A stretch of 64,000 bases of DNA from NCBI RefSeq assembly GCF_014274685.1, contig NZ_CP060393.1, forward strand, positions 4,027,501-4,091,500, given 5' to 3'. Positions 1 to 64,000 of the stretch are shown one piece after another. The first letter of the stretch is position 1. Each line of letters opens with the position of its first letter. Position numbers and translations under genes: made by a program. This DNA is from Edaphobacter sp. 4G125 (GTDB taxonomy: Bacteria; Acidobacteriota; Terriglobia; Terriglobales; Acidobacteriaceae). The notes beneath the pieces are model-generated. The model was given only the letters and a program-made list of their open reading frames with translations. It ran no database searches and was not told the origin of the DNA.

Positions 1-2133
1 CCTGTTGCCGGAAAGACCGACTCTCTTGCCCGTGCCAGCCGCGTTCGCGGCAAGGTGACCTTCCCGGATGGACAGGGGATGCAAGGAGTCAATGTCGTCG
101 TCCACCGGCTACAAGCCGCATGGAATGTACCCGAAGCCTGGGAGACTACCTCGGCCGTCTCCGGATCTCTCTTCCGTCGCCGCAGCTCCACCCCCATCAA
201 CACCATCACATCGTCCTTCACCAGCAATATGGGAACCTCCGATAAGACCTGGCAGGGCTACTACGACATCTTCCGTACTCCCATCATTGGCACCGATACC
301 TGGCAAAACCTCGTTCTGTCCACTCAGACCATTAACCCGCTTTACACCGGCCCCTATGCCGTCGGCCCTTACGACTCCAAACAAGTCGCTCCCTCTGGCT
401 CCTCCCTCCAACAGATGTTCTATGTCACACAGTCCTACTCTCAGGAGACCGTAAATTTCAGCATCCCCGATGCTGTATCCGGCTGCCAGACCGCCCAGAG
501 CGGTACAGAATCAGCTCCCGCATCTGTCTCCGCCGCCGGCTGGTGGACCGGAAATCTCTGCACCTATGGCTATGCAGCCTGGTCAACCGTGTCCATGCGT
601 GCCAACCGCAGTGCCACCGTTGAAGTCACCTCCCTCGACGAAAATTCATCTCCGACCTCCTCAAAGGCCATGCCAGTCATCGGCCTCTGGAACGCAACCG
701 ACTCTGTCGGCACTCTCCCTACGATCGCCTCTACGCCAGCGGCCTTTAACGGTGTCTCTCTGGGCACGACGTCCCTCACCACACAGACCTCTCAGGCACG
801 ACAACTCCGCATCGCCATCATGGATCAGCGCGGAGATGGCCGCCCCGACTTCGCCTATCAAGCCCGCGTTCTCTACGCCGACTCCGTCACTCCCACGGTC
901 CTCCCCGCTAAAGGCGGAGCCATCACCATTAACGGCATGGGATTCCGCGCCGGAAATATCGTCACCATCAACGGAGTCCCTACATCCGTCTCTAGCTGGA
1001 CTGCGAACACCATCACCGCCATCGCCCCTTCGCAGCGCTCCAACACAGCAGTCACCGCCGATGTCACCATTCGCGACCTCGCCAGCGGAGGAACCACCAC
1101 CATGACAGCCGCGCTCACCTATCAGGCTCCTCTACCCGATCTCACACTTCTCTCTACGCCATCGGGTCTAATCTTTACCGGAATCGCCTCCGCGCTTCCC
1201 TTCGCAGTCAAAGCCCTTGCCGCGGACGGAACCACTCCTCTTGCCGATATCCCGGTCACCTTCTCTGCCAGCGGCCCGGTTCGCTTTGAAGCCTGCGGAC
1301 AATCGACCTGCACCCTCACCACAAATTTTCAGGGAATCGCCTCAACCTATGTGACGCCTCTCTCCCCCGGCCCTATCACTCTCTCTGCCGCCAGCGGCGT
1401 CGGAACCGTCACAACCTCCATCACTGCCCTCAGAAGGATCCAAGCCATCACCGCACTCCAGCCTGAACTCTATCTCGCCTCAAATGGTGTCCTTACCTGG
1501 ACTCCGCAGGTCTCGCTCTCCGATAACGCCGCCTCGCCCATCGGAGTTCCAGTGCAGTGGACCGCAATCTCCGGCCCTCTTACCTTCCATCCACCCGTCT
1601 CTTCCGCGAACTCTCAATTCATCGCCCAAACCTCAGCCACAGCTGGCCCGCTCGCCTTGAACACGCAAGCCTCAGTAACGGCCTGCGCCTGGACCTCCGT
1701 CTGCACTAGTTTTGTGGTCAACAGCGTCGAAGACCACCTTCTTCAACTCCAAACCATCAATCTCTCCAACGTTGCTCAGTCTTTGGATTCCGCGTCCACC
1801 TTCTCGCCCGTAGTTTTCCTCGTCACCGATGCTTTCAGCCATCCCGTTGCAGGAGCCTCCGTCACCGCTTATCAAACCACCCGGTCCTGGACTCCACCAT
1901 GCCCCGATCAGGGACGCTGTCCCATCTCTCCAGTAGATAGCCGCTCCAACGAATCGCTGATCGCCGGGCTTGATGGCACCGTCACGTTTTCTCCTGCCCC
2001 GTTCACGCGAGACTCTGGCACTCTCTCAATCGCAGCCGCCACAGGCACACAAGGCTTCGTCTCCTTCATGATTCAAAAAAAAACGCAAATTTTGGACGCC
2101 GAGTCCCCCCGTAGCCCCTCTGCATCAAAATAG
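1..2133 (+). CDS. Ig-like/IPT surface protein, 3' part of a larger gene
   Basis: The reading frame is open from base 1, so the true start lies upstream; about 710 codons are visible. The visible part begins with a short beta-rich segment (VRGKVTFPDGQGMQGVNVVV) typical of carboxypeptidase-regulatory/CNA-B-like domains. An IPT/TIG-type domain follows, around the motif ITINGMGFRAGNIVTINGV (about residues 305-325 of the visible part), and then Ser/Thr/Ala-rich repeats that look like bacterial Ig-like domains. There are no transmembrane segments and few charged residues, which fits a secreted or cell-surface adhesive or structural protein. The missing N-terminus could carry a protease domain, since such tails occur on matrixin-like metalloproteases, but that cannot be seen here. 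The gene ends 47 bases before the NADH dehydrogenase gene with no obvious terminator between them. Confidence 0.75.
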   Translation, partial: PVAGKTDSLARASRVRGKVTFPDGQGMQGVNVVVHRLQAAWNVPEAWETTSAVSGSLFRRRSSTPINTITSSFTSNMGTSDKTWQGYYDIFRTPIIGTDTWQNLVLSTQTINPLYTGPYAVGPYDSKQVAPSGSSLQQMFYVTQSYSQETVNFSIPDAVSGCQTAQSGTESAPASVSAAGWWTGNLCTYGYAAWSTVSMRANRSATVEVTSLDENSSPTSSKAMPVIGLWNATDSVGTLPTIASTPAAFNGVSLGTTSLTTQTSQARQLRIAIMDQRGDGRPDFAYQARVLYADSVTPTVLPAKGGAITINGMGFRAGNIVTINGVPTSVSSWTANTITAIAPSQRSNTAVTADVTIRDLASGGTTTMTAALTYQAPLPDLTLLSTPSGLIFTGIASALPFAVKALAADGTTPLADIPVTFSASGPVRFEACGQSTCTLTTNFQGIASTYVTPLSPGPITLSAASGVGTVTTSITALRRIQAITALQPELYLASNGVLTWTPQVSLSDNAASPIGVPVQWTAISGPLTFHPPVSSANSQFIAQTSATAGPLALNTQASVTACAWTSVCTSFVVNSVEDHLLQLQTINLSNVAQSLDSASTFSPVVFLVTDAFSHPVAGASVTAYQTTRSWTPPCPDQGRCPISPVDSRSNESLIAGLDGTVTFSPAPFTRDSGTLSIAAATGTQGFVSFMIQKKTQILDAESPRSPSASK

Positions 2134-2180
2134 TGATGATGTATCAGTGACGATAGCTCTACAAAGGAGCCAGAGAAATC

Positions 2181-3548
2181 ATGGCCATGAGCAGCACTGC
2201 ACGGAAGCGGGTCGTTGTTATCGGGGGAGGGTTCGCAGGCATTAACGCCGCGGTGAACCTCGCAAAGTTTCCCGTCGACATTACCCTGGTCGATCGTAAA
2301 AACCATCACACCTTCCAACCGCTTCTTTATCAGGTAGCGCTCGCCGTGCTCTCTCCCGCCGAGATCGCGCAGCCCATCCGCTCCATTCTGCGCGACCACC
2401 AGAACATCGAGGTCCTTATGGACGAGGCCGTCGGTTTCGATCTTGAAGAGAAGCGGGTCGAGCTCAAAACGGGCGCACAGCTCGAGTACGACTACCTCAT
2501 CATCGCCACAGGTTCAACCCACTCCTACTTCGGCCATGACGAATGGTCCAAACTCGCTCCCGGCCTCAAAACCGTGGAAGATGCTACCGAGATCCGCCGC
2601 CGCGTCCTTCTGGCCTTCGAATTTGCAGAACGCCAGATGCAGGAAGCAGGAACGCATCCGCCTCTTCGCTTCGTCATCATCGGCGGTGGCCCCACTGGAG
2701 TCGAACTCGCCGGAGCCATCAGCGATATCGCGCGCCTATACATGGCGCGAGACTTCCGCCACATCGACCCTGCGAGCGCCCAGGTGTTGATCCTCGAAGG
2801 TTCTCCCAACATCCTCGCCGCCTATCCTCCTGAGTTGCAGAAGAAGGCTCTCGATCAGCTCTCCGCTCTCGGCGTCAAAATCCGTACCAACGCCCACGTC
2901 ACCGATGTTCAACCCGGCTACGTCATGATCGGAGACGAGCGCCTCGATGCCACCGTCACCCTCTGGGCCGCCGGAGTCCAGGCATCGCCACTCGGCAAAC
3001 TTCTCGGCGTTCCACTCGATCGCCGGGGGTGCGTCATTGTTGACCAGTTTCTCAACCCACCGGAACACCCTGAAATCTTCATTTGCGGCGATCTCGCCCA
3101 CGTCGAGGAAGACGGCAAACAGGTCCCGGGAGTCGCTCAGCCTGCCATGCAGATGGGAACCTACGCCGCCAAGCGCATCGGACGGCTCGTCTCCGCCGAG
3201 CTTGGAAGCGATGGAACCGGCCTCAACGAACCCTTCCACTACTTCGACAAAGGCGACATGGCCACAATCGGCCGCAAGGCGGCAGTCGCAAACATCAAAT
3301 GGCCATTTCACGGCAGATGGAGCGGTTTCCCAGCCTGGATCGTCTGGCTGGTAATCCATATCTACTTCATCATTGGATTCCGGAACCGTCTGGCCATCTT
3401 CCGCCAATGGGCCTGGACCTACCTAACCTTCCAGGACGGAGCCCGCCTGATCACCGGCTCCCAGGAACTTCCAGGTTGGGACTCGCAGTATGGGAAGCAG
3501 CCTTCGGAGGCGGTTGTTCCGGCAGAGTCCGTGACCACCAGAACATAG
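2181..3548 (+). CDS. ndh: Type II NADH:quinone oxidoreductase (NDH-2)
   Basis: A 455-residue FAD enzyme of the single-subunit, non-proton-pumping NADH dehydrogenase family, which passes electrons from NADH to the quinone pool at the inner face of the membrane. Two dinucleotide-binding motifs are visible: GGGFAG at residues 15-20 (FAD) and GGGPTG at 168-173 (NADH). The FAD-closing GD pair is at 303-304, and AQPAMQMG at 319-326 matches the quinone-site AQxAxQ motif. A hydrophobic stretch near 383-401 (WIVWLVIHIYFIIGF) is the usual C-terminal membrane anchor. The length is normal for the family. The ATG at 2181 is preceded by AAAGGAG at about 11 bases; an in-frame ATG two codons later is an alternative start. 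The gene stands alone and probably has its own promoter. Confidence 0.93.
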   Translation: MAMSSTARKRVVVIGGGFAGINAAVNLAKFPVDITLVDRKNHHTFQPLLYQVALAVLSPAEIAQPIRSILRDHQNIEVLMDEAVGFDLEEKRVELKTGAQLEYDYLIIATGSTHSYFGHDEWSKLAPGLKTVEDATEIRRRVLLAFEFAERQMQEAGTHPPLRFVIIGGGPTGVELAGAISDIARLYMARDFRHIDPASAQVLILEGSPNILAAYPPELQKKALDQLSALGVKIRTNAHVTDVQPGYVMIGDERLDATVTLWAAGVQASPLGKLLGVPLDRRGCVIVDQFLNPPEHPEIFICGDLAHVEEDGKQVPGVAQPAMQMGTYAAKRIGRLVSAELGSDGTGLNEPFHYFDKGDMATIGRKAAVANIKWPFHGRWSGFPAWIVWLVIHIYFIIGFRNRLAIFRQWAWTYLTFQDGARLITGSQELPGWDSQYGKQPSEAVVPAESVTTRT

Positions 3549-3754
3549 CTCTTTAGCTCCCTCATTCTGGCTTCAAGATCGTCTTTGAGGCTTTTTAACG
3601 TTGCAGAACCCGCCGGAAAAATAAATTTCAATGTGCAGGTTCAACACTTTGTGATGCCTCAACCACTTCGAAGTAAATATGCAATCCCCTGCACTGAAAC
3701 CTGCTCAGTCTGGGAGAGTCTCTTCCTATCCAAAGAATAGCGACCTTCAAAAGT

Positions 3755-3787
3755 AAAGGGTTTAGCGATCTCGGCTAAACCCTTTTT
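3755..3787 (+). terminator. Strong intrinsic terminator, possibly of a small RNA
   Basis: A perfect 12-bp stem (AAAGGGTTTAGC / GCTAAACCCTTT) with a 7-base loop is followed by further T residues. It lies 206 bases after the ndh stop codon, which is far for a simple 3' end. The stretch 3549-3754 contains no convincing gene. The hairpin therefore ends either a long ndh 3' UTR or a separate small transcript. Confidence 0.75.
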
Positions 3788-3998
3788 CGATCTTTAAGCA
3801 ATCAAGCATCCAAAACCATCGATACCGCTTCTGTCAAGGGTTGTCCCGGTTCAATTACGTCAGTAACTGAGCTGGATAATTATCCTTATATATATCTCAT
3901 TGCATTGGACTTACATTCGAATCGATCATATGTTTATCTCAGCTGATTTGTCCAGCGAAATTTTTTGCAACATTAGTAAATTTTCGAGGTTATCCACA
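3788..3998 (+). promoter_or_regulatory. AT-rich leader upstream of the peptide genes, with a palindrome
   Basis: This gene-free stretch is clearly more AT-rich than its surroundings. It contains the perfect 12-bp palindrome GGATAATTATCC at 3874-3885, followed by TTATATATATCTC. The palindrome lies about 115 bases before the first peptide start and could be an operator or part of the promoter. An in-frame ATG at 3900 would add 33 unlikely residues to the first peptide; those extra residues are absent from copies 2 and 3, so that start is not used here. Confidence 0.4.
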
Positions 3999-4175
3999 AT
4001 GAAATTCATCGTCCGTACCGCCGTCGCTGCCCTGGTCCTTACCGGTGCTTTTGCCTCCACCCAGATCTCTTCTGCCGCCACTTCGACCTCGGCTAAAGTC
4101 ACCGTCGCCCGCAACAGCGCCATGCCGGTTCCCCGCTGCGCTCCCGATGATCCAAACGCCTGCGGAATGAAATAA
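3999..4175 (+). CDS. Small secreted two-cysteine peptide, copy 1
   Basis: A 58-residue product not recognised as a named family. Residues 1-26 look like a Sec signal peptide (MKFIVRTAVAALVLTGAF, then cleavage near SSA-A). The remaining 30 or so residues end in a short tail with Cys47 and Cys55 bracketing a Pro/Asp-rich loop (CAPDDPNAC). The ATG at 3999 is chosen because its product matches copies 2 and 3 exactly; a weak GAGG lies 9 bases upstream. The two cysteines could form a disulfide loop once exported. Possible roles, all inferred, are an extracellular signal, a small toxin or a structural peptide. No lipobox is present. It is the first gene of a probable operon with the two other copies and perhaps the 7-TM gene. 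Confidence 0.82.
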   Translation: MKFIVRTAVAALVLTGAFASTQISSAATSTSAKVTVARNSAMPVPRCAPDDPNACGMK

Positions 4176-4206
4176 ACCAGCATTTTCAAACATTTAGGAG
4201 ATTTCC

Positions 4207-4383
4207 ATGAAATTCATCGTCCGTACCGCCGTCGCTGCCCTGGTCCTTACCGGTGCTTTTGCCTCCACCCAGATCTCTTCTGCCGCCACTTCGACCTCGG
4301 CTAAAGTCACCGTCGCTCGCAACAGCGCCATGCCGGTTCCCCGCTGCGCTCCCGATGATCCAAACGCTTGCGGAATGAAATAA
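4207..4383 (+). CDS. Small secreted two-cysteine peptide, copy 2
   Basis: This copy encodes exactly the same 58 residues as copy 1. It differs at only two synonymous bases (GCC to GCT in Ala37, GCC to GCT in Ala54). It has a better ribosome site than copy 1: AGGAG ends 6 bases before the ATG, within the 31-base spacer. Signal peptide, cleavage region and the CAPDDPNAC loop are as in copy 1. The near-identity shows either recent duplication or ongoing gene conversion between copies 1 and 2. Confidence 0.85.
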   Translation: MKFIVRTAVAALVLTGAFASTQISSAATSTSAKVTVARNSAMPVPRCAPDDPNACGMK

Positions 4384-4414
4384 ACCAGCATTTTCAAACA
4401 TTTAGGAGATTTCC

Positions 4415-4591
4415 ATGAAATTCATCGTCCGTACCGCCGTTGCCGCTCTGGTTCTTACCGGTGCCTTTGCTTCCACCCAGATCTCTTCTGCCGCCACTTC
4501 GACCTCGGCTAAAGTCACCGTCGCCCGCAACAGCGCTATGCCGGTTCCCCGCTGCGCTCCCGATGATCCAAACGCCTGCGGAATGAAGTAA
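4415..4591 (+). CDS. Small secreted two-cysteine peptide, copy 3
   Basis: The third copy again encodes the same 58 residues but is the most diverged in DNA. About eight third-position changes relative to copy 1 are spread from the signal peptide to the penultimate codon (AAA to AAG), with no amino-acid change. That pattern is what selection on the protein would leave and argues against a non-coding repeat. AGGAG lies 6 bases before the ATG. The next gene starts 105 bases downstream on the same strand after an AT-rich spacer without a clear terminator, so read-through into the 7-TM gene is possible. Confidence 0.86.
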   Translation: MKFIVRTAVAALVLTGAFASTQISSAATSTSAKVTVARNSAMPVPRCAPDDPNACGMK

Positions 4592-4696
4592 GCCAGAGAA
4601 ACATCGTATTTTAATTTGAAATTAGAGATTTTTTCGTTGTGTCTGTTTCCGGAATGAACTAGCTTTAATGGTAGTCGTCGCACGGAGACAGACAAC

Positions 4697-5614
4697 ATGG
4701 CGCAGAGCACCTTACTGAATCTTCTTTCCTATCTCGAACCCTTGTTCTGTGGTATTGCCTTGGCAATGTTATTGCGAAGCAAGGCAGGAGGAAAGTTCAT
4801 TTACCTTACGGCCCTGTTAGCCGTCAAGATGATTGCTTCAGTTCTATGCTTGTCGCTCCTGCTCTTTGGATCTGAGTTCATTGGGCGAAGCGCAAACTAT
4901 CAGTTGTATTTCTATATTTACTGGATTACCTACGCTATCGAGGGAATTCTCTCCCTGATGGTGATTTATAGCATCTTCAAGCTGGCGATGGAACCTCTCA
5001 AAGGTCTACAGACCCTTGGCATGCTGGTCTTCCGCTGGGTTGCAGCTGTTGCTATTGCCGTCGCAATCGGTGTCGCCTTGACTCCCCACCTCTCGGGAAC
5101 CAAGTTCATGGTCGCTATGATCACGCAGCTTCAGCAGACCTCCAGCATTCTCACGCTGTGCCTCCTGCTCTTCGTCTGCTTTGCGATCCGTCCGATGGGA
5201 CTTTCTTATCGCAGCAGGATTTTTGGCGTCAGTTTTGGCTTGGGTTTCCTCGCGACTACGAACCTGGTTCAAGCCGCATGGTTATCTCATGCTGCCAGCA
5301 TGGAGACCGCTCTTAGCATCATCAATGGCCTCGCCATCTGCCTCACGCTGGGTATCTGGTCGGCATATTTCGCCTTCCCCGAAGAAAAGCGCCGTCTTAT
5401 CGTCCTGCCGACGACCTCGCCCTTTCTTCGTTGGAACCAGATCTCCATGGCTCTCGGAGACGATCCTGGCTATGTCGCTGTCGGTGGAGTCTCCCCAGAG
5501 ATCTTTGCTCCTGCGGAACTTGAGATCATGCGTCGCGCTTCGGCTAAGATGCTGCCGGAGTCTGCCGCGCCTGAGCTGGTGGCTGCACCTGCGATGCGCT
5601 CCATCCCTGCATAG
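4697..5614 (+). CDS. Seven-transmembrane protein of unknown function
   Basis: A 305-residue integral membrane protein with no signal peptide and seven strongly hydrophobic segments, roughly at residues 10-26, 35-57, 70-100, 108-130, 145-165, 176-198 and 205-228. A soluble C-terminal tail of about 75 residues follows and ends in Ala/Pro-rich sequence. No catalytic motif, histidine-kinase domain or transporter signature can be seen. GGAG lies 9 bases before the ATG. The 7-TM plus cytoplasmic tail layout could suit a sensor or receptor, and the gene directly follows the three secreted-peptide genes. A link between them is an inference from position only. It could equally be a lineage-specific membrane protein unrelated to the peptides. 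Confidence 0.8.
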   Translation: MAQSTLLNLLSYLEPLFCGIALAMLLRSKAGGKFIYLTALLAVKMIASVLCLSLLLFGSEFIGRSANYQLYFYIYWITYAIEGILSLMVIYSIFKLAMEPLKGLQTLGMLVFRWVAAVAIAVAIGVALTPHLSGTKFMVAMITQLQQTSSILTLCLLLFVCFAIRPMGLSYRSRIFGVSFGLGFLATTNLVQAAWLSHAASMETALSIINGLAICLTLGIWSAYFAFPEEKRRLIVLPTTSPFLRWNQISMALGDDPGYVAVGGVSPEIFAPAELEIMRRASAKMLPESAAPELVAAPAMRSIPA

Positions 5615-5637
5615 TTCTTAACTTTCGGACAATAGAG

Positions 5638-5662
5638 AAGCTGCCTGATTGGGGCGGCTTTT
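5638..5662 (+). terminator. Intrinsic terminator after the 7-TM gene
   Basis: An 8-bp stem (AAGCTGCC / GGCGGCTT, one G-T pair) with a 7-base loop runs into TTTT, 24 bases after the stop codon at 5614. This is a normal position for the end of the peptide/7-TM transcription unit. Confidence 0.65.
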
Positions 5663-5829
5663 CTGTTTCCATCTGCTGAGATCGAAAACAACGATGCTGT
5701 AAAGTGTCGTCACACTGACCCTTCAGCTTCGCTCAGGGGCAGAATGCGCTTGGAGACATTATTCCGCTTCCTCTTTGAGAGGCATACATTACGCCGCCCC
5801 TGATTCCGCCATGGGTTCTCTTCTCTTCC

Positions 5830-5867
5830 AATAAGAAGGCCGCCCGATCTGGGCGGCCTTTCTTATT
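5830..5867. terminator. Long hairpin terminator downstream of rpsA
   Basis: AAGGCCGCCC / GGGCGGCCTT form a perfect 10-bp core around GATCT. With one bulged base the stem extends further into AATAAG / CTTATT. A- and T-rich flanks on both sides make it usable in both directions. It lies just past the rpsA stop codon on the minus strand and would end that transcript. Confidence 0.8.
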
Positions 5868-5880
5868 GTTTGTAAGGTTA

Positions 5881-7791
5881 CTACTCACCAAACTCCGAAC
5901 GCTTCCAATTGATGAGATCTCCCAAGGTTGTACTGCTCGAGGAAGAAGAAGAGCTCTTGTGGTCACGCTCCTTATAGCTCTCGACCTCGGCTCGGCTCGC
6001 CTCTTCTCCAACCGCGCGGATGCTCAGGCCGACCTTCTTCTCATCCTGGTTCATCTTCACGATCCGGAACTCATGTTCATCACCAACATCGAGCTTGACG
6101 GGCACGTTGTTCTCGTCAACAGCCTCGGAGACGTGGCAAAGGCCCTCGACTCCCTCAGCGATCTCGACAAAGGCTCCGAACTGAGCCGTGCGGAGGACCT
6201 TGCCCTTGACCACATCGCCAATGCGGTGCTGTGCAAAGAAGGTATCCCAAACGTCGGGCTGAAGCTGCTTGACTCCCAGGGAAAGCCGGCGGTTCTCCGG
6301 CTCGACGCCGAGGACAACAGCCTTTACCTTCTCGCCCTTCTTCAGGACCTCCGAAGGATGCTTGATGCGCTTCGTCCAGCTCAGGTTCGAGACGTGAACC
6401 AAGCCATCGATGCCGTCCTCGATCTCGATGAAAGCTCCGAAGTCGGTCAGATTGCGAACGCGGCCTTCGACCACAGCACCCGCGGGATATTTGTCTTCCA
6501 GCTGCTCCCACGGATTCTCCTGGAGCTGCTTCATGCCCAGAGAGATGCGGCGATCGCTGGGATTGACGTTCAGGATAATCGTGTCGACTTCATCACCTGG
6601 CTTGACCAGCTTCGACGGATGCTTCATCCGCTTCGACCAGGTCATCTCTGAGACATGAACCAGACCTTCGATGCCCTGTTCCAGCTCAACGAACGCACCG
6701 TAGTCGGTCACCGATAGAACGCGGCCACGAACCTGCGCGCCGATGGGATAACGCTCAGTCGCATCCAACCAGGGATCAGGCGTCAGCTGCTTGAAGCCAA
6801 GAGAAACGCGCTGCTTATCCTTGTCGAACTTCAGCACCTTCACCTGAATCTCATCGCCGACGTTGACGAGGTCACGCGGATGCGTCAGACGACCCCAGCT
6901 CATATCGGTGATATGAAGCAGGCCGTCCAGGCCTCCCATGTCGACGAATGCGCCGTAGTCGGTCAGGTTCTTAACGGTCCCGGTTAGAACGCTGCCCTCT
7001 TCGAGGGTTGCCAGGGTCACAGACTTCTTCTCGTTCTGCTCCTCTTCCAACAACTCCTTACGGCTGATGACCACGTTTCCGCGCTTCTTGTTCAGCTTGA
7101 TGACGCGGACTTCGATCTCCTGGCCGATATAACCATCCAGATTGCGAACCGGACGAATCTCAACCTGCGATCCGGGCAGGAATGCCTTGATTCCGATATC
7201 GACCGTCAGGCCGCCTTTGACCCGGCTCAGAACCATGCCCTTGACCGGAACCTTTTCGTTCGCAGCAGCCTCGAGCTTGTCCCACACCTTGTGGCGTAGG
7301 GCCTTCTCGTAGCTGACCAGATAGCCGCCCTCAGGCTCTTCCCGTTCGACCACAACCTCAACGGAGTCACCAGCCTGGAACTTCGGAGCGCCGTTGATAT
7401 CCAACACCTGCTCCAGCGGGATAAGACCTTCGGACTTCAGCCCAATGTCAACAACAACATGCTTGTCCGTAATCTTGACGACAGTACCGGTGACGACAGC
7501 CTCATCGGCGGTCAGGCTTTGCGCGGCGGCAGATTCGGCCGCTTGTTCGCGGTCAAAGTTCGCCAGTGCCTCGGCAAAGTCGGCAGAGTCGTAATCGGGC
7601 TCTTCGGCGGCCTCGGCTACAACCGCAATGGGGTGCTCCGCAGGCTCGCTCTGGGCGGTCTCATGCTGCTGGTTAGAGGTGGATTCGGAAGACAGCTCGA
7701 TGTTCTCGGCCGTCGCTTCGGGCGCCAGGACTTCCAATTCGGTGGTCAGGGGTTTGCTCTCGGTTTGTTCGGATTGATGGTTATCTACCAT
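5881..7791 (-). CDS. rpsA: 30S ribosomal protein S1
   Basis: A 636-residue protein with six S1 (OB-fold) RNA-binding repeats, at about residues 98-163, 180-247, 265-333, 350-420, 437-507 and 523-592. The central repeats show the DYGAFV and GLVHVSE signatures. S1 binds mRNA leaders and delivers them to the 30S subunit. The protein is longer than the E. coli form because of an acidic Ala/Glu-rich N-terminal extension of about 95 residues and a C-terminal tail with a run of eight serines. All six domains are intact. The start codon follows a GGAG-type site on the minus strand. The gene is monocistronic, with a strong terminator behind it and a divergent neighbour in front. Confidence 0.97.
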   Translation of the reverse strand: MVDNHQSEQTESKPLTTELEVLAPEATAENIELSSESTSNQQHETAQSEPAEHPIAVVAEAAEEPDYDSADFAEALANFDREQAAESAAAQSLTADEAVVTGTVVKITDKHVVVDIGLKSEGLIPLEQVLDINGAPKFQAGDSVEVVVEREEPEGGYLVSYEKALRHKVWDKLEAAANEKVPVKGMVLSRVKGGLTVDIGIKAFLPGSQVEIRPVRNLDGYIGQEIEVRVIKLNKKRGNVVISRKELLEEEQNEKKSVTLATLEEGSVLTGTVKNLTDYGAFVDMGGLDGLLHITDMSWGRLTHPRDLVNVGDEIQVKVLKFDKDKQRVSLGFKQLTPDPWLDATERYPIGAQVRGRVLSVTDYGAFVELEQGIEGLVHVSEMTWSKRMKHPSKLVKPGDEVDTIILNVNPSDRRISLGMKQLQENPWEQLEDKYPAGAVVEGRVRNLTDFGAFIEIEDGIDGLVHVSNLSWTKRIKHPSEVLKKGEKVKAVVLGVEPENRRLSLGVKQLQPDVWDTFFAQHRIGDVVKGKVLRTAQFGAFVEIAEGVEGLCHVSEAVDENNVPVKLDVGDEHEFRIVKMNQDEKKVGLSIRAVGEEASRAEVESYKERDHKSSSSSSSSTTLGDLINWKRSEFGE

Positions 7792-8121
7792 GGTGATTGC
7801 GGACTCCAGGACCCAAGAATCCGTTCCATCGCAACCCGGCTTCCTTTTCAGGACACTTTAGCCAGCCTTGAGCGGCTGACCTCTCTTTCCCTAGAGAGAA
7901 TGCGCAGGGCAAGAACGAACTGTACATCTAGCAGAAGGAGCGGCTGCACTTGGGTCCCACACGCAGAGGCTCGTATTTAACGATAGAACTTGGTTCCGTA
8001 TACGTCAACCAAACCAGCGCTTCAAACCCTGCGTTTTTACAGTCTCCTTGCGAATGTGCGATCAGCGGACGATTCCCTCCACATCCATCCCTCTTCCGCT
8101 GCCGCTATACTCGGCTCACGT
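7792..8121. promoter_or_regulatory. Divergent promoter region between rpsA and the HIT gene
   Basis: This 330-base gap separates the starts of two divergent genes. An open frame from 7990 runs into the HIT gene, but its first 44 codons look non-coding and are left out. No hairpin with a T tract and no conserved leader such as an S1 autoregulatory fold could be identified by eye. Both promoters must lie here. Confidence 0.4.
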
Positions 8122-8703
8122 ATGGATTATCTCTGGACCCCCTGGCGATATGCCTATATCACCCACAGCGATCCCATTGCCCGTACCGGGGTAGCTCCTG
8201 AGCTGGCCGATTGGCCTGCTGCCGAAGATAAACACTGCGTCTTCTGCAACATGGTCGCTGCCACTGATTACGCCGTCGCCCACGGCGTGCCCCAGGAGAA
8301 GGCCGAGCGCGCCTCGCACATCGTTCACCGCGGCCAGCATTGCTTCGTCTGCCTCAACGCCTATCCTTACGCGACTGGCCACGTCCTCATCCTGCCGTAT
8401 CTCCATACCGATTCCCTCGCTGCCGTTCCCCCAGATGCCGCCCACGAGATGATGGAATTAGTACAGCGCACCGAACGTGCACTCCGCTCTACCTACCGGC
8501 CTGACGGCATCAATCTCGGGATGAACCTGGGAGAGTCCGCCGGCGCCGGAGTCGCCGGACACGTCCACATGCACGTGCTTCCTCGTTGGTTGGGCGATAC
8601 CAACTTCATGACCGTCACCGCCGAGACACGCGTTCTCCCCGAGACCCTCGATGTCACCTGGAGCCGCCTTCGCGAAGCCTTCGGAACTTTCATGCAACGT
8701 TGA
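8122..8703 (+). CDS. HIT-family nucleotide hydrolase or phosphorylase
   Basis: A 193-residue protein starting MDYLWTPWRYAY, the characteristic N-terminus of the bacterial HIT subgroup related to Ap4A phosphorylase. The catalytic histidine triad HVHMH is at residues 147-151. CVFC at 39-42 and an upstream-facing His form the usual zinc site, and YPYATGHVLI (81-90) is the conserved strand. Enzymes of this family cleave nucleoside phosphoramidates, Ap4A or similar nucleotides; the exact substrate cannot be read from sequence. The ATG at 8122 was preferred to an in-frame ATG at 7990 because family proteins begin at MDYLW. The gene appears to stand alone. Confidence 0.9.
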   Translation: MDYLWTPWRYAYITHSDPIARTGVAPELADWPAAEDKHCVFCNMVAATDYAVAHGVPQEKAERASHIVHRGQHCFVCLNAYPYATGHVLILPYLHTDSLAAVPPDAAHEMMELVQRTERALRSTYRPDGINLGMNLGESAGAGVAGHVHMHVLPRWLGDTNFMTVTAETRVLPETLDVTWSRLREAFGTFMQR

Positions 8704-8777
8704 AGCAATGAAGACCATCAAAGTGATTAGATCCCCTGTAAAGATCGGGGTTTTAACCACACCGTTCCGAGGGCTTC

Positions 8778-9062
8778 ATGAACATTCTCCCGAAAATTCC
8801 TCCGTCCTCCGTCCGGTCCGGGTCTTCTGTGCCTCCTGCCGCTGGAACACGCTCTCCCGAGCCACGCCTTTACCTGCTGAGAATCAGGCAATCCGCCTCC
8901 GTCATCAAACGTCCGCTTAAGCTGTTTCCCCACGAATCCGAAGACGCCCGTCTCACCGGCGAAACTCGTTCTCTCTATCGTCGGTTGCTGGCTTTGAACC
9001 TTCCCATCGTCGCGGAATCCATCACACGAATCGAAGCTGCAAACTTCGAGAAGATCGCCTGA
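8778..9062 (+). CDS. Small hypothetical protein
   Basis: A 94-codon open frame filling most of an otherwise empty 366-base gap. The second half (residues 50-94) has codon use like its neighbours and ends RLLALNLPIVAESITRI before a short acidic tail. The first half is Pro/Ser/Arg-rich and looks less convincing. A weak CGAGGG site lies about 5 bases before the ATG, and a good hairpin terminator starts 24 bases after the stop. It matches no family I recognise. It could be a real short gene or a chance frame. Confidence 0.4.
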   Translation: MNILPKIPPSSVRSGSSVPPAAGTRSPEPRLYLLRIRQSASVIKRPLKLFPHESEDARLTGETRSLYRRLLALNLPIVAESITRIEAANFEKIA

Positions 9063-9069
9063 GAGCTTC

Positions 9070-9720
9070 TCAGTGCATAAAGCCGAGGCCCTGCGAGAGC
9101 AGGGCCTTTGTTCTATGAAATCCCTCTGAGGTGATTCTTCCCGCAGCCTCAAAAACCGCATTCTGCTCGTTCGAGTCCGGTTCCTTCACCTCTCCCTGGC
9201 TCGACTTCGCAGGTCGGATTTTCGTCGACTCATAGCTGGTAATCTTCCACTGACCTGATGGGAGCTGCTGATAAACCCGCGTGTAGCGATAGACTCCCTT
9301 GACCGAAGTTCCTTCGCTGGTCCCCTCGACATCCACCTGCCCGGTGACGATTGCTACTGAATCCAGAACCTTCACCTTCATGTCGCTCAGATCCATCTTG
9401 GTAAGAACGACTTTGCGGGTCTGAATCCGCTCCAGTTGCTGGGCCTTCGTGTGCACCTGACCCGACATCGAAATCCCGATAAAGTCATCGGAGAGCAGTC
9501 GCCCCATGGTCGCAGCATCTCCGGCCAGCTGCGCGACACGCCACTGCTCCTCCATTGCCTCAATCTGTTTCCGGGATTCGTGATGTTTATCGTGTTTGTT
9601 CTCATGTTTCTGGCCCTGCTGCTGCGCTCGAGCGCACGCAATAAAGCAGGCCAGGATTACTACAGCCATCATCACCTGCGAGGATGCAGAGCAACTGCGG
9701 AATGGGACCGAACGCACCAT
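9070..9720 (-). CDS. Secreted NTF2-like (DUF4440/SnoaL fold) protein
   Basis: A 216-residue protein when started at the ATG at 9720, which places a normal signal peptide at the N-terminus (hydrophobic core VMMAVVILACFIACARA). A His/Lys-rich linker follows, then an NTF2-like domain of the DUF4440 type: QIEAMEEQWRVAQLAGDAAT, LLSDDFIGISMSG and WKITSYESTKI. Such domains are small cone-shaped ligand-binding or enzymatic folds; no activity can be assigned. A longer frame starting at 9825 would put the signal peptide in the middle and is rejected. The last codons run through the terminator hairpin at 9086-9107, an unusual overlap. It lies downstream of the ABM-domain gene on the same strand. Confidence 0.75.
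   Translation of the reverse strand: MVRSVPFRSCSASSQVMMAVVILACFIACARAQQQGQKHENKHDKHHESRKQIEAMEEQWRVAQLAGDAATMGRLLSDDFIGISMSGQVHTKAQQLERIQTRKVVLTKMDLSDMKVKVLDSVAIVTGQVDVEGTSEGTSVKGVYRYTRVYQQLPSGQWKITSYESTKIRPAKSSQGEVKEPDSNEQNAVFEAAGRITSEGFHRTKALLSQGLGFMH
9086..9112. terminator. Hairpin terminator, overlapping the end of the NTF2-like gene
   Basis: A perfect 9-bp stem AGGCCCTGC / GCAGGGCCT with a GAGA loop is followed by TTGTT on the plus strand. It would end plus-strand transcription from the HIT gene and the small open frame. It lies inside the 3' end of the minus-strand gene that stops at 9070. Confidence 0.65.
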
Positions 9721-9828
9721 AGGCGTACCGGATAGTAGACCGATTCTCCTTGCAGAGTCAAAACAAGTTTTTGTTACGAAAAAATAGCCGTCGCAAGGAC
9801 GGCCGTTTCTCAACGAATCTCTCACCTA

Positions 9829-10119
9829 TCAGGCGATTGCTGTCAGGTTCTCGAGTTGTCGCTCCAGCATCTTCTGATATAACCCGCCTACAGCGTACTG
9901 CTGGAAATGCGGTGTGCCCCGGTGATGCTCCAGGGCAGCCTCATCCGCATACTGTTCGTAGATCACGACCGTGGCCGAATCGCCATCGACAAAATGCGGA
10001 ACATAGCTCACGCATCCCGGCTCCTGCCGCGAAGCCTCCGTCAGTTTGCGCAAAATCCCCGCGATCTCGTCATGATCGGCCGGGTCGAATCGCATCCGGA
10101 CTGTAAAGCTCACCATCAT
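9829..10119 (-). CDS. Antibiotic-biosynthesis-monooxygenase (ABM) domain protein
   Basis: A 96-residue single-domain protein of the dimeric alpha/beta-barrel ABM type (residues 1-80). Typical features are MVSFTVRMRFDP, a GCVSYVPH segment and VVIYEQYADEAALEHH, which matches the conserved W/YExYxd..hh pattern of the fold. Relatives include quinol monooxygenases and heme-degrading enzymes, but many are uncharacterised stress-related proteins. It begins 7 bases after the purA stop codon on the same strand, so the two are almost certainly co-transcribed. Two adjacent ATGs are possible starts. Confidence 0.8.
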   Translation of the reverse strand: MMVSFTVRMRFDPADHDEIAGILRKLTEASRQEPGCVSYVPHFVDGDSATVVIYEQYADEAALEHHRGTPHFQQYAVGGLYQKMLERQLENLTAIA

Positions 10120-10126
10120 CTTGTCC

Positions 10127-11455
10127 TTATCCCTTCAGTGCCGCTTCGAACTCCGGCAGCGCCATCGTCTGATCACGATCCGGTCCTGTCGAAACCATCC
10201 CGATCTTCGCCTTTGTTTCCTTCTCAAGGAACCGGAGATACTCCTGGGCCAGCTTCGGCAGCTTGTCCCACTCCGTAATCCCTTCGGTCGATTCCTTCCA
10301 GCCCTTGAGCTTCGTATAGACCGGCTCGATCGACTCAAAGCCGCGAATATCCGCCGGAATCACGTCCGTGACCTTTCCATCGACCTTGTAATGCGTGCAG
10401 ACCGGGATCTCATCGCACTCGTCCATCACGTCCATCTTGGTGACCACCAGCCACTCCGTGCCGTTGATCATGTTGCTGTATCGCAGCAATGGCAGATCGA
10501 GCCAACCGCAACGCCGTGGACGGCCCGTAACTGCGCCGTACTCCTGGCCGCGTGAACGCAGCAGGTCAGCGGACGAATCGTGAATCTCGGTTGGGAAAGG
10601 TCCCTCACCCACACGCGTCACATAGGCCTTGGTCACGCCGATCACCGTGCCGATCCGCGTCGGAGGCACGCCTGTTCCCGTCACGGCTCCACCAGCCGTC
10701 GACGACGACGAGGTCACAAACGGATACGTTCCGTGATCAATATCCAGCAGCGCACCCTGTGCGCCTTCAAACATCACATTGCCGCCGCGATCCAGCTCTT
10801 CGTTCAGCAGAACAGCCGTATCGGTCACGAACGGAGCTACCTGTTCGGCCATCCGGGCATACTCCTCGTACATCTCCTTCGGGTCCAGAGGCTCGGTCCC
10901 GAACAGAGCATGCGCGATCGTGTTCTTCTCGTCGCAGGCGTTCTTGATGTGTGTGCGCAACAGTGCAGGATTCAACAGATCGACTATACGCAGGCCGTTG
11001 CGATGAACCTTGTCTTCGTAAGCCGGACCGATCCCGCGGCGAGTCGTCCCGATCTTCGTCCGTCCGGGAGCCGTTTCGGCAGCCAGCTCGATCATGCGGT
11101 GGTAGGGCAGAATTACCTGCGCACGATTGGAGACAAACAACTGCTTCTCCACCGGCAGCCCTGCTTCCTTGAGCTTTTTCACCTCGCTCAGAAACGCCGC
11201 CGGGTCAAAGACCACGCCGTTGCCGATCACTCCCTTACACTCCGGACGCAGAACGCCGCATGGGATCAGCTGTAGCACAAACTTCTTACCCTTGATGATG
11301 ACCGTGTGTCCGGCGTTATGGCCGCCTGCATAGCGCGCCACCACGGAGAACCTCTCCGACAGCACGTCCACAATCTTGCCCTTGCCCTCATCGCCCCACT
11401 GGGCACCCAAAATGACCGCAGATTTCGGTTGACTCACGACGGATATCTTCTCCAA
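10127..11455 (-). CDS. purA: Adenylosuccinate synthetase
   Basis: A 442-residue enzyme joining IMP and aspartate with GTP hydrolysis, the first committed step to AMP. The GTP-binding P-loop motif GAQWGDEGKGKIVD is near residues 18-31 and includes the catalytic Asp. GHNAGHT (about 45-51, catalytic His) and FEGAQGALLDIDHGTYPFVT are present, as are the GVTKAY and GRPRRCGW segments. The length is slightly above the usual 430 because of a 15-residue N-terminal lead. It heads an operon with the ABM-domain gene. The 326-base region upstream holds interspersed repeats. Confidence 0.97.
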   Translation of the reverse strand: MEKISVVSQPKSAVILGAQWGDEGKGKIVDVLSERFSVVARYAGGHNAGHTVIIKGKKFVLQLIPCGVLRPECKGVIGNGVVFDPAAFLSEVKKLKEAGLPVEKQLFVSNRAQVILPYHRMIELAAETAPGRTKIGTTRRGIGPAYEDKVHRNGLRIVDLLNPALLRTHIKNACDEKNTIAHALFGTEPLDPKEMYEEYARMAEQVAPFVTDTAVLLNEELDRGGNVMFEGAQGALLDIDHGTYPFVTSSSSTAGGAVTGTGVPPTRIGTVIGVTKAYVTRVGEGPFPTEIHDSSADLLRSRGQEYGAVTGRPRRCGWLDLPLLRYSNMINGTEWLVVTKMDVMDECDEIPVCTHYKVDGKVTDVIPADIRGFESIEPVYTKLKGWKESTEGITEWDKLPKLAQEYLRFLEKETKAKIGMVSTGPDRDQTMALPEFEAALKG

Positions 11456-11606
11456 TAGTTACTGGTTCTGGCCGGAATGGACGCACTGTACCCGGATGGG
11501 ATCCGGACGAAAACGCGCCTCTTCCATCATACCGTGTCCATGAAGAACTGGTTGTCAGTTGCAGCGAGCTAGTGTCTTGTCCCAGAAGTTTGTCACATAG
11601 AAAAGT

Positions 11607-11690
11607 GTCATCCTGAGTGATGCTGCGCAGCAGCAGAATCGAAGGATCTGCGGTTTATATTCGTCATTCTGAGCCTGAGCCGGATGCAGA
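11607..11690. repeat. Interspersed repeat, GTCATCCTGAG family, two partial copies
   Basis: GTCATCCTGAGTGATGCTGC at 11607, with a GCGCAGCAGCAGAATCGAAGG continuation to about 11653, is followed by a second degenerate copy beginning GTCATTCTGAGCCTGAGCC at 11663. Both have the imperfect-palindrome build of Terriglobia intergenic repeats, and a better copy occurs at 21807-21862. They fill the gap between purA and the next gene (11456-11781), which otherwise holds only the two promoters. Confidence 0.6.
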
Positions 11691-11781
11691 ATGCCTATAA
11701 ACCACCTCGGGATGCCATCACTCTCCTCAACTTGCAACTGACAACCTGCAGCTCTCCAAGTATCCTTGCTGAACTTTATCC

Positions 11782-13905
11782 ATGCCCTCCACGCGCCTTC
11801 TCTACGGAACTACTGCCTTCCTTTCGGCGTTTCTCCTTTTCCTTGTCGAGCCACTCGCCGCAAAACAGCTCCTTCCGGTCCTGGGAGGCTCCTCTGCTGT
11901 CTGGCTCACCTGCCTGGTCTTCTTCCAAACGACGCTGTTGCTCGGCTATCTCTACGCTCATTGGCTCTCCCCTCAGAGCTTCGCCTTCCAACGGCGTATC
12001 CATCTGGCCGTGGTCTCGCTCGCAACAGCTGTCCTCGTCTTCTCGCTTGCCTTTCAGCATTCGGGTGGTGCTTCAGACCATCCCATCTCCACCATCTTCT
12101 GGACCCTTAGCCGAACCATCGGACTCCCCTTTCTCCTGCTCGCCTCCACCAGTCCTCTGCTGCAAACCTGGCTCTCACAACGAGAAGCTGACGAAAGCGG
12201 TCGCCCCGCGCCGGTATGGTTCCGGCTATTCGCGCTCTCGAACACAGGCTCGTTGCTCGCGCTGTTCGCCTACCCAACGATTGTCGAACCCTATCTTTCG
12301 CTTCGGCATCAACGCTTCCTCTGGACTATAGGCTTCCTTCTTTTTGCCCTGCTCGCCTACCTCATCACTTCCCATAACAAAGATCTGTCATCTCGACCGG
12401 AGACAGCGCAGCGCGATCCCCTGCAAAGTGTCATTTCGACCGAAGGCGGTGTAGCCACCGAAGTGGAGAAATCTGCTTCTCTACCCCCATCCTCCAACAC
12501 AACCCGCTGGCTCTGGTTCCTCCTCCCAATGGCAGCAGCGATGCAGCTCTCCGCTGTCACCGCTCACCTCACCGTCGATATCGCCGCCATACCGCTCCTC
12601 TGGATCCTCCCGCTCGCGGTTTACCTCATTACCTTCATCCTTGCCTTCGATCGGCCTGCGCTTTATCGCCGTCCTCTGATCGTGCGCGTGCTTGTCGTCA
12701 TGCTCGCGAGCCTCGGCTACGCTCTCTCAAAGACTGACTTCTCCCTGCCCATCACCCTCACGATCCTTTTCTTTTTGGTCGAGTGTTTCGTCGCCTGCCT
12801 CTTCTGTCACGGCGAAACCTACGCCCGTCGTCCGCAGCGTTCCTCCGAAGTCACCCTCTTCTATCTCTTCATCGCCGCCGGTGGAGCCACAGGGACGTTC
12901 CTCGTCGGAATTGCCTTCCCCTTACTTTTCTCCGCCAACTATGACCTCGCCCTGGCCTTCTTCACGACCGCTCTGCTGGCTGTCGCGGCCACGTGGCGCG
13001 ATGGATGGACACAACGCATGCTCTGGGCGACGGCCAGCATCCTGCTCTTCGTCCTTGCCCTCGCACTCCACCGCGCCTATGGGCGCCAATCACTTGTTCA
13101 GGTGCGGAACTTCTACGGCAGCCTTCGCGTCACCCAGACCGATGCTCCCGTCGTGCATACACCCATGCGAACGCTGCTGCATGGAGCCATCCAGCACGGT
13201 ACGCAGATCTTCAATCCTGGATACAGCCATATCCCCACCACCTACTACGCTCCCGACTCCGGCATAGGGCTTGCCTTGCGCTTTTGCTGCAATGCCCGGC
13301 CGAAGAACATCGGCGTCATCGGCCTGGGAGCCGGCACACTCGCAGCCTATGGTCAACGTGGCGACCATATCCGCTTCTACGAGATCAACCCGAACGTTGA
13401 GCCCATCGCGCGAAACCTCTTCACCTATATCCGCGACACCTTCGCCTCTGTGACCGTCGTGCCCGGAGATGCCCGCACCTCGCTCGCTACAGAGCTCGCC
13501 TCCGGCTCTCCACAACGATTCGACGTCCTGGCCGTCGACGCCTTCTCCGGCGATGCCATTCCGCTCCATCTACTCACCCGCGAGGCCCTACAGCTTTATC
13601 TCAGCCATCTCGCGCCCAACGGCATCCTCGCCTTCCACGTCTCGAACCAGTACCTCGACCTCGCGCCAGAACTTGCCCTTCTGGCTAACTCCGCTCACCT
13701 GGAGGCCCGCGACGTCATCACCAGCTCTGCCGAGGCGCGCGGCGAATTCCGCGCCGAATGGATCCTGATGACCGCCGATCCCACCTTCTTCACTCAACCC
13801 GAGCTCACCGGCTTTGCCGACCCCATCTACATCAAGCCTGGCCTCCGCCTCTGGACCGACGACTATTCCAGCCTGCTGCCGATCTTCCAACCCAGCGGCC
13901 ACTAA
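11782..13905 (+). CDS. Membrane protein fused to a spermidine-synthase-like domain
   Basis: A 707-residue protein. Residues 1-435 or so are a multi-span membrane region with about ten helices, starting TTAFLSAFLLFLVEPLAAKQ. Residues 500-700 form a Rossmann fold of the spermidine-synthase type: SAM-site GLGAGTLAAYG, acidic YEINP, the GDAR turn, and VDAFSGDAIPLHLLT with the Asp expected at the catalytic position. Such fused proteins are common in bacteria and their substrate is unknown, so polyamine aminopropylation should not be assumed. Residues about 201-232 are encoded by interspersed-repeat DNA inserted in frame in a loop between helices. No strong ribosome site precedes the ATG at 11782. 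Confidence 0.82.
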   Translation: MPSTRLLYGTTAFLSAFLLFLVEPLAAKQLLPVLGGSSAVWLTCLVFFQTTLLLGYLYAHWLSPQSFAFQRRIHLAVVSLATAVLVFSLAFQHSGGASDHPISTIFWTLSRTIGLPFLLLASTSPLLQTWLSQREADESGRPAPVWFRLFALSNTGSLLALFAYPTIVEPYLSLRHQRFLWTIGFLLFALLAYLITSHNKDLSSRPETAQRDPLQSVISTEGGVATEVEKSASLPPSSNTTRWLWFLLPMAAAMQLSAVTAHLTVDIAAIPLLWILPLAVYLITFILAFDRPALYRRPLIVRVLVVMLASLGYALSKTDFSLPITLTILFFLVECFVACLFCHGETYARRPQRSSEVTLFYLFIAAGGATGTFLVGIAFPLLFSANYDLALAFFTTALLAVAATWRDGWTQRMLWATASILLFVLALALHRAYGRQSLVQVRNFYGSLRVTQTDAPVVHTPMRTLLHGAIQHGTQIFNPGYSHIPTTYYAPDSGIGLALRFCCNARPKNIGVIGLGAGTLAAYGQRGDHIRFYEINPNVEPIARNLFTYIRDTFASVTVVPGDARTSLATELASGSPQRFDVLAVDAFSGDAIPLHLLTREALQLYLSHLAPNGILAFHVSNQYLDLAPELALLANSAHLEARDVITSSAEARGEFRAEWILMTADPTFFTQPELTGFADPIYIKPGLRLWTDDYSSLLPIFQPSGH
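12385..12474 (+). repeat. Interspersed repeat, TCATTTCGACCGAAG family, inside a gene
   Basis: A partial copy (GTCATCTCGACCGGAG..., 12387-12424) is followed by a fuller copy TCATTTCGACCGAAGG...GAAGTGGAGAAATC at 12431-12474. The same unit occurs at 25913-25954 (intergenic) and 26611-26656 (also in a gene). Here it is translated in frame as ...VISTEGGVATEVEKS... without breaking the fused membrane protein. Confidence 0.7.
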
Positions 13906-14047
13906 AACGAACGAAAGCCCGCCCCCCTGTCCTCCGGGGAATGTAAGCATAGTATTTTGTGTAATTTACTCAATTTTTCCTTCGCAAAATATTCCAAACA
14001 AAGGGATTAACACCTAAAATATTCGAAAATAAAGACTTACTAAACGG

Positions 14048-14076
14048 AAAAAGCCCGGAACCTGTCCGGGCTTTTT
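14048..14076. terminator. Bidirectional intrinsic terminator
   Basis: A perfect 12-bp stem AAAAAGCCCGGA / TCCGGGCTTTTT with loop ACCTG is flanked by A and T runs. It lies between two convergent genes (ends 13905 and 14189) and can end both. The rest of this 283-base gap is AT-rich and shows no gene. Confidence 0.85.
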
Positions 14077-14188
14077 CTACTGATTCCAGTGTAGCAAGAT
14101 GGCCACACCTATTCTGCAATGAACATCTCTTTTACTTTGTGCTATTTAATCAATTCCAGCCCTTGACACGCTTTTGCAGGGATCACGA

Positions 14189-15193
14189 TTACCTCGTCAA
14201 TGCCATGCCGTCTGCGTATTTCCCGGCATCGATGGTCTGGACGACCTTCCACTGGCCAACTCCACCATTCAGATCAACCACCGAGATCTGGTTCGAGAAG
14301 TTGCAGGCCACGTAAGCACGCTTCCCATCCGGGGTCACCACAACCTCCGAAGGTCCATCCGCAACATCCAGCGTACGGTCCACCTTCAGGGTCTTCAGAT
14401 CGACGACGGCGACCTGCTTCGCTCCACGCATCGTCACCAGCAACCACCGGCCATCCCGGGTAGGAGCCGTGCCGTATCCCACGGCGGGCAGCGCGACCCA
14501 GGTTTTGACCTTGTTCGTCGCAGTGTCGATCACAGCCAGCTGCGGCTTCTTCTGGTCCGCCGTGAACACCATGCTTCCGTCGCGCGAGATCGCTATCCGC
14601 TGCGTGTTCCCGGAGATAGGAATCACAGCCAGCGTCTTACGGCCCACCACATCCAACACGGAGACGGTCCCCGGCCCCACGTTCGCCGTATAGCCGCGCC
14701 TGCCGTCGGCCGAGAGCGCAAACATGTGCGACTGCTCCTGCCCCGTCGGGATGGAGCCGACGATCTTCAGCGTCTTCGGATCGATGATCGTGACGCTCTT
14801 GTCCAGCTCCGTCGTCACCAGAAGCATTCCTGTGTGCCTGTCATAGACTGCGCAGTGCGGTCTGACACCATGATCGAACTCGACCTTTCCCACGATCTTA
14901 CGAGTTGCCAGATCGATCACCGAGATCTGGGCTCCGTCGGTCCCCGCTCGCCCCACCCCGGCATTGCCATAGATGGGAACATACGCGGTCTTCCCATCGG
15001 GTGAGACAGCGACCTCGTGCCCGGTCACGCCACCGACAGGAATCGTAGCCACGACCTTGTTGGTCGCCGTATCGATCACGCTCAGGCTTTGATCGTGCTG
15101 ATTGGCCACCAGCAAGCTCTCCGACCGCGCTGCCAGACTCGAGGCGCAGAGCGCGCCACACACCATTACGCTCCAGAAAATCTCTTTTTTCAT
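14189..15193 (-). CDS. Secreted YVTN/YncE-type beta-propeller protein
   Basis: A 334-residue protein with a Sec signal peptide (MKKEIFWSVMVCGALCASSL...). About seven propeller blades follow, each built on the pattern SVIDTATNKVVATIPVGG...VAVSPDGKTAYV. These folds act as periplasmic binding or scaffold domains; some relatives bind DNA or carry cofactors, but there is no CXXCH heme motif and no obvious active site here. The gene is monocistronic, with the strong terminator 112 bases past its stop. It is divergent from mutM, leaving only 74 bases for both promoters. Confidence 0.85.
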   Translation of the reverse strand: MKKEIFWSVMVCGALCASSLAARSESLLVANQHDQSLSVIDTATNKVVATIPVGGVTGHEVAVSPDGKTAYVPIYGNAGVGRAGTDGAQISVIDLATRKIVGKVEFDHGVRPHCAVYDRHTGMLLVTTELDKSVTIIDPKTLKIVGSIPTGQEQSHMFALSADGRRGYTANVGPGTVSVLDVVGRKTLAVIPISGNTQRIAISRDGSMVFTADQKKPQLAVIDTATNKVKTWVALPAVGYGTAPTRDGRWLLVTMRGAKQVAVVDLKTLKVDRTLDVADGPSEVVVTPDGKRAYVACNFSNQISVVDLNGGVGQWKVVQTIDAGKYADGMALTR

Positions 15194-15267
15194 AACGCCG
15201 CAAGTATAGACACATCCCGCCCATCCACCAAAACCTGCGGATTGCGCCCTATACTCGAAGCAGCCCC

Positions 15268-16077
15268 ATGCCTGAGCTTCCTGAAGTTGAAACCGTTGCC
15301 AATGGCGTTCATCAGCGCGTCCACGGCCAAACCATTGTTGACGTCAGGCTTCGTAAGAATCCACAGACCTTCAAGTCCTCGCCCTCGGAAATCGTAGACA
15401 CTCTCACCGGCGCTCGTATCGATCGCGTCCATCGCGTCGGCAAGACCATCGTCTTCGACCTGACCCGCGCATCGAAAAAGCCCGCCCAGTTCCTTGTCCA
15501 TCTCGGCATGACCGGCCGCCTGCTCGTCTCTGCGCCAGAGACGGAGATTCCGCCGCACACTCACGCGACTCTCGCACTCAGCAGCGGCAAAGAGCTTCGC
15601 TTCGTCGATCCCCGTCGCTTCGGACGCCTCTCTGTCCTCCACGAGCTCTATACCGGCCCGGGCAGTGAGCCGCTGACCATCTCTATCGAAGACTTCATCG
15701 CGCTCTTTCGCAACCGCAAGACTCCCATCAAAGCCGCGCTACTGAATCAGTCGCTGCTGCATGGAGTCGGCAACATCTACGCCGACGAAGCCCTCTTCCA
15801 CGCCGGAGTCCGCCCACGCCGCCACGCCGGACGACTTACTCGTGACGAGCTGACGCGATTGCGCGCAGCATTACAGAAGGTGTTGAAACATGCGATTAAG
15901 CTTGGCGGATCTTCGGTCTCCGATTACGTGGACGCCGACGGAGTTGCAGGATTCTTTCAGCTCCACCACCGTGTCTATTCCCGCACCGGCGAGCCCTGCC
16001 GTACCTGCAAGACTCCCATTGAGCGCATCGTCATCGGCGGACGCAGCACACACTTCTGCCCTGCGTGTCAGAAGTAG
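15268..16077 (+). CDS. mutM: Formamidopyrimidine-DNA glycosylase
   Basis: A 269-residue base-excision repair enzyme that removes 8-oxoguanine and formamidopyrimidines from DNA and nicks the strand. After Met removal, the N-terminal Pro is the Schiff-base nucleophile and Glu3 the catalytic acid (MPELPEVETV). The helix-two-turn-helix region contains NQSLLHGVGNIYADEALF, and a C-terminal zinc finger uses Cys244, Cys247, Cys264 and Cys267. All key residues are present and the length is typical. It is divergently oriented to the propeller gene. Confidence 0.96.
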   Translation: MPELPEVETVANGVHQRVHGQTIVDVRLRKNPQTFKSSPSEIVDTLTGARIDRVHRVGKTIVFDLTRASKKPAQFLVHLGMTGRLLVSAPETEIPPHTHATLALSSGKELRFVDPRRFGRLSVLHELYTGPGSEPLTISIEDFIALFRNRKTPIKAALLNQSLLHGVGNIYADEALFHAGVRPRRHAGRLTRDELTRLRAALQKVLKHAIKLGGSSVSDYVDADGVAGFFQLHHRVYSRTGEPCRTCKTPIERIVIGGRSTHFCPACQK

Positions 16078-16113
16078 CATTGGTATTAAGCTGCTTCCAG
16101 AAATTAGTAGACG

Positions 16114-17010
16114 CTATAACCCTGCGGCCTGCTCCGCGCTAACAGCTGATCCAATCACGCGCGTCTCCGCGCTCTCTTCCACCACTTCAATCGAGTACCC
16201 CTGCAGAGGACTCATCTTGACCATCTGCTGCATGTAGTCCTTGAGCATCGGCAGATCGATATTCTTCACATAGGTTCCCGTCAGGAAGAACTTGCCCGGG
16301 CCGGCCATGTGGATCGAGCTGGCCGTCGCCGCCGCCAGGGCCTTGTGATAGAGCTTCTTGAATTCCAGGCATCGCGGATCGCCCTTCTTTGCAGCCTCGA
16401 AGACCTCATCCGGCTCCATGTCGAGGAAGCGCAAACGCATCGCACGATGACCCATGATGCCTTCGAGATGGCCTCTACCGCCGCAACCGCAGAAGGTTTC
16501 TTTCTCATCGAGCGTAACCACGGTGTGGCCGCCCTCCCACACGCCCGCTGTGTGGGGATATCGGCCGTGACCGATCCCCATCCCAATCGTCCAGACACGA
16601 ATCATCGAGTCCAGCTTGCCATGCCGGGCCGCCAGCCCCGCAGCAACACCATCGGCATCATTCAACACCATCACCGGAGCAGCAATGCCGTGATCGTGCA
16701 GCTTCATGCTGAGTAAATCTCGCAGCCGCGCGCCCTTAAGTTGAGCCAGATTAGGAGCTTCTTCAACGACTCCGCTCTTTACGAGGCCAGGAACCGCCAA
16801 GCCAACAGCATCGAGATTCTTCTCTCCGTCGGCGGCGGCAACGATCTGTTCGCAGATCGTCTCCACCAGCGCCTCTGTGTGCATCTCCACCAGCGCGCCA
16901 TAGTCGTCTTCATCCGCAGGAAAACGTCTCAGCCCACCCACCAGCTTGTGATCCACTACAAATCCTGTGTGAATCTGCTCCGATAACGTCACACCAACTG
17001 ACTTCGCCAT
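16114..17010 (-). CDS. ROK-family protein, atypical nucleotide site
   Basis: A 298-residue member of the ROK (repressor, ORF, kinase) superfamily, without the N-terminal helix-turn-helix of ROK repressors. The family core is recognisable: VGLAVPGLV, VLNDADGVAAG with the Asp that acts as base in sugar kinases, and the zinc-loop region CGCGGRGHLEG. Two oddities stand out. The first phosphate-binding motif (normally DIGGT) reads GVTLSEQ, and the third zinc cysteine is His. It may therefore not be a standard glucokinase. AAAGGAAACG precedes the ATG. It starts 32 bases after the sthA stop on the same strand, so the two probably form an operon. Confidence 0.8.
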   Translation of the reverse strand: MAKSVGVTLSEQIHTGFVVDHKLVGGLRRFPADEDDYGALVEMHTEALVETICEQIVAAADGEKNLDAVGLAVPGLVKSGVVEEAPNLAQLKGARLRDLLSMKLHDHGIAAPVMVLNDADGVAAGLAARHGKLDSMIRVWTIGMGIGHGRYPHTAGVWEGGHTVVTLDEKETFCGCGGRGHLEGIMGHRAMRLRFLDMEPDEVFEAAKKGDPRCLEFKKLYHKALAAATASSIHMAGPGKFFLTGTYVKNIDLPMLKDYMQQMVKMSPLQGYSIEVVEESAETRVIGSAVSAEQAAGL

Positions 17011-17042
17011 CGTTTCCTTTGCCCCGTTCGGACCCGCGTTGC

Positions 17043-18467
17043 TTAATCAAACTTGCTGACGCGATTCAATCCGTTGAAAGCCGCCACTTTATAACATTCT
17101 GCGAGCGTTGGGTAGTTGAAGACTGTATCCACGAAATATTCAATGGTTCCACCCAGCGCCATCACCGCCTGCCCGATGTGCAGAAGCTCGCTGGCCCCCT
17201 CGCCGATGATGTGCACGCCCAGAATCGAATGGTTCTCGCGGTGGAAGATCAGCTTCAGGCGGCCAGTCGTATCTCCGCGAATCTGTCCGCGCGCAATCTC
17301 GCGGTAATAAGCCACTCCAACTTCGTACGGAACATCCTCTTCCGTCAGCTGCTCTTCCGTCTTGCCGATGAAGCTGATCTCCGGAATGGTGTAAATCCCG
17401 TACGGATAGAAGCTGGGGTTCGAGACGATTGTCTCGTCTCCGAAGGCCCGGGCCGCTCCGATTCTGCCTTGCTCCATCGAAACCGAAGCCAGAGAAGGAA
17501 ATCCAATCACATCACCCACAGCGAAGATATTGGGATTCTTCGTGCGGAAGTCCTTGTCCACAGGAATACGGCCGCGCTTATCCGCCTCAATCCCAACCGC
17601 TGGCAGATTCAGCTCGTCCACATTGCCCTGCCGTCCGACGGCATAGAGCAATGCGTCGCCCTGAACTTTCTTCTTACTTTCGAGATTAGCGACGACGCCT
17701 CCGTCTGGGAGCTCTTCGACCGACTCCACCTCTTCGTTCAGCCGCATCGTCACGCGAGCATCCCGCAGGTGATAGCTCAGCGCCTCCACGATCTCCTGAT
17801 CGGCAAACTCCAGCAACCTGGGACGACGCTCGATCAGCGTCATCCGCACCCCCAGAGCGGCGAACATACAGGTGTACTCCACGCCGATGACGCCTCCGCC
17901 GACGACGATCATCGTCTTCGGCAGGTTCTCCAGATTTAGCACCAGATCACTGTTGATGATCGTCGTGCCGTTGATGGGAACCTTGTCAGAGCTTGCGGGT
18001 TTAGTACCGGTCGCAATCAGCGTGCTCTTCGTCTCGTATACGGTCGAACCGCGGGAGTTCGTCACCTTGACGTGAGTCGAGTCTTCAAAACTCGCCACTC
18101 CTGAGAGCACCTCGACGTTGTTGCGCGAGAGCTGCGCCTCGGTCACATCGATCTCGGTTTTAATCACATGCTGGACCCGGAAGGCCAGATCCGCCATCGT
18201 GATCCGTTCCTTCACCCGGTAGTTCATCCCATAGATGGACTTGTAGTTATAGCCCGAGAGATGCAATACCGCTTCGCGCATCGTCTTCGACGGAATCGTC
18301 CCGGTATTGATCGAGACGCCGCCAACAACCTCGCGCATCTCCACCAGGGCGACCTTCTTGCCCAGCTTCGCGGCATAAATCGCCGCGCGTTGTCCGGCAG
18401 GACCGGACCCAATCACGATCAGATCGTACACACTACCCATAAACTCCAGACTCTTGGCGGCTTCCAT
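17043..18467 (-). CDS. sthA: Soluble NAD(P)+ transhydrogenase
   Basis: A 474-residue flavoprotein of the pyridine nucleotide-disulfide oxidoreductase family that equilibrates NADPH and NAD+. FAD-binding GSGPAGQ is at residues 20-26 and a second dinucleotide motif (VVGGGVIGVEY) lies near 180. The family-typical segment GGVSINTGTIPSKT at about 49-62 replaces the redox-active CxxxxC of related reductases, which is what separates SthA from lipoamide dehydrogenases. The FAD motif FAVGDVIGFP and the C-terminal dimerisation domain (GVHIIGEGASELLHIGQ) are present. It leads a two-gene unit with the ROK gene. Confidence 0.93.
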   Translation of the reverse strand: MEAAKSLEFMGSVYDLIVIGSGPAGQRAAIYAAKLGKKVALVEMREVVGGVSINTGTIPSKTMREAVLHLSGYNYKSIYGMNYRVKERITMADLAFRVQHVIKTEIDVTEAQLSRNNVEVLSGVASFEDSTHVKVTNSRGSTVYETKSTLIATGTKPASSDKVPINGTTIINSDLVLNLENLPKTMIVVGGGVIGVEYTCMFAALGVRMTLIERRPRLLEFADQEIVEALSYHLRDARVTMRLNEEVESVEELPDGGVVANLESKKKVQGDALLYAVGRQGNVDELNLPAVGIEADKRGRIPVDKDFRTKNPNIFAVGDVIGFPSLASVSMEQGRIGAARAFGDETIVSNPSFYPYGIYTIPEISFIGKTEEQLTEEDVPYEVGVAYYREIARGQIRGDTTGRLKLIFHRENHSILGVHIIGEGASELLHIGQAVMALGGTIEYFVDTVFNYPTLAECYKVAAFNGLNRVSKFD

Positions 18468-18728
18468 ACCGCCGGTTCAGTGAGCGATGCCCTCTTCTGT
18501 CCTCGCCGGTCACAGAGGATTACGCTCTCCGCTCCCAGGGGGCCCGTCCGTCCAAGTGGCTCTCTCAGCTCAGAGTTACCGGTTTTTCCGGCCTGTTCTT
18601 CGAAACACACTCGCTGCCTCAAAGCTACCACATAGACTCGTCTCTCCCCGTCAATACCGGATGAAGCGAATAGCGGGCGAATGAGGACTTCATAGCGAAC
18701 CCCACTACACTTAAAAGTAGTTATCGAC

Positions 18729-19346
18729 ATGCTCCGCTGTGCCATTACCGACCGAACTCTCTTTTCCGGGGACGAATCCCAAAGGCAGGCCACCCTTGTC
18801 CGCCAGGCAGCTCTTTGGGCTCACCGGGGGCTCGACCTTATCCAGCTCCGCGAAAAAGACCTTGCCCCCACCGAGATAGCCCCGCTCGCTTCCAAAATTC
18901 TCGCGCTCATTACAACGGCATCCTCCCCCACCCGGCTTCTCCTCAATGCCTCTTCGGAAGCTGTTGTTCGCGTCGCAGTTAAACTTCACGCGCATGGCGT
19001 ACACCTTCCCTCAGACGCGTCAATCACATTCGATCAGGTTCGCAGTCTCTACGCAGAGGCGCGGCTGCCTCGCCCGACCATCACCGTCGCCTGTCACACT
19101 CTGGTCGAAGCCGACCGCATTCGTAAGCAGGACGTCGACGCTCTACTGTTCTCTCCAATCTTCGGTAAGTCTGTCGCGGGAAAGCTCGTCTCTCCCGGGA
19201 TCGGCCTGAGAATGCTCGAGGAGGCCTGCTCCATGGCCGCGCCAATCCCGGTCTATGCCCTTGGCGGCATCACCCAGAAAAACGCCGCACAATGCCTCGC
19301 CGCCGGAGCCAAAGGAATCGCGGGGATCCGCATGTTTCTTGACTAA
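18729..19346 (+). CDS. thiE: Thiamine-phosphate synthase (ThiE/TenI family)
   Basis: A 205-residue TIM-barrel protein coupling the pyrimidine and thiazole halves of thiamine, if it is a true ThiE. Visible motifs are LIQLREKDL near residues 38-46 (pyrimidine site), HAHGVHLPSD near 89-98, the phosphate loop FSPIFGKSVAGK near 141-152, and GGITQKNAAQCLAAGAKGIAGIRMF at the C-terminus. The phosphate loop is slightly atypical (GKS where ThiE often has TxTK), so a TenI-like thiazole tautomerase role cannot be excluded. The 261-base region upstream shows no TPP riboswitch hallmarks. The TPR membrane gene follows 39 bases downstream. Confidence 0.82.
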   Translation: MLRCAITDRTLFSGDESQRQATLVRQAALWAHRGLDLIQLREKDLAPTEIAPLASKILALITTASSPTRLLLNASSEAVVRVAVKLHAHGVHLPSDASITFDQVRSLYAEARLPRPTITVACHTLVEADRIRKQDVDALLFSPIFGKSVAGKLVSPGIGLRMLEEACSMAAPIPVYALGGITQKNAAQCLAAGAKGIAGIRMFLD

Positions 19347-19385
19347 ATCCTTCGGGATCACCACCGACCGCATATCATCGACCCC

Positions 19386-21200
19386 ATGGCCCAGCGCACT
19401 TTCCGCCGTCCCGCACCTCACTGGACCGAAACACTCCCCTTTTGGATCTGGCTCCTCGTTATCGTCGCCTGGACCATCTTTCTTTATGGTCGCTCTCTTC
19501 AGGCCCCCTTCGTCTACGACGACCTCGACCAGATCGTCCGCAATCCGAACCTGGCATCGTGGCATAACATCTTCGCCCGATTTCTCTCTGCACCTGTCGC
19601 CTTTACCTCTGAGCTCCGATCCGCAACCGAAAACGGTTCGACCTATCGCCCACTCTACTGGCTCTCGCTCGCTCTCGATCGGCACCTCTGGGGACTCAAC
19701 CCCATCGGATTCCATCTCACCAACGTTCTCCTTCACACGATCAACGGGGTTCTGCTCTTCCGCCTTCTGCACCGTCTACACTTCGCAGCGATCGCAGCAG
19801 CTTCGGTCACGCTCCTCTGGCTCAGCCTTCCCATCAACTCCGAAGCCGTCGCCTGGATCAGCGCCCGCGCTTATCCTCTGTGCTTCTTCTTTCTGCTTCT
19901 CAGCCTTCTCGCTACCGTCCTCTATATCGAGAAAAACAAGCCTCTCACCCTGATTGCGGCATTCCTCGCTACTGTCGCAGCACTCTTCTCGCATGAGTCC
20001 GGCATCCTCATCTTCCCGTTCGCCGCTCTCGTCATACTTCTGTGCTCCCGCAATGAGCCCCCTGCTCTCAAGCAAAGATCTGCATTCATCCTTCTTGCAG
20101 CAGATCTCACCGCAATCGCTTTCTTCTTTATCCTTCGACACGCAGTAGGGGCGCATAGCGCAACCGGCCCATCGGCCCTCTGGGGCTTCGCACCAACTTT
20201 CTGGAAATATCTCGGATGGATCCTTCTTCCCATCCACATGAGTGTCGAGCGCTCGACCTCTACCCCAGCAAATGTCTTCTCTACTGCCTCTGCCCTGGCC
20301 TGGATGGCACTGATCGCCTTAATCGCACTCTCTGTCTACCTCTGGAAACGAATCCCCTCCGCCGCCTTTGGGGTTGCATGGCTGCTGATCGCGCTCGCAC
20401 CTTTCTGCGGGATCGTCTTCCTCTATCAGGGAATGGGAGAGCGTTTCGCAACCATCGCCTCCGCAGGAGTAGCAATCGTCATCGTCGTTCTGATCGCAGC
20501 ATCCCGTCCGCCGCTCCGGACCATCCTCATCGTCGTCACCGCGCTCTGGGCCGCATGGGGTATCTTCCGTCTTGAAGCACGTCTTTCCGACTGGGACTCC
20601 CCTGCACAGCTCTATCGCAGTTCACTCACGGCGACTCCCAACAGCCCGACACTCTGGTTCAACCTTGGCTTCACGCTGCGTGAATCCGGCGATCTTGCAG
20701 GCGCCATCGACGCTTACAGTAACTCGATCCGCTTCAGTCCAAACTACGAACGCGCCTATTCCAGCCTGGGCGAGACCTATGCACGCATGAACCGTTTCGA
20801 CGACGCTCGCGCAGCCTACCAGCAGGCCCTCGCGCTCCAACCCAAGGATGTTGGAACCGCACTCAATCTTGCCGTCGTTCTTCATCAGGCCGGACACAGC
20901 GAAGAGGCCGAACGCGAGTTTCGTCGAATCATCGAATTGGCCCCCAACAACTCCGCGGCTTATACCGATCTGGGCGTATTGCTGTTTCAACAGAAAAAGA
21001 CAGAGGAAGCGGAAACGATGTTCCTCACCGCGATCGACCGCAACCCCTCTGATCCCACTCCCTACAGCGACCTCGCCCTTCTCTATCAGCAATCGGGACA
21101 TCCGGGACTCGCCCTTGCCCTCTATCGGAAGCTTTTGATCCTTCGCCCGAATGACCCCGAGGCAATCGCCAATATCCATCGCCTCGAAGTCACGCACTAA
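19386..21200 (+). CDS. Multi-span membrane protein with C-terminal TPR repeats
   Basis: A 604-residue protein. Residues 1-400 contain about ten membrane segments and the lumenal motif APFVYDDLDQIVRNPNL. That motif is typical of the PMT/TMTC-like glycosyltransferase superfamily, where Asp residues in the first loop bind the sugar donor. Residues 415-595 are five TPR units (WFNLGFTLRESGDLAGAIDA..., AYTDLGVLLFQQKKTEEAE...). This layout resembles eukaryotic TMTC O-mannosyltransferases and many uncharacterised bacterial proteins. Glycosyl transfer is plausible but unproven. It ends only 3 bases from the convergent DinB gene. Confidence 0.8.
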   Translation: MAQRTFRRPAPHWTETLPFWIWLLVIVAWTIFLYGRSLQAPFVYDDLDQIVRNPNLASWHNIFARFLSAPVAFTSELRSATENGSTYRPLYWLSLALDRHLWGLNPIGFHLTNVLLHTINGVLLFRLLHRLHFAAIAAASVTLLWLSLPINSEAVAWISARAYPLCFFFLLLSLLATVLYIEKNKPLTLIAAFLATVAALFSHESGILIFPFAALVILLCSRNEPPALKQRSAFILLAADLTAIAFFFILRHAVGAHSATGPSALWGFAPTFWKYLGWILLPIHMSVERSTSTPANVFSTASALAWMALIALIALSVYLWKRIPSAAFGVAWLLIALAPFCGIVFLYQGMGERFATIASAGVAIVIVVLIAASRPPLRTILIVVTALWAAWGIFRLEARLSDWDSPAQLYRSSLTATPNSPTLWFNLGFTLRESGDLAGAIDAYSNSIRFSPNYERAYSSLGETYARMNRFDDARAAYQQALALQPKDVGTALNLAVVLHQAGHSEEAEREFRRIIELAPNNSAAYTDLGVLLFQQKKTEEAETMFLTAIDRNPSDPTPYSDLALLYQQSGHPGLALALYRKLLILRPNDPEAIANIHRLEVTH

Positions 21201-21203
21201 AGG

Positions 21204-21740
21204 CTAAAACCGCTCATCCGCAGAAGGCCCATACAACGCAGGCACCAATGCCTCTTTCAGCCGCAGATATACCGTCAACTGGCCACGATGATGTGCCCAG
21301 TGCGTCAGCATTCCATGCTGGATGTTGATGTACCGTGGTTCTTCACTGATCAGATGCCCGTGGGCCTTTAGTCTCCAGTTCGTCATCAGGTGTTCATCGG
21401 TTGTCGACTCAAGAGCTGCACGCGCCTTCTTCAAGCTCTCATCAAACAGAGCAACAAGCTCTGATGTTTTGGTCCACTCAAAGGGCTTGAATTGCTTCTC
21501 CGGTTCCACAGGAGCGAAGTCCAACTCGTCCTGATTAATCATCGTCTCGATCCAACTCGGCATCGAAGCCACCAGCGATGCTAGATAGCCCAGCTTCATC
21601 GACTTCTCATGCGGAACCCAGTCATTCTGTCCCTCGGGAACCCGCTCCAATGCCTTCCTTGTTCCTGCTTCGTCCCGCTTCAGTGTCTCCAGAAAAAGCT
21701 CTTTTAGTTGCACGTCCGTCCTCGCTTTCGTTGACTTCAC
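21204..21740 (-). CDS. DinB-family four-helix-bundle protein
   Basis: A 178-residue DinB/DUF1569-like protein. The fold usually binds a metal through three histidines, and candidates here lie in HGMLTHWAHHRGQL near residues 142-155. An earlier His or Glu in the N-terminal helices would complete the site. Many members are thiol transferases (bacillithiol or mycothiol) or stress proteins; no substrate can be read. It converges with the TPR gene with a 3-base gap. Confidence 0.82.
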   Translation of the reverse strand: MKSTKARTDVQLKELFLETLKRDEAGTRKALERVPEGQNDWVPHEKSMKLGYLASLVASMPSWIETMINQDELDFAPVEPEKQFKPFEWTKTSELVALFDESLKKARAALESTTDEHLMTNWRLKAHGHLISEEPRYINIQHGMLTHWAHHRGQLTVYLRLKEALVPALYGPSADERF

Positions 21741-21806
21741 AACGAAGCGTACAGACCCCCTACTGACACCTTACTGTCAGTACGTTTTGCGGGAATAAAA
21801 CAAAGT

Positions 21807-21862
21807 GTCATCCTGAGCGGAGTTTGGTGCGCGTAAGCGCGGAAACGGAGTCGAAGGATGAC
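21807..21862. repeat. Interspersed repeat, GTCATCCTGAG family
   Basis: A complete-looking 56-base unit begins GTCATCCTGAG and ends GTCGAAGGATGAC, with inner GTGCGC / GCGC complementarity, so that the outer GTCATCC / GGATGAC arms pair. It lies between rhaM and the DinB gene and matches the partial copies at 11607-11690. Confidence 0.7.
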
Positions 21863-21897
21863 AAGTGATGGGGACCATCGGAATTTGTCGATACAGC

Positions 21898-22242
21898 CTA
21901 ACTCTGCACCGGCGCTCCATCGAAGTGAAACACCTCAGGAACCTCGAGCCAGTGTACGCCTGCGTTTGTCGCCTCCGGCAGCGGCTCCTGCATCGGATCC
22001 ATGATCGCCCACCAACGTTGCGTCTCTGCATCGGCGGCCATCCGCTTCATGTCGGCGGCAAAGTCGGTGCCGTGGTATTCGAAGTAGGCAAATAGCACAT
22101 CGCCATGCAGAAAGATTGAGTAGTTGCGAATGTTGCTCCGCTCGATCTGTGCCAGCACTCCAGGCCAGACATCGGCGTGATAGCGGATATATTCTTCTCT
22201 CTTCTCGGGATGTAGTTTGATGATCTGTGCGTATCGACGCAT
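21898..22242 (-). CDS. rhaM: L-rhamnose mutarotase
   Basis: A 114-residue protein of the RhaM/YiiL family, which interconverts alpha and beta L-rhamnose before isomerisation. Family features are MRRYAQIIKLHPEKREEY, YHADVWPGVL with the active-site His and Trp, IRNYSIFLHGDVLFAYFEY, and a WWAIMDPMQEPL segment near residues 76-87. The ATG at 22242 is chosen because it begins the family sequence and has AGGAG about 11 bases upstream; a longer frame from 22293 adds 17 unlikely residues. No rhamnose isomerase, kinase or aldolase gene lies next to it, so it appears as an orphan. Confidence 0.88.
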   Translation of the reverse strand: MRRYAQIIKLHPEKREEYIRYHADVWPGVLAQIERSNIRNYSIFLHGDVLFAYFEYHGTDFAADMKRMAADAETQRWWAIMDPMQEPLPEATNAGVHWLEVPEVFHFDGAPVQS

Positions 22243-22382
22243 CGCGTATCTTTCTCCTGTTTTATTTGGGGTTGATTGTACGGTACTGCACATCCCGCAT
22301 CTCCTCTCCAGGCCGAATGATCTCCGAGTAGATTCACAACCCTCATTTGACCCCGCACCATCAAAGTCCTACCCTTAAGACC

Positions 22383-22952
22383 GTGACAATTACCCCCATC
22401 GAGCTCTTCGAAGAACCTCTCCAGATCGACGAGACCATCGCCCCCGGAGTCCTCGACTACGGCCCCGACGTCCGCCAGGTCTCTCCGCTCCCCGTCAAGG
22501 GACAGGCCGATCTCCTCGTCGAGCATCGCAGCGAAGAACGTGGCCCCAGCTCTCAGGTCAACGACATCCGCCTCCGGGCCTCCTATCACGGCGACTTCGA
22601 GGTCCTCTGCGCCCGTTGCGTCGAGCCTGTGCCTCAGTCCCTCTCCGGCGACTTTGACCTCGTCTTTCGCCCCGCAGAAGCCGATAGCGAGTCCGGCGAG
22701 CACTCCATTACCCCCGATGAGACCGAAATCGGGTATTATGAAGAGAGCGGTCTTTTGCTCGAGGACGTCGTGCGCGAGCAGGTGTTACTCTCCCTGCCCA
22801 GTCGAACCCTCTGCAAACCAGACTGCAAGGGCCTCTGCCCTCGCTGCGGTCAGAACCAGAACATCGCAACCTGCTCCTGCGAAAAGGCTTCGGCCGATCC
22901 GCGATGGAATGCGCTGGCGGGTTTGGCTGACAAGCTCGAGGTCAAGCACTAA
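22383..22952 (+). CDS. yceD: YceD/DUF177-family protein (23S rRNA accumulation protein)
   Basis: A protein of 189 residues from the GTG at 22383, or 201 from an in-frame TTG at 22347; neither start has a clear ribosome site. It carries the DUF177 core (FEVLCARCVEPV near residue 75) and ends with CKPDCKGLCPRCGQN...CSC, the conserved cysteine-rich segment of the family. Homologues in other bacteria support 23S rRNA accumulation, and in plants ribosome assembly. The gene sits immediately before rpmF and plsX, the classical conserved order, which confirms the identification. Confidence 0.9.
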   Translation: MTITPIELFEEPLQIDETIAPGVLDYGPDVRQVSPLPVKGQADLLVEHRSEERGPSSQVNDIRLRASYHGDFEVLCARCVEPVPQSLSGDFDLVFRPAEADSESGEHSITPDETEIGYYEESGLLLEDVVREQVLLSLPSRTLCKPDCKGLCPRCGQNQNIATCSCEKASADPRWNALAGLADKLEVKH

Positions 22953-23019
22953 TCAATAAGTTTTCCGCTCGCTTCCGCGCCCTCTGGCCGGGTGTGGGCG
23001 AAGCGAAAGGGATACAGCA

Positions 23020-23205
23020 ATGCCTAATCCAAAACGGCGCCACTCCAAGCAGCGCACCGCCAAGCGCCGCAGCCATGACTTCCTCACCCCCACCGGTCTT
23101 TCCGAGTGCCCCAACTGCCATGAGCAGAAGCTTCCTCACCGCGCCTGCCGCAAGTGTGGAACCTATAAGGGCCGCGAGGTTCTTACCGTCAAGGAAGCCA
23201 GCTAA
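23020..23205 (+). CDS. rpmF: 50S ribosomal protein L32
   Basis: A 61-residue basic protein starting MPNPKRRHSKQRTAKRRSHD, diagnostic for L32. It has a four-cysteine zinc ribbon (CPNC near residue 30 and CRKC near 43). It lies between yceD and plsX, with 67 bases before and 38 after, and is surely co-transcribed with both. Confidence 0.97.
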   Translation: MPNPKRRHSKQRTAKRRSHDFLTPTGLSECPNCHEQKLPHRACRKCGTYKGREVLTVKEAS

Positions 23206-23243
23206 GTAACTCTTTACAATCCAAACCCTGTTATCGTTTCCTG

Positions 23244-24305
23244 ATGCCGATTGACATCGCGGTTGACGCAATGGGCTCCGACAAGGCCCCCGATCCTGAG
23301 ATCCGAGGGGCCATTCTCGCTGCACGTCATTATGACGTCCGAGTCCACCTTGTCGGCCCCGAAGACATCCTGCGCCCCATCCTGCGCGAACACCTCCGCC
23401 ACCAAAAACACCTTCCCATCTATGTCACCCCGGCCTCCGAATGGATCACCATGGGCGACAAGGCCGCCCAGGCCGTTCGCGTAAAACGCGATTCCACCAT
23501 GCGGGTCGGGCTCAAGATGGTTCGCGAGGGGCTCACCTCCCGCACCACGCAAGCTCACGATCCCTCCGGTCCAGGCAAAGCCGCTGGCTTCTTCACTGCC
23601 GGCAATACCGGAGCTGCCATGGCCACCGCCAAGATGGTTCTAGGAATGCTCTCCGGGGTCGACCGCCCGGCCCTTGCTGCCGTCGTTCCCACCACTCGCG
23701 GAGTGCCATCCATTCTGCTCGACGTCGGCGCCAACGTCGACTGCGACCCCGACAACCTCGTCCAGTTCGCCGTCATGGGGCATACCTACGCCCAAAACGT
23801 CCTCAAGATCCCCAGTCCGCGCGTCGGCCTTCTCTCCATCGGCGAAGAGGATTCCAAGGGCAACGCCCTTACCCGCGACACGCTTCCGCTGCTCCGCGCC
23901 CAGCCCGGCATCAACTTCATTGGCAACGCGGAAGGCCGTGACATCTACAACGGAAACTGCGACGTCATTGTTTGCGATGGATTTGTCGGCAATGTCGCTC
24001 TTAAGACCTCCGAGGGAATCGCCAAATTCGTCACCACCTCGCTTCGCGAAGCCCTCAAGTCAACCGTCACCTCACAGGTGGGTGCCCTGATCTCGCGTCG
24101 CGCCTTTGGCGACTTCAAAAAGCGCCTCGACTACTCCGAATACGGCGGTGCCCCTCTGCTCGGCGTCCGCGGAGTTTGCATCGTTGGCCACGGCTCTTCA
24201 AACGAGAAGGCCATCATGAATGGCATCCGCGTTACCGCGGAGTTCGCACACGCCGAGGTTAACTCCGGCATTGAAGCCGCACTTTCTGCAACTCCTACTT
24301 CCTGA
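23244..24305 (+). CDS. plsX: Phosphate acyltransferase PlsX
   Basis: A 353-residue enzyme making acyl-phosphate from acyl-ACP and phosphate, the first step of phospholipid synthesis in bacteria using the PlsX/PlsY route. The N-terminus IDIAVDAMGSDKAP is the family signature. GFFTAGNTGAAMATAKMVLG (about residues 113-132), DVGANVDCDP and CDGFVGNVALKTSEGIA are conserved active-site segments. It is the last gene of the yceD-rpmF-plsX unit. The fabH gene that often follows is absent; the next gene is convergent. Confidence 0.96.
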   Translation: MPIDIAVDAMGSDKAPDPEIRGAILAARHYDVRVHLVGPEDILRPILREHLRHQKHLPIYVTPASEWITMGDKAAQAVRVKRDSTMRVGLKMVREGLTSRTTQAHDPSGPGKAAGFFTAGNTGAAMATAKMVLGMLSGVDRPALAAVVPTTRGVPSILLDVGANVDCDPDNLVQFAVMGHTYAQNVLKIPSPRVGLLSIGEEDSKGNALTRDTLPLLRAQPGINFIGNAEGRDIYNGNCDVIVCDGFVGNVALKTSEGIAKFVTTSLREALKSTVTSQVGALISRRAFGDFKKRLDYSEYGGAPLLGVRGVCIVGHGSSNEKAIMNGIRVTAEFAHAEVNSGIEAALSATPTS

Positions 24306-24345
24306 TTTCTTCTGAGTGCAGCGATGAATCTCCGAATCCAACTCG

Positions 24346-25881
24346 CTATCTGGACGGGTCGGTAAGCAGGGTATTTCCATTGTGTATCGCGTTCTCCAGC
24401 ACTCTTGCCAGTTCCTCCACTCCGCGGCGTAGCTCCTTCGGCCCCACGGCCGCGAAGCCCATCTGCAATCCATCCCTGCCGTGCCGTTTCCACTCCTGCG
24501 TACTGCGATAAAACGCCTCGAACGGCACCACTTCCACACCTCGCGCTTCAGCAGCCTTCGCGATCGTTCTCCCATCAAATCCCTTTGCCAACCATCCCAT
24601 CGTCTGTAATCCAGCCTCAATCTCCGAGATCTCCAGAGCACCGGCCAGCAGTTTCTTTCCGTCGTCCAGCAGAACTCCCAGGCGCTCCGAGTACACCTCG
24701 CGCATCCTCCGCAGATGCCTTCCAAAGTGTCCCGCGTCGATGAACTCGCACAGAACCGTCTGCTCCAGCACAGGAGCATGACGGTTCAGAATCGACTTTG
24801 CTGCCGTAAACCTCTCCACGAGATCTTCGGGAACGATCAGGTATCCAAGACGTAGCGCCGGAAACATCACCTTACTGAAGCTCCCCGCAAACAGCACCAC
24901 GCCATTCCGGTCCAGCCCCTGCAACGCAGGCACCGGTCTTCCGGAATAACGATATTCGCCGTCGTAGTCATCCTCGAAGATCATGGCGCCCGCTCGTCTC
25001 GCCCACTCCAATAACTCCAGCCTGCGTGACAAACTCATCGTCACGCCCATAGGAGCCTGATGAGCCGGAGTCACATAAGCCAACTTTGCTGTCTGACGAT
25101 CTCCCGGCGGCTTCGCGCCCTGTTCATCGATCCGGAGCGGCAAAACCCTGGCACCCCACGAATCAAATACCCGCGTAGCCCCTACATATCCCGGCTCTTC
25201 CATCAGCACCTTGTCGCCGGGATTTACAAATAATCGCGCCGTCAGGTCCAGCGCCTCTTGTACTCCCGACAACACCAATACCTGAGCCGCAGTACACATC
25301 ACCCCGCGCGAGCGCGAGACATACGCCGCAATCGCCTCGCGCAGAGGCTTGTATCCCGCAGCTTCGCATCCCGTAAACATCCCTATAGAGACACGCCTCA
25401 GCTTGCGATTTACGATCTGCGTCCATGTCGTCACCGGAAACTGGTCGACTGCGGGAAGATTCCCGCGAAACGCCCTAGCCGCCCTGCTCGAAAGGCTTGG
25501 AAAGGCCCGCACTGAACTGCCATAGGCGGCAAATTCCCGCTTCGGCATCTCCTTCGGACTCCTGCGCGCTCTCTCGCGCCTCACCTCCAGCAACTCCTCC
25601 GGAAGCACCTTGCTCACATATGTCCCCGACCCCGTGCTGCCTTCGATGTATCCTTCGGACTTCAGCTCTTCAAATGCCGTGACAATCGTTCCACGCGAAA
25701 GCCCATGCTCACGGGCGAGGTCCCTTGTCGCCGGAAGCCTCGTCCCGGGCCGCAAACGACCTTCAAGAATCTCCCTCCGCAGCGCACCATACAGCCACCG
25801 ATACGCAGATTCGTTCTCCGCGCGCTCGCCCAGTAGAATCTCCGTCAATCCCGATCGCTTCGCCATCTGAATCTCCGACAC
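24346..25881 (-). CDS. MocR/PdxR-type regulator (GntR helix-turn-helix plus aminotransferase domain)
   Basis: A 511-residue fusion. Residues 25-95 form a GntR winged helix (LRPGTRLPATRDLAREHGLS, then SRGTIVTAFEELKSEGYI), and residues 125-505 a fold-type-I aminotransferase domain used as a sensor. The PLP-binding lysine is in AGSFSKVMFPALRLGY near residue 335. VTPAHQAPMG and FEDDYDGEYRY are conserved cofactor contacts, so PLP binding is expected. MocR proteins control pyridoxal synthesis, GABA use and other pathways. This one is divergent from the cupin-DoxX-AhpD-like operon and is its likely regulator. No pdxST genes are adjacent, so the PdxR name is not applied. Confidence 0.88.
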   Translation of the reverse strand: MSEIQMAKRSGLTEILLGERAENESAYRWLYGALRREILEGRLRPGTRLPATRDLAREHGLSRGTIVTAFEELKSEGYIEGSTGSGTYVSKVLPEELLEVRRERARRSPKEMPKREFAAYGSSVRAFPSLSSRAARAFRGNLPAVDQFPVTTWTQIVNRKLRRVSIGMFTGCEAAGYKPLREAIAAYVSRSRGVMCTAAQVLVLSGVQEALDLTARLFVNPGDKVLMEEPGYVGATRVFDSWGARVLPLRIDEQGAKPPGDRQTAKLAYVTPAHQAPMGVTMSLSRRLELLEWARRAGAMIFEDDYDGEYRYSGRPVPALQGLDRNGVVLFAGSFSKVMFPALRLGYLIVPEDLVERFTAAKSILNRHAPVLEQTVLCEFIDAGHFGRHLRRMREVYSERLGVLLDDGKKLLAGALEISEIEAGLQTMGWLAKGFDGRTIAKAAEARGVEVVPFEAFYRSTQEWKRHGRDGLQMGFAAVGPKELRRGVEELARVLENAIHNGNTLLTDPSR

Positions 25882-25912
25882 AGAATGTCACGGCGACAAC
25901 AGCCAACAAGTA

Positions 25913-25954
25913 TCATTTCGACCGAAGCTGCGTAGCAGCGGAGTGGAGAAATCC
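25913..25954. repeat. Interspersed repeat, TCATTTCGACCGAAG family, intergenic
   Basis: TCATTTCGACCGAAGCTGCG then TAGCAGCGGAGTGGAGAAAT, with an internal CTGCGTAGCAG hairpin. It occupies the divergent promoter region between the MocR gene and its target operon, between the two start codons (25881 and 26099). The same unit is found inside two genes of this window (12431-12474 and 26611-26656). Confidence 0.7.
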
Positions 25955-26098
25955 CCGCATCCTGTTGTCCAACCGCGTGAAATTCCGCCCGTAGGCTCCA
26001 TCTCAAAAGTGGTACAGCAAGACTACCCTAAATGGCTCTATGGAACCGGTCTGCTTTTTCTTATGCTCCTATCAGAACGGAAGCAGAAGGAGACCATC

Positions 26099-26569
26099 AT
26101 GAACGGAACCGAGCGCTGGACGTGGCTATTGGCTGTGATCTGCTACGCTCCAGTACACCCATATCCTGCGATCACCCAACAGGCGCCGAAGACACAAGAA
26201 CCTTCCCCTCGAAGCATCGTCCTATCGCAATCTCTTCCTCCCCTTCGAGGAAATAATCTTCAGGTACAGATTGTCCGCGTGCACTACCGTCCAGGCGAAT
26301 CTTCTCCGCCTCATAGCCATCCTTGCCCCGTCATCGGGTATGTTCTCGAAGGTTCCCTCCGGATGCAGGTCAAGCCGCCCAATGCAGCACACCCCGGAGC
26401 CGTCACCATCTATCGCAAGGGCGACAGCTTCTACGAAGATCCCAACGGACAGCATCTCGTCTCTGCGAATGCCAGCCAAAGCGAGCCTGCAACCTTCCTC
26501 GCCACCTTCATCTGCGACCATCCCACAGCTGTTACCGTACCTTTGGTTCACAAGGAACAACACCCATGA
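26099..26569 (+). CDS. Secreted cupin-domain protein
   Basis: A 156-residue protein started at the ATG at 26099, which has AGAAGGAG 6 bases upstream and gives a signal peptide (TWLLAVICYAPVHPYPAIT). A single cupin domain spans about residues 45-140 with metal-site motif 1 PPHSHPCPVIGYVLEGS (two His and a downstream Glu) and a weaker motif 2 ending near DPNGQHLV. Cupins of this kind are small dioxygenase- or binding-type folds. Its stop overlaps the start of the DoxX gene by 4 bases (ATGA), so they are translationally coupled. Confidence 0.85.
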   Translation: MNGTERWTWLLAVICYAPVHPYPAITQQAPKTQEPSPRSIVLSQSLPPLRGNNLQVQIVRVHYRPGESSPPHSHPCPVIGYVLEGSLRMQVKPPNAAHPGAVTIYRKGDSFYEDPNGQHLVSANASQSEPATFLATFICDHPTAVTVPLVHKEQHP

Positions 26570-27114
26570 ATCCCAAAGCGCCCGATGAAGCACAGGCCAT
26601 CCAGAAAACTGTCATCTCGACCGAAGCAACGCGAAGTGGAGAGATCCGCTTCTCTACCGAAGCTCTACGGGGGCCGAAGCTCCAGAGACTCGCTCTGCGC
26701 TATGCCCGCATTGCTCTCGGAGCCTCTTTTCTCTGCGCTGTTGCCGACCGCTTCGGCCTGCTTGGTAAATACAGCGGCTGGGGTAACTTCGCCACCTTTA
26801 CCGACTACACCGCCAAAGTCAACGCATTCATGCCCCACGCTACAATTCCCTTCCTCGCATGGTCTGCCACCATTGCGGAGACGATCTTCGGCATTGCGCT
26901 CGTCATTTATGGCCTACTTCCGGAATCCGTCGTGCGTGCCAGTGCATGGCCTCGTATCGTCGCGCTCGGCTCCTCCATTCTGCTTCTTCTCTTTGCTGTG
27001 GCGATGAGCGTATCACTCGATCCCACAAAACCATTGGACTACTCCGTCTTCTCCGCCTCTGCGTGCGCTCTTCTGCTCGCAATCTTTCCCGCTCAACCCA
27101 TAACCTGCAACTGA
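26566..27114 (+). CDS. DoxX-like four-helix membrane protein
   Basis: A 182-residue protein with about 45 poorly ordered N-terminal residues followed by four hydrophobic segments (about 48-68, 88-115, 122-145 and 158-178), the DoxX/DoxD-like layout. Family members are small membrane proteins linked to thiol or quinone redox; the reaction is unknown. Codons about 16-31 are the interspersed repeat at 26611-26656, so the odd N-terminal extension (TVISTEATRSGEIRFS) comes from repeat DNA. The start overlaps the cupin stop (ATGA). The next gene begins 28 bases downstream. Confidence 0.8.
   Translation: MNPKAPDEAQAIQKTVISTEATRSGEIRFSTEALRGPKLQRLALRYARIALGASFLCAVADRFGLLGKYSGWGNFATFTDYTAKVNAFMPHATIPFLAWSATIAETIFGIALVIYGLLPESVVRASAWPRIVALGSSILLLLFAVAMSVSLDPTKPLDYSVFSASACALLLAIFPAQPITCN
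26611..26656 (+). repeat. Interspersed repeat, GTCATCTCGACCGAAG family, inside the DoxX gene
   Basis: GTCATCTCGACCGAAGCAAC...GAAGTGGAGAGATCC is read in frame as part of the DoxX-like N-terminus. It matches the units at 12431 and 25913. The sequence has not interrupted the frame. Confidence 0.7.
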
Positions 27115-27142
27115 TCATCTGTAACTAAGAAGGAGAAACACC

Positions 27143-27616
27143 ATGCAGCCACGCTTTCCCTATGCCAAACTCTCCCCCGGTGCCTACCAGGCCATGTTCG
27201 CTTTCGAAAAGTACCTCGGCCAGTGCGGTCTCGAAGAAGGACTTCTGCACCTGATCAAGCTGCGCGTCTCCCAGATCAACGGCTGCGCCTACTGCCTCGA
27301 CATGCACTGGAAAGACCTTCGCGCCCTTGGAGAAAACGAGCAGCGCCTCTACTCGCTCGACGCCTGGCGCGAGTGCCCTTACTACACCGACCGCGAGCGC
27401 GCCGCTCTCGCCTGGGCCGAAGCCCTCACCCTCATCACCCAGGGACACGCCTCCGACGCAGTCTACGAAGAGGCCCGTGCTTCTTTTACAGAAAAAGAGC
27501 TCTCCGACCTGACCTTTGCCATCACGACCATCAACGCCTGGAATCGCCTCGCCATCTCCGGCCGCTCCACTCCAGGAACCTACCAGCCTGCAAAGATCCA
27601 CACCGCCACCGTCTAA
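27143..27616 (+). CDS. Carboxymuconolactone-decarboxylase/AhpD-like protein
   Basis: A 157-residue helical protein with the alkylhydroperoxidase motif INGCAYCLDMHWKDL (CxxC plus His near residues 50-58). That motif is the redox centre of AhpD-like members and absent from true carboxymuconolactone decarboxylases. A peroxide- or thiol-linked role is therefore more likely than aromatic degradation. AAGGAG lies 7 bases before the ATG. It is the third gene of the cupin-DoxX-AhpD-like operon, whose combination suggests a small oxidative-stress or carbonyl-handling unit under the divergent MocR regulator. Confidence 0.87.
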   Translation: MQPRFPYAKLSPGAYQAMFAFEKYLGQCGLEEGLLHLIKLRVSQINGCAYCLDMHWKDLRALGENEQRLYSLDAWRECPYYTDRERAALAWAEALTLITQGHASDAVYEEARASFTEKELSDLTFAITTINAWNRLAISGRSTPGTYQPAKIHTATV

Positions 27617-27639
27617 ATTCAGACAATCGGCAAACAGAA

Positions 27640-27668
27640 CGGGTGTCCATCATCATAGAGGGCACCCG
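27640..27668. terminator. Possible terminator hairpin
   Basis: A 9-bp stem CGGGTGTCC / GGGCACCCG with one G-T pair and an 11-base loop lies 24 bases past the AhpD-like stop, between convergent genes. It lacks an immediate T tract, so its activity is uncertain. Confidence 0.35.
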
Positions 27669-27685
27669 ACACCTTTCCCTTCTCA

Positions 27686-30328
27686 TCATTCAGCCCGCAA
27701 TGCCTGCATTGGGTCAGCGCGTGTGGCGCGCAGCGCTGGGAGCCAGGTTGCCGCCAGTGAAACCACAGCGAGCAGGAGCCCGGACACGACGAAGACGAAC
27801 ATGTCGAACCCGCGCAGGGGCAGTGGAGATCCGGACTGGAATCGAGCTAATACCCACATTGCAGGTTCTGCAAGTACGATCCCGCAGAGAAGTCCCAAGA
27901 CGATATTGCGAATGGCTTGTAAGGTGACCGAACGGAAGATTGTGCCGCGATCTGCGCCGAGAACCATTTTAATTCCGAACTCGCGGAGACGTTGGTTGAC
28001 GGCAAACGAAAGAACTCCGTAGACACCCACGACGGCCATGAGCAATCCAATGGAAGCCATGATGAGAATGATCCCAGCGAGCGAACGCAACGACGCGGCG
28101 TCGGCCTCCAGGGATTCCCAGATAGTTTCTGGGGCAATGATTTGTGTATGGTCGAGCGCCTTGACTGTGTCTCTTATTGCGTTTTCCACGGGCTTCGGGG
28201 GGCCGTCAAATTGCACATAAAGATTGTCGCCCAGTGTGGCAGGACCGCGGAGCGTGTAGAGGCGTGGGCCATCTGTGCTGCCAAAGGTTTCGGACTGGAT
28301 GTCCGCTGCAACTCCAACGACGATGAGATGGCGATTGTCGGGAGTGATGATTGACTTGCCCAAGGGGTCGTTTGCCGGCCAAAACTCACGTGCGAATGCC
28401 TGCGAAACTACTGCGACCGAATCTACAGTGGACGAAGTTGGATCGGCGGAGTTGAAGGAGCGGCCTTTGATCAGCGGAATGCCAAAGGTCGAGAAGAAGC
28501 CATTTGAAACACTATTGACCGAAACCGGTTTTCCTTGTCCTGCTGTCTGGCTGGGCAGTCGAATTTCCGTTGGAGGAACCTGGCCGAAGGGTCGAAGGCT
28601 AGCATAAGCCAGCGATTGAACGCCGGGGATCGCCATGATTCGCGATTCGAGCGTGCGATAAAAGGTGAGCGCGTTAGCATGATTCGCGGCAGACGTATCC
28701 ACGACGAGCGGCACGCCTATCGTGTGATGGATATCGAAGCCGGAATTCATGCCGGTGATCTGGCTGGGGATGCGAGCGAACATTACGGCTGCACATACGA
28801 GCACAAATCCGAGAGCGATCTGCACGATGATCAGTCCACTTGTGGTTCTGGAACGTGCGGTAGCGTAGCTCTCGCGCCCTTTGAGCGCAGAGAGCAAGTC
28901 GAGTTTCCACGCGGCACGAATAGGCATAAGCGAAGAGATGATGGTAGCCGTTACGACAAGGGCCGCAAGATAGCTGAATACTCGCCAATCTGGGCGGATG
29001 AGCAACACAAAGTTGGCCCGACCTGGATCTATGGCATTCATGATCAGCATCGGAACGCGGTAGACAAGCAAGATACTAAGAGCCCCACCCATGGCAGTCG
29101 TAAGCAGGCTTTCCGCCAGCAACATGTGGGCGAGTTGTCTGCGATCGGCTCCCAATGCGAGACGAACGGCGATTTCACCGCGCCGCGTAACGGTGCGCGA
29201 AAGAAAAAGCATAGTCACGTTGCAGCATGCCAACAACAAAATGAGCGAAAGAGGTCCGAGGATCAGCGTCATCATGATGACCACTCGATCGCGAATGGCC
29301 GGGTTTCCGATGAACGATCCATTGGCCAGAACGAGAGTCGTCTTACGGTTGAAAACGGAAATCCGACGCTTGACGTAAGCGCGGTCTTGCTGGCTCATGA
29401 TGGTCGATAACTCGGCCTGCGCATCAACTCGAGAGAACCCCGGGCGCAACCGACCTGCCATGAATAGCCAGGGCATATCCGGATTGTTGAGCGGATCTCC
29501 GCTACGGTCGAGAAGCGGCTTCATCGTATACGGAACGAAAACACCGCCAGGCAAGAAATTTGCGGCGTCCGAGGCAACAATGCCAATGATCTGGAAGGAG
29601 GATCCGTTAATGTGAATCGTCTTTCCTAAGATGCGTGAATCACCAGCAAATTCTGTCTTCCAGGTTGATTCGCTAAGCACCGCCACCCGCGCGGTGGAGT
29701 TGAGGTTGCAGTCAGTGGGGGCAAAAAAACGCCCGATGAACGGGCGATCGATCCCGAAGATATGAAAGTAGTTGCAGGTAACCAACACCGTGGCGTTCGG
29801 TTTACTCCCCTCTTCGAGTACGGAAGAAGACACATGCCATGCTGCTACATCCTCAAGCGCCTGTGAATTACTGCGAATAGCGTCATAATCTTCCGTGGTG
29901 AACGAGGAATACCTATCCTCTCGCGTGGACCACCCTGTGTAGCGGGGATACACCTGCACGAAGCTAAGCGGGTCTTTGAGGGTAGGCGGCTGCAGGAAGA
30001 GTGAATTCAATAGCGTGAAAACGCCAGTGTTAAGCCCAATGCCAAGCGCTAGCGCGAGGACGGCAACGATGGAAAGAAATAGAGATCGTCGCACGGAGCG
30101 CAATGCGTAGAGAAGGTTCTGCCAGAAGCGCTCGATAGGTGCCCAACCCCAGGCTTCATGCGTTTGCTCGCGAATAAGAGAGAGATTGCCGAAAGCATGG
30201 CGAGCAGCAGATGCGACTTCTTCTGGCGGTACTCCGCGTTCTCGTTGCTCTTCTTCTTCGAGCTCAAGATCGGCACGCAGCTCGCGTTCCAAATCCGCAT
30301 TCCGTTTCCTGATCTGCCACCATCGCAT
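27686..30328 (-). CDS. ADOP-type ABC permease (MacB/FtsX domains, duplicated)
   Basis: An 880-residue Acidobacterial duplicated orphan permease. Residues 1-80 are the charged ADOP N-terminal extension (ELRADLELEEEEQRERG), followed by a first helix near 85-105. A MacB periplasmic core domain spans about 110-330 and an FtsX three-helix block about 370-480. A second periplasmic domain and FtsX block (about 520-870) end in LPALRATRADPMQALRAE. No ATP-binding subunit is adjacent, as usual for this family. Export of peptides, lipids or drugs is possible but not shown. It starts one base after the PadR gene ends, making a regulator/permease operon. Confidence 0.92.
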   Translation of the reverse strand: MRWWQIRKRNADLERELRADLELEEEEQRERGVPPEEVASAARHAFGNLSLIREQTHEAWGWAPIERFWQNLLYALRSVRRSLFLSIVAVLALALGIGLNTGVFTLLNSLFLQPPTLKDPLSFVQVYPRYTGWSTREDRYSSFTTEDYDAIRSNSQALEDVAAWHVSSSVLEEGSKPNATVLVTCNYFHIFGIDRPFIGRFFAPTDCNLNSTARVAVLSESTWKTEFAGDSRILGKTIHINGSSFQIIGIVASDAANFLPGGVFVPYTMKPLLDRSGDPLNNPDMPWLFMAGRLRPGFSRVDAQAELSTIMSQQDRAYVKRRISVFNRKTTLVLANGSFIGNPAIRDRVVIMMTLILGPLSLILLLACCNVTMLFLSRTVTRRGEIAVRLALGADRRQLAHMLLAESLLTTAMGGALSILLVYRVPMLIMNAIDPGRANFVLLIRPDWRVFSYLAALVVTATIISSLMPIRAAWKLDLLSALKGRESYATARSRTTSGLIIVQIALGFVLVCAAVMFARIPSQITGMNSGFDIHHTIGVPLVVDTSAANHANALTFYRTLESRIMAIPGVQSLAYASLRPFGQVPPTEIRLPSQTAGQGKPVSVNSVSNGFFSTFGIPLIKGRSFNSADPTSSTVDSVAVVSQAFAREFWPANDPLGKSIITPDNRHLIVVGVAADIQSETFGSTDGPRLYTLRGPATLGDNLYVQFDGPPKPVENAIRDTVKALDHTQIIAPETIWESLEADAASLRSLAGIILIMASIGLLMAVVGVYGVLSFAVNQRLREFGIKMVLGADRGTIFRSVTLQAIRNIVLGLLCGIVLAEPAMWVLARFQSGSPLPLRGFDMFVFVVSGLLLAVVSLAATWLPALRATRADPMQALRAE

Positions 30329-30329
30329 C

Positions 30330-30695
30330 TCAGTTCTCCTCAGTGGCAGGCCACATCACGCGGGCGACTGCTTCCATCATCTGCTTCCACTGTGATTCTT
30401 CGATCTGGAGCTGCTTTCTGCCTTTTTCTGTCAGCTGGTAGTACTTGAATTCCCGGTTGCGATCAGGAGCCATCTCCCATTTCGCAGTAACCCAGCCCTG
30501 TTGCTCGAGGCGGTGCAAAGCCGGATAGAGCGAGCCATGCTGCATTTGCAGAAAATCATTTGTCGTTCGCTGGATGTGCTTCCCGATCTGATGTCCGTGG
30601 GCAGGACCATAGAGCAGTGTCCGGAGGATCAGCATATCCAGCGTTCCCTGCAGAACCGCCCCGCGTTGCTTCTCCTGTTTTTTGATAGAAGGCAT
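30330..30695 (-). CDS. PadR-family transcriptional regulator
   Basis: A 121-residue PadR protein with the winged helix in residues 15-95 (LQGTLDMLILRTLLYGPAHG, then GSLYPALHRLEQQGWV) and a short C-terminal dimerisation helix. PadR proteins repress neighbouring genes and are released by small ligands. This one is coupled to the ADOP permease gene and likely controls it together with its own expression. It has the standard subfamily length. Confidence 0.93.
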   Translation of the reverse strand: MPSIKKQEKQRGAVLQGTLDMLILRTLLYGPAHGHQIGKHIQRTTNDFLQMQHGSLYPALHRLEQQGWVTAKWEMAPDRNREFKYYQLTEKGRKQLQIEESQWKQMMEAVARVMWPATEEN

Positions 30696-31087
30696 TCGAC
30701 CCTCGATGAGAGAGCGATGGTAGACATTCGACTATCAATATGTCAAGAAGCAGTGACTGGCAATCGAAATCATTCGAGGTAAACCAAAATCTCTGTCAAG
30801 CCCGAAACTTCGCAAATCAAACAAAACAAACCACATCGAATTTGCAGATTTACCCTGATCACTTTGTTAAAATAGAAGTAGAACAAGTCAAAAGAAACCC
30901 GGACATCCTCCGGGTTCTTTTGTTCTCAATACTTTGCACGAATCACTCTCAAAACAAAGGATTTGCAGCCGAGGTCCGGGCCTATGTTCTTTTTTATGAA
31001 GACTTTGAACCAAAACAGTACCCCGGGTATGCTGTAGGTACGGCTGCCCTTTGGCCAGCATCCTACGTCCCAGAGGACAAGGATTAA
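30696..31087. promoter_or_regulatory. Intergenic region with an internal terminator-like hairpin
   Basis: This 392-base gap between divergent genes contains no convincing gene; a 115-codon frame at 30740-31087 has unlike-protein composition and is rejected. The hairpin at 30891-30922 divides it into a PadR promoter part and a leader part for the gene at 31088. ATAGAAGTAG... and surrounding AT-rich sequence near 30860-30880 may hold a promoter. Confidence 0.4.
30891..30922 (+). terminator. Terminator-like hairpin in the leader of the gene at 31088
   Basis: GAAACCCGGA / TCCGGGTTC pair with one bulge around a CATCC loop, followed by TTTTGTT. Its location 166 bases before the next start codon suggests either the end of a short transcript from 30740-30890 or a leader attenuator. 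Confidence 0.55.
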
Positions 31088-31939
31088 ATGATGAAAATAG
31101 GCACGTTGGGCTGCACCCTTGCTGTCTCACTTCTTTCCGGTCTGTTTCTTCCGAGAACCTTTGCCGAATCCCGCCAGGACCCGCACATCCAACAGCTCGT
31201 CCGTTCTGCTGTTGAGAATGAACTGATAAAGGACCGCGACGACCACTCCCGCTGGCAATACCGTTCCACCGTCCGCCGGCCCGAGGGGGAGTTTGTCTAC
31301 CTGGTCGTCGAAACCGACAACGGCTCCGTCAAGAAGAAGATTCAGCAGAACGGCCAGCCGCTCAATGCCGCCGATCTGGAGAAAGAGAACGAGCGCATTA
31401 ACTCCTTCGTCCACGATCCGGCTCAGCAGGCAAAACGGCGTCGAGACAGCGAGCAGGACGACAAGCGGGCCGAGAATATGCTCCGCATGTTGCCGGACGC
31501 CTTCCTGTGGACCATCCAGTCCGACACGCCAGACGCGACCACTTTCAACTTTGTTCCCAATCCAGACTTCACCCCTCCCACCATGGAGTCGCGCGTCTTC
31601 GCCGCCATGGCCGGGGAGATTATCGTCTCCAAACCCGAGAGCCGCATCCAGCGCATCTCCGGAAAACTCATCCACGATGTAAAGTTCGGCTACGGCCTGC
31701 TGGGCAAGATGGAGCAGGGAGGAACCTTCAACGTTGAACGTCGCCGCCTCGCACCCGGCGTCTGGCAGATCACCGAATCGCACGTCCACATCAACGGCCA
31801 CATCCTGCTCTTCAAGACTATCAACGAGCAGGAGGATGAGGTCAAAACCGACTTTCGTCCCACGCCATCCGGCACTTCGCTGGAACAGGCGGCGAATATC
31901 CTTCACAATCAACCCGGCTCGCAGACAGCGCATCGTTGA
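31088..31939 (+). CDS. Secreted protein of unknown function
   Basis: A 283-residue protein with a signal peptide (cleavage near TFAES). The mature part has no recognised domain. A Lys/Arg/Asp-rich helical segment (about residues 108-138, containing RRRDSEQDDKRAENML) separates an N-terminal piece from a beta-rich C-terminal half with FNFVPNPDFTPPTMESRVF and a run of alternating strands. That arrangement resembles LolA-like or outer-membrane-lipoprotein-sorting folds, but similarity is by pattern only. AAGGA lies 5 bases before the first ATG; the second codon is also ATG. The RNase R gene follows 33 bases downstream on the same strand and may be co-transcribed. Confidence 0.78.
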   Translation: MMKIGTLGCTLAVSLLSGLFLPRTFAESRQDPHIQQLVRSAVENELIKDRDDHSRWQYRSTVRRPEGEFVYLVVETDNGSVKKKIQQNGQPLNAADLEKENERINSFVHDPAQQAKRRRDSEQDDKRAENMLRMLPDAFLWTIQSDTPDATTFNFVPNPDFTPPTMESRVFAAMAGEIIVSKPESRIQRISGKLIHDVKFGYGLLGKMEQGGTFNVERRRLAPGVWQITESHVHINGHILLFKTINEQEDEVKTDFRPTPSGTSLEQAANILHNQPGSQTAHR

Positions 31940-31972
31940 TCCGGTCGTCGACAGGATTATCCTTAATCATTC

Positions 31973-34636
31973 ATGTCAGGGCATCCTTATAAGTACACCG
32001 ATCGCGAGCTGATCCACCGCATCGAGCGCTCTGCCGGACAGCGCGCCGGCTACAAGCAACTCATCCGCGAGCTTGGACTTGGAGGCGGACGCGAACGCCG
32101 CCTCCTTCTTGAACAACTCGCCCGCATCACTGCCCGCGGTGCTCTGGTCAAGATTGACCACGATCACTGGAGTCTCCCTTCCGCCGCACCGGCCAAGACT
32201 GCGCGTCCTCAGCGGACCACCGTGGCTGAGCAGCATCCAACTCGCGATCGTCTCGTCGCCGGGCGCATCGACATGCACCGCGACGGCTACGCCTTCGTCC
32301 GACCCAACGGTAGCGGCGATCGCGAACAGGATCTCTTCATCCCGCCCAATGAACTCAACGGAGCCATGCAGGGCGACGAGGTGCTCGTCGATGAAGCTCC
32401 GCGCGATCGCGAAGGACGGCGATCCGGACGCGTCGCTCGTGTACTCACGCGACGCAACCCGACGGTCGTCGGCATCTTCCACTATGCCCGCTCGCACCGG
32501 CGCAGCCCGTGGGAAGACCTCCCTCTGGCCAAGGGAAACTATGTCACTCCATTCGACGAACGGATGACGCAACCGATCCTTATCGTCGAAGGCGACGAGA
32601 TCGTTGCAGAATCTGCCGCGACACCGCACCGTGTCCTCGGCGAAGAAGCGCAAGAACAGAAGCGCCTCTGGACCGCCGCCGAAAATCCAAATACTCCGCT
32701 CGAGGGACTCGCCGTCGATGTCGAGATCACCGGTTTTCCATCGCTAGGTCGCCCAGCGCGAGGACGCGTTATCGAGGTACTTGGTCCGCCCGACGCATTC
32801 GGGGTCGATGTCGAAATCGTCATCCGCAAGCATCATCTCCCGCATACGTTTCCAACGAACGTTCTCGCAGAAGCCGCAGACTCAGCGAAGCAGACAGTAG
32901 ATGCGCTCGACGCCGATGAAATCGCACGACGCCGCGACTTCCGTGGACTCCCTATCGTCACCATCGATGGCGAAACCGCACGCGACTTCGACGACGCCGT
33001 CTATGTCGAGCCGTTGCCGAATGGAAACTGGCAACTCCAGGTCCACATCGCGGACGTCAGCTACTACGTTCGGCCTGGAACAGCACTCGACCTCGAAGCT
33101 CGACTGCGCGGAACCTCGGTTTACTTTCCCGACCGAGCCATCCCGATGCTTCCCAACGAGCTTTCGAGCGGAATGTGCAGCCTCCGGCCCGACGAAGACC
33201 GCCTGGTGCAGAGTTGCCTGATGGAGATCGATACTCGAGGTGAGGTCGTCGGCTTCGAGGTCTGCGAAGGAATCATCCGCAGCGCGCGGCGAATGACTTA
33301 CACGCAGGTGCAGGCGATCATCGATGGCGACCAGGAGATACGTTCGCAGTTTGCAGAGCTTACTCCAGAGTTCGAGCGTATGCACGAGCTTGCCCTCAAA
33401 CTCAACGCCAAACGCAAGCATCGAGGCTCACTCGACTTCGATTTGCCCGAGCCGGTTGTGCTGTTCGACCCTGACGGGAACATGCAGTCCATCGTTCGCT
33501 CCGAGCGCGGCTGGTCGCACCGATTGATCGAAGAGTTCATGCTTGCTGCCAACGAGTGCGTCGCTCACTGGATCGAGGCACAGGGGATCCCGGGAATCTA
33601 CCGCATCCACGAGACACCCGATCCGAAGCGCATCGTTGAATTCGAAGAAACGGCAGCGCAGTTCGGTTACACGCTTGGCTTCAGCAACCTTCCGGTCAAA
33701 CGCGTGACCACACGCGGAGATCGTCGCGACACACGCAATTCGGGCCGTCGCACTCAGACACACGAGATTCCCGATGCGATTCCCGTCACGCCGCAGATGT
33801 ATCAACGTCTGACAGCAAAGATTCAGGGCAAGCCGGAGGAACGCATCCTCTCCTACCTGATGCTGCGCTCACTCAAACAGGCACGCTATAGCGAGACGAA
33901 CGTCGGTCACTTCGCGCTCGCTTCGCCCAGCTACACGCACTTTACCTCGCCGATCCGCCGCTATCCGGACCTGATCGTGCACCGCCTGCTTCGTTACCTG
34001 CTGCAAGCAGGAGCGAACCCGAACGGCTTCGCGATCCCCAGCACCGAACCGCAACCCTGGGGTGAAAATGCGATAGCTCGGCCCAATATGAAGCAAAAAG
34101 GGGAGCATGAAGGACCGCTCCCCGAGGACGAGCTAAACGCCATCGCTGCCGAGTCCAGCCAGGCCGAACGACGCGCCGACGACGCAGAACGCGAGCTGAT
34201 CGAGTGGAAGAAGATTCGCTTCATGCAGGATCGCGTAGGCGAAGACTTCAGGGGCATCATCCTCTCCTGCACGAAGTACGGCTTCTTCGTTGAGCTGGAT
34301 GAGCTATTCATCGAAGGCATGGTTCCTATCGCCAGCCTGCAGGACGATCGTTACTTCTTCCGCGACACCGATCGAACGATTGTTGGCGGACGCAATGGCC
34401 GCGTCTTCAAGATCGGAGACAGGGTTCACGTCCTTCTGGACCGCATCGACCGCCAGCAGCAACGGCTGCAATTCGCCCTGATGCCTTCGGAATATGAGGC
34501 CACCGGCTCCTCGCGCTCCTTGCGAAAATCCAATAAGGGGCCAAAAGAGTACGGTGAGGCGCTAACGAAGAAAGGCAAGAAAAAGGCGAAACCCAGGAAG
34601 ATCAAAAATCGAAACGCAAAGGGTCGGCGACGGTAG
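31973..34636 (+). CDS. rnr: Ribonuclease R
   Basis: An 887-residue 3'-to-5' exoribonuclease of the RNase II/RNB family that degrades structured RNA and acts in RNA quality control. An N-terminal winged helix (about 1-75) is followed by two cold-shock OB domains (about 95-290). The RNB catalytic domain (about 325-690) has GETARDFDDAVYVE near residue 337, whose Asp cluster binds the two magnesium ions. An S1 domain (about 750-835, GIILSCTKYGFFVELDELF) precedes a very basic C-terminal tail rich in Lys and Arg. An insert of polar residues around 580-610 lies within the RNB region. All domains are complete. Confidence 0.96.
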   Translation: MSGHPYKYTDRELIHRIERSAGQRAGYKQLIRELGLGGGRERRLLLEQLARITARGALVKIDHDHWSLPSAAPAKTARPQRTTVAEQHPTRDRLVAGRIDMHRDGYAFVRPNGSGDREQDLFIPPNELNGAMQGDEVLVDEAPRDREGRRSGRVARVLTRRNPTVVGIFHYARSHRRSPWEDLPLAKGNYVTPFDERMTQPILIVEGDEIVAESAATPHRVLGEEAQEQKRLWTAAENPNTPLEGLAVDVEITGFPSLGRPARGRVIEVLGPPDAFGVDVEIVIRKHHLPHTFPTNVLAEAADSAKQTVDALDADEIARRRDFRGLPIVTIDGETARDFDDAVYVEPLPNGNWQLQVHIADVSYYVRPGTALDLEARLRGTSVYFPDRAIPMLPNELSSGMCSLRPDEDRLVQSCLMEIDTRGEVVGFEVCEGIIRSARRMTYTQVQAIIDGDQEIRSQFAELTPEFERMHELALKLNAKRKHRGSLDFDLPEPVVLFDPDGNMQSIVRSERGWSHRLIEEFMLAANECVAHWIEAQGIPGIYRIHETPDPKRIVEFEETAAQFGYTLGFSNLPVKRVTTRGDRRDTRNSGRRTQTHEIPDAIPVTPQMYQRLTAKIQGKPEERILSYLMLRSLKQARYSETNVGHFALASPSYTHFTSPIRRYPDLIVHRLLRYLLQAGANPNGFAIPSTEPQPWGENAIARPNMKQKGEHEGPLPEDELNAIAAESSQAERRADDAERELIEWKKIRFMQDRVGEDFRGIILSCTKYGFFVELDELFIEGMVPIASLQDDRYFFRDTDRTIVGGRNGRVFKIGDRVHVLLDRIDRQQQRLQFALMPSEYEATGSSRSLRKSNKGPKEYGEALTKKGKKKAKPRKIKNRNAKGRRR

Positions 34637-34709
34637 ACGGATCAGCCGTACCGAATGCTGAATGAAAAATCGTCGTAAAATAAGAACTCCGAAGGAGTTA
34701 TTTCGCACG

Positions 34710-34982
34710 ATGGCACATATGGTGTTTTGCACAAAGTACAAGGCCGAGATGGAAGGTCTGGACGAGCCGCCGTTTGATTCAGACTTTGGCCAGAAGATCT
34801 ACAAGAATGTCTCGAAGAAGGCTTGGGGCGAATGGGTGGAGCGTCAGAAGATGCTTTTGAATGAATATCGCTTGCAGCCCTGGACTCGTGAGGCCCAGGA
34901 GTTCCTGGTAGAGCAGATGAACGAGTTCTTCTTTGGTGAGGGTGGAGACCTCCCGAAAGAATATGTTCCTCCCACTGCCTAA
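34710..34982 (+). CDS. yggX: Fe(2+)-trafficking protein YggX (oxidative damage protection)
   Basis: A 90-residue protein of the YggX family. The conserved N-terminus MVFCTKYKAEMEGLD carries the single essential Cys, and the helical core reads GQKIYKNVSKKAWGEWVERQ then MLLNEYRLQ. In enteric bacteria YggX protects iron-sulfur clusters against oxidants. The ATG at 34710 fits the family start and has GAAGGAG 12 bases upstream; a frame opening at 34662 adds unlikely basic residues. It lies 73 bases after rnr on the same strand. Confidence 0.9.
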   Translation: MAHMVFCTKYKAEMEGLDEPPFDSDFGQKIYKNVSKKAWGEWVERQKMLLNEYRLQPWTREAQEFLVEQMNEFFFGEGGDLPKEYVPPTA

Positions 34983-35045
34983 TCGGCTCGTGTACACTTA
35001 AGAAATTGACCCCGCTGCTGTCCTCCTGGACAGCAGGCAAAGAGT

Positions 35046-35122
35046 CGGGACGTGGCTCAGCCTGGTAGAGCGCACCCTTGGGGTGGGTGAGGTCGCTAGT
35101 TCGAATCTAGTCGTCCCGACCA
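35046..35122 (+). tRNA. tRNA-Pro (anticodon GGG)
   Basis: A 77-base cloverleaf with acceptor CGGGACG / CGTCCCG, D arm GGCTCAGCCTGGTAGAGC, anticodon stem CACCC / GGGTG enclosing loop TTGGGGT (anticodon GGG), T stem GCTAG / CTAGT around TTCGAAT, and a genomically encoded CCA end. It reads proline codons CCC and CCT. Confidence 0.97.
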
Positions 35123-35204
35123 TTTATTTTCAACAATTTATCTTGACATAGCCAGCATGTGGATCTGTCGGCGGATTCGCTGTTTTCCAGTATTTGCCCC
35201 ACAA

Positions 35205-35231
35205 GAAAACGGCCTGCCGAGGCAGACCGTT
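35205..35231 (-). terminator. Terminator downstream of the PEP-CTERM gene
   Basis: Read on the minus strand, AACGGTCTGCC and GGCAGGCCGTT form an 11-bp stem (one G-T pair) followed by TTTTC. It begins 34 bases after the stop codon at 35265. Confidence 0.75.
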
Positions 35232-35264
35232 ACTTAACTATTTAAGGTTAAAGCTAGACCTAGC

Positions 35265-35882
35265 CTATGCAAGCCGTTTCCGAACCGAAGCGGCAACACC
35301 CACTATTCCGGTACCCAGAAGCAACAGCGACGAAGGCTCTGGAACCACCGACGGCTGTTCACCGATCAATGCGGTATAGCTTCCTGACGTAATATCGCTG
35401 AGATAGAGGGAGCCGTTGCTCGTTGGAGTCGTAACTGCATAGTAGTGAGGAAGGCCAGTCCCGGTCACAGGCCCCACACTATCAAACATGCTGATATTGC
35501 CAAATGCACTGCTCTGCAACACCACCAGGCCCAGACCCAGCGTATGGTCCGAAATACCAGCATTTGGGTAGCTGGAACGAGCCACAACGAAGGAGATATT
35601 GTCGGTTAGGCTATCCGATCCCACGCCCGAGACAGACACCGTGGTCGGCACATTCAATGCGCGATCTATCGTGCCACCGGTGAGCGTAGAGACAGTCGCG
35701 AGTGTGGTGTCAGTCGTAAAGGTGATGAGTTGATCTGTGAACGAGACCCCATTGAGAGATCCCGAACCGGTTACCGCGAACGTGTAGATTGCCGCTGTTG
35801 ACGGTGGCAGTGGGTCTGCATATACAAGAGGCGAAACGAAGAGAAGCGCAACTACAGACAACCAGGCAAAACGTGCAGGCAT
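35265..35882 (-). CDS. PEP-CTERM sorting-domain protein
   Basis: A 205-residue exported protein. A signal peptide (about 1-21, LSVVALLFVSPLVYA) is followed by Ser/Thr/Gly-rich beta sequence. The C-terminal exosortase signal is VPEPSSLLLLGTGIVGVA then a short Arg/Lys tail (about 181-205). Such proteins are cut and anchored or released by exosortase (EpsH/XrtA family), often in strains making extracellular polysaccharide; no exosortase gene is in this window. The start at 35882 was chosen for the signal peptide and a GAGGA site 7 bases upstream; an upstream in-frame ATG at 36011 would bury it. The passenger domain is unrecognised. Confidence 0.87.
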   Translation of the reverse strand: MPARFAWLSVVALLFVSPLVYADPLPPSTAAIYTFAVTGSGSLNGVSFTDQLITFTTDTTLATVSTLTGGTIDRALNVPTTVSVSGVGSDSLTDNISFVVARSSYPNAGISDHTLGLGLVVLQSSAFGNISMFDSVGPVTGTGLPHYYAVTTPTSNGSLYLSDITSGSYTALIGEQPSVVPEPSSLLLLGTGIVGVAASVRKRLA

Positions 35883-35962
35883 ATTATTTCCTCGATAAGA
35901 ATTAGATATGGATAGCAAACTATTTGAGATCACGTAGATCCCCGGCCAACTCCCTCGGAATG

Positions 35963-36622
35963 CTAATCGGGCTGAGCCGCTATGCGGAGATAGGGTTTCA
36001 GTGTCTTCCAACCACCTGGGAACATCGTTTTGGCATCATCACTCGAAACGGATGGGACGATGATGATGTCCTCCCCCTGCTTCCAGTTCGCCGGAGTGGA
36101 TACCTTGTGCTTCGCTGTCAGCTGCAGGGAGTCCAACACGCGCAGAATTTCATCAAAGTTTCGGCCCGTACCCATCGGGTAAGTCATCGTCATCTTGATC
36201 TTCTTGTCGGGACCGATCACGAAGACAGAACGTACCGTGGCGTTGGTCGCAGCGGTGCGACCTTCGCAAGTTCCTGTCTCTTCCGCCGGAAGCATGTCGT
36301 AAAGCTTGGCGACCGCGAGGTCCGTGTCCCCAATCATCGGGTAATTCACGCGGGCCCCTTGCGTCTCTTCGATGTCCACGGCCCACTTGCTGTGGTCTTC
36401 AATAGGGTCAACCGAAAGTCCGATCACCTTTGTATTGCGATTGGCAAACTCCTGCTCGATCCTGGCCACGTATCCCAGTTCGGTCGTGCATACCGGAGTG
36501 AAATCTTTGGGATGGGAGAAGAGCACGGCCCATTGGCCATCGAGCCATTCATGAAAATTAATTGCGCCCAGCGTCGTGTTTGCTGTGAAATTAGGCGCGG
36601 TATCGTTAAGTCGAAGCGACAT
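35963..36622 (-). CDS. 1-Cys peroxiredoxin (Prx6/AhpC-TSA family)
   Basis: A 219-residue thiol peroxidase reducing peroxides. The peroxidatic Cys45 sits in the conserved PKDFTPVCTTELG (PxxxT/SxxC motif at 38-45). The C-terminal extension (TPANWKQGEDIIIVPSVS) is typical of the Prx6 subgroup. A second Cys near residue 116 (TGTCEGR) is outside the usual resolving position. The start at 36622 gives the normal N-terminus MSLRLNDTAPNF. It is divergent from the winged-helix regulator at 36822. Confidence 0.93.
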   Translation of the reverse strand: MSLRLNDTAPNFTANTTLGAINFHEWLDGQWAVLFSHPKDFTPVCTTELGYVARIEQEFANRNTKVIGLSVDPIEDHSKWAVDIEETQGARVNYPMIGDTDLAVAKLYDMLPAEETGTCEGRTAATNATVRSVFVIGPDKKIKMTMTYPMGTGRNFDEILRVLDSLQLTAKHKVSTPANWKQGEDIIIVPSVSSDDAKTMFPGGWKTLKPYLRIAAQPD

Positions 36623-36821
36623 ACTGATCTCCTTGATTATTTGTCCGAGGGGTTGGGGAACTGAAGGAAATTTATCGGTAGCTTCAGGAAAAGGCCATAG
36701 AATCTGCCTAAAATCGATGTGAAATCGATATGACAATCTAAGCTATTCATTCTGCATTGCTAAACTACATTTCGGCGAGTTAGATGAGAGCAAAACCGGA
36801 CTCAAAATTTGTGATTACGAT
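36623..36821. promoter_or_regulatory. Divergent promoter region with a direct repeat
   Basis: The 199-base gap between the peroxiredoxin and regulator genes holds AAATCGAT twice, 11 bases apart (36711-36718 and 36722-36729). Direct repeats like this are typical binding sites of OmpR/CadC-type winged-helix proteins, and the adjacent gene encodes one. No further elements were seen. Confidence 0.35.
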
Positions 36822-39128
36822 ATGAACGACACTGCAAGAATTTTCCTGTTTGGCCCCTTCAGCTTTGATTTGGCCCAACAGGAGCTGCGCAGGCGTACAC
36901 GGCGCGTGCATCTCTCTGTCTCTCTCCTCAAGCTGCTCACGCTTTTTCTTACACGACACGGTGAACTGATTACACGCGAGGAGATTGCTCTCACACTTTG
37001 GGAGGACAGCAACACCATTGATGTTGTCACAGGGATCAACACGGCTGTGAGGCGGCTAAGAGCACAGCTGGACGACGATCCCGCTACACCCACCTATATT
37101 GAGACCGTGATCGGGCTCGGGTATCGGTTCATCGCGCCCGTGGAGGAGATTGAAGACTCGAGGAATACTGACCACGAACGTCCACCCGTCCAGGAAGTGG
37201 TCACGCTCGAGGAGGCAGATCTTAACACTGCTGCTCTCGTAGAAAGCCCGTCCGAATCAGGGGAGGACACATCGTGGAAAGCTCAACCCCCTTTACAGAC
37301 CGAACGCCATCGTTTCATGTCTCCGAGGATTCTTTTTGGTGTAGCGACTTTATTACTGTTGGCGCTGGGCGCTGCCGCCATGAGACATCGCTCAGCCAGG
37401 CTGGCTGCATCGCCAGGGGGGACATCTCATCTCAGTCCATCTCTGACTCAGATCACCTTCAATGATGAAGAGAACAGGATCACATCGGAAGCCATCTCTC
37501 CCGACGGACAATTAGTAGCCTATAGCGATCGTTATGGTATCTCGGTCCATAATTTGGGCGACGGTACAGATCACCTGCTCACCTCGCCGTCCTCCTTCCA
37601 GGCCAACCGGCTGGCCTGGCATCCCGGTAGAAATTGGTTGCTAGTTAGCGGCAGTAACCTGCTTAGTCACAGAAGTGAGGTCTGGGTTGTTTATTTGCAC
37701 GGAGAGGTACCACACCTGTTAGTCGACGATGCGGGATTGGCAGTTGCTAGCCCAGATGGCAACCACATTGCTTATACACGCGCAGGGAACAGCGAAATAT
37801 GGCTTGCCGATGAAGACGGAGAAAATGCTCATCTGTTAATCCCCAAAAGGAATAGAGACAGATTTACCTGTCTGCTTTGGTCACCTGAAGGGGATCGGTT
37901 GATCGACGACCGAGTAAGTGCAGCCAGTGATCCCTCCACAAATTCAGCCGGCGCCGATCCATCTCCACGATCAACATACGAGTCCGTGGATGTTCGCACT
38001 GGAAAACTGCTGAGCAAGCAGGAAAATATTCAGTTTGATTCTGGATTTCTGCTCAAGGACGGGCGCTTCTTCCACCCGGAAAAAACGGGAGATTTCGATG
38101 GCGCAAAGATCATGATGATCCCCACAGATCGGAGCACAGGGCAATTTCTTTCCCACCCGCAAGCCGTGAGCACCTCTCAGGTGCCAGATGTATGGGGGCC
38201 CCCAGGCGTCCTCTCAGCTTCCTCCAATGGAAATTGGATAGGGACTGTTTTGAGCAGTCGCACGAGCGACGTCTATGTAGCGGAGATTCATTGGCCTGGA
38301 CCCACACTAATAAAAGCGACGCGGCTGACTGATCACTCGAGGAATAACTATCCTCATACATGGACTCCCAATGGCGATGCGGTCTTATTTGATCGGAATG
38401 ATCGCAACGCCGTCATCGGTAAAGAGCGACTGGGAGAAGCCAAGATGGAGGTTGTGGCGCAACTGCCTAATATAGCGGCTATGGCTGAATTCAGCCCAGA
38501 CGGCAAGTGGATCCTCTTCACGGAATTTGCCGGATCGCCGAGTCATGCAGTCGGCATATTCAGTGTCCCTTCGGAAGGCGGAAAACCAACGCAACTCCAT
38601 ACGACGGGCACCATCGAAGAATTCCACTGCCCGACTTCCTCCAAGGGATCTTGTGTGATGCGAGAGACGAACGACAATCAAGAATCTGTGTTCTATGCCC
38701 TTGATCCCGTTCAAGGTATGCAACAGGAAGTTGCCCGCATCCCCTGGGAACCAAACATACTCGGTGATTGGTCCGTCTCTCCGGATGGAGCGATCGTAGC
38801 TATCGCAAATCACGACCCCGAAAATCCAGATATTCAATTAGTTCCTCTTTCACCTCATCGCTCAATACAGCCATCCACGATTCCAGTGCCTGGTTTTGGT
38901 GCCATGCGCGGAGTGACCTGGGCTTCCGATGCAAAGGGGTTCTTTGTGGAAACGAAGACAACGACCAGCTACAACCTTCTATACGTCAATCAAGCTGGAC
39001 ACGTCACGCTCCTGCGCCAAAGTCCTATTGCAATTTGGGGTGTCCCTTCGCGCGATGGCAAAAAGCTGGCCTTCCCCAGCCTGACTGTCACCAGCAATGT
39101 TTGGGCAGGCCGCACATCGCCCCCGTAA
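36822..39128 (+). CDS. CadC-like membrane regulator with WD40/TolB-type propeller
   Basis: A 768-residue protein. A DNA-binding winged helix of the OmpR/PhoB type occupies residues 5-105 (GPFSFDLAQQELRRR..., YIETVIGLGYRFIAPVE). After a polar linker one helix (about 168-186, ILFGVATLLLLALGAAAMRH) crosses the membrane. Residues 200-768 form a periplasmic propeller of WD40/PD40 repeats (ISPDGQLVAYSD, ASPDGNHIAYTR, FSPDGKWILFTE). The layout is that of CadC/ToxR one-component regulators, where a periplasmic sensor controls a membrane-tethered DNA-binding domain. The ligand is unknown. Such genes are numerous in Acidobacteria. Targets may include the divergent peroxiredoxin gene or the sugar genes downstream. 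Confidence 0.88.
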   Translation: MNDTARIFLFGPFSFDLAQQELRRRTRRVHLSVSLLKLLTLFLTRHGELITREEIALTLWEDSNTIDVVTGINTAVRRLRAQLDDDPATPTYIETVIGLGYRFIAPVEEIEDSRNTDHERPPVQEVVTLEEADLNTAALVESPSESGEDTSWKAQPPLQTERHRFMSPRILFGVATLLLLALGAAAMRHRSARLAASPGGTSHLSPSLTQITFNDEENRITSEAISPDGQLVAYSDRYGISVHNLGDGTDHLLTSPSSFQANRLAWHPGRNWLLVSGSNLLSHRSEVWVVYLHGEVPHLLVDDAGLAVASPDGNHIAYTRAGNSEIWLADEDGENAHLLIPKRNRDRFTCLLWSPEGDRLIDDRVSAASDPSTNSAGADPSPRSTYESVDVRTGKLLSKQENIQFDSGFLLKDGRFFHPEKTGDFDGAKIMMIPTDRSTGQFLSHPQAVSTSQVPDVWGPPGVLSASSNGNWIGTVLSSRTSDVYVAEIHWPGPTLIKATRLTDHSRNNYPHTWTPNGDAVLFDRNDRNAVIGKERLGEAKMEVVAQLPNIAAMAEFSPDGKWILFTEFAGSPSHAVGIFSVPSEGGKPTQLHTTGTIEEFHCPTSSKGSCVMRETNDNQESVFYALDPVQGMQQEVARIPWEPNILGDWSVSPDGAIVAIANHDPENPDIQLVPLSPHRSIQPSTIPVPGFGAMRGVTWASDAKGFFVETKTTTSYNLLYVNQAGHVTLLRQSPIAIWGVPSRDGKKLAFPSLTVTSNVWAGRTSPP

Positions 39129-39153
39129 GAAACTCGTCAGAAATACGACCACT

Positions 39154-40524
39154 TCACTTGATGGTGCCATTCGTCTCGATGATGGCGCTGGCAAGTGTTC
39201 CCCAGTCTTCTCCCGAATCACTAAGCAGCTTGAGCGCGACCCGATGGGCCTCCGAAGTAACGGGCAAGTTCGTATTGAGTTGAACTGGTTGTGCCGGGTC
39301 TACTGAAGCAAGTTCGTTGCGACTGATCTCAGCCCCTCCCGAGTTATAGACAACAGCAACAAGGCGGCCAGGAAAAAATACAGAGAAATCTCCCCGCAGG
39401 GTGATTCCTCCAAGCTGGGATGTCGCAGACAGAGCTGAAGTCACAACGCCTGGATCAGAGACCAGCTTCGGTTCCGATGCGATTGCAATCGGATGCCAAG
39501 TCGTGTCGAAGGCATAGCTTTCGCCTGGGGCAAGCGAGACAATAGGCGAATTAATTTCTGCCTCCATGTAGTAGGGCGTCGTATCCGGCGAGGCTCCCCT
39601 GATAGATGCAATCCCTTTCTTATCGAACTGAACGTGGGGTCCGTTCTTATAGAAAATAACCGTCGTCTTGCCGGGATAATCCGCGGATTTCGTAAAAGAG
39701 AAATGTTCAACCATGCCATACCGGCTGGTCTTGTCGACGATAGTAAGCCAACCCGCAGTGCTATCGAGCCAGACCTCATTGCCAAAGTAAGACCAATGAA
39801 GCCGAAAGAGATCGTCGTTCGTAGAGAAAGCGGGGTCTTCGGCAAGACCATAACGCACATGATAGCCATCGGGAAACGAAGAATTGGCACTGCGTGGTGT
39901 ATAGGCCCAGAAATCGTGATTGAAGTCTTCTGGATGAGCGGGGTCGGCAAGATCATATTGCGAAACAGATTGGATTGACCAGGTAATGGGATGCCGTGTC
40001 GCATTTTCCATCACGGCATGAAAGCGGATCTCTGGCGAATCCGCGCCTAACGTGATGGTGCGAACGATGCGCATACCAGTGATCTTGTCGGGCTGGCCGG
40101 TAAGACGAACTGTACAGCGTTCCCCCTGAGCGATCGTCTCGAAACGATATGGAAGATCATCGATAGCAGTGGACTGGATGACCCAGTGATGCTCATCCTG
40201 GCTGCCCTCGGGCATGGGCCAGACCTTGTCGCCACCATAGTTGATCCAGTCGCCCTTGGCCTCAGCAGGTGAGATGTATTTGCCCCGAAATTGCGGGTTC
40301 GAGAAGAGGTAGGAGTGGCCGTTGAATTCAACCTGCATCAGCCTGCCTCCGAGTTGCGGCACAAAGATCAATGTGACCCAATGATTGGCAACCGTCTGCG
40401 AATCCCATCCAAGATATCTACCGGGCTTGATCGAGCATGAGTTGGATTGAGCAGAAGATGCCAACACTGAAGGCGACAATAGGCCGAAGAGAAGCAAGAC
40501 AAAAACAGGACGAAGAAACTTCAT
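39154..40524 (-). CDS. Secreted DUF4380-type protein
   Basis: A 456-residue exported protein with signal peptide MKFLRPVFVLLLFGLLSPSV. The body resembles the galactose-mutarotase-like beta-sandwich used by aldose epimerases and by DUF4380: LGGRLMQVEFNGHSYLFSNP, WINYGGDKVWPMPEG, and WAGWLTIVDK-type strands. No function is established for this family. The start at 40524 has GGAGGG about 9 bases upstream and gives the signal peptide; the longer frame from 40677 would overlap the TonB-receptor gene. It follows that receptor gene by 82 bases on the same strand, which points to a role in the same carbohydrate pathway. Confidence 0.82.
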   Translation of the reverse strand: MKFLRPVFVLLLFGLLSPSVLASSAQSNSCSIKPGRYLGWDSQTVANHWVTLIFVPQLGGRLMQVEFNGHSYLFSNPQFRGKYISPAEAKGDWINYGGDKVWPMPEGSQDEHHWVIQSTAIDDLPYRFETIAQGERCTVRLTGQPDKITGMRIVRTITLGADSPEIRFHAVMENATRHPITWSIQSVSQYDLADPAHPEDFNHDFWAYTPRSANSSFPDGYHVRYGLAEDPAFSTNDDLFRLHWSYFGNEVWLDSTAGWLTIVDKTSRYGMVEHFSFTKSADYPGKTTVIFYKNGPHVQFDKKGIASIRGASPDTTPYYMEAEINSPIVSLAPGESYAFDTTWHPIAIASEPKLVSDPGVVTSALSATSQLGGITLRGDFSVFFPGRLVAVVYNSGGAEISRNELASVDPAQPVQLNTNLPVTSEAHRVALKLLSDSGEDWGTLASAIIETNGTIK

Positions 40525-40560
40525 GGATGCGATCCCTCCAAGAGGTTTGCAGATGATGCA

Positions 40561-40595
40561 ATGCCGGAAGCAGAGATGGATTCTGTCTCCGGCAT
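40561..40595 (-). terminator. Hairpin after the TonB-receptor gene
   Basis: ATGCCGGA and TCCGGCAT form inverted arms around a 19-base middle that can pair further (AGA/TCT). It lies 12 bases past the receptor stop codon on the minus strand. Without a T tract it may be a processing or partial-termination site between two genes. Confidence 0.4.
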
Positions 40596-40606
40596 CACAG
40601 GGTGAT

Positions 40607-43600
40607 TTAGAAGTACAGCTTGAGAGCAACCTGCATGATGCGTGGATCGCGAGCGGACGTAACGTAGCCAAAACCATTTATGCCCACGTTGTTCCAATTC
40701 CCGGAAGGCCCATTGAACTGGGCATGGTTAAAGATGTTAAACGCCTCGGCACGGAACTGTAGATAAGTCGATTCAGTGAAATCGAACTTACGTTGCAGCG
40801 CCAGGTCGGTGTTATTAATCCCTGGTCCATGGAAGAAGCGACGCCTGGAGTTTCCGAATTGCCCCAGCGGCTCCTGCGTGAAGAGCGTGGGGTCGAAGTA
40901 CGGTAGACCCTTGCGCGGATCTTTGTTGATGATGAGCTTGCCTGGAGTGTAGTCCGGAAGATCGGCACCCGTCCCGGTCAGGGACTGATCGTCATTTTTC
41001 GAAATGGTAATCGGCAAACCAGTAGCAAAGGTTGTGATGCCCGAGACCGACCATCCCCTGGCAAGGTAATACGCAATGCCTGACTGGCCGGGAGTCAATC
41101 GATCGAACGGAAGCTGCACCGTATAGCTGCCAACAAAGTTGTGAGTTACATCAAAGTTCGACAGACCCCAGCTCAGCGCAGGATTGAGTACATTGGTCTT
41201 ATCCGACTGCGCTGAGGCGTTGTCGAAGGAGCGGGAGAAGGTATAGCCCAACAGGAACTCGTAGCGTTTGCTGGAGTGTTGCAACGATGCCTGCAAAGAG
41301 TTGAAGCTGGAGCTCGACGTGGTGCGCATATAGGGATTCGAGCCGAAGTCCAGACCAAGGATGCGGGTGCCGTTGACGACCGTACCATCAGCCTTGATGT
41401 ACTGCTGGCTCTCATTGCCTGGCCCGCAATCGGTCTGGCCGGGAGCAAGCGCCGCTCCCCGCAATGCAAGGCAAAGTGCCGGATCACCCGGATTGGACTC
41501 TTCCTGTGTAATCAGTTTGCGGCCGACGTTGCCGACGTAATTCAGACTGAGTACAGTGCGGCTGCCGACGCTTCGCTGGACGCCAAGGTAAAAGCTCTGC
41601 ACGTAGGGCAAAACATTGTGGACATCGAAGAGCGCGGATCCGGAGATGGGGACGACCTGATCCCAGTTGAAGGTGGTATCGGGATTATCTTTGGAGACGT
41701 TAGTCGGCGGGAAGGCGAAGGGAAAGCGCTGCCCTTCATTATTGCCCGTTCCACGATCGATGTAGGGCGTCTCCAACATGGGCTGCACGGGGCTGGAGTA
41801 AAACAAACCATACGGAGCATCGCCGACTTCGATAAATCCCGTTGCATCCTGAATATTGGTGTAGAAGAAACCGTAACCGCCACGAATGGTGAAGTTGCCG
41901 GATCCTCCCGTGAGCTTGCCCAGGAAACCATCGCTCGCCGCAGGGGAATAGTTAAAGCCAAAGCGAGGAGCAAAGTTGTTGTAACGGATCGGAGCCAGGG
42001 TACGCGATACTCCAGGATCGCCCGGAACCAGGTAACCCTTGGGAGCCCCGGGAAAGACCACAGACTGTACACCCGGGATCAACGTCTCGAGTTTATTCTG
42101 GGTGTCGTACCAGGGAGTTGAGATCTCATACCGCAGGCCGAAGTTCACGGTGAGGTTCGTGAGGGCCCGCCAGGAATCCTGACCGAACGCACCGAAGTAG
42201 TGACTGCGCGAATCGAGGATCTGCGGACTGGCCTGAATAAAATTATTCGGAGCGCCAATCAGCATGTCCGAAAAGTCGCTTCCCGTCTCTTGTCCATTGA
42301 AACTGAACTGCCCATTCGCGGCGTAGTAGTTGCGTTCGTTAATTTGGTCGTAATGATAGTTGATGCCGTATTTCAGATTGTGGCGACCAATCGTCTGCGC
42401 GTAGGTCTCCAGCACCTGAAACATGTTGTTGTACTGGTTGAGAGTATCGACCGGCGTGCCGAAGTTGTAATTATTCAGTCCGATTGCGGGCACACCTGTA
42501 AGCGCAGGGTTGATGTTGGAGAGCCCACCCGCAGGGCCCCACGGCGTGGTGAAGCCGAGCGAGGCGAGCGAAACACCAGTGCCCTGCACCGGATTTCCCA
42601 GATGATTGATGATGCGCATGTAGGTGAACCGCAGATCGTTGACCGAGGTACCATGCACAGTGGTGGTAAGGCCAAGATTAATCATCTGCGCTCGGCCCTG
42701 ATTGGCTGAGGTAAAGCCAGGGATGTTGACTCCGCTGATATAGGGATCGTTGAGGGAGAACTGATCGATGAAGTAGTAACCAAAGAAGTTGCCGAAGCGC
42801 GTGTTGAGGTCGCCACGAATGCCTCCCTTGTTGTCGGTCAGGTGAGCGGACACCGCAGCGGTCGCAAAGACATCATCCCCTATATTGGCCTGAGGAATGT
42901 ATTGCAGTAGGTTTCCTGCAACAGGCGACCAGGCCGATTTGGGAATGTAGGCATTGGGAAAGACGCAGGTGGCCGAAGTACAGCCTGGGACATAATAGGG
43001 TTCATTTGCCGTGACCGGATAGCCAAGGCGGTTGGAAAGCACCTGGGCCCAGCCTGCACCGTAAACAACACCGGCGGTCAGCGGAGATTTGTCGCTTGTA
43101 TCAAAATAACCATTACGATTGTCCGCCGAGGGCACCTGAAATCTCTGCGTGGCACCCTTGATCTGCCGAGTCCCCTGGTAATCGGCGAAGAAAAAGGCCT
43201 TGTCCTTGCGGATAGGACCGCCGATGGTGCCCCCAAAGATGTTCTGGATAAAGACGCCTCGCTGGTTAGCGGGGGCAAAGTAGTTCGCTGAATCGAGATC
43301 GGTATTGCGCAGAAAATCGAACGCATTGCCATGGAAACGGTTCGTACCCGATTTGGTTACAACATTGATCACGCCGCCGCTGAAGTTTCCATACTCTGCA
43401 TCGAAGTTGTTGGTCAGGATACGGAACTCGGCGATGGAGTCGAGGTTCGGGATAATCGCCGCGCCATTGTAGACTCCCTCGTTGGCGTCGGCACCGTTGA
43501 TCATGTAGCCGTTAGAGGCCTCGCGGCCACCGTTGATCGACACGTTGCCTGGATCGAGATCACCAGATACAGTGCGTCCCGCCTCCGAGGTCCCTTTATA

Positions 43601-44095
43601 GGGAGAGACACCGGGTTGCAATGAAAGCAGATCGGTGAAGGAGCGGCCGTTGAGCGGAACAGAGGTCATCTTGGTACTCTCAATGACCTGGCCGAGTTGT
43701 GTGGTCTGCGTCTCCACTTGCAACTCGTCTGCAGTTACTTCCTGGATCTGATTTGTGGTGCCGACCTGAACGGTGATGTTGATATTGATGGCGGAATTGG
43801 CGTCGACCTTGATGTTTTTACTCTCGAACGTGCGGAATCCTGCCGGTGCAGTGGAAAGCGTGTAGACACCGACATTGAGTGCGGGAAAGGTGTAATAACC
43901 GGTCCCGTTGGTGGTGACGACTTGCGTAATGCCAGTCGCCTCATTGCGTACCGTCACTTGCGCCCCGGGGATTGCGGCACCGCTCGGGTCGAGGACGTTG
44001 CCCGAGATAGATCCCGTAATCGCTGCATATAGCGGCAAAGACCCCAGAACAAGGACAAGACACGCCAGCATAATCCTGCGAATACACAGAAGCAT
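40607..44095 (-). CDS. TonB-dependent outer-membrane receptor with carboxypeptidase-regulatory domain
   Basis: A 1162-residue Oar-like receptor. A signal peptide (about 1-24) precedes a CarboxypepD_reg domain (25-110, GSISGNVLDPSGAAIPGAQV) and then the TonB plug (about 115-240; IESTKMTSVPLNGRSFTDLL, GVINVVTKSGTNRFHG). The rest is a 22-strand barrel ending in an aromatic C-terminal residue (ALKLYF), the outer-membrane insertion signal. Acidobacteria use such receptors for import of oligosaccharides or metal chelates. AAGGAG lies 6 bases before the ATG. Its place between the PQQ dehydrogenase operon and the DUF4380 gene suggests it imports the substrate of that pathway. Confidence 0.93.
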   Translation of the reverse strand: MLLCIRRIMLACLVLVLGSLPLYAAITGSISGNVLDPSGAAIPGAQVTVRNEATGITQVVTTNGTGYYTFPALNVGVYTLSTAPAGFRTFESKNIKVDANSAININITVQVGTTNQIQEVTADELQVETQTTQLGQVIESTKMTSVPLNGRSFTDLLSLQPGVSPYKGTSEAGRTVSGDLDPGNVSINGGREASNGYMINGADANEGVYNGAAIIPNLDSIAEFRILTNNFDAEYGNFSGGVINVVTKSGTNRFHGNAFDFLRNTDLDSANYFAPANQRGVFIQNIFGGTIGGPIRKDKAFFFADYQGTRQIKGATQRFQVPSADNRNGYFDTSDKSPLTAGVVYGAGWAQVLSNRLGYPVTANEPYYVPGCTSATCVFPNAYIPKSAWSPVAGNLLQYIPQANIGDDVFATAAVSAHLTDNKGGIRGDLNTRFGNFFGYYFIDQFSLNDPYISGVNIPGFTSANQGRAQMINLGLTTTVHGTSVNDLRFTYMRIINHLGNPVQGTGVSLASLGFTTPWGPAGGLSNINPALTGVPAIGLNNYNFGTPVDTLNQYNNMFQVLETYAQTIGRHNLKYGINYHYDQINERNYYAANGQFSFNGQETGSDFSDMLIGAPNNFIQASPQILDSRSHYFGAFGQDSWRALTNLTVNFGLRYEISTPWYDTQNKLETLIPGVQSVVFPGAPKGYLVPGDPGVSRTLAPIRYNNFAPRFGFNYSPAASDGFLGKLTGGSGNFTIRGGYGFFYTNIQDATGFIEVGDAPYGLFYSSPVQPMLETPYIDRGTGNNEGQRFPFAFPPTNVSKDNPDTTFNWDQVVPISGSALFDVHNVLPYVQSFYLGVQRSVGSRTVLSLNYVGNVGRKLITQEESNPGDPALCLALRGAALAPGQTDCGPGNESQQYIKADGTVVNGTRILGLDFGSNPYMRTTSSSSFNSLQASLQHSSKRYEFLLGYTFSRSFDNASAQSDKTNVLNPALSWGLSNFDVTHNFVGSYTVQLPFDRLTPGQSGIAYYLARGWSVSGITTFATGLPITISKNDDQSLTGTGADLPDYTPGKLIINKDPRKGLPYFDPTLFTQEPLGQFGNSRRRFFHGPGINNTDLALQRKFDFTESTYLQFRAEAFNIFNHAQFNGPSGNWNNVGINGFGYVTSARDPRIMQVALKLYF

Positions 44096-44301
44096 GGAAC
44101 TCTCCTTGATAAGTCGTTTTTACTTTTCTGTAAAACCCTGGAACGGAAAACGACAAAGAGACAAAGAATCATGCTCTCGACCATGCTTTTCTGCAGGTCG
44201 AGTGTGATCCTGGAGCGTCGTGGCTCCGTGAGCCGCTGGTGGGCTCTCAATATGCGGCGAGACGTGGCCGCGGGGTGAAATCAATCATGGGAAGGACCGT
44301 A

Positions 44302-46008
44302 CTATCTGGACGTACCTCCCGAAACGTCGTGTCTACCCTGTGCCTGCTGGGGCAGTGAAAAGCTGAAGAGGTCGTTTCCAGCAGCGACGGCAAAATACTG
44401 GACACCATCGACTGCGTAGCTCATCGGCGAAGCATGAACATGTTGACCGAGATTAAAGTGCCAGAGCGATTTCCCTGTAGTTCCATCCACTACTTCGAAC
44501 TCCTGGGCATCGTTGCCGAAGATCACCAGCCCCGTGGCAGTGCTCATCGCTCCTGCGAAGGAGTGGGTATCCCCGGTCTGTGCATAGCGCCATGCGAACT
44601 TATCCGTCACAGGGTCATATGCGTTGAGGTACTTTTTGTTGCGCTCTGTGGGTAAATGGGCGGCTCCGGTCGAGTAGTAAGCCTTTCCTTCGGCAAAGTC
44701 CTCGGTCTTGGCTCGAAAGACGCTGCAATCATCAAGCGACAGGAAGTAGAACATCCGGGTGTGTTCATTCCAGGTAGGCGAGTACCAGTTCGTAGCGCCG
44801 GCATAGCTGGGACACATGCGCGTTCCTTCCGCGCTGGGCACTAAGTCCGTCCGAATGGGCCGCCCCTTCGCATCGATTCCCTTCGCCCAATTGAGCGTCT
44901 GCGCAAACTGAGTCGCCTGAAGAAACTCTCCCGATTCGCGGTCGAGCACATAGATAAAACCATTCCGGTTGGCCTGGAGGAGCAACTTACGCGGCTTGCC
45001 TTTGAAGGCCATATCGATGAGCACAGGTGTTTCGGTAGCGTCGTAGTCGTTGAGATCGTGAGGCGTGAACTGAAAGTGCCATTTGAGCTTCCCCGTATCG
45101 GGGTCGAGCGCGAGCACACAGTTGGTGTAGAGATTGTCGCCTTCGCGCACCGTACCATCGAAGTCAGGCGAAGGATTGCCCGTAGTCCAATAGATCGTAT
45201 TGAGAGCAGGATCATAGGCGCCAGGCATCCACGTTGTGCCACCGCCATGTTTGTAGATGTCTCCCTTGGGCCAGGTCTCGGAGCCGGGCTCGCCGGGAGC
45301 AGGAATCGTCCAGAAGCGCCAAGCCTCTTTGCCAGTTTTTGCATCGAAAGCCACGACAAAGCCGCGCACACCATCATCGCCGCCAGAGGTCCCAACGAGT
45401 ACCTTGTCTTTGACAACAAGAGGGGCACTGGTCGCACCGTAGTTGCGATTGTCCTGAGCGTAAGCGACATCCCAAAGCAGGTTCCCGGATCGTGCATCAA
45501 GGCAGAGCAGATGCGCATTATCCGTCTGCATATAGAGCCGGGTACCAAGTATGGCCACGCCGCGGTTGATATGACCTGAAGCATCATCGATAAGCCCCTG
45601 AGTTACGGGGCGAGTATGGTGCCAGAGTACTTTGCCGGTCGCAGCATCCAGCGCGTAGGCATCGTTGGATCCGGTCATATACATAACGCCATCGACCACA
45701 AGAGGCGTTGCCTCGAGAATGCCTGCATTACGACTATGAAAGACCCACCGGGCCTGCAGCTGCGCGACATTCGACCGGTTGATCTGCGTGAGACTGGTGT
45801 AGCGTCGGCCCGTATAGTCGCCATTATAGGAAGGCCAGTTGTCGGCAAGCGCGGTATTGCGAAGCATCTCGTGCGTTACGAGATCGTCCGCCCCGGTCGA
45901 TACCTGGTGAGGCGCCTTCACCTGTGCTGCCGCGCAAGTAGCGAGAGCAAGGCCCACAACCAGGCTACGGGCAGTATGGCCAACGATGCGGCGAGGGTAA
46001 GCTCTCAC
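44302..46008 (-). CDS. PQQ-dependent dehydrogenase (acidobacterial ADH-like)
   Basis: A 568-residue periplasmic quinoprotein with a signal peptide (about 1-28) and an eight-bladed propeller (blades ending in Trp, e.g. LDAATGKVLWH). It oxidises alcohols or aldose sugars using PQQ. Cofactor-site landmarks are GNPSPDFDG with Asn278, FTPHDLNDYDATE with Asp321 as the expected catalytic base, and GTSGGDDGVRGFV with Asp211 where methanol dehydrogenases have Glu. No vicinal Cys-Cys disulfide is seen; GH at about 145-146 stands there. No cytochrome domain is fused. The start codon is GTG, overlapping the SMP-30 stop (GTGA). Upstream genes encode the probable electron acceptor and the lactonase. Confidence 0.88.
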   Translation of the reverse strand: MRAYPRRIVGHTARSLVVGLALATCAAAQVKAPHQVSTGADDLVTHEMLRNTALADNWPSYNGDYTGRRYTSLTQINRSNVAQLQARWVFHSRNAGILEATPLVVDGVMYMTGSNDAYALDAATGKVLWHHTRPVTQGLIDDASGHINRGVAILGTRLYMQTDNAHLLCLDARSGNLLWDVAYAQDNRNYGATSAPLVVKDKVLVGTSGGDDGVRGFVVAFDAKTGKEAWRFWTIPAPGEPGSETWPKGDIYKHGGGTTWMPGAYDPALNTIYWTTGNPSPDFDGTVREGDNLYTNCVLALDPDTGKLKWHFQFTPHDLNDYDATETPVLIDMAFKGKPRKLLLQANRNGFIYVLDRESGEFLQATQFAQTLNWAKGIDAKGRPIRTDLVPSAEGTRMCPSYAGATNWYSPTWNEHTRMFYFLSLDDCSVFRAKTEDFAEGKAYYSTGAAHLPTERNKKYLNAYDPVTDKFAWRYAQTGDTHSFAGAMSTATGLVIFGNDAQEFEVVDGTTGKSLWHFNLGQHVHASPMSYAVDGVQYFAVAAGNDLFSFSLPQQAQGRHDVSGGTSR

Positions 46009-47000
46009 TTCTTCTCCTTCGGTTCAGCGTAGGGTAGGTAGCCGGCAACCTTCATCTTGAGCGTGTAGACCTTAGGCCCAGCGGTAATCCACATGGTGGA
46101 ACGGTCTTCGCCGCCCCAGGTGAGATTGGCCGCGGTCGTGGGAAGCAGAATGCGCCCCAGCCGCTTTCCTTCCGGGCTCCATACCCAGATTCCTCCCGGT
46201 CCGGTAACGTAGAGATTGCCTTTACGGTCGAACTTCATCCCATCGGGAACGCCAGGCGCGTCTGTACTCTTCTCTTCAGCGAAGAGAACGCCATCAGAGA
46301 CCGTGCCCTCTTTATGGAAGGTGTAGCGCCATATCTCTTTGCGTTCAGTATCGTCGACGAAGAGATATCGGCCGTCAGGCGAAAACGCGAGCCCGTTGGG
46401 CTGAGACAGGTCCCGCACCAACAGTGTGAGCGTTCCATCCGAGGCAAGACGATAGACACCTTTCCAGGGTGTCTCCTGTTTTTCTCCCTTAACCAGATCC
46501 AGCGTGGGATCGGTAAAGTAGAGCGCGCCATCGGGGCCGAGCGTAACGTCGTTCGGGCTGTTGAGACGCATCCCCTGGTAACGGTCGGCGATCACGGTGT
46601 AGCTCTTCTCATCCGGCGAAAGCCGGATCAAGGAACGCAACACACTGGCCGTCACGATAACCCGCCGTTGCTGGTCAAGCGTATTGCCGTCCGGGTCGCC
46701 GAGTTTCATGATGGTCTCGTGATGGCCATCGGGGTAAAGCCGACAAAGCTCGTTGGTGACTTCGTCGCTGACAATCAGAGTTCCGCCCGGTTCCCATATA
46801 GGACCTTCGGTGAATCCGAAGCCGGAGCCCACGGTCACCAACTGCGCGTCCTTTGCAACCAGCGACCAGAACTCTGGCGAATCCGCCTCCAGCGAGAAAC
46901 TGCGTTGCCTCCGTTGCGCAGCAAGATTCGCGGCCGCCAGGCACGATAGGGCTACGGCAAGGGAAACGACACGCCAGCGGTGCATCTTCGAGCGAAGCAT
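46005..47000 (-). CDS. SMP-30/gluconolactonase-family protein, exported
   Basis: A 331-residue protein with signal peptide and a six-bladed SMP-30 propeller. Family motifs include GFTEGPIWEPGGTLIVSDEV (metal-binding Glu), LNSPNDVTLGPDGALYFTDP (Asn and Asp ligands) and FSPDGRYLFVDDTERKEIW. Such enzymes open sugar lactones, the product of PQQ sugar oxidation, which fits the neighbours. The ATG at 47000 is preferred; an in-frame TTG at 47006 overlapping the cytochrome stop would add two residues. The gene is packed between the cytochrome c and PQQ dehydrogenase genes with a 2-base gap and a 4-base overlap. Confidence 0.9.
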   Translation of the reverse strand: MLRSKMHRWRVVSLAVALSCLAAANLAAQRRQRSFSLEADSPEFWSLVAKDAQLVTVGSGFGFTEGPIWEPGGTLIVSDEVTNELCRLYPDGHHETIMKLGDPDGNTLDQQRRVIVTASVLRSLIRLSPDEKSYTVIADRYQGMRLNSPNDVTLGPDGALYFTDPTLDLVKGEKQETPWKGVYRLASDGTLTLLVRDLSQPNGLAFSPDGRYLFVDDTERKEIWRYTFHKEGTVSDGVLFAEEKSTDAPGVPDGMKFDRKGNLYVTGPGGIWVWSPEGKRLGRILLPTTAANLTWGGEDRSTMWITAGPKVYTLKMKVAGYLPYAEPKEKK

Positions 47001-47002
47001 GG

Positions 47003-47806
47003 TCAATCTGCCTTTGATCGTCTGCGACGGGATGAGGGATCGATCGGGTCAGCGGAACGCACAAGAAACGTGACGATATCGTCGATCTGAGCCGACGAGA
47101 GACGGCTACCGTAATCGGCGGGCATCAGCGAGTGTCCAGTATGCGTGAGCTTTTTGAGGCTGGACTTTGTAAAACGACGATAGCGTCCATTCTGTAGCTG
47201 TACAACGATGTTGAAGTTGTCCTCGGAGCGCAGAACGCCGCGAAGCGATTCGCCACGCAAGGTGGTGAATTCGACGACCTCGGAACCGGGTGTCACAAAG
47301 GTTTCGGGACCAACGATTGCGGCTCGAATACGCTCAGGTGCAATGCCGCTCCCATAATCAGAGAGATCACTGGCAAGAAAACCGCCCTCGCCATGCATCA
47401 TATGGCATGAGGAACAATCTGCTTTCCCAAAGAAAAGCGCGCGACCCGAGGCCTGGTCACCGGTAAGCTTTACGTCGGTTGTTGTCTTCCCCTGCAACTG
47501 ACGAAGGAAGGCCACAACATCGCGAATCCCATCATCGCCAAGAAAACCAAAGGCCGGCATACCCGAACCGGTAATCCCATTACGGATAAAACCAGCGAGA
47601 TCTTTGTCTGTCAGCGAGACGATATTGCGCGCCGTCGCAATATTCGGAGCGCGTTCGCCGCCACGGCCATCCGAACCGTGACATCCAGCACAGTTGGTTG
47701 AAAAGGTCTTGCTCCCCGCCGCCACATCGACCTGAGCACACAAATAAGGTGTGGGGAGCAGAGCAATAGCGAATACAGCTAGAGCGTGACGGAACCTGTT
47801 TTTCAT
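47003..47806 (-). CDS. Diheme c-type cytochrome, exported
   Basis: A 267-residue protein with signal peptide and two c-heme motifs: CAGCH at 39-43 and CSSCH at 131-135. Candidate axial Met residues lie in GSGMPAFG (about 83) and LMPADYG near the C-terminus. The length and two-domain layout match membrane-loose diheme cytochromes that accept electrons from PQQ dehydrogenases. It is the first gene of the cytochrome-SMP-30-PQQ operon, reading cytochrome, lactonase, dehydrogenase. A basic C-terminal tail (RRRRSK) is unusual. Confidence 0.92.
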   Translation of the reverse strand: MKNRFRHALAVFAIALLPTPYLCAQVDVAAGSKTFSTNCAGCHGSDGRGGERAPNIATARNIVSLTDKDLAGFIRNGITGSGMPAFGFLGDDGIRDVVAFLRQLQGKTTTDVKLTGDQASGRALFFGKADCSSCHMMHGEGGFLASDLSDYGSGIAPERIRAAIVGPETFVTPGSEVVEFTTLRGESLRGVLRSEDNFNIVVQLQNGRYRRFTKSSLKKLTHTGHSLMPADYGSRLSSAQIDDIVTFLVRSADPIDPSSRRRRSKAD

Positions 47807-48076
47807 TCGAGCCTGCCCTTTCAGGGCTATTGCTTGTTTACAACAAGATTTCTAAAGCAAACTATTGACTGCCGCCTTATAACACCCGAAGACAAACGGG
47901 AATGAATCAGCGACAGACCGTAGATCGCTACTCGCCAGTTACGCATCGATTCCTAAGCTGCCTGATCACGTTAAACCGCAATGAAAACTGTTGTCATCAG
48001 CCAGATGATCGTCTTCGGATTAGGCAATTTGACCTATCAGCCAGACGAGCGATCTATTCTCCGAGTTCAAGATGCA
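47807..48076. promoter_or_regulatory. Promoter region of the cytochrome-lactonase-PQQ operon
   Basis: The imperfect palindrome CTTGTTTACAACAAG (47833-47847, five-base arms CTTGT/ACAAG) sits 26 bases before the operon start codon, an operator-like position. The remaining sequence to the hairpin at 48077 shows no gene. It differs from the TGAGACGTCTCA sites near the LacI gene, so another regulator would be involved. Confidence 0.4.
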
Positions 48077-48106
48077 AGAAGGGAGGCTCTCTAGAGCCTC
48101 CCTTCT
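48077..48106. terminator. Perfect 14-bp hairpin downstream of the cytochrome-HhH gene
   Basis: AGAAGGGAGGCTCT and AGAGCCTCCCTTCT pair fully around CT. It lies 26 bases past the minus-strand stop at 48132. A T tract is lacking on either side, but stem stability is very high. Confidence 0.65.
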
Positions 48107-48131
48107 CTGTAGTATGTCCGGAAGTCAAATC

Positions 48132-48695
48132 TTATTGAAAAGTCATGCGATTGCGACGGGCATCGACATCACTCGCATTCAGGTCAGGAACGTGCTTGAC
48201 GTCATCGGACGTCTTGAAAGCTCCATTCTTTTCCCTGTAAGCCACGATACTCTCAGCCTGCTTAGTCGTGAAACCCAACTGCGACTCCAGTTCACTGGCC
48301 GTCGCCTTGTTCATATTGATCTTCTTCGTGACCGGTGGAAAGTTCTTCACTAGATAGTCGAGGATCTCGGTAAACTCTTCATCCGAAGCTGAAGCGCCCA
48401 TCCCTGCCATCTTGGTGAGAGTATCTTCCCATCCATCGCGGGTCTGTCCATTAGCGACCACGTTGGTCGGGGAATGACATTTGCTGCAAACACGAACAAG
48501 GGTATCCTTCCCCGGCCCATCCGGTAACACCGCATACTGGGAGTTGCTCTTCTGTTGCGCCGCAGCCGGAGGAGCAGCCTGCTGCAAAGTGGGAGCAGCC
48601 AATGCCGCCGAGGACGCAATGGCGATTCCCGCCCCAAGAAAAAGAACCCCACACCAAACCGCCCGTAAAGCTCCTGACCTCTTCTTCTTCATCAT
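48132..48695 (-). CDS. Exported cytochrome c fused to a helix-hairpin-helix domain
   Basis: A 187-residue protein. A signal peptide ends near residue 33 and an Ala/Pro/Gln-rich spacer follows. A single c-heme motif CSKCH at 70-74 lies in a small cytochrome domain (about 60-122). A ComEA-like helix-hairpin-helix domain (about 126-187) carries INMNKATASELESQLGF and AESIVAYREKNGAFKTSDDV. ComEA-type domains bind DNA non-specifically in the periplasm during uptake or contact other proteins. Joining one to a heme domain is uncommon and its purpose is unknown. It has its own hairpin terminator and is divergent from the LacI gene. Confidence 0.87.
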   Translation of the reverse strand: MMKKKRSGALRAVWCGVLFLGAGIAIASSAALAAPTLQQAAPPAAAQQKSNSQYAVLPDGPGKDTLVRVCSKCHSPTNVVANGQTRDGWEDTLTKMAGMGASASDEEFTEILDYLVKNFPPVTKKINMNKATASELESQLGFTTKQAESIVAYREKNGAFKTSDDVKHVPDLNASDVDARRNRMTFQ

Positions 48696-48872
48696 GGGTT
48701 ACAACAATCCCTTCTTTGCGATCAGCCGCTGGGGGCATCGCCGATTCGAATTCATTTTAACGGCTATTTGGCGAAATCTCCTGACGTCCCCTGGATTTGT
48801 CGAACATCTCTTCTACGAACTTCAGCAATCCATCCGTCGAATCCTCTTGCTTCTACATGCAGAAATGGTTTT
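48696..48872. promoter_or_regulatory. Gene-free stretch upstream of the LacI operator
   Basis: The divergent region between the cytochrome-HhH and lacI-like genes spans 48696-49068. It contains no gene-like frame of convincing composition. Only the operator at 48873-48888 stands out. Confidence 0.35.
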
Positions 48873-48888
48873 AATGAGACGTCTCATT
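48873..48888. promoter_or_regulatory. LacI-type operator, site 1
   Basis: A perfect 16-bp palindrome AATGAGACGTCTCATT with central CG, the usual pattern for LacI/GalR proteins. It lies 180 bases before the LacI start codon and probably serves autoregulation. The inner 12 bases recur at 50168-50179 in front of the ABC importer. Confidence 0.75.
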
Positions 48889-49068
48889 TCGTGTCGAAAT
48901 GCTACTGTTCTGACGAAAGAGCTGTCAAGATGACCATCGGGCTACCGGAAGCCTTTCGTCCTGAATCTTCTGTATATTTAGTTTGCCTTTTTAGAATCGC
49001 CGCTCAGAGCCTCGAATCAAACGACTTATCGGCGACAATTAAAAGCATTTGATGCAGGATTCCTGACT

Positions 49069-50142
49069 ATGCCGCCAACACAAAAAGAGCTTGCGAAGCT
49101 GGCCGGGGTTTCCTCTGGTACGGTCTCGAATGTCATCAGTGGGTCGACACGAGTAAGCGAGAGATCCAGACAAAAAGTACTGGAAGCCATTCGGGTTTTG
49201 AATTATCAACCCAATCTGATCGCGCGAAGCCTGAAGACCAATCGCACACGAACATTGGGTATCGTCGTCCCGGACCTCACGATTCCTTTCTTTCCCAAAA
49301 TCATTCGAGGCGCTGAATGCGCAGCTCGCGAGCGCGGCTACTTTCTGATCGTGCTCGATTCCGAAGGCAGCCCAGAGCGCGAGGTGGAGATGGTTGCCCT
49401 GCTCCGTGCACAACGGATTGAAGGCATGCTACTGGTCACGGCCAGCGGAGAGGATCTTACTTCGGAGAGATGGGATGCACTGAACTCTACCTTTCCGGTC
49501 GTCTGTCTCGACCGCGTCCCGGCTGACCTTGAAGTGGATTCCGTTTGCGTTGACGACTGTGGAGCCGCAGAGATGGCCATTACTCACCTGATGCGCGGTG
49601 GCCACAAAGAGATCGCAGTCATCACGGGTCCGCTCGCACTTCGCAATGAGCAGGAGCGTGTCCGGGGCTATCGACAGGCTTTGCAGAAAGGCGGGATCTC
49701 TCTTCAGAAATCCCTGATTTGGAGCGGTAGTTTTGAACAGGATGAGGTCGCGCGCCTTTGTCAGAATGGGATGTTTCGTCCTACGGGCAGGCCAACGGCC
49801 CTCTTCGCAACAAATGGAGTCACGGGCCTGGCAGCTCTGAGAAGTCTCTATAGCGTGGGCCTTAGCACGCCGAAGGACTTTGCCTTTATCACTTTCGACG
49901 AGATCACTGCGGAAGACTTCTTTCGGCCCGGCATTACATCAGTGGTACAACCAACCTTCGATATGGGATATCGTGCCATTGAAGTCCTCCTCGGTCGAAT
50001 CGAAAAGGGAGAAGGCCGACGTCAGCGAGTTCGCCTGCCTGCCACTCTCACGGTAAGAGAATCTTCCACTAGTTCAGTGGATCTTTCTGCCAACGGCAAA
50101 CGGCTCAACCCAAAGACAACGCGTATAGACCGTCGGCGTTGA
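49069..50142 (+). CDS. LacI-family transcriptional regulator
   Basis: A 357-residue repressor or activator. The N-terminal helix-turn-helix reads TQKELAKLAGVSSGTVSNVI (residues 4-23), with the hinge helix near 50-58 (PNLIARSLK). Residues 62-335 form the periplasmic-binding-protein-like sugar sensor (LGIVVPDLTIPFFPKIIRGA, CLDRVP, FATNGVTGLAAL, FITFDE). It sits directly upstream of the sugar ABC importer and both have the TGAGACGTCTCA operator in front, so it most likely controls that importer in response to its sugar. Length and domain order are normal. Confidence 0.95.
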   Translation: MPPTQKELAKLAGVSSGTVSNVISGSTRVSERSRQKVLEAIRVLNYQPNLIARSLKTNRTRTLGIVVPDLTIPFFPKIIRGAECAARERGYFLIVLDSEGSPEREVEMVALLRAQRIEGMLLVTASGEDLTSERWDALNSTFPVVCLDRVPADLEVDSVCVDDCGAAEMAITHLMRGGHKEIAVITGPLALRNEQERVRGYRQALQKGGISLQKSLIWSGSFEQDEVARLCQNGMFRPTGRPTALFATNGVTGLAALRSLYSVGLSTPKDFAFITFDEITAEDFFRPGITSVVQPTFDMGYRAIEVLLGRIEKGEGRRQRVRLPATLTVRESSTSSVDLSANGKRLNPKTTRIDRRR

Positions 50143-50167
50143 CAGTCGTTTCGACAAGTCGATAGTG

Positions 50168-50179
50168 TGAGACGTCTCA
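50168..50179. promoter_or_regulatory. LacI-type operator, site 2
   Basis: A perfect palindrome TGAGACGTCTCA located 27 bases before the ATG of the ABC ATPase, within the expected promoter/operator zone. Identical to the core of site 1. Confidence 0.75.
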
Positions 50180-50206
50180 AACACCTGATTTCTGGATGCT
50201 TTGCCA

Positions 50207-51712
50207 ATGACGAGAACCATTCTGCTACGTGCGGTTGCCCTTGCAAAAAGCTTCGCGGGGATTCACGCGCTGCGGCAGATCTCGTTTGACCTCCTCCAGG
50301 GCGAAGTCCACGCCTTGATTGGAGAGAACGGTGCAGGAAAATCCACCTTCACAAAAATTGCCACCGGCGCCCTTGCACCCGACGCTGGAGAACTCTGGAT
50401 CGAAGATCAGCAGGTGCACACTTACTCCCCTGCCCAGGCGCGCGCTATGGGTATAGCGGCCATCTATCAGCAACCCCTGCTCTTTCCCCACCTGACGGTA
50501 GCCGAGAATATTGCTTTTGCATTCGAAGCTGAATCTGAATGGAAGGTGAACTGGAAGCAGCGTTACTCTCAAGCCCGCGAACTTCTCCTCCGTCTTGGCT
50601 CGGACCTCGATCCGAAGCGGCTTGCCAGCACCTTAAGCATGGCGGAACAACAGATTGTGGAGATCGCCAAGGCACTCGGTTCAAGCGCGAAAATCCTCTT
50701 CATGGATGAACCAACTGCCCTGCTGACCGATCACGAGGTAACCAACTTGTTTCGCCTGGTTCGCCAGCTTCGCGAAGAAGGAGTGGGTATCGTCTATATC
50801 TCTCATCGTCTGGAGGAGATTCAGACCATCGCCGACAGGATCACAGTTCTTCGTGATGGCTGCACCATCGATTGCAGGCAGGCAGCAGGTGTTGAGCGAA
50901 AAGAATTAATCGAGCTGATGGTGGGGCGTTCGCTCGCTTCCATCTTTCCAAAGCGCGATGTACCTGCTCGGGAAACTGCGCTCTCGGTTAGCAGACTGCA
51001 CAATGAAGCGCTTGGCCTTCGCGATATCACCTTCGAGGTCAAGCAAGGCGAAATCCTGGGATTCTCTGGCCTCGTCGGTTCGGGGCGCACCGAACTAGCC
51101 AGAACACTCTTCGGATTGTCTCCTACCTCCTCGCAGGTACAGATCGAAGGAAAGTCCGTTCACATTACCTCTGCTGCAGAAGCCATCCGCTTCGGAATCG
51201 GATATCTACCGGAAGACCGCCGCCAGCAGGGACTCATCCTCGATATGGGGATAACAGAAAACGTCAGTATGGCGAGCCTGCATCGAGTTTCGCGATGGGG
51301 CCTCATCCAGAAAGAGCAGGAGACAGCTCAAGCGGAACGATATATCCATGAGCTCCGCATTAAGGCCCGCAGTCCAGAAACGATTACGAAGACGCTCTCA
51401 GGCGGCAACCAGCAGAAGGTGGCTCTTGCGCGCTGGCTGACAATTCATCCTCGCATCATGATTCTCGACGAACCGACACAGGGAGTGGATGTCGGCTCGA
51501 AGTCCGAGATTCACGAGTTGATCATGCAGATGGCCGAGCGCGGCGTCGCCATCATATTGATCTCTTCCGAACTTCCAGAGATTCTCGGTATGTGTGATCG
51601 CATCGCGGTTTTCCGCAACAGATCGATTGTGGGCATACTGAGCCGGGAAGATGCAACGCAGTCAAAGATCATGGCGCTCGCCTTTGGCCACGCAGAGAAC
51701 GTTTCGGCATGA
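50207..51712 (+). CDS. Sugar ABC transporter ATP-binding protein (RbsA/MglA type)
   Basis: A protein of about 501 residues with two nucleotide-binding domains in one chain, as usual for the CUT2 sugar importers. In the first half, Walker A is IGENGAGKST (about 40-49), the signature LSMAEQQIVEIA and Walker B LFMDEPTALL. In the second half the P-loop is degenerate (GLVGSGRTEL) but LSGGNQQKVALARWL and LDEPTQGVDVGSK are intact. The ATG at 50207 is preferred to a TTG two codons earlier. The stop overlaps the next gene's ATG (ATGA), so translation is coupled. Confidence 0.92.
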   Translation: MTRTILLRAVALAKSFAGIHALRQISFDLLQGEVHALIGENGAGKSTFTKIATGALAPDAGELWIEDQQVHTYSPAQARAMGIAAIYQQPLLFPHLTVAENIAFAFEAESEWKVNWKQRYSQARELLLRLGSDLDPKRLASTLSMAEQQIVEIAKALGSSAKILFMDEPTALLTDHEVTNLFRLVRQLREEGVGIVYISHRLEEIQTIADRITVLRDGCTIDCRQAAGVERKELIELMVGRSLASIFPKRDVPARETALSVSRLHNEALGLRDITFEVKQGEILGFSGLVGSGRTELARTLFGLSPTSSQVQIEGKSVHITSAAEAIRFGIGYLPEDRRQQGLILDMGITENVSMASLHRVSRWGLIQKEQETAQAERYIHELRIKARSPETITKTLSGGNQQKVALARWLTIHPRIMILDEPTQGVDVGSKSEIHELIMQMAERGVAIILISSELPEILGMCDRIAVFRNRSIVGILSREDATQSKIMALAFGHAENVSA

Positions 51713-52659
51713 AGACCTACACAAAAGAGATCGGCGTTTTCCTAACCATCGTGGCGCTCATGCTTCTGCTGCTTTGGCGAGCGAGCGGCTTCTTCGCCTA
51801 TGGAAACCTGATCGACCTGTTCCTGACCAATATGCCGGTCATGATCATCGCTGTCGGCATGACATTGATTATTTTGACGGCGCAGATCGACATCTCTATA
51901 GGTTCAATCTTCGCGGTTTGCAGTGTCGTCATGGGCCTCTGCGCCAGTAAAGGAATCCCCGTCTTCATCAGCGCGTTGATTGCCTGCGCCGCGGGTACAC
52001 TCTGTGGCGCTCTCAACGGAGCTCTTGTTGCCTATCTCCGTATCCCTTCCATCGTGACGACGCTGGCGACCATGGTTGCACTGCGCGATGGGCTGCGCTG
52101 GTATACCCAAGGCGCATGGGTTCAGGGACTCAACTCCGGATTTCAATGGTTTGGTCTAACGACAAAGAGCTATACGGCAATTACGTTGCTCATCGTTCTT
52201 CTGATTGTTGCGGCAACTGCATTCGCCCTTTCGCACCTGCGATATGGAAGGGCCATCATCGCCACCGGTTCGCATGAAGCTGCTGCACACCAAGTGGGGA
52301 TCAACACACAGCGAATTGTCTTCAGCGTTTTTGCATTCACAGGAGCTTTGACCGGACTAGCGGCCATCCTGAATACAGTTCGTTTCAACCAGGTTCCAAG
52401 CAACGCGGGGCTGGGACTGGAATTAAAGGTGATCGCCGCGGTCGCTGTAGGAGGAGCCTCGATCACGGGAGGATATGCCACGATTACAGGAACCGTTCTC
52501 GGCGTTGTTTTACTCGGCTGCATCGGCTCTGCGCTTACGTTTCTGGGAATCAACGCATACTGGGAAAAAGCCATCCAGGGAGCCATCATTCTGATCGCCG
52601 TCGCCACCGATACCATTCAGCTCCATCGCAGGAAAAATGTTTCCATCGTTACGGCCTAA
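51709..52659 (+). CDS. Sugar ABC transporter permease (RbsC type)
   Basis: A 316-residue inner-membrane permease with about nine hydrophobic segments and the CUT2 signature region AVAVGGASITGGYATITGTVLGVVLLG (shortened: GGASITGGYATITGT) near residues 248-262, which contacts the ATPase. It also has the paired motifs ILTAQIDISIGSIFAV and YLRIPSIVTTLATM. It is the first of two permeases in this importer and overlaps the following gene by 23 bases. Confidence 0.92.
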   Translation: MKTYTKEIGVFLTIVALMLLLLWRASGFFAYGNLIDLFLTNMPVMIIAVGMTLIILTAQIDISIGSIFAVCSVVMGLCASKGIPVFISALIACAAGTLCGALNGALVAYLRIPSIVTTLATMVALRDGLRWYTQGAWVQGLNSGFQWFGLTTKSYTAITLLIVLLIVAATAFALSHLRYGRAIIATGSHEAAAHQVGINTQRIVFSVFAFTGALTGLAAILNTVRFNQVPSNAGLGLELKVIAAVAVGGASITGGYATITGTVLGVVLLGCIGSALTFLGINAYWEKAIQGAIILIAVATDTIQLHRRKNVSIVTA

Positions 52660-54631
52660 ATTAAATCTCACGGGCATCCAGTGGATTCTCGCGGCGGCTC
52701 TGCTGGTCGAGGGCGCGATCTTTGCCTTCGCATCGCCGGCATTTTTTACATGGACCAACCTGCTGGAAATTCTGCGCTTCAGCGTAGAACTAGGACTGCT
52801 TGCCGTCGCGCTCACACCGATCCTGATCACCGGAGGGATCGATCTCTCGGTCGGATCGACGCTTGGGCTTGTCGCTGTCATCTTTGGAATGGCATGGCAT
52901 AACTTCCATCTCTCGATTCCCGCCGCAATGAGTCTCGCTTTATTGGTGGCATGTGTCTGCGGTTTTCTAAATGCAGTGCTCATTGCACGTCTGCGTCTTC
53001 CCTCACTGATCATCACTCTCGGCACCTACTCTCTTTATCGAGGAGTCGCGGAAGGAATCACCCACGCAGCGCAAAGCTACACAGGATACCCATCGACCTT
53101 CCTCCTGTTGGGTCAGGGTTATCTCTGGGGAATCCCCATCCAGGTCTTTCTTTTTGCGTTCTTCATCCTTCTGTATGCGGTCCTGCTTCATCGCTCCATC
53201 GTCGGGCGCTCTCTCTATGCCATCGGGCTGAACATGGAAGGAGCGCAATATGCCGGAATCCCCGTTCGCCGATATTTGATGCTTATCTACTTCCTCTCGG
53301 GTTTAGTCGCAGGCATCGCAGCCATCATCAATGTTGCCCATCTCGGGCTGGCGAAATCGGACCTCGGTACCGGCTTTGAGCTTCAGGCCATCACAGCCAT
53401 CGTGATTGGTGGAACCTCTGTCTTTGGCGGGCGCGGAGACATTCTTGGAACTGTCCTGGGGCTTCTATTTCTCTGTGTCCTTCAGAATGGTTTGCACCTG
53501 ATGGCCCTGCCTTCCGAGGTCACAGGAGTTCTGACCGGCGTTCTCCTGCTGCTCGTGGTCTCCGCCGATCTGCTGCGCGAGAAGATGGGACTGCGTGGAA
53601 GCGATGATCGCTCTGCGAAGAAGAACTGGATTCCTTTTGCGAGCGCCGGTGGTGTTCTCGCTGTTTTCCTGTTTGCCAGCGTTCTCTTTGTCATCCGAAA
53701 GACGCACGGGAATGCAGAGAGCTCTCATCGTCGCCCGGTGATCGCAGTCATGCCCAAGGCCAAAGGCGATCCCTACTTCATCAGCGCGCGTGCGGGGGCG
53801 GAGCAGGCAGCTAAAGAGCTTGGCGTCGATCTGATCTGGGACGGCCCCACAAGCCTCGACGCCTCCATGCAGAACGAGCTCGTCGAAAGCTGGATCACCC
53901 GTGGAGTGGATGCCATCGTCGTAGCGGTCGAGAACAAGGGAAGTATCTCGACGGTTCTGCGAAAAGCCCGTCAGCATCACATCGCGGTGTTAACCTGGGA
54001 CGCCGATGCCGAGGAAAACGCGCGCGACTACTTCCTCAACCAAGCTACTCCCGAAGCAATCGCCAATACTTTGACCGATGAAGCGGCGCGACTGCTTCCC
54101 AATGGCGGACAGTTCGCCATCATTACAGGTGCCCTCAGCGCAGAGAACCAAAACCAATGGATCGCCTTCATCAAGGACAGAGTCGCCACAAAGCATCCTC
54201 AATTAAAGCTGGCAACGGTTCTGCCCAGCGATGACGATCGCGACAAGGCGTTTTCTCAGACGCAGAACATCATGAAGGTCTATCCCGAAGTCAAACTCGT
54301 TATGGCCATCTCAGCGCCTGCTGTTCCCGGAGCGGCCGAAGCGGTGCAACAGTCCAGACGCCCCGTAGATGTCATCGGATTATCGCTGCCAACGATTTGT
54401 AAGCCATATATCCATGACGGCGTGGTCCAGACCATCGTTCTGTGGAACACGCGCGACCTTGGCTACCTTACCGTCTATGCCGGATGGCTTGATTCCCAAA
54501 AGAAGATTCCACCATCAGCGACTTCGATCACTGCTGGCCGACTCGGATCTCTTGAGGTGTGGGGCAGCGAGATTGTCCTGGGAGCTCCAATGATCATCGA
54601 CAAGTCGAACATCGATCATCTCGACTTCTAG
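52637..54631 (+). CDS. Fused sugar ABC permease and substrate-binding protein
   Basis: A 664-residue fusion. Residues 1-320 are a second RbsC-type permease (LITGGIDLSVGSTLGL, GGTSVFGGRGDILGTVLGL). Residues about 329-352 are one further hydrophobic helix (WIPFASAGGVLAVFLFASVL). Residues about 366-664 are a complete periplasmic sugar-binding domain of the LsrB/RhaS type (AVMPKAKGDPYF, VLTWDADAE, NQNQWIAFIK, DKSNIDHLDF). The extra helix would carry the chain back across the membrane so the binding domain faces the periplasm, as required. The length is about twice that of a normal permease and no separate binding-protein gene is present. It starts inside the previous gene with GGAAAA in front. 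AI-2 is unlikely to be the ligand because pocket residues differ. Confidence 0.92.
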   Translation: MFPSLRPKLNLTGIQWILAAALLVEGAIFAFASPAFFTWTNLLEILRFSVELGLLAVALTPILITGGIDLSVGSTLGLVAVIFGMAWHNFHLSIPAAMSLALLVACVCGFLNAVLIARLRLPSLIITLGTYSLYRGVAEGITHAAQSYTGYPSTFLLLGQGYLWGIPIQVFLFAFFILLYAVLLHRSIVGRSLYAIGLNMEGAQYAGIPVRRYLMLIYFLSGLVAGIAAIINVAHLGLAKSDLGTGFELQAITAIVIGGTSVFGGRGDILGTVLGLLFLCVLQNGLHLMALPSEVTGVLTGVLLLLVVSADLLREKMGLRGSDDRSAKKNWIPFASAGGVLAVFLFASVLFVIRKTHGNAESSHRRPVIAVMPKAKGDPYFISARAGAEQAAKELGVDLIWDGPTSLDASMQNELVESWITRGVDAIVVAVENKGSISTVLRKARQHHIAVLTWDADAEENARDYFLNQATPEAIANTLTDEAARLLPNGGQFAIITGALSAENQNQWIAFIKDRVATKHPQLKLATVLPSDDDRDKAFSQTQNIMKVYPEVKLVMAISAPAVPGAAEAVQQSRRPVDVIGLSLPTICKPYIHDGVVQTIVLWNTRDLGYLTVYAGWLDSQKKIPPSATSITAGRLGSLEVWGSEIVLGAPMIIDKSNIDHLDF

Positions 54632-54963
54632 GTTGACTCATTGCCCCTCCCACCTCTTTTCCTGTAAAGCATTTGTTTGCAGAGACATGCGAGATTTGAA
54701 TAAGGCAAAATATAGGAAATAAATGGTTTAAGGGTAAAAATATAGAAAAATAAGGGCTTATGGCTGACCTATGAGGTCAGGAGCCGCGATTTCTTTTCCC
54801 CTATTTATTAAGTCTAACGAAACAGGGAAGCTTATTTTGCACTTTGGGCTGCCCTAATTTCTGATTGTCTTTCAATGGTTTAGAGGGGTTTCCTCCGATG
54901 CAGGGGCTTGACAGATTTTTGGCCTTCGCTCGGAGGAGTCAATATCTCTGTAATGGCAGTCAT
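54632..54963. other. AT-rich intergenic stretch with one inverted repeat
   Basis: This 332-base stretch contains no gene-like frame. A near-perfect inverted repeat CTGACCT ATG AGGTCAG occurs at 54764-54780, followed by a T-rich tract beginning about 13 bases later. It may be an operator or terminator of the importer operon. The AT content is clearly higher than in flanking genes. Confidence 0.4.
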
Positions 54964-55386
54964 TCAAGATGTTGGAGTTATCGTTGCTCCGATTTGATTT
55001 GCCAACACGAGCGAATCCGAACAAGCCCACCGTTCAAAGCAGCGACCATTTCTGAAGTGCAACACACTGATGCCGAGCAGTTCGATCTGCTGCCCATTCG
55101 CTGCAATACCTATAAATGTCTTATGCTGAGTGCCCGTAATCACATAGCGTGCAACTAGTGTTTCCCCCTCTTCGATCAGTTCCTGCAGTGTCACTTTTGC
55201 ATCGGGGAAGACGTCCCAGAAGCTATTGTAGAAACGCTTTACGCTTTCCAACCCTGGCTCCACCCCCTGGTAGCCGTGCAGAACAATATCGTCAGAATAG
55301 AGATGAAAATACTCCTGCCGCTTTGTGGCGTCAGCAAAGCACTTGAGAGCATGTCCTAGAGCTTGACGATTCGACATGGCGCCCAT
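54964..55386 (-). CDS. SnoaL/NTF2-like polyketide-cyclase-fold protein
   Basis: A 140-residue cytoplasmic protein with the SnoaL-like ester-cyclase pattern: LYSDDIVLHGYQGVEPGLESVKRFYNSFWDVFPDAKVTLQ (shown here as LYSDDIVLHGYQG then FWDVFPDAKVTL), VARYVITGTQHKTFIG, and a C-terminal RNGRCFERWACSDSLVL. Members bind or isomerise small hydrophobic ligands and are often uncharacterised. No partner genes are evident. Starts at 55386 or 55377 are both possible. Confidence 0.75.
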   Translation of the reverse strand: MGAMSNRQALGHALKCFADATKRQEYFHLYSDDIVLHGYQGVEPGLESVKRFYNSFWDVFPDAKVTLQELIEEGETLVARYVITGTQHKTFIGIAANGQQIELLGISVLHFRNGRCFERWACSDSLVLANQIGATITPTS

Positions 55387-55560
55387 TTTAGCGGTTTCGG
55401 CCAGTGGTGAATGTAGAGGTTGTAGCTGGAGGGTTCGCGCTATGGCGCGAATGTTCCCACCTTAGCGGCTTCTCCAGCGAGCAAGCTCACCGGGGACCCG
55501 GTTTTCGCTGCGGAGATGAGGCACCCGATCCAAGATGGGTATATGCAGGTGCGGGTGGCT
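55387..55560. other. Short gene-free gap with hairpin TTCGCGC/GCGCGAA
   Basis: A 7-bp stem with a 4-base loop occurs at 55434-55451, followed by AATGTTCCCACC and a GGCACCCGATCC segment that resembles other Acidobacterial intergenic repeats. It may be a degenerate repeat. It separates the DUF4432 gene end from the SnoaL gene start on the same strand. Confidence 0.35.
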
Positions 55561-56613
55561 CTATTGAACAGCAGCAATTGCTTCTTGCACCTGCTTTGCG
55601 TCTGCAAGAACGCTGATCTTCAACCTGAACTCGCGACGTTCGCCGGGTTTGAGAGTTTCCAGCATGCCTTGTTCCCGCTCGTAAGCGCGGCCTCGCGTTC
55701 TGCAGTTTCCCGGCTCAAGCCCAAGAACAAAGTGATTCGCCGAGGTCATCTTCCACTGATTGAACCAGGGCAAAGCGCTGGAGTCATAACTCAGAGCCAT
55801 GCCATAGTCCTGCGTATCCTGATTGCTCACCAGAACCACTGTCACTTCGCCCTTGCCCTTCATCCGATGGTAGTAAACTCTCTCCTCTAGTCCCGGATGA
55901 GGCTTATCAAAGGTATTCCATCGTTCAAGATCACTGGCAGCCCAATCATTAACGGGATCGATGTTTTCTGACGGCGTATAAATCCTGGACCGCGGAGTCA
56001 GCAAAGGAAATCCAAAATTGCAGTGGTAAAGAATCATCAGGGGAACTTCGCGAGTCCACTGATTCTCTACGACATCGTGAATCTCCAGAGATGAGCTCTT
56101 CAACGAGCTTGTGATCGTACGTTCCAATACAAGATTGGGACCATGTACGGCGCTCTCTCTCAGTCGCCCGGTAATCTGAAAAAGGCAGTCATCCTTTTCC
56201 CATCTTTCAGACCAGGAGACGTTCTCCGCCGGCGTATTTGAGATGGAACCATGCAGCCCGAAACTCTCGCCTGCATCCTGCGAAGGGGCGCCAACCGTAG
56301 AGAGCCCGCACGTCGTCAGCAAGCCACCAAAGAAGCCTTTCAACCATTCCGTTCCGCGGCTGGAAGAGTAGGCAGGATGGACCATTCCGGTAGGAGAGTG
56401 CCAGCATAGGGATTGCCCCTGAAAACTGGCTTCGAAGATGTCCATTCCGCGATCTGGCACGACCCAGAACTCAAACCCGCTCGCCGTTCGAACTCGCAGC
56501 GTGCTGGTCCCTTTCGCTTTGCCATCGGCATGAACAAAAGGAGAGATCCCTCCCACCTGAGAAAGCCTTCCAATCTGGCTTAGCAGTTCCTCGCGGGAGC
56601 GCCATGACGACAT
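55561..56613 (-). CDS. DUF4432 aldose-1-epimerase-like protein
   Basis: A 350-residue protein of the galactose-mutarotase superfamily. It shows GGISPFVHADGKAKGT, WVVPDRGMDIFEASFQGQSL, a GMVHPAY region, and GLEPGNCRTRGR near residue 308, the DUF4432 hallmark. It has no signal peptide, so it is cytoplasmic. Epimerase activity on an aldose or a keto-aldose is plausible. AGGAG lies 10 bases before the ATG. It is the last gene of the seven-gene minus-strand operon and starts 19 bases after the DUF1080 gene. Confidence 0.87.
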   Translation of the reverse strand: MSSWRSREELLSQIGRLSQVGGISPFVHADGKAKGTSTLRVRTASGFEFWVVPDRGMDIFEASFQGQSLCWHSPTGMVHPAYSSSRGTEWLKGFFGGLLTTCGLSTVGAPSQDAGESFGLHGSISNTPAENVSWSERWEKDDCLFQITGRLRESAVHGPNLVLERTITSSLKSSSLEIHDVVENQWTREVPLMILYHCNFGFPLLTPRSRIYTPSENIDPVNDWAASDLERWNTFDKPHPGLEERVYYHRMKGKGEVTVVLVSNQDTQDYGMALSYDSSALPWFNQWKMTSANHFVLGLEPGNCRTRGRAYEREQGMLETLKPGERREFRLKISVLADAKQVQEAIAAVQ

Positions 56614-56632
56614 CTTTTTCTTCTCCTGGTTG

Positions 56633-57505
56633 CTACGGAAGCTTCTTCAACCATACATTGCGATGCGAGATTTTTACATCTCCCGGCCCTTCGATCTCAA
56701 AGGCGAGAACTCCCTTCGCCCGGAAGAACTTCGGATCGTTGTCCACAAGAATCGCCATCACATGCCCATTCACAATATGGGTCAGGGTATGACCATCCGC
56801 AATAATCTCAAACTGGTTCCACTCTCCCGGCTTGATGAAGGACTTAAGCTCGTCGGAGCTTCCCAGCGTGGCAAGCAGACGAGGGTTCTTGCCGGACTGT
56901 GTCTCCACGACCTGTCCGCGCCATGCAATGATGCCGCGCGGGCTGTCCTGCTCGTAGAGCTGCCCCGTATAGCGATTGTTGTAATCGAAGTCGCCCTGAT
57001 ATCCGGTCAGGTTCCACTTTGCATGCTTCTGTGCCAGCTCCTGCCCCTGCTTGAATCGCTGCTTCTGTTCCTCGGTCATCTGAGCCAGACGCTCCGGTGG
57101 AATCTCGCGATGTATCGGCGGCGCGATCGCGCTGCGATACTGGATTCCTCCGTTAGCGCCCGTCCCCTCGAGCTTGATCTCGAGCTTAAGCATGAAGTTT
57201 CCGGGTTCTCCTCCGCGCCAGATGATATTCGTTGTCCCCGAGGGATGTTCGTTGCTCGATACACCGACGATCGATCCATCTTCCACATGCCATACGTCGG
57301 AGGGCCCATCCCATCCGTTCAGTGTCTTGCCATCAAAGATCTGTGTCCAACCGGTGTTGTCGTTAAAGTCGATCGGATCGGGCTGGATAAAGCGCCCTGG
57401 TGCGGGAGCCTTTGCAGGCTGTTGAGCTGCCAGAGGAGCCGCGCATAGCGCACTTAGAGTCATGACGGCCGGCACAAACAACTGCATCCTCGAAAACCTC
57501 AACAT
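56633..57505 (-). CDS. Exported DUF1080 protein (3-keto-glycoside hydrolase family)
   Basis: A 290-residue periplasmic protein with signal peptide (MLRFSRMQLFVPAVMTLSAL). A DUF1080 jelly-roll domain (about 50-290) contains GWTQIFDGKTLNGWDG, VWHVEDGSIVGVSS, GGEPGNFMLKLEIKLEG and NGGIQYRS. DUF1080 enzymes have been shown in Bacteroides to cleave glycosides oxidised at C3. The ATG at 57505 has AAGGAG close upstream and begins the signal peptide. Its neighbour is a Gfo/Idh/MocA enzyme, the type that would make or reduce the 3-keto group, so glycoside oxidation and cleavage is the best inference. Confidence 0.9.
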   Translation of the reverse strand: MLRFSRMQLFVPAVMTLSALCAAPLAAQQPAKAPAPGRFIQPDPIDFNDNTGWTQIFDGKTLNGWDGPSDVWHVEDGSIVGVSSNEHPSGTTNIIWRGGEPGNFMLKLEIKLEGTGANGGIQYRSAIAPPIHREIPPERLAQMTEEQKQRFKQGQELAQKHAKWNLTGYQGDFDYNNRYTGQLYEQDSPRGIIAWRGQVVETQSGKNPRLLATLGSSDELKSFIKPGEWNQFEIIADGHTLTHIVNGHVMAILVDNDPKFFRAKGVLAFEIEGPGDVKISHRNVWLKKLP

Positions 57506-57522
57506 CGTTCTCTCCTTCTCTC

Positions 57523-58668
57523 TCAGGCAAATGGAATGGCTTCCCACTGCTTACTCTTCGCAGATTTCAAAACAGCATCGGTCACATAATCCACCGCTAA
57601 ACCGTCCTGGAAGGTCGGTGCTACCTCGCGGTTTTCCCCTACGGCTTGCAGAAAATCCGCAACCTGATGAATGAACGTGTGCTCATATCCGATCTGAAGT
57701 CCTGGGACCCACCAATGCTTCATGTAGGGATGATCGCCATCGGTAATATGAATGCTCTTCCATCCGCGCAGCCTGCTCTCATCGCGATGATCGAAGTATT
57801 CCAACCGATGCAGATCGTGCAGGTCCCACCGCGCCGAAGCCTTTTCTCCATTAATCTCCAGAGTAAAGAGCGCCTTATGTCCACGTGCGTAGCGGGTCGC
57901 CTCAAACAATGCCATCGAACCATTCTTGAACTGCCCGATGAACGAACTTGCATCATCAATCCCGACGGGCTCCATTTTGTTCGTCAGGCTGTGCTTGCGT
58001 TCCTTGATGAAGGTCTCCGTCATCGCCGCAACTTCGGTCAAGGGACCATTCAGCCACAATGCCATGTCGATGTTGTGCGCCAGAAGATCGCCCGTCACCC
58101 CACTGCCTGCGACCGCCGAATCCAATCGCCAGAGGCCTTCACCACCCTGGGGAAGGTCCTGCGAGATCGTCCAGTCTTGCAGGAACTGCGACCGATAATG
58201 GAAGATGCGGCCAAACCGGCCTTCATTCAAAAGGTCCTTCAATAACACCAGCGCCGGGACACGACGATAGTTGTACCAAACCATGTTCGGGACCTTAGAT
58301 GCATTAACAGCATCGACCATTCCCTTACCCTCTTTCGCATTCCGTCCAAGAGGCTTCTCGCAGAGCACTATCTTGCCGGCCTTCGCAGCAGCGATTGCAA
58401 TCTCCGCATGAGTGTCATTCGGGCTGGCGATATCGATCAGATCAATATCGCTTCGGTGAATCAATGCTCTCCAGTCCGTCTCAATCGATTGGTAGCCCCA
58501 GTTCTCTGCAAAGCCCTTGGCCCGCTCAGCATTGCGCGCGCACACGGCCTTCAAAACTGGCTGATACGGTAGATCGAAAAAACGTGGTGCCTGCAGAAAG
58601 GCATTGGAATGTGTCCGGCCCATAAAGCCATATCCGACCAGGCCAACATTGAGAGTCTTCTTTGCCAT
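57523..58668 (-). CDS. Gfo/Idh/MocA-family sugar oxidoreductase
   Basis: A 381-residue NAD(P)-dependent enzyme with an N-terminal Rossmann fold. GxGxxG reads [10 protein letters not shown] near residues 11-20, and the conserved EKPLG (about residues 95-99) supplies the catalytic Lys. [16 protein letters not shown] near 193-208 matches the GDxxxHxxD active-site motif. The C-terminal alpha/beta domain binds sugars. Glucose-fructose oxidoreductase and glycoside 3-dehydrogenases belong here. There is no signal peptide. It lies 3 bases after the TIM-barrel gene and 17 before DUF1080, so all three are in one operon. Confidence 0.93.
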
Positions 58669-58671
58669 CTT

Positions 58672-59736
58672 CTAATCCCATCCGTGTGCGTTACGAACCG
58701 CGATCAATGTTCCCAAGACATCCTGCCACGTCTCGGGAGACAGCATCGTCTTATTGGGGAACATGCATCCATCCCAGCAAATATGCTGAAAGGCCTTCGT
58801 CGGCGTTCCATCTGCCCCACGCATCCAAAGCCCGGCAACCTTCACGATGTCCATCTTGCCGTTCGGATCTTTCGCCGGACAGTGCCGTCCTGTCTTGTCA
58901 TGCGAACCGCTTCCATGCACTGTACCGTCGTTCTGGGCCACATGGAAGTCGATCGTCCAAGGGCGAAGAGCGTCTGTCAGCTTCGTGAGCGCTGCCACCA
59001 GCACATCTTGCTGCGACCATCGAAAATCTTCGGGTAACAGCCGATCCTCAGGAGCGTTGTAGCCGAGCGTATAGAGCAGAGAGTGCGCCATGTCCGCCTG
59101 GAAGCCGACCGTCTGCGGGCGACCTACCTGCTCCAACAGATCGACCATATGCTTCCATCCATGCATACCGCCCCAGCAGATCTCCCCTTCTGCGGCGAGA
59201 CGCTCTCCATAGCTTTCAGCGATGGCGGCCGCTTCGCGAAACGTAGTTGCGATCTTCTTCGTGTTCCCCGTTGGATCCTTCGCCCACTCCGCCGGGCTCG
59301 TTGCAGAATCGATCCGCACCACGCCATATTTGCGGATACCCAGATCGCGCAGCGTCTTCCCCATCGCGCAGGCTTTTTTCACCTGAGTGAGAAATCTCCC
59401 GCGCTCTTCCTCTGAGCCCATTGCAGAGCCGCCACCCGTCGGCGGCCAGACCGGAGCAACCAGAGAACCAACCACCAGGTTTCGCTTCGCGATCCTCTCC
59501 GACAATCGCGCCAGATCATCCTTCGTCGAATCGATGTCGATGTGCGGAAGAGCGGCAAAGAGATCGACCCCGTCGAACTTCACGCCATCAACCTCGGCCG
59601 CCGCTGTCAGATCCAGCATCGTCTCCAGGTCGATCGACGGCTCAGAGTCTGGCCCCTTGCCCACCAATCCAGGCCACATCGCATTATGGATCGCCGGTTT
59701 CGCGTGTTGCTTGGTCGCGTTCACAGGATTCCTCAC
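58672..59736 (-). CDS. Sugar-isomerase-like TIM-barrel protein
   Basis: A 354-residue AP-endonuclease-2/xylose-isomerase-like TIM barrel. Candidate metal ligands are the Glu in [10 protein letters not shown] (about residues 186-195), the Asp/His in GFQADMAHS (about 214-222) and the His residues of [13 protein letters not shown] (about 269-281). Members isomerise or cleave sugars, including 3-keto-sugars. The start codon is GTG at 59736, overlapping the cupin gene stop (GTGA). The gene is co-transcribed with the oxidoreductase behind it. Confidence 0.87.
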
Positions 59737-60950
59737 TTCTTGATCAGCGGAGTTGCATCCGGATTGCCTGGACCAAAGTGCTTCAGCATGACCAGTGGAT
59801 CCGTCGAACTCAGGTTCTCCACCACCAATCCCTGCTGTGCTGTCGCAGCGGTCACAAACACCTCGTCCTCCGTCATCTGCCCAAACCGGATCATCGATGG
59901 TGTCGAGATATTCTGTTTGCCAAGTCGACCGTGTCCCTGCGTCACAATTACACCGTAAGCCTCAGCGTCCTTGATCGTCACCTTTCGTCCGGGCTGAACA
60001 GTCAGCTCCTTGGCGCTATAGAACGGAGTGCCATAGGTCACCCACACCTCGCGGTATCCCTGCTCCTTCATCTCGTCTTCAGATCGTACTGCGCGCAGTA
60101 AGGTCTTATTAGACTTGCCAAACTCAGGGTTAACGTTCGCATCCCAGTCGAGCATGCTGATCAGGTAATCGAGGTCCTTGCTGAACTCAGGCTTCACATC
60201 TTTCGTTAGCAATTCCCAATCGACGATGCGACCTTCGACCTCCGATTGGAACATCGCAAATACGTCGCTGTTTACCTGAGGCTCATACGTCACCAGCGAT
60301 CCCGGAGCATGCAGAATACCGGGATTGACCTGCCACCCTTCGCCCGGTATCAGGCGATACGCACGCGAGTGCGCAAGAATCCCATTGTCCCCCTGGTTCC
60401 ATTTCTCCAGGCAACGACGAATATCCTCCTTCGTCGTTCCCGGCTCAAGCCCCATATAGGTGTGAGGAAAGTTGTTTTCGATCTGGTTGTACTGCGGTGG
60501 GAAGTAATACGCCTCAGGCTTCCCTTTCTGCCCAACCTCTTTTGCGAACTCCTCAGTCTGGTGCATGTGATGAGGAATCGGCCCCATGTTGTCGAAGAAT
60601 TTGCACAACAGGTTCCAACCGCTCTCGCGCTTCATCACATCAGCGCCTAACAAAAGATCACCGGCGGCCTCTACTGCATCCTTCAGTTGAAACTTATCGC
60701 CCTTCTCCGGATTGACATAGCTCAAGCCTTCATCCGGAAGAGCCGCGGGCCCATTCGAAGCCTTCGTCGTCGACGAGAACCAGCGCTCATTGATTCCGCC
60801 ACGATGTCCACCAAAGGCATAAAGATCGTCTGGATGCAGCTTGAGCCTTCTGCCCGGGATCATAAACGAGCGCGGGACCCAGCACGGAGCCAGCCGCAAA
60901 ACGCCACCTGTTGCATTGACGACTTCTTCTACTCGCGATCGATTCAGCAT
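59733..60950 (-). CDS. Cupin-type, phosphomannose-isomerase-like protein
   Basis: A 405-residue cytoplasmic protein with a double-barrel cupin. The first barrel shows [13 protein letters not shown] near residue 126 (His and Glu metal ligands) and [15 protein letters not shown] near 208. The second (about 300-390) has [21 protein letters not shown]. The overall size and motifs resemble class I mannose-6-phosphate isomerases and related sugar isomerases, though the usual N-terminal motif is not exact. The gene precedes the TIM barrel with a 4-base overlap. It would process the sugar made by the pathway. Confidence 0.8.
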
Positions 60951-61042
60951 TCCTGTTTTTCCTTTATTTGTTAGCTATATCCGACGATCGCGACGCAATT
61001 ACCTTATATATGCGAAGACAACCGGCTTGTAATCCCTCGGGA

Positions 61043-62605
61043 CTAATGCTCGATTCCAATTCCAAACGAATACAACATCTGATCGTGCGTGACAAAGAAC
61101 ACATGCCCATCCCCTACGGCTACTCCCGCGCCATGAGCATAAGTCTTGATTGCATCTCCGCTGGAGTGCAGTTCCTTGCCTGTCTCAGCATCGAGAACAT
61201 ACAACACTGCATGATTCGATGAATCTCCCTGCGAGAGAGCGATCACCAGTCCGTTGGCGACAACCGGAGGAGCTGGATGGATCAGGTCGCGCGAAACCCA
61301 GGCTGGAAGCAGCGTGAACTTGCCGCCATCTTCCTGCACCTTGAATGCCACCACACTTCCATGCGGTGCGGCTCCATTGCTATCGGCAAACTTCGCCGCA
61401 TCACTTACGGTCCCCGGGACAGATGCCAGCACCCAAGCATTGCCTTCTTTATCCTGCCAGCTTGCCAGGGCTGCAATCGCATCTTCTTTCGCCCTGGATA
61501 CAACCGGCGTCGACGCGAGCGGCGTATGGTGGTCCGCTCCTCCCAACGACTGCGCATCCAGCAAGACGTAGCTTCCGTCTTTGCCTGGAGCCACCAACAA
61601 CTGCTTTTCCTTATAGGTAAACGCGACTGGAGTTACATTCTGCAGATCGCCGGCGGCCGTATACCAATCTTTCACTTTCGCATCTGCCCCAAGCGCGACA
61701 ACGCTGTTGGCGTGGACTCCCGCAGCCTCGTCTGATTTACCAGCGCCTGTGACCACAAAAGCGGTATCGTCCTCGATGGTCGGTCCCATGGCAACCAGTG
61801 GAGTGATCGAACCGGTCTTATAGCTGGCGACCGGATAATCCGTTCCATTCATCGTCATTGCCCAGACGGCATTCTCCACACCTGGGCATCCCGCCTTGGT
61901 TGCCGTGAAGATCGTCTTGCCGGAAAGCCCCAGCCCCTGCGAGATCCCAACCGCTCCGGACATAAACTTTACCGGAGGAGCAAAGTCTGCTCCGGTGATA
62001 ATCACCTGTTCATGCAGCTGACCATCGGCTGTAAGGGCGTAAATCCCGCGCAACCCGAAATAGCCTCCGCCAGCCGAGCCACCCAGTTTGCGTTCGGAAG
62101 CTGGAACGGGTCCTGCCTGAGGAGGAGGCGCCGCAGGCGCAGCTCCCGGCTTGGCAGCAGGCCGCCTCGCACGGAAGTTGATCACCGGTGGAGCCTCAGC
62201 GACAGCCGCCAGGCTCGTTGCACCACACGCTGGAGCAATATCATAGTGCTTCGTCCAAAGCATCGTGCCGAGCTCGGAATCGACAGCGTACAGGTCCTGC
62301 GCTCCCGGCCAGATCACAAAATCCTTAAAGCCTTTGGCATTGATCAATCTCGCGGCGAGAAGCGGCTCGTTGTAGGACTGGCTGTCCTTCGCCGGTGGCG
62401 TACCGAGCTGAATCTTCCAGAGAAACTTGAAATCCTTCGCAAGATTCTCCTTCGTCATCGCGGTCTCGACCTTCTGCCAACCGCTATGCGCCGCGTCGTT
62501 TCGCGGAGAACTCCAGTTACCGGGCGCCTGTGCTGCTGCCCACGGAAGACAGCAAACCGCCGTCGCGAACGAAAAACCCATGGAAAGACCGAACCATTTC
62601 TTCAT
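61043..62605 (-). CDS. Exported PQQ-type beta-propeller protein
   Basis: A 520-residue protein with signal peptide. An eight-blade propeller of PQQ-like repeats can be seen (DLYAVDSELGTMLWTKHYD, YVLDAETGKELHSSG). An Ala/Pro-rich insert near residues 150-180 (PAAKPGAAPAAPPPQAG) interrupts a loop. The fold matches BamB-like and quinoprotein proteins, but dehydrogenase cofactor motifs such as GNPxP cannot be found. It may be a binding or redox-scaffold protein. It is paralogous to the gene immediately upstream and lies 92 bases before the cupin gene. Confidence 0.85.
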   Translation of the reverse strand: MKKWFGLSMGFSFATAVCCLPWAAAQAPGNWSSPRNDAAHSGWQKVETAMTKENLAKDFKFLWKIQLGTPPAKDSQSYNEPLLAARLINAKGFKDFVIWPGAQDLYAVDSELGTMLWTKHYDIAPACGATSLAAVAEAPPVINFRARRPAAKPGAAPAAPPPQAGPVPASERKLGGSAGGGYFGLRGIYALTADGQLHEQVIITGADFAPPVKFMSGAVGISQGLGLSGKTIFTATKAGCPGVENAVWAMTMNGTDYPVASYKTGSITPLVAMGPTIEDDTAFVVTGAGKSDEAAGVHANSVVALGADAKVKDWYTAAGDLQNVTPVAFTYKEKQLLVAPGKDGSYVLLDAQSLGGADHHTPLASTPVVSRAKEDAIAALASWQDKEGNAWVLASVPGTVSDAAKFADSNGAAPHGSVVAFKVQEDGGKFTLLPAWVSRDLIHPAPPVVANGLVIALSQGDSSNHAVLYVLDAETGKELHSSGDAIKTYAHGAGVAVGDGHVFFVTHDQMLYSFGIGIEH

Positions 62606-62638
62606 CTGCAGACTTCCTCGTAATTGCTCGATGCAGCG

Positions 62639-64000
62639 TTATTTAATGCCGAAGCAGTAGACCGTTCCATCAAACGTTCCGAACAGGATGCGCCCGCCTG
62701 CAACCGACAGCCCCGCCTGGTGCAGGAAAGACACGATCTGGTCTCCGCTTGAATAGAGCTCCTTGCCCGTTTGTCCATCCAGTACATAAAGCTTCGCCGG
62801 AATCGAGCGTTTGATTCTGTCCTCCGCCGAATAAAGTCCACCCTCTACCTCATTGGCCTGGCCCGTATATTCCCCACCGGCCAAAGCAAACACCAACCCA
62901 TTCGCAACCACAGGCGGCTCCGCCGTCATCATGTCCTGCGACTGCCACGCATTCGTCAGCACCGTCTTCCCGTTCTTCTCTTCCACCTTGAAGGCCAGGA
63001 TGCCGCCGTTCGGTGTGTCTCCGTAATTGATCGGGAACTTGATCGTCGTCGGGCCTCCATTCGGAGCCAGTACCCACTGTGTTCCCTTCTTGTCCTTCCA
63101 GGCCGCAAAGCTACCCCACGTACCTTCTGTCTGGAAGTTCACATTCGCATTCGCAATCAGCTCCGATCGAAACAGCGGCGTCTGATGGTCTGCTCCTCCG
63201 AGCGACTTGCTATCCAGAAGGAAGAACCTTCCTTCTTTGCCTCCTCCCACAAGCACATCGCGTCCTTTGTAAGGAAACACCACTGGCGTGGTGTTCATGT
63301 CCAGGTCGCGCTGGGTAAGCCACTTATAGTTCGAGGGCGTGTAGTAATCCTTGAGCGTCAGCGTGTCATTGGCAAAGGTATATGCCTGAAAGCTCGTCGA
63401 GAGCTGCCCCGTCTTCGCGTCATAAGGATGATCCGCAGACTCAAAGTAGATCGTCCCGTCCGATCCGACTGACGGACCCGCTGTTCCCCACAATCCTCCC
63501 TGCGGAGGTGAGGAGACCGTCACCTTCTTCGTCACGGTGTTATATGCATACAGCGCATTCGCTACGCCGCCGCATCCCTGGCCTGTAATCGTATAGACAA
63601 CTCCATTCACCAGATTCAGACCATAGGGCTTGCCATAGATGTTCTTCAAGATCTGGACCGGGGCCTCTTTTTCGTCTCCCGTTCCAGGATCGATCATGTG
63701 CAGATAGCCATCTACGGTCAGCACATAAAGCACCCGCTCTGCAGCTCCCGCTGGAGTGATCACAGGATTTGCGCTCAGCGCATTCGTGCAGATAAAGCCG
63801 CGTCCCTCACCGGGCTCCTGCGGTTGGCTCGACGCCCACTTCAGCTTCTTCTGCCAGATCAGCGCACCCGTATCCGCATCGACCACATAAACGTCGTCCG
63901 CGCTACCCGCAAAGACCGCGATCGTCTTGACGCCCGTGTCCGTCTTAATCCCCGAGGCGACCATCGGCTCGCGGAAAGACTGCATTCCCATCGTCTTGTT
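62639..64000 (-). CDS. Exported PQQ-type beta-propeller protein, 5' end outside the window
   Basis: The frame stays open to the window edge (codons N-K-T precede the first internal Met), so the N-terminus with its expected signal peptide is missing. About 453 residues are visible. Blade motifs match those of the downstream neighbour almost one for one: DVYVVDADTGALIWQK, LLDSKSLGGADHQTPL, VVANGLVFALAGGE and YVLDGQTGKELYSSG. The pair arose by tandem duplication. The stop is 33 bases before the next gene's start, so they form one transcript. No catalytic residues are evident. Confidence 0.85.
   Translation of the reverse strand, partial: NKTMGMQSFREPMVASGIKTDTGVKTIAVFAGSADDVYVVDADTGALIWQKKLKWASSQPQEPGEGRGFICTNALSANPVITPAGAAERVLYVLTVDGYLHMIDPGTGDEKEAPVQILKNIYGKPYGLNLVNGVVYTITGQGCGGVANALYAYNTVTKKVTVSSPPQGGLWGTAGPSVGSDGTIYFESADHPYDAKTGQLSTSFQAYTFANDTLTLKDYYTPSNYKWLTQRDLDMNTTPVVFPYKGRDVLVGGGKEGRFFLLDSKSLGGADHQTPLFRSELIANANVNFQTEGTWGSFAAWKDKKGTQWVLAPNGGPTTIKFPINYGDTPNGGILAFKVEEKNGKTVLTNAWQSQDMMTAEPPVVANGLVFALAGGEYTGQANEVEGGLYSAEDRIKRSIPAKLYVLDGQTGKELYSSGDQIVSFLHQAGLSVAGGRILFGTFDGTVYCFGIK

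Follow-up and report, generated by a model that had tools for sequence, protein, structure and literature searches.

The metal ligands of PQQ-dependent dehydrogenases are given as Glu, Asn, Asp and Asp in the available part of PMC11845868, which describes Gly171 of XoxF as a rare-earth feature and Thr259, not Pro, as the residue that marks XoxF. The same part records that a DYD motif without the Cys-Cys pair had previously been noted in unstudied quinoproteins. The Asp-x-Asp (D-x-D) motif, in which a second Asp follows the catalytic Asp at +2, has been assumed in a recent survey to indicate rare-earth binding directly (PMC11996626, excerpt). According to that excerpt, m-GDH has D-x-D and can complex Ca, Mg, Zn and Sr, and the authors predict it to be facultatively rare-earth-using. 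XoxF3 has been described in Acidobacteria (PMC10875860, excerpt). Our literature searches returned no paper on TIGR04528, acido_non_PQQ or 'empty quinoprotein' and, among the matches listed, no study of the acidobacterial clade described below; the main text of PMC5900883, a comparison of 24 genomes of Acidobacteria, does not contain the term 'PQQ'.

The window, by which we mean the whole stretch of 64,000 nucleotides that was analyzed, encodes on its minus strand (44302-46008) a PQQ-type propeller dehydrogenase of 568 amino acids. Its GTG start is supported by a four-base overlap with the stop codon of the preceding lactonase gene (GTGA) and by an AAGGAG immediately upstream, and the N-terminus resembles a signal peptide as judged by eye. 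In a profile search, the protein scored 305.9 bits against PF01011 and came out barely above the cut-off of TIGR03075 (PQQ-dependent dehydrogenase, methanol/ethanol family; 480.3 versus 480.05 bits). Its highest NCBIfam score, 544 bits, is that against TIGR04528 (acido-empty-quinoprotein group A) and remains below the cut-off of 650. By sequence, the closest PDB entry is 1kv9 (329 bits). An AlphaFold model, for which the input was an alignment with 51 of the best 79 of 239 relatives (mean pLDDT 78.8, pTM 0.81), superimposes most closely on PedH (6zcw; Z 43.8, rmsd 2.2, 498 residues aligned), followed by 1yiq (Z 42.5, rmsd 2.4, 501 aligned), 1kv9 (Z 42.4, rmsd 2.5, 498 aligned) and the XoxF entry 6dam (Z 42.1, rmsd 2.3, 494 aligned). 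The model thus lies about as close to rare-earth enzymes as to calcium enzymes, and the fold does not discriminate between these metals.

The metal and cofactor site was delineated by alignment (all coordinates refer to the minus strand). The segment 44980-45060, which translates as HDLNDYDATETPVLIDMAFKGKPRKLL, includes a D-Y-D motif (45040-45048). Numbered from the GTG start, Asp321 (45046-45048) falls on the catalytic Asp and Asp323 (45040-45042) on the +2 position, where an earlier sequence-only reading of this DNA had placed them. That reading also described an Asp in place of the usual Glu and the lack of a Cys-Cys disulfide pair, and both descriptions are borne out. When the protein is aligned without gaps to an annotated XoxF5 (VLVGTSGGDDGVRGF versus VIVGISGGEFGVRGA), Asp211 falls on the usual Glu ligand, directly after a Gly210 that is shared with XoxF and PedH (45376-45381 for the two residues), and the Cys-Cys pair of XoxF5 is missing (GLIDDASGHINRG versus NVIPIMCCDTVNRG). 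The alignment, together with the relatives, assigns Asn278 (45175-45177) to the Asn metal-ligand position and Arg348 (44965-44967) to what is presumably the active-site Arg/Lys position, and Trp260 (45229-45231) aligns with the residue of MxaF that we take to be the PQQ-stacking tryptophan. At the place of Thr259 of XoxF, the dehydrogenase carries Pro281 (TGNPSPDFD). The aligned residue is Pro in MxaF and in PedH as well, and since PedH has it, Pro281 does not exclude the use of a rare earth.

This site is nearly invariant among the best 79 of 239 relatives, which share 56-81% identity and are not independent genomes, some assemblies giving several. The patterns with which relatives were scanned for did not cover Gly210, Asp211, Asn278, Asp321 and Asp323, and one pattern included Arg348. 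Each of these five residues is present in 79 of 79 relatives, as are Trp260, Thr193 and Arg149; Asn407 is found in 78, and position 348 is Arg in 77 and Lys in two. Position 99, which we take to be equivalent to Glu55 of methanol dehydrogenase, is Glu in the window dehydrogenase and in 72 of the 79, and Gln in the other seven. The presence of both Asp321 and Asp323 in all 79 shows that the pair is not a product of chance. The closest relatives of the enzyme thus have a predicted D/N/D/D site in place of E/N/D/D.

Nine solved chains compared in PDB alignments fall into two patterns at these positions. In 1kv9, 1kb0, 1yiq, 4tqo and 1g72, which we take to be calcium entries, the ligand reads Ala-Glu and the +2 residue is Thr or Ala; in the rare-earth chains 6oc5, 6dam, 4mae and 6zcv/6zcw, the ligand reads Gly-Glu and the +2 residue is Asp. 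The rare-earth assignments come from entry names or from a table in the available part of PMC11845868, where calcium is given for other MxaF structures. The window dehydrogenase combines Gly-Asp at the ligand with Asp at +2. Chains of the sorbose/DON type (22vi, 4cvb, 7wmd, 9m2c), in which the +2 residue is Glu and no Gly/Ala-Glu pair could be aligned, were excluded from this nine-chain set.

The sequence-only reading had cautioned that the +2 rule may not hold for this subfamily. In this branch of the family, the +2 Asp does not discriminate. We compared 62 rows, namely the window dehydrogenase, 11 further quinoproteins encoded in its genome, 29 loci found by searching 61 genomes, 15 of the best 79 of 239 relatives and six references. 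The D-x-D motif is present in 61 of them, and the remaining row (L043) is incomplete. E. coli Gcd has it (HHDLWDMD), and TIGR04528-type paralogs keep it though their other cofactor positions have changed. As the motif is found in Gcd, in TIGR04528-like rows and in m-GDH, it cannot by itself carry a claim of rare-earth use in this lineage. Its persistence whatever else in the site has changed also means that D-x-D-based counts may overstate the number of rare-earth enzymes in Acidobacteria.

A quick midpoint-rooted tree of 61 rows, from which L043, XoxF3, PedH and the quinohaemoprotein dehydrogenases were absent, places the window dehydrogenase in a clade of proteins with Asp211. The sister of this clade consists of L007, L029, L031 and L034, and the TIGR04528-like rows come next. 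Five rows that all have Glu at 211 and the Cys-Cys pair (L028, L030, L033, L035, L070) branch outside, a topology that fits a change from Glu to Asp and a loss of Cys-Cys inside Acidobacteria. Glu is found once inside (L031), however, and Asp is found outside, in L032, a row with Ala210 and the Cys-Cys pair; the change from Glu to Asp may thus have taken place more than once. Owing to long branches, the deeper placements are unsure. The rows of XoxF5, Azospirillum and Methylocystis group in a starred clade of their own, apart from the window dehydrogenase. In the 16 rows of the TIGR04528-like clade, position 99 is mostly Lys and otherwise Ala, Ser or Asp, and Gly210 is found in none. The window dehydrogenase does not have the non-Glu residue 99 typical of these rows (a trait seen here, not a published definition), and five paralogs in the genome score above the TIGR04528 cut-off of 650 bits.

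The dehydrogenase gene is the third of three minus-strand genes joined by four-base overlaps. The first encodes a c-type cytochrome with two CxxCH motifs (47003-47806), a probable electron acceptor, and the second an SMP-30/gluconolactonase family protein (46005-47006) with matches to 3e5z and 3dr2. Beyond the dehydrogenase, on the same strand, lie genes for a large outer-membrane beta-barrel (40607-44095; CarboxypepD_reg, OMP_b-brl_4), which is a possible transporter, and for a DUF4380-like protein (39154-40524). The open reading frame of the latter extends from 40677, and its probable start is an internal ATG at 40522-40524. A search of PDB sequences with this protein gave no useful match (best E 1.4), and its model, built from an alignment of 25 of 31 DUF4380 relatives (pLDDT 86.8), has a predicted galactose-mutarotase fold over about residues 26-350 (3ty1, Z 24.1, rmsd 3.9, 287 aligned; 3mwx, Z 23.6, rmsd 3.1, 260 aligned). 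Mutarotase-type folds also occur in YidC and in glycosidase domains, and a shared fold is no proof of function. Promoter-like sites numbered 3 versus 5.9 expected in shuffles, and terminator-like sites 16 versus 10.1, neither count being informative.

Similar genes accompany the relatives. Around the best 79 of 239 loci, the neighbor clusters, each named by profile from one representative, comprise the cytochrome (57 loci), a DgaE-like PLP enzyme (43; its representative is below the family cut-off, 161 versus 385.3 bits), the lactonase (35), DUF4380 (31), RidA (26), the barrel (25), an RraA-like protein (22), MFS (20), a triple RidA (18), a cupin (17) and IclR (11). A lactonase, DgaE-like, DUF4380, RidA, triple-RidA or RraA gene lies within 4 kb in 61 of these 79 loci; the 18 loci that have no such sugar-acid-type gene within 4 kb include several on short contigs. 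A CxxCH-bearing part is encoded in frame with the dehydrogenase in four of the 79 (L100 is apparently on the same contig as L056), and 24, several of them on short contigs, have neither a cytochrome gene within 4 kb nor a fused cytochrome. The control set, ten stretches of 19 kb surrounding the remaining quinoproteins of the genome, was searched at an E limit of 1e-15: the lactonase and DUF4380 were found in none of the ten, the cytochrome in three and the barrel in seven. The lactonase and the mutarotase-fold genes are therefore specific companions of the dehydrogenase, and the cytochrome and the barrel are not. The cluster in the window has no DgaE-like, RidA or RraA gene, and four DgaE-like matches, below the cut-off, are located elsewhere in the genome. 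In some relatives, DgaE-like and RidA neighbors would fit an amino-sugar acid. A sugar ABC transporter was considered as a part of the system and discarded, as LacI, RbsA and RbsC were matched near the dehydrogenase in none of the best 79 of 239 loci.

The genome contains 12 strong quinoprotein matches and a weaker one at 54.9 bits. None of the 12 carries Gly-Glu at the ligand or clusters with XoxF rows in the tree, which was built without XoxF3, and XoxF and methylotrophy were accordingly set aside. The sequence-only reading had also pointed to lanM as a gene to look for. A DNA pattern for the DPDxDG loop, run over the genome without a positive control, gave two lone matches versus one for a control pattern, and no LanM-like motif cluster was found. 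An EF-hand search of the genome returned one frame with eight loops, three of which read DTNHDG; as no loop has Pro at the second place, we do not call this frame LanM.

The supply of PQQ distinguishes genomes that otherwise share the enzyme. Of 61 genomes, the same 13 have both pqqC and pqqE above the cut-off. By profile search, both genes are absent from the genome of the window, a single 4.25-Mb contig that is 99.44% complete, and PQQ would therefore have to be scavenged. Orthologs with at least 64% identity occur both where the pathway is present (G012, G024, G028, G030) and where it is missing (G000, G005, G010, G033, G035; G035 is only 84% complete and G033 is a single contig), so that the genus lends itself to a natural comparison. 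Where defined, dN/dS between orthologs is low, at 0.036-0.212, and it is 0.058 for G010 and G033, neither of which has the pathway; these ratios are rough, as only one of 45 pairs has dS under 1. A full-length PqqU was not matched in the genome: with 18 of 35 candidates scored, only residues 14-194 of E. coli PqqU found a counterpart, at 33% identity. In the available part of PMC12124388, PqqU is restricted among Acidobacteria to Vicinamibacteria, and the others are suggested to make PQQ or to rely on diffusion. The host of the window would presumably obtain PQQ from its neighbors by a route other than PqqU.

How far do these observations constrain the metal? Because the three carboxylates and the Asn, together with Gly210, resemble rare-earth sites, we regard a rare earth as a possible metal of the dehydrogenase, a prospect that is close to evenly balanced. 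The enzyme would then be lanthanide-dependent, its site being a D/N/D/D version of that in XoxF/PedH. This reading, which in our judgment stops just short of being probable, draws on Asp323 and Gly210, which match the rare-earth enzymes and are kept in all of the best 79 of 239 relatives, on the ligand set and the Gly171 of XoxF reported in the available part of PMC11845868, and on PedH being the top structural match, even if calcium enzymes follow within about 1.5 Z. The possible lanthanide dependence put forward in the sequence-only reading is upheld in part. It is weakened by a D-x-D motif that is ubiquitous in this lineage and hence not diagnostic, by Asp in place of the Glu ligand of the tabulated sites, by the absent Cys-Cys pair and by Pro at the XoxF Thr259 position (as in PedH and MxaF), and further by the lack of any XoxF-like protein in the set of 12 strong quinoprotein matches and by a DPDxDG-type count of two lone matches in the genome, versus one for the control pattern. 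Alternatively, the +2 Asp could be an old residue retained for structural or charge reasons, and Asp211, being shorter than Glu, could form, with Asp323, a site for calcium or another divalent ion, as in Gcd-type enzymes. We consider this somewhat less than an even prospect: Gcd carries the motif, m-GDH has it too and can complex Ca, Mg, Zn and Sr (PMC11996626, excerpt), the motif is retained in 61 of 62 rows irrespective of other changes, and no rare-earth-handling gene was recognized in the genome by the DPDxDG-type pattern and EF-hand searches. Gly210, however, is of the rare-earth type in a comparison in which all five calcium chains have Ala and no +2 Asp and all four rare-earth chains show Gly together with a +2 Asp; in the midpoint-rooted tree, the side with the window dehydrogenase is joined first by the XoxF rows and only later by Gcd; and the authors of PMC11996626 predict, in the same excerpt, that m-GDH may itself use rare earths facultatively.

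With regard to the reaction, the association with lactonase and mutarotase-fold genes suggests that an aldose is oxidized at C1 to the lactone and then converted to the sugar acid. We therefore favor, as moderately probable, a predicted periplasmic, PQQ-dependent and cytochrome c-linked sugar dehydrogenase, whose most likely activity is that on C1 of an aldose. The TIGR03075 methanol/ethanol family assignment and the closest solved chains, which are alcohol dehydrogenases, would fit an enzyme that oxidizes an alcohol or polyol, in which case the lactonase and mutarotase-fold genes would act on something else in the same locus. We hold this to be rather unlikely, given that the lactonase gene directly overlaps the dehydrogenase gene and that a sugar-acid-type gene is found within 4 kb in 61 of the best 79 of 239 loci, as opposed to no lactonase or DUF4380 in the ten control stretches. 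It is improbable that the protein is an 'empty quinoprotein', whose propeller would have given up PQQ and would act as a scaffold or binding protein, as its highest NCBIfam model and the lack of pqqC and pqqE in the genome might suggest: its 544 bits fall below the 650 cut-off of that model, it keeps Glu99 and Gly210, both of which are missing from the 16 rows of the TIGR04528-like clade, the remaining positions examined vary little or not at all among the best 79 of 239 relatives, and its orthologs occur in genomes both with and without the PQQ pathway.

For the favored sugar dehydrogenase, we propose the following sequence of events. The outer-membrane barrel may, on slender grounds, bring the sugar in, and the protein with the modeled mutarotase fold would supply the right anomer. 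The dehydrogenase would oxidize the sugar using PQQ, which would be taken from neighboring organisms, and a metal that, judging by position and invariance, is probably held by Asp211, Asn278, Asp321 and Asp323. Electrons would be handed to the cytochrome with two haem motifs, whose gene opens the operon, a step suggested also by the natural fusions, and the SMP-30 protein, going by its family, would open the lactone to the sugar acid.

The existence of an acidobacterial subfamily in which a D/N/D/D site is tied to sugar-acid-type genes is more secure than the rare-earth reading, and the change from Glu to Asp is a site variant absent from the descriptions in those parts of the literature that were consulted. 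It would be bolder to suppose that the entire D/N/D/D clade consists of rare-earth-dependent aldose or amino-sugar dehydrogenases that feed a periplasmic lactonase and sugar-acid pathway on borrowed PQQ, and we regard this combination as unlikely. If true, it would define a class of rare-earth enzymes beyond methanol and ethanol dehydrogenases, and if the D/N/D/D site takes rare earths, soil bacteria would use them for the oxidation of sugars.

Among described enzymes, the lanthanide-dependent PedH of Pseudomonas putida (6zcw, 6zcv) shares with the window dehydrogenase the fold, Asp-x-Asp, the Gly before the ligand, the Asn ligand, the active-site Arg and the Pro at the Thr259 place; the two are 35% identical over the structural alignment, and PedH has a Glu ligand and the Cys-Cys pair whereas the window dehydrogenase has Asp and no such pair. 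The XoxF methanol dehydrogenases (4mae, 6oc5, 6dam) likewise have Asp-x-Asp and the preceding Gly, but differ in their Glu ligand, Thr259 and Cys-Cys and form a separate clade, represented by XoxF5-type rows only. The quinohaemoprotein alcohol dehydrogenases 1kv9, 1yiq and 1kb0 are alike in fold (Z 42.0-42.5), but all three have Thr at +2, an Ala-Glu ligand and Cys-Cys, and the cytochrome of the window is encoded in the operon instead of being fused to the dehydrogenase. E. coli membrane glucose dehydrogenase Gcd has Asp-x-Asp in common with the window dehydrogenase, and it has Lys at the Arg348 position and sits on a distant branch. The TIGR04528-like clade branches beside the window's side of the tree, whereas the window dehydrogenase scores below the cut-off of that family and keeps Glu99 and the Gly-Asp pair at 210-211.

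A run of consecutive minus-strand genes at 55561-59736, coding for a DUF4432 protein, a 3-keto-disaccharide hydrolase, a levoglucosan-dehydrogenase-like Gfo/Idh protein and a xylose-isomerase-like protein, is possibly a 3-keto-sugar cluster. On the plus strand, a single 664-aa ORF (52637-54631) combines a sugar ABC permease with a rhamnose-type substrate-binding domain, and the gene at 36822-39128 encodes a Trans_reg_C winged-helix regulator fused with a PD40/WD40-type propeller. The small protein encoded at 48132-48695 (minus strand) carries a CxxCH haem motif and a ComEA-like helix-hairpin-helix in one chain; its homologs lie near two further quinoproteins of the same genome (L059 and L060).

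In G000, a genome that lacks pqqC and pqqE, a candidate periplasmic metal-binding protein is encoded at G000:C1:1145602-1146315, minus strand (loci L160 and L169); it has eight EF-hand-like loops, and its start resembles a signal peptide. A nearby gene resembles apbE by eye.

One relative of the window's PQQ-type dehydrogenase (L117, 62% identity) lies on a contig labelled Betaproteobacteria, and its neighbour genes resemble those at acidobacterial loci; either misbinning or transfer would account for this placement.

Row comparison of the dehydrogenase with the TIGR04528-type paralogs of its own genome (L001-L005) showed that Trp260, Asn278, Asp321, Asp323 and Arg348 are all retained in the paralogs, that Gly210 is absent from them, and that the position of Glu99 is occupied by Lys, Ala or Ser.
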